Below, one piece after another: positions 1 to 33,232 of a DNA stretch of 33,232 nucleotides. Numbering within the stretch: the stretch's first letter is position 1; each line of letters begins with the position of its first letter. This stretch comes from Acidimicrobiales bacterium. Its GTDB lineage: Bacteria; Actinomycetota; Acidimicrobiia; Acidimicrobiales; Acidimicrobilacustridaceae. The position numbers and the translations under genes were made by a program. Location of the stretch: the NCBI GenBank assembly GCA_026419545.1, contig JANZZE010000011.1, forward strand, positions 1 to 33,232. Direction: 5' to 3'. The notes below the pieces were generated by a model. The model had not been told where the DNA came from and did no database searches. It worked only from the letters and a program-made list of their open reading frames with translations.

Positions 1-2474
1 CCTTCGTTGGGTACATAGCCGTTCACCACTGCCAGCGTCCGCGGTTCCTCTGCGCCCTGTTGGTATTCGAGTGCTCCGAGCAACGGCGCTGTGTGACGGA
101 ACGAGGATTGCTCGGCGAGAAAACGACCGATCTCAAGATCCGGATTCACACCCTGCTGCGCTCGCCGGAACAACTTGATCAATACCTTGCTGCCGAAGAT
201 GACTGTGCTGTTACTCTGCTCGGCAGTCGAGAGCATCCATGGCAGATCCGCGGTCGTCGTGCCCGCCAACAGTCTTCGGAGCATGCTGTTGCTCGACCAA
301 CGCACGACGGCACCAGCTTGGGAGGTGAACGACCGACGGTTCCTACACGCGGTGAGCGTCGTATGCGCGAACGATTCGTCGACAACCGCATCGAACAACA
401 ACAGGCGCTCGCCCGACTCACCGACTTCCAGCCACGCGATGGCCGCTTGGGGATGGTCGCCGATGATCTGATCCACGCGCGACTCAGCCGCCACCAGCAA
501 CGGCAAGACATAGGTCTCCACTTCACCTTCGACGTATTCGACATTGACGAGGAGCAGGAACGCTTCATCACGACCCTTGCCCAGCGACAACGGCACGGTA
601 TCGACGATCGCAACCTCGCGGATGGTCCGGGCCTTCCCGGCAAACCAACGAGTCTGATTCAAGAACCGTGGCAGCGCCCGCTCGAGGCTGCCTCGGCCCG
701 GCGCTTGCACGATCTCGCGCCAGTCGGAGCGGACGCGAAGCACGGATAGATCCGAACCGGTTGCGGAGAGCCCTGGCCGGTCGGCGGTCGGGGCGACGAT
801 GGCGAACCAATAAAAGCCGTAAGGACCCAGCGTCAGGTGATAGTGGCCTTCGGTGACATGGCCGAACTCGTTCGACCCGAAGAGCTCCCACAAAACCGCT
901 CCTCGGTACTCGTGCATGTCAAGCGTTACGCTCTGAGCGAACCTGGACAGGTTGGCAACAACGAGTACTCGCTCATAGGCGTCATATCGGAGGAACGCAA
1001 GCACCTTTGCGTTCTCTGGGTACAAGAACTCGATCTTTCCCCGACCGAGAACTGGGTGCCGATGGCGGAGTGCGATCAATCGGCGCATCCACCACAGCAA
1101 GGAGTTCGGGTTGCGGTGCTGTGCTTCGACGTTGACAGTCTCGTAGTGGTACTCGGGATCGATGATGACGGGCAGGTAGAGCTGCTGCGGGTTGGCAGTC
1201 GAAAATCCGGCATTCCGGTCCGGGCTCCACTGCATCGGCGTCCGGACAGCGTCTCGGTCGCCAAGGTAGTAGTTGTCTCCCATGCCTAATTCGTCGCCGT
1301 AGTAGATGACCGGCGTCCCAGGCAGCGAAAACAAGAGCCCGTTGAGCAACTCGATCTTGCGTCGGTCGTTGCCGAGCAGAGGCGCGAGACGGCGCCGAAT
1401 GCCCAGATTGACCCGGGCCTGGGGGTCGTGTGCGTAGGCGCGGTACATGTAGTCGCGCTCTTCATCGGTCACCATTTCGAGCGTGAGTTCGTCGTGATTT
1501 CGTAAGAAGATCGCCCATTGACAGTTGTCCGGGATCGGTGGCGTCTCGCAGAGGATGTCGATGACGGGATGTCGATCCTCCATCCGCAACGCCATGTACA
1601 GACGCGGCATCAGGGGAAAGTGAAACGCCATGTGGCATTCATCGCCCCGCGTCGGATCACCGAAGTACTCGACCGCATCCTCGGGCCACTGGTTGGCTTC
1701 AGCGAGCAACATCCGGTTCGGGAACCGTTGGTCTATGTGGGCTCGCAGCTCCTTCAGGTAGGCGTGCGTCTCAGGCAAGTTCTCGCAATTCGTACCGTCG
1801 CGCTCGAAGAGGTAGGGCACAGCATCGAGACGCATCCCGTCAACGCCCATCTCGAACCAGTAATCGACGATACGCAGCATTGCGGCTCGGACTTCGGGAT
1901 TGTCGAAGTTCAGGTCGGGCTGATGGTGAAAGAATCGGTGCCAGTAGTAGGCCCCGGCAACTGGATCCCACGACCAGTTCGACGTCTCGAAATCCTCGAA
2001 GATCACCCTGGCTTCGGGCCATCGCTCTGGTGTGTCGCTCCAGACGTACCATGAACGCCAACGGCTACTGGGAGGCGCCTTCCTCGCCCGTTGGAACCAA
2101 GGGTGTTGATCGCTGGTGTGGTTCATCACCAGCTCAGTGATGACCCGAAGCCCGCGCTTGTGAGCCGCATCCAGGAAACGGCGGAAATCGCGCGTCGTCC
2201 CGTACCGCGGGTTGATCGATGTGTAATCGGCAATGTCATAGCCATCGTCTCGCAACGGCGACGGGTAGAAGGGCAGGAGCCAGATCGCCGTCACTCCGAG
2301 AGACGCCAAGTAGTCGAGCTTGGAAGTCAGCCCGGGGAAATCACCGACACCATCACCGTTGGAGTCAGCGAAGGCCCGCACGTGCAACTCATAGATGACG
2401 GCATCCTTGTACCAATCGGGCTTTTCGCTCAGCTCGACTGTCGTCATCGAGCGGGGTCTGCGACTCGGCGCCAT
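1..2474 (-). CDS. treS: Trehalose synthase-maltokinase fusion (TreS-Mak), C-terminus cut by window edge
   Basis: TreS interconverts trehalose and maltose; maltokinase phosphorylates maltose with ATP to maltose-1-phosphate, the donor used by GlgE. The visible 824 codons hold a GH13 TreS domain (about residues 18-570) with nucleophile Asp217 in GMRLDAVPYLFER, acid/base Glu259 in LLAEANQWPED and Asp328 in LRNHDEL. A maltokinase part starts near residue 580 (FLNQTRWFAGKAR) and includes VLIKLFRRAQQGVNPDLE near residue 765, the probable ATP-binding strand. The reading frame is still open at base 1, so the kinase catalytic lobe is missing only because the window ends. The ATG at 2474 lies three bases after the glgE stop, indicating translational coupling; an in-frame ATG at 2447 is an alternative start. 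In mycobacteria TreS and Mak (Pep2) are separate proteins; here they are one chain. glgB would be expected further left, but that is inference. Confidence 0.93.
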   Translation of the reverse strand, partial: MAPSRRPRSMTTVELSEKPDWYKDAVIYELHVRAFADSNGDGVGDFPGLTSKLDYLASLGVTAIWLLPFYPSPLRDDGYDIADYTSINPRYGTTRDFRRFLDAAHKRGLRVITELVMNHTSDQHPWFQRARKAPPSSRWRSWYVWSDTPERWPEARVIFEDFETSNWSWDPVAGAYYWHRFFHHQPDLNFDNPEVRAAMLRIVDYWFEMGVDGMRLDAVPYLFERDGTNCENLPETHAYLKELRAHIDQRFPNRMLLAEANQWPEDAVEYFGDPTRGDECHMAFHFPLMPRLYMALRMEDRHPVIDILCETPPIPDNCQWAIFLRNHDELTLEMVTDEERDYMYRAYAHDPQARVNLGIRRRLAPLLGNDRRKIELLNGLLFSLPGTPVIYYGDELGMGDNYYLGDRDAVRTPMQWSPDRNAGFSTANPQQLYLPVIIDPEYHYETVNVEAQHRNPNSLLWWMRRLIALRHRHPVLGRGKIEFLYPENAKVLAFLRYDAYERVLVVANLSRFAQSVTLDMHEYRGAVLWELFGSNEFGHVTEGHYHLTLGPYGFYWFAIVAPTADRPGLSATGSDLSVLRVRSDWREIVQAPGRGSLERALPRFLNQTRWFAGKARTIREVAIVDTVPLSLGKGRDEAFLLLVNVEYVEGEVETYVLPLLVAAESRVDQIIGDHPQAAIAWLEVGESGERLLLFDAVVDESFAHTTLTACRNRRSFTSQAGAVVRWSSNSMLRRLLAGTTTADLPWMLSTAEQSNSTVIFGSKVLIKLFRRAQQGVNPDLEIGRFLAEQSSFRHTAPLLGALEYQQGAEEPRTLAVVNGYVPNE

Positions 2475-2477
2475 CGC

Positions 2478-4490
2478 TCAATTCCCTTGGGTCACCCGGA
2501 AGATGTGACACACCTGCTCAGCCGGCCGTAGCTCGACATAGTTCCGTGCACCGCTCCAGATAAACGATCGATCTGACACCAGGTCATGAACCGTGAACTC
2601 TCGGCCTGGGTCGACGCCCAAGGCACCGAGATCGAGATCGACCCATCCCCCTTGTGTCCAATGAGGGTCGAGTGTGACGACGCACAGCACCGTCGCCTGA
2701 GCCGGGCGAGCCGGGTCGACCGACGGCCCGGAGTGGGGAGCCTTGCTGAACACCACCAGCGCATCGTTGTCGACCTGGTGGAAGCGCAGTGTACGCAGCG
2801 TGTGCAGTGCAAGCTGGTCACGTCGGATGGCATTGATTTCACCAATGAACTCGGCAAGGGAGTTAGGGTCATCCCGATCCCAGGTACGGATCTCGTACTT
2901 CTCGGAGTTGAGGTACTCCTCCTTGCCGTTGCCAGCGTCGCGGTTCTCACACAGCTCGAACGCCGGGCCGTAGATACCGAGACTGGGCGTGAGTGTGCCA
3001 GCCAGTGCATACCGAATAGCGAACAACTCCCGGGGCGCACCCCAGAGCTGGCGGGTGAGGATATCAGGCGTGTTCGGCCATGAGCTGGGGCGGAAATAGT
3101 CGACACTCGGAGGGGTGGACAGCTCGGTGAAGTAGTCGATGATCTCCTGCTTCGATTGCCGCCAAGGAAAATAGTCATACGAAAGCGTGAAGCCGATCTT
3201 TGCCAGCCGGTGCATCACCGCTGGGCGAGTGAACGCTTCAGAGAGAAATATCGCATCGGGTTCTCGGGCCCGTACTTCGGCGATGACCCACTCCCAGAAA
3301 GGGAACGGCTTGGTGTGCGGATTATCGACACGGAAGACGGATATGCCTTGGTCGACCCAGAACAGGAACACGCCGAGGAGGGCGTCCCAAAGTTCCTGCC
3401 AGGATTCAGTTTCGAAGTTCAGGGGATAGATGTCCTGGTACTTCTTGGGAGGATTCTCAGCGTAGTGAATCGTGCCGTCTGGCCGGTGCCGGAACCACTC
3501 TGGATGCTCGGTGACCCACGGATGGTCCGGTGAACACTGAAACGCAATGTCGAGTGCAATGGCGAGGCCCTGCTCCTTGGCCGCGCGCACCAATGAGCGG
3601 AACTCGTCGAGCGTCCCGAGGTCAGGGTGCACGGCGGTGTGCCCGCCTTCGGACGAACCGATCGCCCAGGGGCTGCCCGGGTCACCCGGCGCCGCCCGCT
3701 CACGGTTGTTGCGCCCCTTCCGAGCAGTTACGCCGATCGGATGAATGGGTGGGAGGTACAAGACATCGAACCCCATACCCACGACGTAGTCGAGTTGGGC
3801 CTCGACGTCTTTGAATGTCCCGTGCTGACCGGGAGCCAACGACCACGACCGGGGGAAGAGCTCGTACCACGCCGAAAACAGCGCCTGCTCCTTCTCCACG
3901 AGCACTTCGAGGACCGGCCGGCTCGTGACGGCATCCTTTAGAGAGAGACCAGCGGCGATCAATGGCTCAAGTCGGCCGTCCCAAACCGGTGCCGTCTCAC
4001 CCGCCCGCAGTTGCGCCGCAATGTCCCGGGCCACCTCACGATCGGCTCTGGGTAACCGGTTCGCGAGCCCGACCAAAAGTTCGGCGCCAACCAGCAGATC
4101 AGCTCCGATCTCGACGCCGGCGGCAAGCTTTCGTTGTACTGCATCCGCCCAGGTCCCCAGGTGATCGATCCATGCTGCGAGCCGGTATCGATAGACTCCG
4201 GTACGATCGGGGACGAACTCGCCGCACCAGCGGTCCAACCCCGGATTGGTCGCCACCATCGGCACCAACGACCACTTCCGCTCGCCAGGCGGCTGAAACG
4301 CGAGCGCGCACCGGAGGCGATCGTGTCCGTCGGCATAGATCCTGCCCCCGACAGTGAGGGGCTCTCCCACCACCCTCTTGGCGGGATAGCGCCCACCGTC
4401 GATGCACGGCCAGATGTCCTCGAACACGATCCGAGGGGGAACTCGCACCTGGGAAGAGGATGGCATCGCGCGCTTTTCTATCCGGTCCAT
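2478..4490 (-). CDS. glgE: Alpha-1,4-glucan:maltose-1-phosphate maltosyltransferase GlgE
   Basis: GlgE (GH13_3) transfers maltosyl units from maltose-1-phosphate to the non-reducing end of alpha-1,4-glucans in the cytoplasm. The 670-residue protein has the family's N-terminal domain (RIVFEDIWPCIDGGRYPAKR, about residues 20-39), an inserted helical segment (about 115-190), and a GH13 barrel starting near FSAWYELFPRSW. The nucleophile is Asp389 in FRVDNPHTKPFPFWEW and the acid/base is Glu418 in FLSEAFTRP. Length is close to mycobacterial GlgE (about 700). ATG 4490 has no clear Shine-Dalgarno sequence; an internal ATG at 4466 (MPSSSQ) is possible. It sits 42 bases after carD and 3 bases before treS-mak, so donor synthesis and polymerisation are encoded side by side. 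Confidence 0.95.
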   Translation of the reverse strand: MDRIEKRAMPSSSQVRVPPRIVFEDIWPCIDGGRYPAKRVVGEPLTVGGRIYADGHDRLRCALAFQPPGERKWSLVPMVATNPGLDRWCGEFVPDRTGVYRYRLAAWIDHLGTWADAVQRKLAAGVEIGADLLVGAELLVGLANRLPRADREVARDIAAQLRAGETAPVWDGRLEPLIAAGLSLKDAVTSRPVLEVLVEKEQALFSAWYELFPRSWSLAPGQHGTFKDVEAQLDYVVGMGFDVLYLPPIHPIGVTARKGRNNRERAAPGDPGSPWAIGSSEGGHTAVHPDLGTLDEFRSLVRAAKEQGLAIALDIAFQCSPDHPWVTEHPEWFRHRPDGTIHYAENPPKKYQDIYPLNFETESWQELWDALLGVFLFWVDQGISVFRVDNPHTKPFPFWEWVIAEVRAREPDAIFLSEAFTRPAVMHRLAKIGFTLSYDYFPWRQSKQEIIDYFTELSTPPSVDYFRPSSWPNTPDILTRQLWGAPRELFAIRYALAGTLTPSLGIYGPAFELCENRDAGNGKEEYLNSEKYEIRTWDRDDPNSLAEFIGEINAIRRDQLALHTLRTLRFHQVDNDALVVFSKAPHSGPSVDPARPAQATVLCVVTLDPHWTQGGWVDLDLGALGVDPGREFTVHDLVSDRSFIWSGARNYVELRPAEQVCHIFRVTQGN

Positions 4491-4532
4491 GGGGAGGTCG
4501 CGGTCGTGAGCCCGCGCGCCAGTTGAGGACGC

Positions 4533-5045
4533 TCAGCTCTTCGGGACGAGCCCGAGCGCCTGATCAATCCTGCGCTCAGCCTCCTCGCCGTCGACCTTCC
4601 AGGACACGGCGAGCTCAGAGGTGAGGATGTAACGAGCGTTGGCGTACATGGATTTCTCGGCCGTGGACAGCGAAGCACTCTGCAGCCGAATGGCAAGATT
4701 CCGAACCACCTCAGCACATTGATACACATCCCCCGACTTGAGCTTCTCCTGGTGGTTCTTGAAGCGCCGAGACCAGTTCGATGGCACGCGGACGCCTGTC
4801 ACTGAAAGCACATCAAGGACATCGGCGGCTTCCTCCTCGGAAATCGCTTCCCGAACGCCGAGTTCCTCCGCTCGATCCTCAGGCACCGATACCTTCATGC
4901 CCCCCGCCGTTCCCCAACCCCGCTGCGGCACGGAAAGCACCAGATACGTGACCTTCTTTCCGTCCACCACTCGCTTCTCACGCCCGACGATCTCAGCGAC
5001 ACCGTGGGAGGGATAAACGACCTTGCTCCCTACCTTGAACACCAC
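4533..5045 (-). CDS. carD: CarD family RNA polymerase-binding transcription regulator
   Basis: CarD binds the RNA polymerase beta subunit and stabilises open promoter complexes; in mycobacteria it is essential and acts at rRNA promoters. The 170-residue protein begins (M)VFKVGSKVVYPSHGVAEI, the typical RNA-polymerase-interacting domain, followed by the helical DNA-binding domain with the conserved tryptophan (Trp91 in SNWSRRFKNHQEKLKSGD) and the AEVVRNL segment. Start: the frame is open to 5186, but those upstream residues do not resemble CarD. GTG 5045 is preceded at 7 bases by GGAGG and gives the family's usual N-terminus and length. The strand 3 to 4 region (QRGWGTAGGMKVSVP) is a few residues longer than in Mycobacterium. 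glgE follows after 42 bases. Confidence 0.93.
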   Translation of the reverse strand: MVFKVGSKVVYPSHGVAEIVGREKRVVDGKKVTYLVLSVPQRGWGTAGGMKVSVPEDRAEELGVREAISEEEAADVLDVLSVTGVRVPSNWSRRFKNHQEKLKSGDVYQCAEVVRNLAIRLQSASLSTAEKSMYANARYILTSELAVSWKVDGEEAERRIDQALGLVPKS

Positions 5046-5052
5046 CGTCGGA

Positions 5053-5057
5053 CCTCC
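5053..5057 (-). promoter_or_regulatory. Ribosome binding site of carD
   Basis: GGAGG on the minus strand, 7 bases before GTG 5045. It decides the carD start against the longer open frame that reaches 5186. Confidence 0.8.
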
Positions 5058-5243
5058 AGAATTCGCAAGACGGCTCACTAGTCTGCCGTAGCTGGACCCG
5101 ATTCGCACCAATCGAGCGTGCCGGAGCCCGGTTGACCACCTTCTCAACGGTAGGAAACCCCAGCAGGCTGGATCACCCACCGCCACCCGAAGACCGGGCT
5201 CCGGCAGACCTGTTTGGCGCTGTAGCCCTAGGGCAGCCTCACA

Positions 5244-5768
5244 TCACTCCACAGCCGGCGCGGCATAGGACCCGGGCTGCACCCGAAGCGACGACGTCTC
5301 GGCGAGCCCGAAAACGCTGCCCTTGATGCCACCAACGGGCCCGCAACTTGTCGTTTTCCCACCGTTCGCCAGGGACACCGCTCAGGTAAAACGCCAAACC
5401 GTTGTCGGCGATTACCGCGCCATACGTCTTCAAGGCGGTGATCGGACGCACATGTAGATCATAGTTCTCGGGATTGATGGTTGCCTTGAGCCGTAGCTAG
5501 GCACCCATGGGCGGATGGTACGTCCCGACCGCCGGTCGAGTTCGGTCTCCCCTTCTGCGTTAGGAGCGGTTGGGATCGGGTAGCCTTCCCGGTCCCTCTC
5601 GTCTGCGTAGGTGAGGCCGACAGCCACCTTGGGTTGATTCCCGGGAACGATGTCGTAGGGAATTCCGATCGGGCCCCCGTTCTAGAGGCCCGATCCGAAA
5701 TCGGCCTTGAGTGGCCGCGTCGACCCGATGTTGGCATGGATGACCTTCGCCGGAGGCGACCGATTGGT
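5244..5768 (-). pseudogene. Degraded gene: stops, frameshifts and a probable internal deletion
   Basis: No intact gene lies between carD and 5769, but the minus strand carries protein-like pieces in shifting frames. First comes IHANIGSTRPLKADFGSGL, then a TAG at 5682-5684, then GGPIGIPYDIV..QPKVAVGLTYADERDREGYPIPTAPNAEGE. After a frame change comes YHPPMGA, a TAG at 5497-5499, LRLKATINPENYDLHVRPITALK and TYGAVIADNGLAFYLSGV, GERWENDKL. A further frame change gives GGIKGSVFGLAETSSLRV and a stop at 5244-5246. From memory these pieces match, in order, the start, middle and end of a family of conserved actinobacterial proteins whose C-terminus reads LK.YG..VADNG..W..SG..D.RW..D.L. About a hundred or more residues between the PYPIP..AP and PPMG segments appear deleted. 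There is no start codon: the first fragment runs directly in frame out of the stop of the upstream gene. I do not know the family's function. Confidence 0.7.
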
Positions 5769-7298
5769 TCAGTCTGCACCCATGAGCCGACGGAGTTCTT
5801 GCTGGGCATCCTCCGGTGGGAGCCCCCAGCCAGGCTCGTATTGGAACACTTCGTCGAGCTGGACGGCTTGGAATCGACCTTCGAGCGCCTCGAGCTGCGA
5901 GAGTCTCACGAGACTCGGGTGGGGATGCCCACAAGCCTGCGCCAACCGGAGCAACTCGTAGCGGAAGGTCGCCAGGTAGTTGGCGAGCCGCACAGACTTC
6001 AATTCGGGATCGAGTCCGCGCTGTAGCCACTGTGACTGCGTTGCAACGCCGCTGGGGCATCGCCCCGTATGACATCGCTGAGCCTGGATGCATCCGATTG
6101 CGAACATGGCCTCACGACCAACGGCGAGCAGATCGCACCCGAGCGCCAGTGCGAGCAAACCGTTCTCAGGCAGACCGAGCTTGCCGGAACCAATCCACAC
6201 GACGTTGTTGTGCACACCTCGTTGGGCAAACTCCCGGTACACCCGGGCAAACGCCCACCGGAACGGAAGCGAGACATGATCGGCGAACACCAATGGGGCT
6301 GCACCCGTCCCCCCTTCACCACCGTCGATCGTGATGAAGTCGACGGCCTGCCCGGTGACCTCGATCCGTTGCGCGAGCTCGCGCCAGAAATCAAGTGACC
6401 CGACGGCCGACTTGATGCCCACCGGCAAACCCGTACGGTCCGCGATGGTTTCAACGAACGCGAGCATCGAGTCCACGTCACTGAAGGCGGTATGGCGCGA
6501 CGGGCTGCGAACCTCGACGCCGACGGGGACACCCCGGGTCTGGGCGATCTCCGGGCTGACTTTCGCCGCAGGGAGCACTCCGCCGAGTCCGGGTTTTGCT
6601 CCTTGGCTCAACTTGATCTCGATCGCCCGGATCTGTGGGTGAGCCGCCACGGTGTCCACCAGCCGCTCGAGGTCGAACCGTCCGTTCTCGTCGCGACAAC
6701 CGAAATATCCGGTGCCGATCTGGAACACGAGGTCTCCACCATGTAGGTGGTGGCGCGAAAGACCACCCTCACCGGTGTTCTGCCAACATCCGTCGAGCAG
6801 CACTCCACGGTTGATCGCTTCCACCGCAGCACCGCTCAATGAACCGAAACTCATTCCGGATATGTTGACGATCGAGGTCGGCCGGAATGCCTTGGCTCGA
6901 CGTCGGTAGCCGCCAAGCACCTTCGCACAGGGAAGCCGAAGATCCGGGCCCGGCCCGAGCGGTTCGTTCTCCGGCGCTGTGATCGGGAAAGCGACGTGTT
7001 TGATGACCAGGTAGTCGTTCGCCTGTTCGAGGTTGTTGTCGGTTCCGAAACCGAAGAGGTTGTTCTGCCTCTTCGCTGATGCATAGATCCAACGGCGTTG
7101 GTCGCGGCTGAACGGTCGCTCGTCGTCATTATCGGTGACGACGTATTGGCGAAGCTCCGGTCCGAACGCCTCCAGGATGTAGCGGAGGTGCCCGATGATC
7201 GGAAAGTTCCGCAACACCGCGTGCTGGCGTTGGAGCAGGTCGTACAGGGCCAGACCAGCAAGGGAGATCACCAGTACGAGCAGAAACAGCCAAACCAT
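5769..7298 (-). CDS. FMN-binding glutamate synthase family protein (GltB-like, membrane-anchored)
   Basis: A stand-alone homologue of the FMN/3Fe-4S barrel domain of glutamate synthase (PF01645), about 509 residues, without glutaminase or GltD partners. Residues 1-20 form one hydrophobic segment (MVWLFLLVLVISLAGLALYD) that probably anchors it to the membrane. Family motifs follow: QNNLFGFGTDNNLEQ, SIVNISGMSFGSLSG, GEGGLSRHHLHGGDLVFQIG, LSQGAKPGLGG, ITIDGGEGGTGAAP, and the cluster ligands C-x5-C-x4-C in CIQAQRCHTGRCPSGV. The real reaction of these short proteins is not settled; an FMN oxidoreductase role is safe, glutamate synthesis is not. ATG 7298 is preferred over an overlapping TTG at 7301; no strong ribosome binding site is visible. 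It follows the YhhN gene by 88 bases. Confidence 0.85.
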   Translation of the reverse strand: MVWLFLLVLVISLAGLALYDLLQRQHAVLRNFPIIGHLRYILEAFGPELRQYVVTDNDDERPFSRDQRRWIYASAKRQNNLFGFGTDNNLEQANDYLVIKHVAFPITAPENEPLGPGPDLRLPCAKVLGGYRRRAKAFRPTSIVNISGMSFGSLSGAAVEAINRGVLLDGCWQNTGEGGLSRHHLHGGDLVFQIGTGYFGCRDENGRFDLERLVDTVAAHPQIRAIEIKLSQGAKPGLGGVLPAAKVSPEIAQTRGVPVGVEVRSPSRHTAFSDVDSMLAFVETIADRTGLPVGIKSAVGSLDFWRELAQRIEVTGQAVDFITIDGGEGGTGAAPLVFADHVSLPFRWAFARVYREFAQRGVHNNVVWIGSGKLGLPENGLLALALGCDLLAVGREAMFAIGCIQAQRCHTGRCPSGVATQSQWLQRGLDPELKSVRLANYLATFRYELLRLAQACGHPHPSLVRLSQLEALEGRFQAVQLDEVFQYEPGWGLPPEDAQQELRRLMGAD

Positions 7299-7386
7299 CA
7301 AGGAAAGAGGCTACGGGCTGACGCCCCGACAACCGGAATACCGGCGGTGTCGAGCACCGTCGCCTGCAGCGATCCAGCGTCGCTCC

Positions 7387-8025
7387 TCAACCAGCCAGCG
7401 ATACCACCAAGCCCAGCTGGCCGAGGTGGTAGGTGATGATGATCGCCAGGCGTGCCCAGGCCTTCGGAGCAACAAAGCGATCCCAGGCGATGAGCGCGTC
7501 CGATGCATAAAAGAGGCACGCCCCGACGATTGCTGCGACGTGGCGCCTACCGAAGGCTGAGGCCACCATGACGGATATGACACCGATGTAGCACGCGACC
7601 GGCAGGGCCAATTGCGGTTTCGTTTCCTTGACCCCTCGGTAGAGCCGGCGGCCCAGGGCGAGCACCGCCACAGCGACCAACGCCATACCCGCGGCGAGCC
7701 AACCCGCGCTGACACCAACTACCCACATCCCGGCTATGTAGCCGATATGGGCAAGCAGGAAGGATCCGAGCCCGAAGACGAACAGACTCTCCCTCGGCAA
7801 CATCAAGAGCACATCACCCACCAGCGACAAAACGAGCGCTGGGACGAACAGGTTGCGAACGGTGACGTCGGAAACGTCGAGGGCGAACGCCGCGGCGATC
7901 AGCACGACCATCGTCAACGGCTTGCAGACGTATTCGAGCTTCTTGTTCCCAAGCGCAACGGCTACCCAGTCGCACACCGCGACGGCCAGCGTCAGTCCCA
8001 GCCAAAGCGAAGCTGTTGCGTTCAC
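7387..8025 (-). CDS. YhhN family integral membrane protein (lysoplasmalogenase-like)
   Basis: YhhN/TMEM86 proteins include lysoplasmalogenases, which cleave the vinyl-ether bond of lysoplasmalogens. The 212-residue sequence is almost entirely membrane segments (about eight) and carries the family's conserved polar spots: CKPLTMVVL, LSLVGDVLLMLP, HIGYIAG, FYASDALIAWDRF and YHLGQ near the C-terminus. Start: GTG 8025 overlaps the stop of the upstream Nudix gene as GTGA, a classic coupled start; an in-frame GTG at 8034 would add three residues. It is the last gene of the ferredoxin-reductase-Nudix-YhhN chain. Whether the enzyme activity is present cannot be read from sequence alone. Confidence 0.85.
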   Translation of the reverse strand: MNATASLWLGLTLAVAVCDWVAVALGNKKLEYVCKPLTMVVLIAAAFALDVSDVTVRNLFVPALVLSLVGDVLLMLPRESLFVFGLGSFLLAHIGYIAGMWVVGVSAGWLAAGMALVAVAVLALGRRLYRGVKETKPQLALPVACYIGVISVMVASAFGRRHVAAIVGACLFYASDALIAWDRFVAPKAWARLAIIITYHLGQLGLVVSLAG

Positions 8026-8522
8026 GGCGCGCACTGGGTGAGCGCGCGAAGGACGATTTCGACGCTGTCAGGGACCACCCGCCGCCGTTGCAACCATCGG
8101 CCGATCGATTCGTATGGCACCCATTCCGTGGCAACGACCTCGCCGTCGGTGAACTCGAACGGCCCTTCGCTCACCGTCCGGAACACCGCGCCGATCTCGC
8201 GAACGCTGTCGTCCTCATAGGTGCCCATGCCCAGGAATTCGAGTTCTCCGGACTCGATACCGGCCTCTTCAGCCAGCTCTCGGCGGGCTGCATGTTCGTA
8301 GGTCTCACCCACCGCCAGCACGCCACCGAAGGCGATATCCCAGTAGCTGGGCCACACGTCCTTCCAGGCGGCTCGCTGATGCGTGAGCAGGCAGCCACGG
8401 CGGTCGAACACGACGACGAAGACCGTGCGATGGCGCAGGTTCTCAGCTCGCATGCGGAGTCGGGTCACGACCGAAACGACAACGTCCTCATCGTCGATGA
8501 CCTCGACCAGCTCGTCGTTCAT
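8022..8522 (-). CDS. Nudix hydrolase (YfcD/Idi-like)
   Basis: Nudix enzymes hydrolyse nucleoside diphosphates linked to another group, using Mg2+. The 166-residue protein has a perfect Nudix box: GVLAVGE, seven residues, then RELAEEAGI, matching G-x5-E-x7-REU-x-EE-x-GU. The region before it (RTVFVVVFDRRGCLLTHQR, then PSYWDIAFGG) resembles the YfcD and isopentenyl-diphosphate isomerase type 1 branch; the substrate is unknown. ATG 8522 overlaps the reductase stop as ATGA, and the C-terminus overlaps the next gene as GTGA, so translation is coupled on both sides. A longer open frame to 8561 would run into the reductase coding region and lacks support. Confidence 0.9.
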   Translation of the reverse strand: MNDELVEVIDDEDVVVSVVTRLRMRAENLRHRTVFVVVFDRRGCLLTHQRAAWKDVWPSYWDIAFGGVLAVGETYEHAARRELAEEAGIESGELEFLGMGTYEDDSVREIGAVFRTVSEGPFEFTDGEVVATEWVPYESIGRWLQRRRVVPDSVEIVLRALTQCAP

Positions 8523-9757
8523 GACACCAACGCCCGGGCTCGAGCCAGACCGGCATCCCAAGCCTCACCCTCCTCGACGAGTACACGAAGTTGCATGACG
8601 TGACGAGGTCGATTCATGCCAAGCACCCCGACAACTCGATCCTCTCTTCCGAACAGGGCGACGAATCGGCGCTCATCGAGCGATCCCTCCACGATCTCGA
8701 TCGCATCGTCGGGTCGGCAGGTGCCAGCGAGTTGGATCTTGCGGTCGTATTGGTCAGACCAAAACCAAGGAACTGGGTCGTAGGCTTCCCCGCCTGCACC
8801 AGACTCCGGTGCGACCATGAGAGTACGGGCCGCGTGCTCTGCCGACTGGATGGCGTTCTCCCAGTGCTCGACCCGCATCGACCCACCGAAGCGAGCCGAC
8901 GGCCAGCGCGCGAGATCTCCTACGGCGACGACACCAGGAGCGGCCCTGAGCCTGTCGTCCACCACAACCCCATCATTGAGGTCGAGGCCAGACCCCGCGA
9001 GCCATCCCGTATTTGGTGTGACACCGATGCCGACAACAACGACGTCACATGGCACAAGCGACCCATCCGAGAGCCGCACTCCTGTCACCCTTTGATCGCC
9101 TCCCTCGCCGCTGGTTTCAAAGCCCGCAAACCCGACACCGAGCCTGAGATCGACTCCGTGATCACGATGGAGATCTGCAAGCACGGTCCCCAACGCGGAA
9201 CCCAGCACGCGCTCAAGGGGCGTCGCGAGTGCTTCGACCAGTGTGACCGATAGACCTCGGGCACGGCAGGTTGCTGCAACCTCGGACCCGATGAAACCCG
9301 CCCCGATCACCACGACCCTCGACGGCGAAGCATCGAGCTCAGCCCGCAATACGAGACAGTCCTGGAGCGTCCGCAACACGTGCACTCCGCTCAGGTCACC
9401 CATGCCTGGCAGGACCCTGGGCGTGGCACCAGTGGCAAGGATCAAACCGTCGAACCCGACGCGCTGTCCGTCACCGAGCCCAACCATGCGATCCGCCAGA
9501 TCAAGTCCCACCGCGTGACCGGTTTTCCACTCGAGGTCGAGTTCGGCGAGCCGTTCCGGACGGGCGGCTGGCAGCACAATTCGGTCAGGTTCCCAATCAC
9601 CCGCCAAGACCTGCTTGGAGAGAGGAGGGCGGTCATACGGCGTCACCGATTCCGCCTCGATGACGATGATTCGACCTCCGAAGCCCTCGCTGCGCAAGGT
9701 CTCGGCAGCGGTGAGGCCGCCGAGCGACCCCCCAACGATGGCGACCGTACCGAGCAC
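8519..9757 (-). CDS. FAD-dependent ferredoxin reductase (rhodocoxin/putidaredoxin reductase type)
   Basis: Moves electrons from NAD(P)H through FAD to a small ferredoxin that feeds an oxygenase. The 412-residue protein has an N-terminal FAD Rossmann motif (TVAIVGGSLGGLTAAETLR), YDRPPLSKQVLAG, the ATGATPR signature, a second NAD(P) Rossmann motif (VVVIGAGFIGSEVAA, about residues 145-160), a late FAD motif (VVAVGDLARWPS) and the reductase C-terminal domain (VEHWENAIQSAEHAARTL, PWFWSDQYDRKIQLAG). Start: GTG 9757, ten bases after the ferredoxin stop, gives the normal family length; the frame extends to 9859 only by running through the ferredoxin gene. No cytochrome P450 is in the window; the KshA-like oxygenase at 13093 is a possible client. 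Confidence 0.9.
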   Translation of the reverse strand: MLGTVAIVGGSLGGLTAAETLRSEGFGGRIIVIEAESVTPYDRPPLSKQVLAGDWEPDRIVLPAARPERLAELDLEWKTGHAVGLDLADRMVGLGDGQRVGFDGLILATGATPRVLPGMGDLSGVHVLRTLQDCLVLRAELDASPSRVVVIGAGFIGSEVAATCRARGLSVTLVEALATPLERVLGSALGTVLADLHRDHGVDLRLGVGFAGFETSGEGGDQRVTGVRLSDGSLVPCDVVVVGIGVTPNTGWLAGSGLDLNDGVVVDDRLRAAPGVVAVGDLARWPSARFGGSMRVEHWENAIQSAEHAARTLMVAPESGAGGEAYDPVPWFWSDQYDRKIQLAGTCRPDDAIEIVEGSLDERRFVALFGREDRVVGVLGMNRPRHVMQLRVLVEEGEAWDAGLARARALVS

Positions 9758-9767
9758 TTTCAGCGCA

Positions 9768-9962
9768 TCAGTCCTCGGCGATGGAGATCGCCTGTTTCGG
9801 GCAACGCCGCACCGCCTCCTCAATCTTGGGGCGAAGCTCCTCCGGCGGGTGCTCGTCAAGGATGTACAGGAAGTCGTCGTCGCGCACCTCGAACACCTCG
9901 GGAGCGATACCCATACACACCGCGTTGCTTTCGCACAGGTCGAAGTCGACCACTACTCGCAT
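9768..9962 (-). CDS. Small [3Fe-4S]-type ferredoxin (P450-associated family)
   Basis: A 64-residue ferredoxin starting MRVVVDFDLCESNAVC. Three cysteines are in cluster positions: Cys10, Cys16 and Cys54 (RRCPKQAI). The site where a fourth ligand would sit in the first loop is Asn13 (CESNAVC). In mycobacterial and streptomycete P450-linked ferredoxins such a non-cysteine residue goes with a 3Fe-4S cluster, so that type is inferred. The start ATG has a strong GGAGG seven bases upstream. The reductase gene follows after ten bases, so this is an electron-transfer pair. Its promoter region, shared with the divergent CoA-transferase gene, holds two copies of a palindromic operator motif. Confidence 0.93.
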   Translation of the reverse strand: MRVVVDFDLCESNAVCMGIAPEVFEVRDDDFLYILDEHPPEELRPKIEEAVRRCPKQAISIAED

Positions 9963-9969
9963 TCAGATT

Positions 9970-9974
9970 CCTCC
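9970..9974 (-). promoter_or_regulatory. Ribosome binding site of the ferredoxin gene
   Basis: GGAGG on the minus strand, 7 bases before ATG 9962; it fixes the ferredoxin start. Confidence 0.8.
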
Positions 9975-10037
9975 TTGGGCAAACCGGGCCGGTCGGGCCC
10001 ACCTGCCGACCATCATGCCTCATGACACCGGAATCGG

Positions 10038-10062
10038 CTGACACCTCGTCAGATCAGACGAG
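10038..10062. promoter_or_regulatory. Operator-like double palindrome, site A of the CTGAY-N5-GTYAG motif
   Basis: CTGAC-ACCTC-GTCAG at 10038-10052 has the same core and spacing as sites at 10084-10098 and 12144-12158. It overlaps a second inverted repeat at 10045-10062 (CTCGTC, A, GATC, A, GACGAG). It lies in the divergent interval between the ferredoxin operon and the CoA-transferase gene, about 75 bases upstream of the ferredoxin start. Binding by a TetR-family dimer is an inference from shape; no regulator gene is in the window. Confidence 0.55.
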
Positions 10063-10079
10063 CGCCCCACTTGCCAGAC

Positions 10080-10102
10080 AAATCTGATGGGGTGTCAGAT
10101 AT
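10080..10102 (+). promoter_or_regulatory. Operator-like palindrome, site B, abutting the CoA-transferase start
   Basis: AAAT-CTGAT-GGGGT-GTCAG-ATAT, an imperfect 23-base palindrome ending four bases before ATG 10107. Read towards its gene it matches the site before the NIPSNAP-like gene almost base for base in both arms. There is no Shine-Dalgarno sequence between it and the ATG, so the mRNA may be leaderless with the operator over the promoter. Confidence 0.6.
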
Positions 10103-10106
10103 AGCC

Positions 10107-11345
10107 ATGAAACCCACCGCACCCTTGGCTGGCGTCCGCATCATCGAGTGCTCCCTGCTCGGACCGGCCGCCATCACCACCCACCTCGCCGATCTCGGCG
10201 CCGAGGTGATCAAGATCGAATCCCCCTCAGGTGACTACGTCCGGGAAATGACCTGGCCCATCGTCCAAGGGGTGTCGCTGATGCACCTGCACGTCAACCG
10301 AGGCAAACGCTCGGTTGTCCTCGACCTGAAAAACGACGAAGGCAAGCAGGTGTTCCGCGAGCTAGTGGCGACCGCCGACGCGGTCGTCGAAGCGATGCGT
10401 CCGGGAGTCCTGGACAAGCTCGGACTGGGCTTCGAAGCGTTACGCCAGATCAACCCGACCCTCGTGTTCATCACGATTTCCGGTTACGGCATGACCGGTC
10501 CGTATCGCAACCTCCCGAGCCATGGCATCGCATATGACACCTGGGCTGGCATCGTGACGCCTGCCTACGATGACGAGGGATTCTGCTACCTGCCAGAACA
10601 CGTATCGATCGGCATCAACGCTGGACCGCTCTACGGTGCCCTCGGACTGCTCGCTGGCATCGTGCATGCTCGGGCCACCGGCGAAGGCTGCCAGCTCGAG
10701 ATCGCCCAGTCAGACGCGGCCGCGGCCTTTGACTGGTACCGGTCCGAGACCTGGAAGGCATACGAGCGACCCGAGGATGAAGTCACCGGCAACAAGGCAG
10801 ACAACTACGAGCGCCGGGCGCCGGGCATCGCGGGGATGCGGGACGGCGTGCGATATCAGCTCTACGAGAGCGCCGATGGTCACGTGCTGTTCATGGCGTC
10901 GGAGCAGGTCTTCTGGCGCAACTTTTGCGAAGGGGTGGGCCGCATGGACCTGTTCGAGCGGTGGCCTGGCAGCACCTATGCCGACCATGCACGCGGCAAC
11001 CGTGAGCTCCAAGCCGAACTCCGTGAGATCTTCCGGACTCGGACCTCGGCAGAGTGGATCGAGTTCGCGAACGAACACAACACGACGATTGCACCCGTCA
11101 ACACACCGAGAACGATCGCTCAAGACCCGCAGTTCGTGGATCGGCTGGGCTGGATCGGGGCTGACCGCCTTGGTGCCGATGAGTTGCCCTTCCCGGTCAA
11201 GGTGGTGGGCGGTAAACTTCCTGAACCCACGCGAGCACCGAGTCTGGGCGAACACACCGACGAAGTACTGCGGGCCGTGCTCGACAAGACCGACGACGAC
11301 CTGGCGAAGCTGCGCTCGGCCGGAGCCTTCGGGCGACCCGACTGA
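10107..11345 (+). CDS. CaiB/BaiF family (class III) CoA-transferase
   Basis: Class III CoA-transferases move CoA between carboxylic acids, often activating carnitine, bile acids, oxalate or aromatic acids. The 412-residue protein has typical N-terminal features (PLAGVRIIECSLLGP, LADLGAEVIKIESPSGDYVR), VNRGKRSVVLDLKNDEGK, RPGVLDKLGLGFEALRQINP, the ITISGYGMTGPYRN motif, and HARATGEGCQLEI before the small domain. Around the usual catalytic aspartate (GD.xxG in formyl-CoA transferase and CaiB) the sequence reads VSIGINAGPLYG, with no aspartate visible in place. ATG 10107 is preferred to the longer TTG 10071 start because the latter would translate the operator. The gene is divergent from the ferredoxin operon and convergent with the NIPSNAP-like gene; substrate unknown. 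Confidence 0.9.
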   Translation: MKPTAPLAGVRIIECSLLGPAAITTHLADLGAEVIKIESPSGDYVREMTWPIVQGVSLMHLHVNRGKRSVVLDLKNDEGKQVFRELVATADAVVEAMRPGVLDKLGLGFEALRQINPTLVFITISGYGMTGPYRNLPSHGIAYDTWAGIVTPAYDDEGFCYLPEHVSIGINAGPLYGALGLLAGIVHARATGEGCQLEIAQSDAAAAFDWYRSETWKAYERPEDEVTGNKADNYERRAPGIAGMRDGVRYQLYESADGHVLFMASEQVFWRNFCEGVGRMDLFERWPGSTYADHARGNRELQAELREIFRTRTSAEWIEFANEHNTTIAPVNTPRTIAQDPQFVDRLGWIGADRLGADELPFPVKVVGGKLPEPTRAPSLGEHTDEVLRAVLDKTDDDLAKLRSAGAFGRPD

Positions 11346-11387
11346 CGAGCAAGTTCGCTGCCGCGCGAGGCACCTCCGACACCGGAT

Positions 11388-11403
11388 CTGAGGGACGCCT
11401 CAG
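11388..11403. terminator. Small hairpin at convergent gene ends
   Basis: CTGAGG-GACG-CCTCAG, a perfect 6-bp stem with a 4-base loop, between the CoA-transferase stop and the stop of the convergent gene, which it overlaps. No T-tract follows, so terminator function is only a possibility. Confidence 0.3.
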
Positions 11404-12134
11404 CCGTCCCAGGATGGCGGGCCCATTGGCGTCCCCGGACAGGGCACCATCAGCTCCTCACGAAAGCGAACCGTTCTTTCGCGTCTGCGTTTCGCCCAGT
11501 GCTCGAGCCGGACGTCCACCACCTCGTCGGTGTCGGCAAATCCCATCGCGGCATCAGTCGCCCTACCCAGGGCAATGTGATCCTCAAGCGTCGTCGCCCA
11601 CAGCGTGATCACCTCGGTATCGCTGAAGAGCACCTCCCACAGCCCTACGAGGTCGTGGCCATATTCCGCCCGGATCGGCGCCCAGTAGTCCCAAACCAGT
11701 TCGAGATATGACGCCGCACCTCCTGGCGGCACCTCCGTGATTTCGTGCACGAACAGGGTGCCTGACACGCGTTGCTCGGCGATCTCGGCCAGTGAAAGCG
11801 TCCCAGGTAGCGCCCCGAGCAGTCGGTCGAAACCACCGGAGCGCCGTTCGAGTGCTTCGAGCCACCAACGGTTCAACTCATCGTTGCGCTCCCGCCTGAG
11901 ATTCGTCGAACGGCAGAGACGCTCCCACGAATCCCAGCCGTCGGGCAGTTCCCACAGGTTGACAACTTGGGGCCACCGGCCAGTCGACCCCATGACATAC
12001 CAGGTGCCGTACAGCTCAAGCCCCCGGTCGGCCGCTCGGTCGGTCTTGAACCCCAACACGCTCTTTTCCATGTAGTCGACAGCCTTGTCACCGACGATGT
12101 CGACCACTTCGTGTAGGTAGAGCAGACGCGCCAT
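11400..12134 (-). CDS. NIPSNAP-like protein with two repeated alpha/beta-barrel domains
   Basis: A 244-residue protein with an internal duplication. The first half has LLYLHEVVDIVGDKAVDYME, then LELYGTWYVMGSTGRWPQVV, then LWELPDGWDSWERL. The second half has LFVHEITEVPPGGAASYLE, then EYGHDLVGLWEVLFSDTEVI, then LWATTLEDHIALGRA. Each half looks like one dimeric ferredoxin-like (NIPSNAP/Dabb) unit: strand, helix, strand, strand, helix. Such domains are found in NIPSNAP proteins and in small monooxygenases and isomerases; no catalytic residue can be assigned. ATG 12134 lies six bases downstream of a perfect TANNNT box (TAGATT, 12141-12146 on the minus strand) with no Shine-Dalgarno sequence, so the transcript is probably leaderless. 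An operator-like palindrome covers that box. Fold is moderately sure, function unknown. Confidence 0.75.
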   Translation of the reverse strand: MARLLYLHEVVDIVGDKAVDYMEKSVLGFKTDRAADRGLELYGTWYVMGSTGRWPQVVNLWELPDGWDSWERLCRSTNLRRERNDELNRWWLEALERRSGGFDRLLGALPGTLSLAEIAEQRVSGTLFVHEITEVPPGGAASYLELVWDYWAPIRAEYGHDLVGLWEVLFSDTEVITLWATTLEDHIALGRATDAAMGFADTDEVVDVRLEHWAKRRRERTVRFREELMVPCPGTPMGPPSWDG

Positions 12135-12139
12135 GAACC

Positions 12140-12162
12140 AAATCTAACAGGCCGTCAGATTT
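12140..12162 (-). promoter_or_regulatory. Operator-like palindrome, site C, over the -10 box of the NIPSNAP-like gene
   Basis: On the minus strand the core reads CTGAC-GGCCT-GTTAG (12144-12158), flanked by AAAT and ATTT. The right arm contains TAGATT, a perfect -10 box six bases before the start codon. It matches site B at the CoA-transferase gene in both arms. A repressor bound here would block the promoter directly. Confidence 0.6.
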
Positions 12163-12201
12163 TGGTTCCCTGTCGTACTGCGAACAGGTGGGTGAGCGGA
12201 C

Positions 12202-12230
12202 TTCCGAAAAATTAGAACCTGTTCTATACT
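12202..12230 (+). promoter_or_regulatory. KstR-like operator over a leaderless promoter
   Basis: TAGAAC-CT-GTTCTA at 12213-12226 is a perfect palindrome of the KstR operator type (core AACNNGTT). Its last two bases begin TATACT (12225-12230), a good -10 box, six bases before ATG 12237. TTCCGA (12202-12207) at 17 bases spacing is a plausible -35. There is no Shine-Dalgarno sequence, so the mRNA is expected to be leaderless. The regulator itself is not in the window; KstR identity is inferred from the mycobacterial consensus. Confidence 0.7.
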
Positions 12231-12236
12231 CGCCGC

Positions 12237-13100
12237 ATGGGCATGCCCACCGACCTCGGCATCATCGACCTGATGATGGGTATCCCCGATGGGGATCGTG
12301 ACCACTGGTATCAGTTCCTCAAGCCTCAGCTTCGCGATGCAGAGAGCCGCGACGAGTTCGAGTTCCCGGCCCAATACATGTTCAAGGAAGTGCCCGAGGA
12401 TCCCGACGTCGACGACCCGGTGAAATGGGTGCTCGAGCAGATGGATCGGTTCGGTATCGAGAAAGCCATGATTGGCATCGGCGGTGAACAGGGCAGAGCG
12501 CTGAAAGAACACCCCGACCGCTTTATCCCGTCGACCAGTGTCGATCCCAACCGTGGGATGGACGCCGTTCGTGATCTCGTGCGCGACTACGAGACCTGGG
12601 GGGTCAAGAGCGCCCAGTGGTTCCCTGCAGGATGCAACCCCCAGGTTCCGATCGACGACAAGCGCGCCTATCCGATCTACGCCAAATGCATCGAGCTCGA
12701 CATCCCGATCTTCGTCTGCGTCGGTGTTCCCGGTCCTCGGGTGCCGATGGCGTGCCAGCACGTCGAACTGATCGACGAAGTCTGTTGGTTCTTCCCTGAG
12801 CTCAAGTTCGTCATTCGGCATGGTGCGGAGCCATGGACCGATCTCGCGGTGAAGCTCATGCTCAAGTGGCCAAACCTGTACTACTCGACATCCGCCTTCG
12901 CTCCCCGGTATTACCCCAAGGCGATCATCGATTTCGCCAATACTCGAGGCGCCGACAAGATCATGTACGCGGGCTACTTCCCCATGGGCTTGAGCCTTGA
13001 TCGCATCTTCTCTGAATTGCCGACAGTTCCATTCAGCGAAGACGTCTGGCCCAAGTTCTTGCGAGACAACGCACGAAAGGTCCTGAAGCTCGATGACTGA
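12237..13100 (+). CDS. Amidohydrolase-fold (Amidohydro_2) protein with degenerate metal site, copy 1
   Basis: A 287-residue TIM-barrel protein of the Amidohydro_2/ACMSD decarboxylase superfamily, seen from the C-terminal barrel pattern FPELKFVIRHGAEPW, LMLKWPNLYYSTSAFAP, NTRGADKIMYAGYFPMG. Of the usual ligands only His195 (RHGAEPW) is visible. The N-terminal DxHxH site reads IIDLMMG, the middle histidine region reads FVCVGVPGP, and the final GSDxP aspartate site reads YAGYFP. It is therefore probably not a normal metal hydrolase. It is closely similar along its whole length to the protein at 21590. The start is ATG 12237, six bases after a -10 box. The end overlaps the KshA-like Rieske gene by eight bases (ATGACTGA), so the two proteins are co-translated. 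A steroid or terpenoid role is inferred from context only. Confidence 0.82.
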   Translation: MGMPTDLGIIDLMMGIPDGDRDHWYQFLKPQLRDAESRDEFEFPAQYMFKEVPEDPDVDDPVKWVLEQMDRFGIEKAMIGIGGEQGRALKEHPDRFIPSTSVDPNRGMDAVRDLVRDYETWGVKSAQWFPAGCNPQVPIDDKRAYPIYAKCIELDIPIFVCVGVPGPRVPMACQHVELIDEVCWFFPELKFVIRHGAEPWTDLAVKLMLKWPNLYYSTSAFAPRYYPKAIIDFANTRGADKIMYAGYFPMGLSLDRIFSELPTVPFSEDVWPKFLRDNARKVLKLDD

Positions 13101-14220
13101 TCTCCTACGCCCTGCATCGACCAGCTCGGGGAACGTCCTCGACCAGGTCGTTCCCCAACCGAACGAACCGCGCTATCCGTTCGGCATCCCCTACGGCTGG
13201 TTCCAGGTCGCCTGGTCGTATGAACTCGAACCTGGCGCTGTCATTCCCCGCTACTACTTCGGACGCCACCTGGTGCTGTGGCGCGACCAAGACGGTGTTC
13301 CCCACCTCAACGACGCGTTCTGCCCCCATCTCGGAGGGCACTTCGGCTACGGCGGCAAGGTGGTGAATCGCTGCCAGTTGCAATGCCCGTTCCACGGCTG
13401 GGAGTTCGACTCCGATGGCAACAACACGCGGATCCCCTACAGCGATCGTGTCAACAACAAGGCGAGGGTTCGTGCATACCCAGTGCGCGAGATCGCCGAT
13501 CACCTGATCGTTGCCTGGTACCACCCCTATGACGAACCGCCGTTGTTCGAGCTCGAGATCCCGCCAGAAGTGGATGACGACAACTACACCGACTGGACCG
13601 ATGTGCACTTCTCGGTGGCGGCGGCAGCCCAAGAACTCGCGGAGAACTCGGTCGACGGGCCGCATTTCCGGTATGTACACAACACCGAGGTCGTACCGGA
13701 GATCGAGTCATATGAGACCGAAGGACATATCGCTCGAATGCGGTCGGTCCAGAAGTTCCCAACCCCCCGTGGTGTCGTCGACGGGCGAATCGACGTGGAC
13801 AATCAAGGACCGGGATTCGGCGTGACCAGATTCTCGGGCATCGTCGACACATTCCTAATCGGCGCGGCCACTCCAGTCGACGCGAACCGTTGCGAGGTGC
13901 GATTCAACTTCAAGACAAAGAAACTCGCAGATGCTAAGGCCACGAGCACTGTCGGCGAGGCGTTCGTCCGAGAGGTCTCCAAACAATTCGAAGAAGACCG
14001 GCCGATCTGGGAGAACAAGGCGCACCTGCGGCGCCCCGCCCTCGCGGACACCGACCCGCCGTTCATGAAGTTCCGAAAGTGGTACGCACAGTTCTACGCT
14101 GAACCAGCCAATGGTGAGCATGATGTGTGGGCGCCACCACGCCCCGATGTGGAATTCCAGCCCTCGTTCACTCCCCCAGACGACCTGACGGCTTCGCGCA
14201 AGTACCGCACATCGGATTGA
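13093..14220 (+). CDS. Rieske non-heme iron oxygenase, alpha subunit, KshA-like
   Basis: Rieske oxygenases insert oxygen using a [2Fe-2S] cluster and a mononuclear iron; KshA is the 9-alpha-hydroxylase of 3-ketosteroids. The 375-residue protein has Rieske ligands Cys77-x-His79 (AFCPHLGGHFG) and Cys98-x2-His101 (QLQCPFHGWEFD). The iron motif is ENSVDGPHFRYVHN, giving His191 and His196 after Asp188. A later EEDRPIWENK segment carries the probable third ligand (Asp302). Length and a C-terminal KFRKWYAQFYAE are as in KshA-type proteins, but overall it may be a different steroid or terpenoid oxygenase. It overlaps the upstream amidohydrolase-fold gene by eight bases and should share its KstR-like promoter. 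It needs an external reductase; the ferredoxin/reductase pair at 8519-9962 is a candidate partner. Confidence 0.88.
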   Translation: MTDLLRPASTSSGNVLDQVVPQPNEPRYPFGIPYGWFQVAWSYELEPGAVIPRYYFGRHLVLWRDQDGVPHLNDAFCPHLGGHFGYGGKVVNRCQLQCPFHGWEFDSDGNNTRIPYSDRVNNKARVRAYPVREIADHLIVAWYHPYDEPPLFELEIPPEVDDDNYTDWTDVHFSVAAAAQELAENSVDGPHFRYVHNTEVVPEIESYETEGHIARMRSVQKFPTPRGVVDGRIDVDNQGPGFGVTRFSGIVDTFLIGAATPVDANRCEVRFNFKTKKLADAKATSTVGEAFVREVSKQFEEDRPIWENKAHLRRPALADTDPPFMKFRKWYAQFYAEPANGEHDVWAPPRPDVEFQPSFTPPDDLTASRKYRTSD

Positions 14221-14259
14221 GGTCTGCAGGGTTCGCACCAACCGAACCGTATTGCGGCC

Positions 14260-14279
14260 CGGCGACCGCCTGGTCGCCG
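14260..14279. terminator. Strong hairpin between convergent genes
   Basis: CGGCGACC-GCCT-GGTCGCCG, a perfect 8-bp GC-rich stem with a 4-base loop, 40 bases after the Rieske stop and 31 bases from the stop of the convergent membrane protein gene. Position fits a bidirectional terminator; a T-tract is lacking on both sides. Confidence 0.5.
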
Positions 14280-14309
14280 CATTCTGCAAGTCCCCCCGTG
14301 TTGTCGGCG

Positions 14310-15728
14310 TCAGAGCGCGTTCGTACGGCGCAGGCGCTGAAATGGGAAAGCTCCAACGACTAGCGGCACCCAGAACGTCAACGAACGCCACACCAAGACT
14401 GCAACGACAGCAGTCCCCACCGCCACACCCGCGATGAGCAAACCGAGCACCGCGGTGCACTCGACGGCGCCTACACCGCCCGGCGTGGGAACAAGTGCTG
14501 CTGCGAGCATGGAGACCAGCGCGATCACCGCGATCCGCCAGAAGGACAGCTCTCCACCAACGGTCGCGACTGAAGCGCCGAACGCGACGACATGAGCCAA
14601 GGGCAGCGCAACTGCCGCGACACCAAGCCCCGCGCCACCTGAGCCGGTGAGCAGCGAACGAAGCCCATCGAACGACGGCTTGACCGTCAGGTAACGGATG
14701 CGGTCGGCTGCCCGGGATACTCCCAACAGCAAAAAGAGGCAGACCGCGGCGAGAAGGTAGGGCCACCGCTTCGGTAGATCGACATGGGGAAGGTGGCGGA
14801 GATCGGCTTGCAGCACAGCGACAACGCTGACCGTGACGAACCCGAACACGCCGATGAGTTGGCGCCCGCCCTCTGCGCGTAACACGGCGGACACCTCACC
14901 ATGAGCTCGTTTCGCGAGAAAGTGAGCCTCCAAGCCAAGCGGACCGAGCGGGGGGAGAAGTCGACTGGCGAAGTTGGAGGCAGCGGTCACCTCCAAAGCG
15001 TCGATCAGGCGGACCTGGGCCGGAGCGCTGAGGGCGAGCTGGGCCGCCGCGATCAGGTGACCCGCGAAGATTGCGGCCACCACCACGGCGACAAACGGCC
15101 AACGCAGACCGCTCGACACGACATCGACCTGCTGGCTGCCGGCCAACCAGACCAGCCCCGCCGCGCTCAGCACGCCAACGCCAAGGAGCAACCCCAGATC
15201 GAGACGCTCGAACGGCGGCAACACTCGACCAAGCTGCCTTTGGTCGAGCTGGGGCGGCGGACGCAGGTACATGCCCGGTGCGTCGGGAGGAGGGGCGCGC
15301 AGCAGAGACTCAAAGCGTGGCGCACGTCGATAGGCGATGCGGTCGTCAATCAGTCCCACCACTGCGCCGAGCAGCCCCAAACCGACAAACGCCGCAAACG
15401 CAATTGCCGCTCGCTGCATCTGGGGAACAGCCCGCTCCCGACACGTCGGTTGCAGAGATCGCCGAGTCGCCTCCGGTGATTCCCCAGGCGTCGCTTTCAG
15501 GTCCGGCCGGTTGAACACCACGAACCCGATGGCTGTACCACAGTCCTGGACGCCCGGGTTCCGAAGTGGAGTAAACGCCAACCACGCCGCAGCTACCAGG
15601 GCGACCAGCGAGCCGACCAACAACGTCTTGGCCATCGCCCACGGGATGCTGCTCGGTTCACGCGACCCCCGTCTTTGCAAGGACGAGGACGGCGAGGCTG
15701 GTGGCGATGCGATCTGCGACACGGTCAT
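14310..15728 (-). CDS. Lysylphosphatidylglycerol synthase TM-region/UPF0104 family membrane protein
   Basis: A 472-residue multi-pass membrane protein of the family named after the membrane half of MprF (PF03706); related proteins act as lipid flippases. The N-terminus has an early membrane segment (TLLVGSLVALVAAAWLAFTP), a soluble stretch of about 50 residues with two cysteines, and a second segment. The UPF0104 core starts near residue 190 and includes the conserved FASRLLPPLGPLGLEAHFLAKRAHGEVS and PTPGGVGAVECTAVLGLL loops. No synthetase domain is attached, so it does not make lysyl-lipid itself. ATG 15728 overlaps the stop of the PI-PLC-like gene as ATGA; the longer frame to 15944 lies inside that gene and is rejected. 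Lipid handling is inferred from both the family and the partner gene. Confidence 0.8.
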   Translation of the reverse strand: MTVSQIASPPASPSSSLQRRGSREPSSIPWAMAKTLLVGSLVALVAAAWLAFTPLRNPGVQDCGTAIGFVVFNRPDLKATPGESPEATRRSLQPTCRERAVPQMQRAAIAFAAFVGLGLLGAVVGLIDDRIAYRRAPRFESLLRAPPPDAPGMYLRPPPQLDQRQLGRVLPPFERLDLGLLLGVGVLSAAGLVWLAGSQQVDVVSSGLRWPFVAVVVAAIFAGHLIAAAQLALSAPAQVRLIDALEVTAASNFASRLLPPLGPLGLEAHFLAKRAHGEVSAVLRAEGGRQLIGVFGFVTVSVVAVLQADLRHLPHVDLPKRWPYLLAAVCLFLLLGVSRAADRIRYLTVKPSFDGLRSLLTGSGGAGLGVAAVALPLAHVVAFGASVATVGGELSFWRIAVIALVSMLAAALVPTPGGVGAVECTAVLGLLIAGVAVGTAVVAVLVWRSLTFWVPLVVGAFPFQRLRRTNAL

Positions 15729-16954
15729 CCGGTGAACGACGGCGCGGCACCGACCGGTAGCGGAAGTTGCCTGAGGGCCGGAGGATCGGGATCCGGAGGC
15801 AGGTTTTCGATCGCCGTGTTCAGGCACGCGGGTGGAGCATTCACCGGGTTGCAACGCGCCGGCGTCCCGCCCGGAATCGCGGCAACATAGTCGGAACCCC
15901 AACGGGCCGAGTATCCCGGCACGGGATAGTCCGTGCTGACCCACTGCGCACCGCTCCGAAGCGCAGCATCGCGCTGACTGACGTCACCTGCTAGCACCGT
16001 GACCACCGGCGTGTCAGCTCTCGTCCTCACCACATAGCCAGCCGCCACCAACTGCCGGATCGCTTCTTCGTTCGGGCCGAGCGGATCGTTCATCTTGATG
16101 AACGCAGCGTCGGGCTCACCGGGGCTTGCAGGGGTGAACGCCACCCGGCCTTCAAGTGATGGGCGGCCGGCCCGGTACTCGTCCCGCTTGTTGTCGAGCA
16201 GGAACATCACCTGGCCTCGTACGTCGTCGATCAGCGGCCACCCATCGGTCAAGATGGCGTCCTCGAGTGTGAGGTGCGAGCCCCGCACGTCATCAGGTGT
16301 CAACAAACGGCTTTCAGGGAATTGGCTGCGAATCTCCGCGTCAAGCGCATCCAGCTCGATGGGGCCCACCGGCAACGGATCAGGAGGGCCAGGCAGATCG
16401 ACGTTGTCCTTGACTTCGATCAGGATCGCGATCGGCATGTGATCCGGATGTGCATCGGACCAGGCTCTCACTACCGCCAGGCAATCGACAAAGACCTCGC
16501 AATTCGAGCGCTCGTCGAATCCTTCGATGTGGAACACCTTGTAGCCCGGCCGCCCGAGCGGCCGCCACAAGCTGCCAGCAGGATCGGCGTAGACATCCAG
16601 TTCGATCTGGCGCACCCCTTCCCGGCTGAACTGGTGATCCAGCGGCGGGTGGGAATAGGCAAGTTGAATCGCCTGGGGGTCAATCCCCAACAGAATCTGC
16701 AGCAGATCGGGCGGCGGCTCGATGTGGTAGCTGTTGTGCGTTCCGATCACCTGCATCTGATTGAGCCGGATACCGGATGCCGGAGACGCGCCACTAGTCG
16801 CAGCCGAAGCGACGCGTTGGCTGACCGACGGGGCGAGACCCCAATTGATCGCCGCGACCACAGCGAGCACGACCGCTACCAATACCTTCCGCCGACGTAG
16901 CTTGCGGGAACTCTGCGAGGGAGTCAGTGGTGGGGTTGGAGCGGTCAAGGACAC
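15725..16954 (-). CDS. Secreted Ca2+-dependent PI-PLC-like phosphodiesterase
   Basis: A 409-residue exported protein of the PLC-like phosphodiesterase (TIM-barrel) superfamily, closest by motif to the bacterial Ca2+-dependent phosphoinositide PLC group (PI-PLC-C1). A basic N-terminus (SSRKLRRRK) and hydrophobic segment (VLVAVVLAVVAAINWGLAP) form a signal peptide or anchor. The catalytic region starts LNQMQVIGTHNSYHIEP (His73), then VRQIELDVYADPAG supplies the E-x-D metal ligands, and VFHIEGFDERSNC supplies the second histidine. The C-terminus holds AQWVSTDYPVPG, the usual last strand. GTG 16954 with GGAGGT at six bases fixes the start. The substrate may be a phosphoinositol lipid, which actinomycetes make, but that is inference. 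The gene overlaps the UPF0104 gene downstream. Confidence 0.85.
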   Translation of the reverse strand: MSLTAPTPPLTPSQSSRKLRRRKVLVAVVLAVVAAINWGLAPSVSQRVASAATSGASPASGIRLNQMQVIGTHNSYHIEPPPDLLQILLGIDPQAIQLAYSHPPLDHQFSREGVRQIELDVYADPAGSLWRPLGRPGYKVFHIEGFDERSNCEVFVDCLAVVRAWSDAHPDHMPIAILIEVKDNVDLPGPPDPLPVGPIELDALDAEIRSQFPESRLLTPDDVRGSHLTLEDAILTDGWPLIDDVRGQVMFLLDNKRDEYRAGRPSLEGRVAFTPASPGEPDAAFIKMNDPLGPNEEAIRQLVAAGYVVRTRADTPVVTVLAGDVSQRDAALRSGAQWVSTDYPVPGYSARWGSDYVAAIPGGTPARCNPVNAPPACLNTAIENLPPDPDPPALRQLPLPVGAAPSFTG

Positions 16955-16960
16955 GGGAGC

Positions 16961-16966
16961 ACCTCC
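16961..16966 (-). promoter_or_regulatory. Ribosome binding site of the PI-PLC-like gene
   Basis: GGAGGT on the minus strand, six bases before GTG 16954. It removes the 35 upstream in-frame residues from the protein and leaves a clean signal peptide. Confidence 0.75.
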
Positions 16967-17124
16967 ACGAGAGCAGTCAGGCAAAAGTCTGGCGTACCAC
17001 GGAGGCTCGGGGCACAGCGAGACCTTCCGCCAAAGTGGGATGGAATGTGCAAGAGCCACACATCACGACACGATGGCCACCATGGCCTCCTCGCACCAGG
17101 TCGCCCAATCGCGCGCCGATCCCC

Positions 17125-17186
17125 CAGAGCACCGTCACCCCACGATCGCCAGCTGACCAGAGCACCGTCACCCCACGATCGCCGGC
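17125..17186. repeat. Two-copy tandem duplication (period 33) at the acyltransferase gene end
   Basis: A 29-base unit at 17125-17153 recurs at 17158-17186 with one difference (CCAGC versus CCGGC). The copy at 17158 contains the last codons and stop of the acyltransferase gene (AIVG, stop); the other copy lies just after it and repeats the same codons and stop. It looks like a recent slippage duplication with no coding effect. Confidence 0.85.
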
Positions 17187-18595
17187 TTGATCTGGGACCG
17201 CTCTGCGAGCTCGGCGATCGCCTCGCCTATCGCCCGGGTGATCGCATGGGAATCCGCAACGGCGTCACGGCACGCCAATACCCCGACATTGAGCTGGTCG
17301 AGGTAACTCCAGACCGTGATGTTGAGGCCGATCCCTTCGAGCACCGGTCCCACCGAATAGATGCTGAGCAGCCGGGCGCCTCCGACGAACAGCGGTTCGC
17401 GCGGACCTGGAACGTTCGACACCACGACGTTGATCGGCGGCGGGAACTGGTCGGCAATTCGGAGCCGCGACCACAGCCGAACAGCAAAGCTGTACGGCTT
17501 CGGCGGCGTGTACTGCACCCAGTCGTGCATCATCTCGACGCCGAGCAGATTGTGCAGGACCCTGGCCTCTGCCGTCACCTCGTGAATGATCTGTAACCGG
17601 CGGACTGGATCGGGCTCGTCCGTCGCAAGCGTCGTGAAGAGATTCGATACCCTATTGCCGCCGAGCCGGCGAATCTCGTCGGGACGATCGGTCGAGACAG
17701 GTACACCGGCAACCAGCGATCGATCCGGGAGCTCACCGCGATCGATCAGGTATCGGCGTAGCGCGCCGCCAACCACCGCGAGCACCACGTCGTTGACGGT
17801 CACCCCGAAAGCTCGACGAATCTTGCGTACCTCTTCGAGACTGAACGTTGCGGTGGCGAACGACCGGCGCGGCGTCAACGCGCGATTGAACGAGGTCCGG
17901 GGAGTATCGAGAACAGGACGGGGTGGCGTGACCGACATCGTCCGGCGGTGACGCACGACGTCTGCGAGGTTGTGAAGGGTTCGCCACACCAAAGCGGGGA
18001 GCTTCCCGATGAGCCGGGCTTGATCACGTAGCGCCTCAACCACCAGACGACGTCTCGTCGGCAACTCCTCGGGATACCAACGTGGTGGACCGGCGGGAAC
18101 TGATTCCCCAAGCTCCTCCGGCGTCGTGCTCATCACGTTCGCGAGAAGCGCAGCGGCGGCCATCCCGTCAACCACGGCATGGTGGATCTTCACCAGGACT
18201 GCGAGCTTCGATCCCTCGAACCCGTCTATCAGATACAACTCCCACAAGGGCCGCCGCCGATCGAGGGGACGGCCCGCGATGTCGGCGACCACCTCGTCGA
18301 GTTGGCCTCGATCACCGACTACGGGGAGCTTCACCCGGCGCACGTGGTAGTCGATGTCGAAATCAGGGTCCTCGACCCACACCGGATGATTGAGGCCGAG
18401 CGGGACTTCGACCACCCGGCGACGGAACGGTGGGAGGAGGTGGAGCCGGTCGGCGATCTGCTGGCGGAACCATGCGAGCGGCAGGTCCGACTGACCCGGT
18501 GCTGTTTCCAGCACCGCCAGCTTCAATGTATGCATCAGGAGAGTGGGAGTCTCCATGTACAGGAACCCGGCATCGAGCCCGCTCAACCGCTCCAT
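17168..18595 (-). CDS. Wax ester synthase/diacylglycerol acyltransferase (WS/DGAT), copy 1
   Basis: WS/DGAT enzymes esterify fatty alcohols or diacylglycerol with acyl-CoA to make storage wax or triacylglycerol, working at the membrane and lipid-body surface. The 475-residue protein begins MERLSGLDAGFLYMETPT and has the catalytic HHxxxDG motif (His138, His139, Asp143 in KIHHAVVDG), the PLWELYLIDG motif before it, the NDVVLAVVGGALRRYL motif and the C-terminal VVSNVPGPREPLFVGGARL. Start: ATG 18595 gives the same length as the second copy; the open frame to 18679 is unlike the family. GATACT (18603-18608, minus strand) stands seven bases before the ATG, so a leaderless promoter is likely. The upstream interval is shared with the divergent serine hydrolase. 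The gene end is tandemly duplicated. Confidence 0.93.
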   Translation of the reverse strand: MERLSGLDAGFLYMETPTLLMHTLKLAVLETAPGQSDLPLAWFRQQIADRLHLLPPFRRRVVEVPLGLNHPVWVEDPDFDIDYHVRRVKLPVVGDRGQLDEVVADIAGRPLDRRRPLWELYLIDGFEGSKLAVLVKIHHAVVDGMAAAALLANVMSTTPEELGESVPAGPPRWYPEELPTRRRLVVEALRDQARLIGKLPALVWRTLHNLADVVRHRRTMSVTPPRPVLDTPRTSFNRALTPRRSFATATFSLEEVRKIRRAFGVTVNDVVLAVVGGALRRYLIDRGELPDRSLVAGVPVSTDRPDEIRRLGGNRVSNLFTTLATDEPDPVRRLQIIHEVTAEARVLHNLLGVEMMHDWVQYTPPKPYSFAVRLWSRLRIADQFPPPINVVVSNVPGPREPLFVGGARLLSIYSVGPVLEGIGLNITVWSYLDQLNVGVLACRDAVADSHAITRAIGEAIAELAERSQIKPAIVG

Positions 18596-18724
18596 AGGAA
18601 CGAGTATCGCACCGACAACGGAGGAAACGCCGTTGCGAAGATGACCCGGCGTCACGTTCGCGCGCTCCCCCAAAGGCAAGATGTTCCCCTGCCTTCGCCG
18701 ACCGACCCGTTACACACTCAAGAT

Positions 18725-18746
18725 GGGCTCCGAACCGAAGGAGCCC
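18725..18746. promoter_or_regulatory. Inverted repeat in a divergent promoter region
   Basis: GGGCTCC, eight bases, GGAGCCC: perfect 7-bp arms about 40 bases before the serine hydrolase start and 130 bases upstream of the acyltransferase. It could be an operator for either gene or an RNA hairpin; the sequence does not decide. Confidence 0.35.
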
Positions 18747-18785
18747 TCCTCTCCGTGAATCGGTCACCGCCTTTGTAGGAGTAGC

Positions 18786-19982
18786 GTGCCTCCCGTGGCA
18801 GCTGATGACAGCAATCGCGACGCCTACGAGGTCACAGATCCGGTCACGCTCGGCCTCGTCCCTGAACGCTTGGATGCGCTCATCGATCGAGCACGGCGTG
18901 AAATCGATGAAGGCCTGTTACCCTCGTGCCAACTGGCGGTGGCCCGCCAGGGTCGACTCGCCCTCTTCGAAACACTGGGCGACGCAGCCCACTCGAGTCG
19001 CTACACGATCTTCTCCTGTACCAAGGGACTCGTGGCTGGCGCGATCTGGATCCTGTTGCGATCCGGTGATCTCTCGCTCGATGTTCGAGTCGCCGAACTC
19101 GTGCCGGAGTTCGGCACCAATGGCAAAGAAGTCATCACTGTCGAACAGCTGCTGACCCACACCGCCGGATTCCCAACGGCACCGATGAGCGCGACTGTCG
19201 CCGCAAGTCGTGAAGGACGTCTCGCTCAATTCGCGAAATGGCGGCTCAACTGGGAGCCGGGCAGCCGGTTCGAATATCACCCGACCTCTGCTCACTGGGT
19301 TCTCGGGGAGCTGATCGAACGGGTCACTGGCGAGGACTTCCGAGCCTTCATCGTCGACCAAGTCGCACGACGGCACGGTCTCACCCGGTTCGGTCTCGGG
19401 GTAGGACCCGGCGAGCAGGACGACATCAACGACCTCTGCCTCGTCGGTCAGCACCCGACACGCGAAGCTATCGAAGCCGTTTTGGGCTTCCCTCTCGATC
19501 TCGCCGAGCTGATGGGAGAGGTGACCGACGAAGCGCTGCTGAGCTTCAACCAACCCGAGGTGCGAGCCGTCGGTTTTCCTGGTGGGGGTGGCGTCGCGAC
19601 AGCAGCGGACCTGGCTCTCTATTACCAGTCGGTCCTACATGATCCATTCGACATCTGGAGCCCCGAGCGTCTCAGCTGGGCCACCCAGGTGCGCTGCGAT
19701 CTTCCTGATCCGCTGCGCGGGGTTCCTGCCCACCGAAGCCTTGGCCTGGTAGTGGCGGGCCACCCACCAGACGCTCAGCTGCGAGGGTTCGGTTATGGTC
19801 TGTCGCCGCGCAGTTTCGGACACGACGGCGCAGGCGGTCAGATTGCCTGGTGCGATCCCGTGAGCGGCGTTTCGTTCGCGTACCTGACGAATGGTCGCGA
19901 TCTCGACATCTTGCGCGAAGCGCGCCGCACCATCGGTCTCTCCAGCCGGGCGGCCGTCGTGGCCGATCCAACCTCAGGGTGA
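18786..19982 (+). CDS. Serine hydrolase of the beta-lactamase class C/EstB family
   Basis: A 398-residue penicillin-binding-fold hydrolase, most likely an esterase or lipase rather than a beta-lactamase. The nucleophile motif SxxK is Ser77-Cys-Thr-Lys80 (TIFSCTKG). Further family marks are LLTHTAGFP, the tyrosine region FEYHPTSAHWVLGELIERVTG (Tyr164), FPGGGGVATAADLALYYQ, and the late HDGAGG motif in place of KTG. No signal peptide is visible, so it should be cytoplasmic. GTG 18786 follows AGGAG at four bases; GTG 18795 is an alternative. It lies between two WS/DGAT genes, divergent from one and followed after 102 bases by the other, so turnover of esters or storage lipid is a reasonable guess. 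Confidence 0.88.
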   Translation: MPPVAADDSNRDAYEVTDPVTLGLVPERLDALIDRARREIDEGLLPSCQLAVARQGRLALFETLGDAAHSSRYTIFSCTKGLVAGAIWILLRSGDLSLDVRVAELVPEFGTNGKEVITVEQLLTHTAGFPTAPMSATVAASREGRLAQFAKWRLNWEPGSRFEYHPTSAHWVLGELIERVTGEDFRAFIVDQVARRHGLTRFGLGVGPGEQDDINDLCLVGQHPTREAIEAVLGFPLDLAELMGEVTDEALLSFNQPEVRAVGFPGGGGVATAADLALYYQSVLHDPFDIWSPERLSWATQVRCDLPDPLRGVPAHRSLGLVVAGHPPDAQLRGFGYGLSPRSFGHDGAGGQIAWCDPVSGVSFAYLTNGRDLDILREARRTIGLSSRAAVVADPTSG

Positions 19983-20084
19983 ATGGATTGAGCATGTCAT
20001 CGGCTCCTCGGCTGGCACGACAAGCCCGGGAACACCCAACCCAGCAACAACCCCGCTTGAACAACGAATAGAGGGAGACCGCCA

Positions 20085-21512
20085 ATGCAACGGCTCAGCG
20101 GGATGGACGCATCGTTCCTCTATATGGAGACGCCAACCCACCACATGCACGTGTGCGGGACGCTGTTGCTCGACCCGTCCACCATGAAGGATGGCTATTC
20201 CTTCGATCGGTTCAAGGAACTGATCAGAGCACGTCTCCACCTCATGCCCATGCTTCGCCGCCGCGTGCTCATGGTTCCATTGAACATCGACCATCCGGTC
20301 TGGATCGAGGATCCTGATTTCAATCTCGACCGTCATATACACCGATTGACGGTGCACCCGCCGGGCACCCCGCACGAACTCGCCGATGTCGTCGGCGACA
20401 TCGCCTCCCGACCCCTCGATCGATCGCTACCACTGTGGGAGATGAACGTCGTCGAAGGACTCGAGGACGGGGCCGTCGCGCTCGTCACCAAAATGCACCA
20501 TGCGTGTATCGACGGGATCACCGGTGCCGACATGATGTCCCATCTCCTCGACCTCGAACCTGATACACCATCGGTGCCTCCCCCAGCTGACGAATGGGTG
20601 CCCGACGCGGTGCCGTCGGACGTCGCACTCTGCGCCGACGCGCTCGTCTCACGAGCCAAGGATCCGCTGCGGACCGTGCGGGCGCTCAGTCGCACGGGAC
20701 GGTCCCTCATCGAGATGGGGCGCCAGGTGATCGGAATCGGCACGGACCAGCGACTGCGCCCGGCTCTTCCGTTCACCGGGCCCCGGACCCTTTTCAATGC
20801 CCCGATAACAGCGAATCGGGTGGTTGCGTTCGGTCAAGCGCGACTTGACGACCTGAAACTGATCAAGAACACCTTTGCCACCACCGTGAACGACGTGGTC
20901 TTGGCCGCGTCGGCGATGACACTACGCAGGTATCTGTTGCATCACGACGACCTCCCCGACCGACCGCTGATCGCCGCGGTGCCAGTCTCAGTGCATGGCA
21001 AGACCGAACATGGCGGGACAAACCAGGTATCCAACATGTTCGTCCGCCTGCCGGTCGATACCGATGACCCGGTGGAACAACTTCTGCGCATCCACGAGGA
21101 AACCAAGGATGCCAAGGCGGTCCACAATGCCATGGGCGCCGACCTCATCCAGGACATGGCGCTCATCGCGCCGCCGGGCATCTACAACCTCGCGCTACGG
21201 CTCTATGCACTCCCACAAGTGTCGGCGACCCTGCCGCCAGTCCAGAACGTCGTCATCTCCAACGTCCCGGGACCGCCCATACCGCTCTACATCGCGGGTG
21301 CCCGTGTGAAAGGCATATACCCGTTTGGACCGCTGATCGAAGGCTCCGGCGTCAACATTACCGTGCTGTCGAACATGGGCAACATGGACTTCGGTGTCAT
21401 TGCGTGCGGAGACACCGTGCCCGACGTATGGCAGATCGCCGATGGTTTCAGTGCAGCCGTCCTCGAGCTTCGCGCCGCCGCGAAATCACAAACGGCGCCA
21501 ACGGAACGCTGA
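20085..21512 (+). CDS. Wax ester synthase/diacylglycerol acyltransferase (WS/DGAT), copy 2
   Basis: A 475-residue paralogue of the acyltransferase at 17168-18595, with the same ends and motif spacing: MQRLSGMDASFLYMETPTHH, PLWEMNVVEG, catalytic His138, His139 and Asp143 in KMHHACIDG, then NDVVLAASAMTLRRYL and VISNVPGPPIPLYIAGARV. Differences in the central linker (about 165-215) and in the strand after the start suggest different acyl acceptors, though this cannot be read directly. A GGGAG seven bases before ATG 20085 is a good ribosome binding site, unlike copy 1, which looks leaderless. It follows the serine hydrolase on the same strand and precedes the KstR-like promoter at 21565. Triacylglycerol or wax storage is the likely role. 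Confidence 0.94.
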   Translation: MQRLSGMDASFLYMETPTHHMHVCGTLLLDPSTMKDGYSFDRFKELIRARLHLMPMLRRRVLMVPLNIDHPVWIEDPDFNLDRHIHRLTVHPPGTPHELADVVGDIASRPLDRSLPLWEMNVVEGLEDGAVALVTKMHHACIDGITGADMMSHLLDLEPDTPSVPPPADEWVPDAVPSDVALCADALVSRAKDPLRTVRALSRTGRSLIEMGRQVIGIGTDQRLRPALPFTGPRTLFNAPITANRVVAFGQARLDDLKLIKNTFATTVNDVVLAASAMTLRRYLLHHDDLPDRPLIAAVPVSVHGKTEHGGTNQVSNMFVRLPVDTDDPVEQLLRIHEETKDAKAVHNAMGADLIQDMALIAPPGIYNLALRLYALPQVSATLPPVQNVVISNVPGPPIPLYIAGARVKGIYPFGPLIEGSGVNITVLSNMGNMDFGVIACGDTVPDVWQIADGFSAAVLELRAAAKSQTAPTER

Positions 21513-21564
21513 ACCGCCACGCCCCAGAACCTTTCCCCACCGACTAAACCGCGGCCCGACTCAT

Positions 21565-21582
21565 TAGAACACGTTCTAGAAT
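21565..21582 (+). promoter_or_regulatory. KstR-like operator over a leaderless promoter, second copy
   Basis: TAGAAC-AC-GTTCTA at 21565-21578 is a perfect 14-base palindrome identical in arms to the one at 12213 and equal to the mycobacterial KstR consensus form. It overlaps TAGAAT (21577-21582), a TANNNT -10 box seven bases before ATG 21590. The same geometry before the paralogous gene at 12237 supports joint control by one repressor. Confidence 0.72.
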
Positions 21583-21589
21583 GGGCAGA

Positions 21590-22489
21590 ATGGCCGACCA
21601 GGACTCCGCCACCATGACCCCATTCGCAGGCATACGGATCATTGACACGATGGTCGGGTTCCCGAAGCGTGACCGGCGGGAAGTGTACAAGTTTCTCGCA
21701 CCGCACCTTCGTGATCGAGAGAGCAGGGAGGAGTTCTCCTTCCCGGCCCAGTACATGTTCAAAGACCTTCCTCCCGAAGTCGAGGACAACGTCGATCCGG
21801 TTGCGGTGGTTCTCGACAACATGGACCGTTTCGGTGTGGAACGGGCCATGGTGGGCGTGCGCAAAGACAGAGAGGACGCCATCCGAGCGCTGCGCGAACA
21901 CCCAGATCGTTTCATCGCCTCTGTCGAGATCGACCCGTCAGGGGGGATGGACGCAGTTCGCTACCTGGTCGAGATGTTCGAGACCTACGACGTGAAAGCG
22001 GTGACGACCTTCCCTGCGGGCTACCAGGTTCCGATCAACGACAAGCGCTACTACCCGATCTATGCAAAGTGCGTCGAACTCGACCTCCCGATCTTCGTGT
22101 GCGTTGGTGTGCCAGGCCCACGGGTGCCCCTTGCACCCCAGAAAGTCGAGTTGATCGACGAGGTCTGCTGGTTCTTCCCCGAGTTGAAATTGGTCATGCG
22201 ACACGGGGCCGAGCCGTGGACTGAGCTCGCGGTCAAGCTCATGCTCAAGTGGCCGAACCTGTACTACTCGACCTCCGCCTTCGCCCCGAAGCATTACCCG
22301 AAGCCGATCATCGACTATGCGAACACTCGGGGCGCGGACAAGGTTATCTACGCCGGCTATTTCCCAGCGGGGTTGACCTACGATCGCATCTGGGGCGACA
22401 TGCCCGGTGTCCCATTCGCTGAACATGTCTGGCCGAAGTTCTTGCGCGAGAACGCCATGCGTGTCCTGGGTCTCGACACCGACGATTGA
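21590..22489 (+). CDS. Amidohydrolase-fold (Amidohydro_2) protein with degenerate metal site, copy 2
   Basis: A 299-residue paralogue of the protein at 12237. Shared stretches include FPAQYMFK, DKRxYPIYAKCxELDxPIFV, VELIDEVCWFFPELK, RHGAEPWT, LMLKWPNLYYSTSAFAP and NTRGADKxxYAGYFP. As in copy 1, the N-terminal metal site DxHxH reads IIDTMVG, the middle site reads FVCVGVPGP, and the GSDxP aspartate is lost (YAGYFP); only the RHGAEPW histidine remains. Because both copies keep the same losses, these are conserved features of the group rather than decay. ATG 21590 is chosen over ATG 21581 because the latter lies inside the -10 box. The stop overlaps the start of the copper gene as TGATG. Its metabolic partner is not in the same operon, unlike copy 1. 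Confidence 0.82.
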   Translation: MADQDSATMTPFAGIRIIDTMVGFPKRDRREVYKFLAPHLRDRESREEFSFPAQYMFKDLPPEVEDNVDPVAVVLDNMDRFGVERAMVGVRKDREDAIRALREHPDRFIASVEIDPSGGMDAVRYLVEMFETYDVKAVTTFPAGYQVPINDKRYYPIYAKCVELDLPIFVCVGVPGPRVPLAPQKVELIDEVCWFFPELKLVMRHGAEPWTELAVKLMLKWPNLYYSTSAFAPKHYPKPIIDYANTRGADKVIYAGYFPAGLTYDRIWGDMPGVPFAEHVWPKFLRENAMRVLGLDTDD

Positions 22490-24156
22490 TGTCTCCGGTT
22501 ACACCGCCGAGCTCGACTCCGAGCTACCCCAGCCTCCTGTCGGGTGCCTTCTTCTCCTATGTCCGGGGAGCAAAGCACCCAAGGGGGGTTGGCGCGCTGC
22601 TCGTCGGCTTGCTGGTGTCAGTCGCTGCACTTGTCACCGTTGCTGCTCCCGCCTCGGCTCACGCCACGCTCCAATCGTCATCCCCGCCCGCCAACCAGGT
22701 ATTGGCGCGCCCGCCCGCCGAGGTCACGTTGACTTTCGACGAGCCCGTCGAACCCACCCCTGAGGGCGTCCGAGTGCTGCGGACCGACGGCACCAACGCC
22801 GCCAACGGCCCAGTAGCCAAGCGAGAAGGGGGGAAGGTGCTCGCAATTCCTCTCGACACCGACAACACAGGGACATTGACCGTCACTTGGCGGGCTGTGA
22901 GCCAGGACGGCCACCCGATCTCCGGCTCTTACGTCTTCCACATCGGTGAAGCGACGGGAGTGGCGCCCACCACGACAGGAACGAACCGAGTGGTGACCGT
23001 GATGGGAGCCGTCAGCCGCTGGATGGCATACGCGGGCGGGATCATCGGTTTCGGCATCGCGACATTCGTCCTGTTGGTCGAGCGCGCCACGCGCATCGAC
23101 GCGCGCCGAGCCCATCGGCTTATGCTTCTTTGCGGCGCCGCCGCAGTCGCGGGAACCCTGGGAACAGGAATCACCCGCCTCGCCGATGCCACTGGCTCCT
23201 CGATCTGGAGTTCCTTTGGGCGGCTCAACTTGCTCGTGACCACACGCTATGGCCAGCTCGACTTGGTCTGGATGGTCGCTGCGGCGGCGTTCCTTGTCTG
23301 CGCTGGCCTGCCGCCGCTGCGTCGCCATGCCATCGCCACCGTTTACGCCGGCATCGGGTTGCTCGGCATACCGGCGTTCGCAGGCCACGCCTGGACAACC
23401 TCGCCGAAGGCGATCGGCGTTGCCGCCGACTTACTCCACACCCTCTCGGTCGGCGTTTGGGTGGGCGGACTCGCCGCCCTCCTCATCGCAGTCGCAGACG
23501 AAGACGATCCAACACCCTTCGTTGCCCGATTCTCCGGCGTGGCCCTTCCGGCCGCGGGTCTGACGGTACTGACTGGCCTCATCTCTTCGGTGCTCGAGGT
23601 GAGATCGATGAGCAACCTGTTCGGGACCGCATATGGCCGACTGCTCATAGCAAAGGTGTCGCTTGTCGTCATCATCCTGCTGCTCGGCTATCTCAACCGC
23701 AGCCGACTTGTCGGCATCGTCGACCGCACGGTCGCTGTCCTGCGCAACGTCCGTATCGAGTTGACGATGGGCATGCTCGTCTTGGCCTTGACTGCAATCC
23801 TGGGCACCCAACCACCGCCCCGCGATGCCGGCTCCGAACCCATAAGCGGCACAGTCACCGCCTCGCTGCCTGGTGGTCGGGTCGACCTTGAGGTCACCCG
23901 CACTCCAGTTCCGACCAAGGAACTACACATCACCTTCACCGGCGACGACGGTCGCCCACTTGATATGGACGCGGTCGAAATCCAGGTGAGCAGTGCTGAG
24001 GTCGCGCCACGTAAGGTGCCACTGATGACGCTGACGCCAAGTCACTACGTTGCGACAGATGTGGTGATGACCCCAGCCGGCACATGGCAGGTCCAGATCA
24101 CCGCGGTGCGTTCCGGCGAACCATCGACCACCACGCTGGAGATTCAGATCAAGTGA
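22489..24156 (+). CDS. CopC-CopD fusion copper transport/resistance protein
   Basis: A 555-residue fusion. After a signal peptide ending VAAPASA, the mature protein starts with His58 (HATLQSSSPPANQ), the usual CopC copper ligand, and continues with TLTFDEPVEPTPEGVRV and VSQDGHPISGSYVFHIG. Eight or so membrane segments of the CopD domain follow (about residues 165-445, including FAGHAWTTSPKAIGVAADLLH and LSVGVWVGGLAALL). A C-terminal extracytoplasmic beta domain (PGGRVDLEVTRTPVPTKEL to the end) resembles YtkA/FixH units. CopC carries copper outside and CopD passes it into the cell. ATG 22489 overlaps the stop of the KstR-site gene (TGATG), which would place a copper protein in that transcript. 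The preceding TTG is rejected. The next gene has a similar YtkA-like domain. Confidence 0.9.
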   Translation: MSPVTPPSSTPSYPSLLSGAFFSYVRGAKHPRGVGALLVGLLVSVAALVTVAAPASAHATLQSSSPPANQVLARPPAEVTLTFDEPVEPTPEGVRVLRTDGTNAANGPVAKREGGKVLAIPLDTDNTGTLTVTWRAVSQDGHPISGSYVFHIGEATGVAPTTTGTNRVVTVMGAVSRWMAYAGGIIGFGIATFVLLVERATRIDARRAHRLMLLCGAAAVAGTLGTGITRLADATGSSIWSSFGRLNLLVTTRYGQLDLVWMVAAAAFLVCAGLPPLRRHAIATVYAGIGLLGIPAFAGHAWTTSPKAIGVAADLLHTLSVGVWVGGLAALLIAVADEDDPTPFVARFSGVALPAAGLTVLTGLISSVLEVRSMSNLFGTAYGRLLIAKVSLVVIILLLGYLNRSRLVGIVDRTVAVLRNVRIELTMGMLVLALTAILGTQPPPRDAGSEPISGTVTASLPGGRVDLEVTRTPVPTKELHITFTGDDGRPLDMDAVEIQVSSAEVAPRKVPLMTLTPSHYVATDVVMTPAGTWQVQITAVRSGEPSTTTLEIQIK

Positions 24157-24214
24157 GCAGAGCGGAAGGGCTCTGTCAGGAGAAGGATTCGGACTCTTGG
24201 TGAACAGCCATGCT

Positions 24215-24220
24215 GGAGGT
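24215..24220 (+). promoter_or_regulatory. Ribosome binding site choosing the YtkA-like start
   Basis: GGAGGT nine bases before ATG 24230. It favours this start over TTG 24197 or GTG 24200, and yields a normal signal peptide. Confidence 0.65.
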
Positions 24221-24229
24221 ACAGGTCAA

Positions 24230-24883
24230 ATGATCGTTCCGGACAGCATCGTTCGTCGGAGCACCCTTGGGGCCCTCCTCGCCTTTCTGCTGAGCGCAGT
24301 CTCGGCGCTCTGGTTGCTCCACGAGCCGGTTTCAGCCCACGAAGGTCCGGGAACCATTACCGTGGTCGACGCCCAACCCGTCGGCGCCAATGCCAATCGC
24401 TACACCGTCGAGCTCCTGTGGGCCGACGGCCATCCCGCCGATGACGCAACCATCACCGCAGTCGCCGAGGGCCCAGGTCAGAAGGTCGGGCCGGTCACCA
24501 TGACTGCTTCCGCACCCAATGGCCGCTATGAGGCAGTCATCACCTTTCCTGCACCTGGAGAATGGACGGTCCGCTTCACATCGGTCACGCCTCTCGCGTC
24601 CCTGGCTTACCCGCAGACGGTAGCGACATCCGAAACCCGGCCAGCGCCCAGCGAGCAAGTCTCCTCGACCGCGGGGACGACAGCGCCGGTTCCGCCGGAG
24701 GTGGCATTGTCCACTCAGCCCAGCACCCCAGCCGTCGGCACAAGGGTCTCCACCGGATCGACCTCGCCGAGCTCACCATCATCGAATCCTCTGGGTTGGA
24801 TCGTGCTCATTGCCGTCACCCTGACGGTCGCGATCACGGCGGCCGTGGTGGTCGCGCGCCGGCGCACGCCCGACCGAGGCTGA
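24230..24883 (+). CDS. Membrane-anchored YtkA/FixH-like extracytoplasmic protein
   Basis: A 217-residue protein with a signal peptide (TLGALLAFLLSAVSALWLLHEPVSA), a mature N-terminus beginning with histidine (HEGPGTITV), one beta domain of about 100 residues (VELLWADGHPADDATITAV to FPAPGEWTVRFTS), a Ser/Thr/Pro linker (about 135-185) and a C-terminal membrane helix with a positive tail (LGWIVLIAVTLTVAITAAVVVARRRTPDRG). The beta domain resembles YtkA/FixH-like units and the end domain of the CopC-CopD protein 73 bases upstream. A histidine directly after the cleavage site recalls CopC, so a copper-handling role is a reasonable inference but unproven. Confidence 0.75.
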   Translation: MIVPDSIVRRSTLGALLAFLLSAVSALWLLHEPVSAHEGPGTITVVDAQPVGANANRYTVELLWADGHPADDATITAVAEGPGQKVGPVTMTASAPNGRYEAVITFPAPGEWTVRFTSVTPLASLAYPQTVATSETRPAPSEQVSSTAGTTAPVPPEVALSTQPSTPAVGTRVSTGSTSPSSPSSNPLGWIVLIAVTLTVAITAAVVVARRRTPDRG

Positions 24884-25188
24884 GCCTGCCCTACATCCAG
24901 CTGGGCACCGCACCGATGATCCAAGCAGCGCAAGAGAGCCAGTAGCGTCGCGAAGTGATGAAGCAGCGACCGCAGCAGCCGCATCGTCCGTCGACCGTGC
25001 CCGTTGCATTGTCAGCCGACACAGGGACTTGCGACCCGAGACAGCCGCAACCAGACCATTCCCTCACCATCGCGCGGTCCGCTGGATTCCCCCGCGCAAA
25101 TTATTGCGATGAACGCGGGCCATTCCGCACGACGCGTCCGGCGGTACCGCGGGGCCGTTACGACTCGTTGCGAACGAATCCGCTCCAG
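24884..25188. other. Interval of about 305 bases before the predicted lipoprotein gene
   Basis: The frame of the next gene is open back to 24955, but the encoded residues are rich in Arg and Pro without domain-like pattern, so I treat it as non-coding leader. It holds a perfect AT-centred palindrome, CGCAA-ATTA-TTGCG (25095-25108), which could be an operator for the lipoprotein gene. No clear promoter pair or RNA gene is seen. Confidence 0.45.
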
Positions 25189-25896
25189 GTGAGATGGCGA
25201 GTCGCGTTTGGCATCTTCGGAATGTTCTTGATGGTTCTTGCCAGCTCAGCCTGCGGTCAGCCGCAACGGGACAGCGGCAGACCGGCACGCGACGACAGCG
25301 GTGCAGCTGCGGCCAGCGATCTGAGCCGCGGCGGAACCGCATCACCATCCGACACCGAGACGGCCACCACCCCGAGCCTGGGCAACGCAACGCCCAGTGA
25401 CGACGCAGCCGAGATCCCGACGGGCAGCACTCCATTAGCCGGTGAGTTGCCCCAGACGGAGGACAAACCGACTGCGGACAGTGAACAGTTCAGGGCTGGC
25501 ATCGGCGATCTCTGGAAGGCCATTGTCGAGGACGACCCCGAACGCGCTCTTGGCTTCTTCTTCCCGCTTTCTGCCTACCGCCAGGTAAAGGACATCGCCG
25601 ACCCCGACCGGGATTACGAGAATCGTCTTCTTCGCCAATACCGCGACGACATCCACACCTGGCACAAACAGCTTGGGCCAAACCCAGAAGCTGCGACCTT
25701 CGTCGACGTCGCGGTCCCCGAGGACGCAGCACAATGGATGCGACCCGGCACCGAATACAACAAGATCGGTTACTGGCGTGTCCTCAACGCCAAGCTGAAC
25801 TACGAACTCGACGGTCAACAGCGAAGCTTCACCATTGCCTCGATGATCTCGTGGCGAGGCGAGTGGTACGCGGTCCACCTCGTAGCCATCAAGTAG
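25189..25896 (+). CDS. Predicted lipoprotein of unknown function
   Basis: A 235-residue protein. From GTG 25189 the N-terminus VRWRVAFGIFGMFLMVLASSACGQ gives a short lipoprotein signal with Cys22, followed by a low-complexity linker rich in Ser, Thr, Ala, Asp and Pro (about 25-100). A folded domain begins at EQFRAGIGDLWKAIVEDDPERALGFFFPLSAYRQVKDIADPDRDYENRLLRQYRDDI in pieces and ends with WRGEWYAVHLVAIK. The lipobox (SSAC) is weak at the -3 position. The domain looks like a compact alpha+beta fold of actinobacterial surface proteins; I recognise no named family. The true start is uncertain (TTG 25168 or an earlier start is possible). No operon partner is evident. Confidence 0.65.
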   Translation: MRWRVAFGIFGMFLMVLASSACGQPQRDSGRPARDDSGAAAASDLSRGGTASPSDTETATTPSLGNATPSDDAAEIPTGSTPLAGELPQTEDKPTADSEQFRAGIGDLWKAIVEDDPERALGFFFPLSAYRQVKDIADPDRDYENRLLRQYRDDIHTWHKQLGPNPEAATFVDVAVPEDAAQWMRPGTEYNKIGYWRVLNAKLNYELDGQQRSFTIASMISWRGEWYAVHLVAIK

Positions 25897-26197
25897 CACC
25901 GCCATCCTGGCATGTACGCCCGCCTACTTGGCAGGCGACACCCGGTGCCGTAAACTCTTTGCATTCGGCGTGTAATGATCTTTCCGACGCCGAAGGGGGG
26001 CGGATGTGGAATCGGATCTGATCTCCCGAGTACGCGACCTCGCCACACGGAGCAACAAAAGCCGTGCTGCGTGTCTGACGCCGCGATCTCCTCGCCAACA
26101 TCCCGAAGGTCTCGCCTCCGTTCTGGGCTCGCCTGAGACGACACCACAAACCTGGTCCCGCGCTACAAAACCACGGCGTCGGCGCCTCACCTTCGTC
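25897..26197. other. Interval of about 300 bases before the solute-binding protein
   Basis: Contains two inverted repeats: CGCCT-N7-AGGCG (25921-25937), which could end the lipoprotein transcript, and TTCGGCGT-N15-ACGCCGAA (25964-25994). The longer one has perfect 8-base arms and is followed by a run of Gs. The frame of the next gene stays open back to 26006, but that segment is Arg/Thr/Pro-rich and precedes the signal peptide, so it is judged untranslated. No confident promoter was found. Confidence 0.4.
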
Positions 26198-27868
26198 GTG
26201 CCGACCACTTGCTTGTTGCACAGGGCGAGATCGCGGCACCGCCGTGCCCATGCTGTTAACGCAGCCATCGCCGTGCTGGCAGTTTGTTCATTGGGCGTGG
26301 CCTGTGCGAAGCCGTCGTCTCCCGGATCCGCCACAGCCCCTTCGGCGAACAAAGGCTCTGCTATCGCAACGGACACCCCCCGGTCTGGTGGCCGGATCGT
26401 GTACGGGCTCGAGTTCGATGCCAACGCCTACGTCCCGTTCGTGGAGCGATGGCCCTGGTCGGCACAGCTCGTGGCGCAGGCCTTCTACGAACCTCTGGCC
26501 ACGTTCAACGACCAGGGAGAGGTCGTGCCCTACCTCGCCGAGCGGATCGAATCCAACCCGTCATTCACCGAATGGACGATCAAGGTGCGGCCCGGCATCA
26601 GGTTTCATGACGGCCTCCCGCTCGATGCAGAAGCGGTCAAGATGAACCTCGACAAGCACGGGTTCACCAATTTCTCGCCACTTGAACCGGTGGACCACAT
26701 CGAGGTCGTCGACCCGCTCACCGTTCGGGTGGTGATGAAGCGCCCCTGGGCCCAGTTCCCGGCTCACCTGACCGGTCAGATCGGTAACCAGGTCGGTTAC
26801 ATGGCATCTCCGAGTCTCATCCAAGCGGACCGCCTCGATGCCAAACCTGTTGGCACCGGGCCGTTCAAATTCGACACCTGGGTTCCCAGCGATCGCATCT
26901 CCGGCTATCGCAACCCTGACTACTGGCAACCGGGCCTTCCCTACGTAGATGCCGTGGAGTTCCGCTTCATTCCCGACCATCACCAACGCATCGCCGAGCT
27001 ACAAGCCGGTCGGCTCGACGCCATGATCACGACCTATGCGGCGATCCTCGACGAACTTCCCGATAGTGAACGCTTCCACGTGATCGAAGGAAGTGGGAAC
27101 GCTCCCGAGCGCTTTGTGCTCCTCAACACCGAGGTAGCGCCACTCGATGACCTCCGCATCCGTCGGGCTCTTGCCCATGCCACCGACCGGCAAGCCGTCG
27201 CCGAAGCCGTGGAACACAACCGGGCAAGGCCAGCCGACGGTCCCTACGAACCTGGCTCACCGTGGTATGCGCCCACTCCATACCCTGACTATGACCCCGA
27301 ACAGGCACGGCAGCTCGTCGCGGAGTACGAAGCGGACAAGGGGCCGGTGAGGATCGAACTCGCTGGCTGGAACAGCCCGGACGGTGTGGCACTCCAGCAA
27401 GTGCTCGCCGATCAATGGCGAGCAGTCGGCATTGACGTCAGCCTTATCTCGACGACACAGCGGACGCTGCCCGTGCAAGCGGCTTCGGGCAAGTACCAGG
27501 CAATGACGTTCCGCTTGTTCGACAACGTCGATCCCGACGAGGACTACATGTTCCTGCACTCGTCGAGCTACAACCCAGGCGGCGCAGTGACACTGCTACT
27601 CAGCCGGTTACGCGACAGCCAGCTCGACGCGGCGCTCGACGAAGGAAGAGCAAGCAATGATCCGGCTACGCGCAAGCGAGCCTACGCGAAGGTCCAAGAG
27701 CGGCTTAACGCCACGTTGCCGTTCATCTGGCTCTATCACTCGCAGGCGATCCTGATCACCAGTGAACAGATCAATGGCATCGAGGGTGCGCCACTCCCGG
27801 ACGGGTCGACGGCAATGACACTGGTCAACGGTCGCCACTTCTTCGGACCTGTCTGGGTCAGCCGCTGA
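26198..27868 (+). CDS. ABC transporter solute-binding lipoprotein, family 5 (peptide/nickel type)
   Basis: Family 5 binding proteins (DppA/OppA type) capture peptides, nickel or other ligands outside the membrane for an ABC importer. The 556-residue protein has a lipoprotein signal with Cys36 (AVLAVCSLGVACAKPSS). The domain starts GGRIVYGLEFDANAYVPF; EPLATFNDQGEVVPYLAERIE, WTIKVRPGIRFHDGLPLDAEAV and VGTGPFKFDTWVP are clear family signatures. It ends in LPFIWLYHSQAILITSEQINGI. GTG 26198 gives a normal signal length; the frame reaches 26006 but would bury the lipobox 100 residues in. No permease or ATPase gene is next to it, so its transporter must lie elsewhere. Its 3' end overlaps the convergent HAD gene by 11 bases. 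Confidence 0.88.
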   Translation: MPTTCLLHRARSRHRRAHAVNAAIAVLAVCSLGVACAKPSSPGSATAPSANKGSAIATDTPRSGGRIVYGLEFDANAYVPFVERWPWSAQLVAQAFYEPLATFNDQGEVVPYLAERIESNPSFTEWTIKVRPGIRFHDGLPLDAEAVKMNLDKHGFTNFSPLEPVDHIEVVDPLTVRVVMKRPWAQFPAHLTGQIGNQVGYMASPSLIQADRLDAKPVGTGPFKFDTWVPSDRISGYRNPDYWQPGLPYVDAVEFRFIPDHHQRIAELQAGRLDAMITTYAAILDELPDSERFHVIEGSGNAPERFVLLNTEVAPLDDLRIRRALAHATDRQAVAEAVEHNRARPADGPYEPGSPWYAPTPYPDYDPEQARQLVAEYEADKGPVRIELAGWNSPDGVALQQVLADQWRAVGIDVSLISTTQRTLPVQAASGKYQAMTFRLFDNVDPDEDYMFLHSSSYNPGGAVTLLLSRLRDSQLDAALDEGRASNDPATRKRAYAKVQERLNATLPFIWLYHSQAILITSEQINGIEGAPLPDGSTAMTLVNGRHFFGPVWVSR

Positions 27869-28559
27869 GCCCGAAGATCGCCCCCAACAGGTCGTCGTCG
27901 ACCTCCGCGAGTGTGTCCACGACGACGTGGGCGCCATCAAGACGCTGATGAGCAGGATGACCGATCGGCGCATTCGCCTCTCGAACGGCGACCACCTTCA
28001 TGCCCGCAGCATTCGCGGCGGCAATACCAACATCGGAATCCTCGAACACCAGACATCCCGATGGTCGTACGCCACAGACCGCTGCAGCGCGCAGATAACA
28101 CTCGGGGTCCGGCTTGCCACGACCGTAATCGTCAGCCGACAACACCAGGGTGAGCGACTCGCTGACTCCCAGCTGCTCGAGAACAGGCATGACCTCGCGC
28201 CGCAGCGAACCTGTGACGACCCCGACAGGCAGTCCACGCTGACCGAGTCGCTCGATCAGCTCAACCGCGCCGGTCAGAACCCGGCACTCGCGACCATTCG
28301 CGAGCAGCACCTCACCGGCCGCTAGTACTCGGTCCATGAACTCCGAAAAGGTCCAGTCCAGCTGCGAGCTGAGGGCCAGCTGCTGATACACGTCAGTCCA
28401 GGCGCAACCGGTGAACCGCGCAAGATCGTCGTAGGTCACCACCCGTCCCGCACCCCGGAGCACATCAGTGAGCGCCTCCAGCATCAGCGGTTCGCGGTCA
28501 ACGATCGTGCCGTCAAAGTCGAACAGGGCGGCCGCCGGGTAGGTGGTCTTCCAGCTCAT
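27858..28559 (-). CDS. HAD superfamily phosphatase (beta-phosphoglucomutase-like)
   Basis: A 233-residue HAD hydrolase. The nucleophile motif is ALFDFDGTIVD (Asp14, acid/base Asp16), the threonine motif is GVVTGSLRREV, the lysine is in GRGKPDPECY, and the metal-binding acids are in CLVFEDSDVGIAAANAAGMKVVAV. The cap between residues 20 and 90 is helical, as in the phosphoglucomutase/phosphoglycolate group, so substrates are small phosphate esters or a sugar phosphomutase reaction; which is unknown. ATG 28559 overlaps the metallophosphoesterase stop as ATGA. The frame extends to 28682 only inside that gene. The 3' end runs 11 bases into the convergent transporter gene. Confidence 0.88.
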   Translation of the reverse strand: MSWKTTYPAAALFDFDGTIVDREPLMLEALTDVLRGAGRVVTYDDLARFTGCAWTDVYQQLALSSQLDWTFSEFMDRVLAAGEVLLANGRECRVLTGAVELIERLGQRGLPVGVVTGSLRREVMPVLEQLGVSESLTLVLSADDYGRGKPDPECYLRAAAVCGVRPSGCLVFEDSDVGIAAANAAGMKVVAVREANAPIGHPAHQRLDGAHVVVDTLAEVDDDLLGAIFGLSG

Positions 28560-29908
28560 CCCGGCACCGGACGTAGCACCGGTAGCGGCGAGCCCGGCTG
28601 AAGGATCCGCCGGGCGACGCCGCGTCCATCCCGCTGGGCCACGACGGCCTCGTCCGGTGTGCTGGGGTCTGCCCAGTGCCACGCAATGAGGTGCACTTCA
28701 GTACCCTTGCCACTGCCGTCGGTGCCACCCACCCACTCGATCCCTGTCACGACGCCAGGGGTGACGCCACTCCCACAGTTCAGGTAGCGATCCCACACCA
28801 CTGGCTCATCGGGATGATGCGGGTGAGCAAGCGGTAGGTGGGTATGACCCAGGATCAATATCGGGTCCGCGCCCTCTGCCCAGTGAGATCGGAACGACGC
28901 GAGCATCCGGACCTCATCCACGCTGTAGAGATTACGGTTCGCACCGAAGACCCGGCTCACTGTGGTCAGCACGTTCGGCTGGGCGCCACTCAGCAATCGG
29001 TCAGCTTCCTGCACCGTCGGTATGCCAGGGCTCACCGCCAGGAAGGGAAGGTCATTCAAGGTCGAGCCCATCCAAGTTCCGAACTTTCCGAGTCCGGCGA
29101 ACCGGGGTGCGTTCCAAGTATCGACGTGATGCCCGTGAGTGACCACGCCCACAGCGCCATCCTCGCCGTCCAATACGAGGAAATCGAGCACTTCGAGGCC
29201 CTCATGGACAGCCCGGAGTTCGTCGACCATGCGCTCGTCGGCGTAGACGTCATCATGGTTACCGATGAGACGGACGTAACGGCCCGGCTCGTGGAACAAT
29301 GCGTTGATGCGCTCATAGATCCCGGCGTTGTTCGCCACGATCCGCCGGAGATGCTCACTGAACAGCTTCAGCCTGATCGCTTCGCCTCGACGACGTGGCA
29401 AGGTCGCGGCGGCCAAGCGCGTGACGTCGTAGAACGATCCATAGGTACTGCCCCCCACCATCCAGAAGTCCTCGACGTCACCGTTCTCGACCAGGGTCCA
29501 GCAGTGCTGGCCGTAGTGTTCGAGAACGACTTCATACAATTCGCGAGTCCCATGTCGCCCGGGTAGGTCAATGGTGCCCGGAACTGTGCGATGGAGATCG
29601 GACGCGATGAAGTACCGACCGGATACCGGCAACCGGGCCACTCGCGCGGGAACATCGCCGCGAAGCACCGCGTCGAGAAAGGCTGGATATCTCGCAACAG
29701 CCTCGTTGATCAGGCGGGTATTGCGTGCGGCCCAGATGCCCACCAGCGGCGCCAACACCGGACCAGACACCGCCACCGCCGCGATCTTGGCGATGGCCCA
29801 CCCGGCGGCAACGACACCAGCGCGCTCAGCTGACGCGGTGGGATCACGCGCGAGGCGGCGCTCGTCATGGCGAACTGCCCAGTCTCGCGCCGTGTCGAGC
29901 CAGGGCAT
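28556..29908 (-). CDS. Calcineurin-type metallophosphoesterase
   Basis: A 450-residue phosphoesterase with the full two-metal motif set: DLH (Asp104, His106 in IASDLHRTVPG), GDVED (Asp144), GNHDD (LIGNHDDVYA), THGHHVDTW and GHTH (LILGHTHLPLAHPHHP). An N-terminal hydrophobic stretch (about residues 30-60, VVAAGWAIAKIAAVAVSGP and LAPLVGIWAA) may associate it with the membrane. The substrate is unknown; the family covers phosphoproteins, nucleotides and lipid precursors such as UDP-diacylglucosamine. ATG 29908 shares its A with the stop of the BI-1 gene (TGATG), and the C-terminus overlaps the HAD gene (ATGA), so three products are translationally linked. Confidence 0.88.
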   Translation of the reverse strand: MPWLDTARDWAVRHDERRLARDPTASAERAGVVAAGWAIAKIAAVAVSGPVLAPLVGIWAARNTRLINEAVARYPAFLDAVLRGDVPARVARLPVSGRYFIASDLHRTVPGTIDLPGRHGTRELYEVVLEHYGQHCWTLVENGDVEDFWMVGGSTYGSFYDVTRLAAATLPRRRGEAIRLKLFSEHLRRIVANNAGIYERINALFHEPGRYVRLIGNHDDVYADERMVDELRAVHEGLEVLDFLVLDGEDGAVGVVTHGHHVDTWNAPRFAGLGKFGTWMGSTLNDLPFLAVSPGIPTVQEADRLLSGAQPNVLTTVSRVFGANRNLYSVDEVRMLASFRSHWAEGADPILILGHTHLPLAHPHHPDEPVVWDRYLNCGSGVTPGVVTGIEWVGGTDGSGKGTEVHLIAWHWADPSTPDEAVVAQRDGRGVARRILQPGSPLPVLRPVPG

Positions 29909-30708
29909 CAGCGCCGATTGAGAAGACTCAGCAACCGAAGGATCTCGAGGTAGAGCCAGATCATGGTGACGGTCAGACCAAAGGCGCCGTACCACTCCAT
30001 GTACTTTGGCGCGCCTGCTTCCGTCGCGCTCTCGATGAAGGCGAAATCCAAGACGAGATTGAGTGCCGCGACTGCACAGATGACCACACTGATCCCGATC
30101 CCTAGTGGAGTCGGGTCGTTCCAGAAGGCCCAGTCGGCACCGAACACACTGGCGATGAAGCCGACGAGATACATCACGAAGATGCCTCCCGTCGCCGCGA
30201 CGATGACGACGATGAACCGGCGAGTGGCACGAATGATGCGGGTCACGTACAACACGTACATGACGCCGAAAGTCGCAAACGTCGCCAGCACCGCTTGGAA
30301 CACGATGCCGTTCGAGGCAATGTTGTAGAACGCTGAGATCGCACCGACTGCGGCGCCATAGGAGAGGGCATACGCCGGAGCGGTGAACCGAGCCGCCTTC
30401 GGGACGAACGCGGTGATCAGTGCGAGCACCAGCCCGGCGATCACCGCAAGTGGTAACCAGGTCGGCAACCTCGCCGTCGACACGACGACGCTCCCTTCAC
30501 CCGGGACGAACTCTGTGGTGAACGTCTGGTCCACCTGCTGATAGCCCCACGCCGCGGCAACGGACACCAACAGGAACAGCACTCCGGTCGCGAACGCGGT
30601 GCCTTGCAGGGTCATGGTCCGTGGGCGTTCGGTCGGCATGGTGTAACCGACACCACCAATTGCTTCTCGCCACCGGGACTCGTTGAGCACAGGGTTGGAG
30701 ATGGCCAT
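29908..30708 (-). CDS. Bax inhibitor-1/YccA family membrane protein
   Basis: A 266-residue protein with about seven membrane segments after a soluble N-terminus (MAISNPVLNESRWREAIG). The hydrophobic segments include GTAFATGVLFLLVSVAAAWG, LPLAVIAGLVLALITAF and FGVMYVLYVTRII, and the protein closes with MIWLYLEILRLLSLLNRR. Family signatures APAYALSYGAAVGAISAFYN and LDFAFIE are clear. Bacterial members are thought to affect ion leak or membrane protein quality control; the exact function is unsettled. AGGAG seven bases before ATG 30708 fixes the start against a longer frame to 30939. It is the upstream member of the chain BI-1, metallophosphoesterase, HAD. Confidence 0.9.
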   Translation of the reverse strand: MAISNPVLNESRWREAIGGVGYTMPTERPRTMTLQGTAFATGVLFLLVSVAAAWGYQQVDQTFTTEFVPGEGSVVVSTARLPTWLPLAVIAGLVLALITAFVPKAARFTAPAYALSYGAAVGAISAFYNIASNGIVFQAVLATFATFGVMYVLYVTRIIRATRRFIVVIVAATGGIFVMYLVGFIASVFGADWAFWNDPTPLGIGISVVICAVAALNLVLDFAFIESATEAGAPKYMEWYGAFGLTVTMIWLYLEILRLLSLLNRR

Positions 30709-30715
30709 GAGGCCG

Positions 30716-30720
30716 CTCCT
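30716..30720 (-). promoter_or_regulatory. Ribosome binding site of the BI-1 gene
   Basis: AGGAG on the minus strand, seven bases before ATG 30708. It excludes the 77-residue upstream extension. Confidence 0.75.
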
Positions 30721-30836
30721 TTCTCGTCGGGCTCGAATGTCGTTGCGCGGCATCTGCGCCTCATGGACGATACCGCCGCATCGCAACAGCTCATCCATCG
30801 TATGCACACGGGCATGAAAGTGCGCGGCGGTCGGGC

Positions 30837-31253
30837 TCAGCCCGTCATATGGGCCTCGATCCATCCGGCCCGTTCGCGGGCAGCAAAGACCGGGATCGGC
30901 GCCTTCGCGTCGCGGCGCCCCGACATGGACAGCTTGCAACCAGCGCCGTCAGGACCAAAGCGCCAGAAGTGCGCCGTGCACACCAACTCATCACCGTCCA
31001 CGACCCCCTCGGCCTCTAGATGCGACCACTGATGAGGGCAACGCGCATCCATCACGACCGGTTTACCGGAGAGAGTGCGCCACACCACTAACTCGAACGG
31101 CCGGCCGTCACGATCGAGCTCAACAGCCCTCACCTCGCCTGGACCAACAGCGTATGACTCGATGAGCGGTATCCAGGATCCATCCGCACCAGGCATGCTC
31201 TCCGCGGTCTCGCCCACCTCGCCAAGGCTAATGACCGGCAGCGAAGCTCCCAT
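30837..31253 (-). CDS. Small Rieske [2Fe-2S] domain protein
   Basis: A 138-residue protein consisting mainly of one Rieske domain: Cys72-x-His74 (ARCPHQWSHLEAEG) and Cys92-x2-His95 (LVCTAHFWRFG). The N-terminal 45 residues carry IPLIESYAVGPGEVRAVELDRDG; the C-terminus ends RAGWIEAHMTG. It lacks the mononuclear iron domain, so it is either a Rieske ferredoxin or a small domain partner of an oxygenase. ATG 31253 is preferred because upstream residues (to 31367) are unlike the family; the ribosome binding site is weak. It lies between the enoyl-CoA hydratase gene (189 bases upstream) and BI-1 (128 bases downstream), all on the minus strand. No reductase is adjacent. Confidence 0.82.
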   Translation of the reverse strand: MGASLPVISLGEVGETAESMPGADGSWIPLIESYAVGPGEVRAVELDRDGRPFELVVWRTLSGKPVVMDARCPHQWSHLEAEGVVDGDELVCTAHFWRFGPDGAGCKLSMSGRRDAKAPIPVFAARERAGWIEAHMTG

Positions 31254-31442
31254 TGCGTTCCGGGTCGCCAGACCGCCCGCTTGCGGACCAAGCGATAGTG
31301 CGCACCTCCGAGCCGCGGCCTGATTTGGCGCCAGGCATGCAGGGGGCGGAGCCGCCAGGATCACCATTGTCGGTGCCGCGACCGCTGGAGCAACACACCC
31401 GCCTGAACCCCGCGCGAGCCAATTTCAGGGAGTACTTGGTGT

Positions 31443-32348
31443 TCACTCGTAGTCGGGCTCCTGCCACCAGGGAAACCACTCCGGCATATCCCGGCTCGCT
31501 GACAGCGACCAGTGCGGCTGACGCTTCTCGAGGAACGACAGCACACCTTCACGAGCGTCCGCTGACCTCCCAGTCGAGTAGACGCCCCGCGAGTCGATCC
31601 GATGAGCCTCCATCGGGTGCGAGGCGCCGAGCATCCGCCACATCATCTGGCGGGTGAGCGCCACCGAAACCGGCGCAGCATGCTCAGCGATTTCCTGCGC
31701 GAGTTCGCGGGCCGCGGGGAGCAGCTCGTGATCCGGATGCACGCTGCGGACCAAGCCGCCAGCCAATGCCTCCTCGGCCGGGAACACCCGTGCCGAGTAG
31801 CACCACTCAAGGGCGCGGTCGATGCCGACGATGCGAGGCAGGAACCAACTCGACGCAGCCTCTGGGACGATGCCACGGGCCGCGAAGACGAAGCCGAATT
31901 TCGCGCTCTCAGCTGCCAGGCGGATATCCATCGGCAGGGTCATCGTCACACCGATGCCGACCGCTGGTCCGTTGATCGCAGCGATCACCGGTTTGAGACA
32001 CTGAAAGATCCGCAGTGTGAGCAGACCACCGAAGTCTCGCGGGTAACGCGACTGACCGATGTCGGCATCCGAGTCGCGGTGGCCCGATCCTGGATCGTCG
32101 ACTCGCTTGGCTTTCGCGTCTGCGTCAAAGGTGTCGCCACCGGCTCCCAGGTCAGCCCCGGCACAAAATCCTCTCCCCCGCCCGGTCACGATGACGACCC
32201 GAACCCGGTCATCAGCGTCCGCGAGATCAAAGGCGGCATTGAGCTCGCGCTGCATCGTGACTGTGAAGGCGTTGAGACGGTCGGGACGGTCGAGGGTGAT
32301 CGTCGCGACCGAACCCTCGAGTTCGTAGGTGATCTCAGTGAACTCCAT
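31443..32348 (-). CDS. Enoyl-CoA hydratase/isomerase (crotonase) family protein
   Basis: A 301-residue crotonase. The oxyanion-hole motifs are RGFCAGADLGAGGD and KPVIAAINGPAVGIG; a catalytic glutamate is likely in FAARGIVPEAASSWFLPR, matching Glu164 of the mammalian hydratase. At the place of Glu144 the segment reads GIGVTMTLPMD, without glutamate, so the protein may use one acid and act as an isomerase or a specialised hydratase. An insertion after GAGGD (about residues 72-105, rich in Asp and Ser) is longer than usual. The C-terminus SADAREGVLSFLEKRQPHW is typical. ATG 32348 lies 12 bases after the M23 peptidase stop, so the two may be co-transcribed although functionally unrelated. It would fit fatty acid or steroid side-chain oxidation. 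Confidence 0.9.
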   Translation of the reverse strand: MEFTEITYELEGSVATITLDRPDRLNAFTVTMQRELNAAFDLADADDRVRVVIVTGRGRGFCAGADLGAGGDTFDADAKAKRVDDPGSGHRDSDADIGQSRYPRDFGGLLTLRIFQCLKPVIAAINGPAVGIGVTMTLPMDIRLAAESAKFGFVFAARGIVPEAASSWFLPRIVGIDRALEWCYSARVFPAEEALAGGLVRSVHPDHELLPAARELAQEIAEHAAPVSVALTRQMMWRMLGASHPMEAHRIDSRGVYSTGRSADAREGVLSFLEKRQPHWSLSASRDMPEWFPWWQEPDYE

Positions 32349-32360
32349 CGACGGAGTCTG

Positions 32361-33232
32361 TCACGAGTCACCGAATCCGATCATCGGGAGCGGATCGACC
32401 CGGGTGCCGCCGATATAGGCCTCGAAATGAAGGTGCGGGCCGGTCGAGTATCCAGTGCTGCCAACCAAAGCGATCACATCGCCGCGCCGCACACGCTGGC
32501 CTGGCGACACGAGCAGAACCGACGCATGCGCGTACAACGTCCCGAGAGCGTTACCGTGATCGATCACGACCATGTTGCCGTAACCACCTGTGTTGAACTC
32601 CGCCATCACGACCTCGCCGTCCATCGCTGCCCTGATCGGTTCGCCTTGTGCAAGAGCGAGGTCGATCCCCGGGTGGAACGCATAGGCGCCATACAGCGGG
32701 TGCACGCGATAGCCGTAAAGCGAGGTCAATCGAGCGCCCTTGACTGGCATGAGGAAGACACCTGTCGTGATGGCCGGCGGGACCTGGCCGATCTGACGAG
32801 CAGCCAACATCGAACTTGCGAACCCGCCCCCGAGGTGGGTGGCTTGGCGCTGGAAGAACTCAAGACGCTTTGAATCGATCTCGGAGATCACGCGGGCCTG
32901 TTCGAGGACCGCTTCTTGTTCACGACGCTGTGCGTCAAGCATCTGTTGCCACTGCTGTTCGAATTGCGCTTCCTCAGCCGCAAATGCGTCGCGGGCCCGA
33001 ACTGCCTCGTCCTGCTGTTCCGCGGCAAGTTGGCGCAAGCTCTTGACGTGATCCCGCAGGCGCCTTGACTCCTCGATTGCTCCCCGCTGATCAGCCACTA
33101 CCGCGTTGGCGTAGACGCGGCCCTTGCCGAGTTCGTCGACCGACTTCGACGCCAGCAACACTGCCACCGTCGAGAAGTCGCGACCGCCACCGATGTAGGA
33201 CTGCACCGCTACCCTCCGCAGGCGGGCTTGCC
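32361..33232 (-). CDS. M23 (LytM) peptidase with N-terminal coiled coil, N-terminus outside window
   Basis: The visible part (about 290 codons) starts in an open frame at the right edge, so the true start and signal peptide are missing. An early helix (RVAVQSYIGGGRDFSTVAVLLASKS) and a long coiled coil (ADQRGAIEESRRLRDHVKSL to ARVISEIDSKRLEF) precede the peptidase domain. The domain has the metal ligands His and Asp in YAFHPGIDLALAQGEP and the HLH motif in STGPHLHFEAYIGG, plus a tail VDPLPMIGFGDS. Such proteins cut peptidoglycan cross-links or activate other hydrolases during division; the coiled coil is typical of the EnvC/PcsB-like arrangement. The enoyl-CoA hydratase gene follows 12 bases later. 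Confidence 0.88.
   Translation of the reverse strand, partial: QARLRRVAVQSYIGGGRDFSTVAVLLASKSVDELGKGRVYANAVVADQRGAIEESRRLRDHVKSLRQLAAEQQDEAVRARDAFAAEEAQFEQQWQQMLDAQRREQEAVLEQARVISEIDSKRLEFFQRQATHLGGGFASSMLAARQIGQVPPAITTGVFLMPVKGARLTSLYGYRVHPLYGAYAFHPGIDLALAQGEPIRAAMDGEVVMAEFNTGGYGNMVVIDHGNALGTLYAHASVLLVSPGQRVRRGDVIALVGSTGYSTGPHLHFEAYIGGTRVDPLPMIGFGDS

Follow-up and report, generated by a model that had tools for sequence, protein, structure and literature searches.

Proteins that match PF04909 are labelled 'amidohydrolase family protein' and are presumed to be metal hydrolases. In the amidohydrolase superfamily, metal-independent catalysis has precedents in LigI and the COG3618 lactonases, whose sites still hold their His and Asp residues; a literature search on metal-independent PF04909 enzymes returned nothing relevant. 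The annotation as a metal hydrolase has also shaped the bile-salt literature, where a cluster 'amidohydrolase' was taken as a deconjugating hydrolase (PMC12882949). In Sphingobium Chol11, which is without Shy1, Sal1, Sad and Sal2, published work describes the side-chain route as largely unknown, and sclA and scd4A mutants build up hydroxylated steroids (PMC8399759, PMC12175502), which fits a cleavage that depends on a CoA-bound double bond as well as on hydroxylation. The Chol11 locus tags (Nov2c230-221) give the order SclA (230), 229, a monooxygenase (228), Bsa (227) and, further along, Scd4BA (222/221) (PMC8399759, PMC12175502). EGO55_16305 of Caenibius tardaugens, an 'amidohydrolase' in a related cluster, is induced 21-fold on cholate (PMC12882949). 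The KstR regulon is marked by the 14-bp palindrome TAGAAC(N2)GTTCTA (PMC1995591).

We compared with these systems, by computation, the fold, metal ligands, residue conservation, operators and gene order of two PF04909 proteins, A and B, encoded in the window (the whole 33,232-nucleotide stretch of DNA analysed). The relevant features are as follows.

8519 to 9859, minus strand: ferredoxin-type NAD reductase (Pyr_redox_2 and Reductase_C profile matches), with a homologue in 19 loci
10071 to 11345, plus strand: CoA-transferase family III, CaiB type (PF02515, E 2e-79)
12213 to 12226, no strand assigned: KstR-type operator TAGAACCTGTTCTA upstream of A, an exact match to the KstR palindrome
12237 to 13100, plus strand: protein A, 287 aa, PF04909 (E 3.6e-24), metal-ligand-free, placed by the tree in a Rieske-linked clade
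13093 to 14220, plus strand: Rieske oxygenase with a KshA_C domain (PF19298, E 8e-35; PF00355, E 2e-16)
20085 to 21512, plus strand: WS/DGAT acyltransferase (TIGR02946), directly upstream of B
21565 to 21578, no strand assigned: KstR-type operator TAGAACACGTTCTA upstream of B, an exact match to the KstR palindrome
21581 to 22489, plus strand: protein B, 302 aa, metal-ligand-free PF04909 paralogue of A (Pfam match, identity to A), placed by the tree in a separate ancient clade

The preliminary description had B at 21590 to 22489. The end of the gene stands, but the ORF starts at 21581, 2 nt past the operator, and 21590 is an alternative ATG, as is 21614. A and B are 69% identical over 284 residues, and in the tree A groups with sequences from loci L044, L007, L052 and L059. 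Both match PF04909 (Amidohydro_2) at E ~3e-24, with 86 bits against a curated cut-off of 26.4, and neither matched an NCBIfam profile. Comparison of the two genes gave dN 0.25 and dS 1.18 (ratio about 0.21), and both are under strong purifying selection. Degenerating pseudogenes are ruled out by this ratio, the intact ORFs and the invariant residues described below.

The AlphaFold2 model of B, built from the start at 21614, is a distorted (beta/alpha)8 barrel with a pLDDT of 91.6. Its top Foldseek matches were 3IRS, LigW2, LigJ, gamma-resorcylate decarboxylase and ACMSD, and the TM-score was 0.72 with 3IRS and about 0.6 with LigW, gamma-resorcylate decarboxylase and ACMSD. The structures nearest to this high-confidence barrel are lyases, decarboxylases and hydratases, and the amidohydrolase fold first proposed from the sequence is borne out by both profile and model.

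To follow the metal site we used an alignment of 110 family members from 79 loci, numbered as in B. The strand-1 DxHxH site reads IIDLMMG and IIDTMVG in the A/B pair, and the commonest residues across the family, I-[DE]-[LT]-[MF]-x-[GN], include no His. The middle-His site on strand 5 is FVCVGVPGPR in A and B and [VA]-G-[VI]-P-G-P-R in the family, again with no His among the commonest residues. At the final-Asp site on strand 8, where A and B have AGYFP, 109 of the 110 members carry Tyr (Y260). The one retained His, in RHGAEPW, is the strand-6 HG-motif His (H208); it is present in all 110 sequences and is their only invariant His. R181 and R207 are equally invariant (110/110 each). As judged from the aligned residues, all four protein ligands of the ACMSD-type mononuclear site are gone in A and B, and H208 occupies the catalytic acid/base position, not a ligand position. 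The replacements first noticed in A and B are therefore present but family-wide, and the early count of four lost ligands out of five needs only this small correction. Loss of the metal site marks off a clade, which is separated by a clear gap in scores. The shared loss first described for the two copies is not a recent local event, because the sister groups and the whole family have the same losses; it goes back to the ancestor of the whole family, and part of it to that of a wider GxPGP clade in which the 3IRS group also falls.

The claim that A and B share an operator also held. When the KstR palindrome TnnAACnnGTTnnA was tested in promoters, an exact TAGAACNNGTTCTA was found at both genes. 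The exact 14-bp palindrome has three copies in the 3.07-Mb host genome (0.04 expected), two of them at A and B, and across loci 24 of the 82 leading family genes have it upstream, vs 18 of 752 other ORFs. A host TetR gene (C323:1543) also has a box upstream (C323:1465), which it shares with an LLM-type flavin monooxygenase gene. PDB TetR proteins match its product mainly in the HTH region, and there was no clear KstR among these matches. Elsewhere in the host, genes with a linked box share a contig with a ChsH2-type protein and a thiolase, and thus the known retro-aldolase route may also be present.

The Rieske protein downstream of A is the only PF19298 match in the host genome, and its CxH/CxxH and HFxxVH motifs are intact. 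A survey of gene neighbourhoods for Rieske oxygenases, as had been suggested, did find linkage: the pairing of an A-type gene with a Rieske gene recurs in about ten other loci, and in the A clade the Rieske gene is directly downstream. The reductase at 8519 to 9859 might supply the Rieske protein with electrons. The CaiB-type CoA-transferase has homologues in 32 loci, in the same order as in the window at L111, and the order WS/DGAT then B is also found at L111, L006, L004 and L003. SclA and Bsa are not next to A in the window. A separate NIPSNAP partner was dropped as a candidate, as it is present solely in the window among the loci compared.

Sphingomonad clusters with a family gene carry steroid annotations. 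In Sphingobium TomTYG65 the order is CoA ligase, family gene, Rieske gene, amidase, four further genes and the two acyl-CoA dehydrogenase genes acd and fadE30, and this cluster appears collinear, step for step, with the Chol11 bile-salt side-chain cluster as given by its locus tags. The steroid-24-oyl-CoA synthetase model is the second-best NCBIfam match of the TomTYG65 CoA ligase, below its cut-off. Because the two orders match, Nov2c229 is predicted to belong to the A/B family; the ortholog in N. aromaticivorans is SARO_RS18870.

Taken with the invariant residues, these contexts lead us to a tentative but quite plausible reading, in which A and B are metal-independent acid/base barrel enzymes whose substrate is a CoA-activated side chain, steroid-like or isoprenoid, and whose genes are controlled by a KstR-type repressor. 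From the same evidence we infer catalysis, substrate and a retro-aldol step: the reaction would most likely be that of a C-C lyase on a hydroxylated steroid-like CoA thioester. In the proposed catalytic set, His208 is the acid/base and Tyr260 stands where the ligand Asp was, alongside Arg181, Arg207, Glu211 and Lys61. In the Rieske-linked type (A and its sphingomonad homologues), the side chain would be activated by a CoA ligase, an acyl-CoA dehydrogenase would make the alpha,beta-double bond, and the KshA-like Rieske enzyme would hydroxylate C17 or C20, a tertiary carbon. Cleavage of C17-C20 by the barrel enzyme, a vinylogous retro-aldol, would then yield the 17-keto product and the C5 enoyl-CoA together in a single step. 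This reading is weakened by the missing full-length KstD and the possible presence of the known retro-aldolase route in the host, and by B and the tandem trios of the family, which have no Rieske gene beside them. The family is a good candidate for the missing enzyme of bile-salt side-chain removal. The most specific form of this proposal is a novel class of retro-aldolases, metal-independent and built on the amidohydrolase fold, which by a single vinylogous retro-aldol take the entire C5 side chain off 17-hydroxy-delta22-steroid-24-oyl-CoA; the family would then be the missing sphingomonad bile-salt enzyme, Nov2c229, with homologues in Acidimicrobiia and Myxococcota. In all these details together the proposal is unlikely to be right.

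The substrate might be some other polycyclic or isoprenoid acid and not a steroid, which would keep the same type of chemistry and is compatible with our preferred reading. The 91%-complete host genome yielded no full-length KstD, only Rossmann-fold fragments, which makes a classical steroid diet doubtful in this host, and lipid genes (WS/DGAT, CoA transferase) are neighbours. However, the KstR-type operator, the KshA-type Rieske protein and the steroid annotations of the sphingomonad clusters point to steroids, and we regard this alternative as possible though less probable. A metal-independent hydrolase like LigI, which would open a lactone or ester that a flavin monooxygenase of the pathway has formed, is somewhat less likely still. 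LLM-type flavin monooxygenases are frequent neighbours of family genes (cluster 4, 19 loci), and one shares the host TetR box, but LigI keeps the His and Asp of its site where the family has only the strand-6 His left. LigI and the COG3618 lactonases were not among the nearest structural matches of B, and the sphingomonad gene order indicates a step after CoA activation.

We also doubt, to a similar degree, that these proteins are pseudoenzymes, that is, proteins that bind steroid-CoA or serve as chaperone or scaffold to the Rieske oxygenase or to an acyl-CoA enzyme. Every ligand position is lost, the Rieske gene overlaps the 3' end of A by 8 nt, so that the two overlap translationally, and ChsH2-Ltp2 shows that such pathways can have non-catalytic partners. 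However, an invariant cluster of His, Arg, Lys, Glu and Tyr lies in the segments forming the mouth of the barrel, which favours an enzyme over a pure binding role. Most family loci have no adjacent Rieske gene, and tandem trios of the family gene occur; a dedicated oxygenase partner, one of the roles first suggested, is therefore unlikely. The first interpretation is supported in part: among its proposed roles the metal-independent enzyme is favoured and pure binding less so. A metal still held by new ligands, carboxylates plus the lone His (e.g. D22, H208, E211), would suit the near-invariance of D/E22 and E211, but is improbable given one conserved His, the change of Asp to Y260 in 109/110 and the lack, in the 110-member alignment, of any conserved His or Cys cluster or replacement ligand cluster.

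If our preferred reading is true, the family shows clearly how an enzyme fold can drop its metal site and keep one catalytic histidine. If the unassigned Chol11 gene next to SclA and the Rieske enzyme is a member of the family, the reading as a deconjugating hydrolase is probably wrong for this family.

The best match by both sequence and structure is BB4693 (PDB 3IRS/3K4W), an uncharacterised TIM-barrel protein of Bordetella bronchiseptica. Its relatives likewise have no DxHxH (IIDFRIRPP at that site), no middle His (GGNAGPD) and no final Asp, and they keep the strand-6 His. However, identity to 3IRS in the structural alignment is just 22%, and its relatives do not have the N-terminal FPAQYMFK segment or the RHGxEPW, GVPGPR and AGYFP motifs; one of them has fumarate hydratase and dicarboxylate transporter genes as neighbours. 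The ACMSD, gamma-resorcylate decarboxylase, LigW and LigJ group (PF04909, COG2159) has its fold and Pfam family in common with A and B, but all four of its metal-ligand positions are replaced in the family. The HGG histidine on strand 6 of LigJ aligns with invariant His208, and the ligand Asp of LigW with Tyr260. EGO55_16305 of C. tardaugens is a candidate relative by its annotation and cluster context. The Rieske protein of A shares domains and motifs with KshA, the 3-ketosteroid 9alpha-hydroxylase, but is nearer to the other family-linked Rieske proteins, which are 37-46% identical to each other across phyla and about 29-31% identical to KshA. The operators before A and B are identical to the 14-bp palindrome of the mycobacterial KstR regulon.

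Protein A (12237-13100) shares 69% identity with protein B (21581-22489); both open reading frames are intact, and both proteins match Pfam Amidohydro_2 (PF04909) at about 86 bits, well over the cut-off of 26.4. Between them dN is 0.25 and dS is 1.18; they are both constrained proteins, and the possibility that they are decaying copies was ruled out. The motif replacements quoted in the preliminary description are present in both sequences, and the observation was right and broader than had been supposed, since it extends to a family of 110 members, which we extracted from 79 sources (78 loci drawn from the genome collection, and the window). In the alignment of these members, strand 1 carries I-[DE]-[LT]-[MF], with no histidine. 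Strand 5 carries G-x-P-G-P-R (110/110 for G, G, P, and R) and strand 6 R-H-G-x-E-P-W (110/110 for R, H, P, and W), while on strand 8 the family reads A-G-Y-[FY]-P, and the tyrosine occurs in 109 of the 110. A scan of conserved residue types found a single conserved histidine, H208 (numbering of B); D/E22, K61, R181, R207, E211, K219, K223, N248, R250, and Y260 are also nearly or fully invariant.

The AlphaFold2 model of B, built from a 63-sequence alignment (A2), has a mean pLDDT of 91.6 and a pTM of 0.90. Foldseek ranked 3IRS first in the PDB, followed by LigW/LigW2, LigJ, gamma-resorcylate decarboxylase, and ACMSD. The ligands of ACMSD are two histidines on strand 1, one histidine on strand 5, and one aspartate on strand 8, and its strand-6 histidine is the catalytic acid/base. 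In the profile alignment, H208 pairs with the histidine of the LigJ HGG motif, and Y260 pairs with the LigW aspartate. Read against the ACMSD layout, these positions indicate that all four ligands are absent from the family and that the residue that remains is the catalytic histidine. Membership as a metal-dependent amidohydrolase fails for this family, and a PF04909-fold enzyme with a retained catalytic histidine, of predicted function, stands.

The preliminary description had taken the loss as one shared by two copies, but sister groups and relatives of 3IRS already lack ligands. The 3IRS relatives from Methylobacterium and Cupriavidus read I[IV]DFR[IL]RPP, GG[NT]AGPD, and AS[AS]FP, and keep the strand-6 histidine as the A/B family does. 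In Acidimicrobiia, a clear gap in score sets the family apart: full-length members score 373-544 bits and the next PF04909 group at most about 180. Several of the next groups lack DxHxH and the middle histidine and keep the strand-8 aspartate (e.g. ASDYP, ATDYP), while one has lost this aspartate too. Across the sister groups (L112-L120) ligand loss is graded, with the strand-8 aspartate kept in most, and the more distant L118 and L119 have the full canonical set. From this grading it follows that the loss is ancestral and that A and B did not undergo it jointly. In a tree with these outgroups the family is monophyletic (100/99), and A and B lie in separate clades. The two clades are found together in the host genome and in L007, as well as on a single contig (L003/L052) and within one MAG (L005/L044). 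Ten loci from Acidimicrobiia MAGs (L046, L050, L040, L034, L060, L073, L068, L030, L056, L061) carry tandem trios of the family, each made up of three consecutive metal-free paralogues that have diverged, and in L047 a similar set lies near a thiolase and an apparent ChsH2-type gene. Seven loci titled Bifidobacterium breve (L013, L015, L024, L032, L049, L051, L068) group with Acidimicrobiia and are apparently mislabelled MAGs.

Both genes, and a TetR gene elsewhere in the host, have a KstR-type box in front of them:
12213-12226, before A, exact match, TAGAACCTGTTCTA
21565-21578, before B, exact match, TAGAACACGTTCTA
1465-2229 of L099 (host contig C323), TetR gene, with a near-exact box separating it from an LLM monooxygenase gene that points the other way

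TAGAAC(N2)GTTCTA is the 14-bp palindrome of the lipid and cholesterol repressor KstR (PMC1995591). The exact palindrome occurs three times in the 3.07 Mb of the host (expected 0.04). With at most one mismatch, it lies upstream of 24/82 leading family genes and 18/752 other ORFs (Fisher p 2e-15, optimistic since related sequences are not independent). In Myxococcota the box is at about -91 and adjoins a divergent acyl-CoA dehydrogenase gene. Further host sites flank FadD/FadE, SDR, LLM/TetR, and canonical PF04909 genes, and in L097 (host contig C223) a near-KstR box, TAGAACCGGTTCTC at locus position 7414, lies between two divergent PF04909-like genes. The boxed TetR gene is a candidate regulator, although its match to KstR is not clear.

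A Rieske oxygenase gene with a KshA_C domain, the only one of its kind in the host genome, overlaps A by 8 nt. Homologues were found at 21 other loci, directly downstream of a family gene in about 10; these linked proteins share 37-46% identity across phyla and about 29-31% with structurally solved KshA. Other neighbours across loci are acyl-CoA dehydrogenases (58), CoA transferases (31), and FadD (21). The arrangement CoA transferase, box-A-Rieske, PF03706, PLC-like, WS/DGAT, box-B recurs in G038, a genome from the same family as the host. A PI-PLC-C1 protein (15725-17059) and an LPG-synthase-TM protein (14310-15944) are kept between A and B in the related genomes L007 and L111 for no obvious reason. 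Two 31-nt direct repeats (17124-17187; 97% identical, spaced 33 nt) lie near the 3' end of a WS/DGAT gene.

We propose that the substrate would be a delta22-24-oyl-CoA with a C17 hydroxyl. Deprotonation of the hydroxyl would cleave C17-C20, the charge passing through the C22=C23 bond to the thioester, and would yield a 17-ketosteroid and a C5 enoyl-CoA. Such a reaction would need an acid/base and an oxyanion site and no metal, which fits the invariant His/Tyr/Arg set, and both hydroxylation and an acyl-CoA dehydrogenase would be required. Three observations count against it: no full-length KstD was detected in the host genome, ChsH2-type and thiolase genes share a host contig with a box site, and many loci, tandem trios included, have no adjacent Rieske gene. 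The family may instead be a binding protein, or a hydrolase that works without metal.

The function of the family is now open to test in cultured sphingomonads. Side-chain removal in bile-salt-degrading sphingomonads has been called largely unknown, and homologues of Shy1, Sal1, Sad, and Sal2 were noted as absent from them (PMC8399759, PMC12175502). Novosphingobium and Sphingobium plasmids carry a family gene (AH, 52-57% identity), and the genes there run CoA ligase-AH-(SDR)-Rieske-amidase. The second-best NCBIfam match of the CoA ligase, below cut-off, is steroid-24-oyl-CoA synthetase. A related cluster of Caenibius tardaugens includes an "amidohydrolase" that is induced 21-fold on cholate (PMC12882949). 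In Sphingobium sp. Chol11, Nov2c230 is SclA, 228 a monooxygenase, 227 Bsa, 222 Scd4B, and 221 Scd4A (PMC8399759 Table 1, PMC12175502). From the CoA ligase to the two acyl-CoA dehydrogenases, the step counts in Sphingobium TomTYG65 equal those of the Chol11 locus tags; since Nov2c229 is the tag left over, gene order predicts that it is a member of the A/B family. Nov2c228 was suggested to hydroxylate a position required for side-chain degradation (PMC8399759, PMC12175502). Mutants of sclA and scd4A accumulate hydroxylated steroids (PMC12175502), which agrees with the proposed cleavage.
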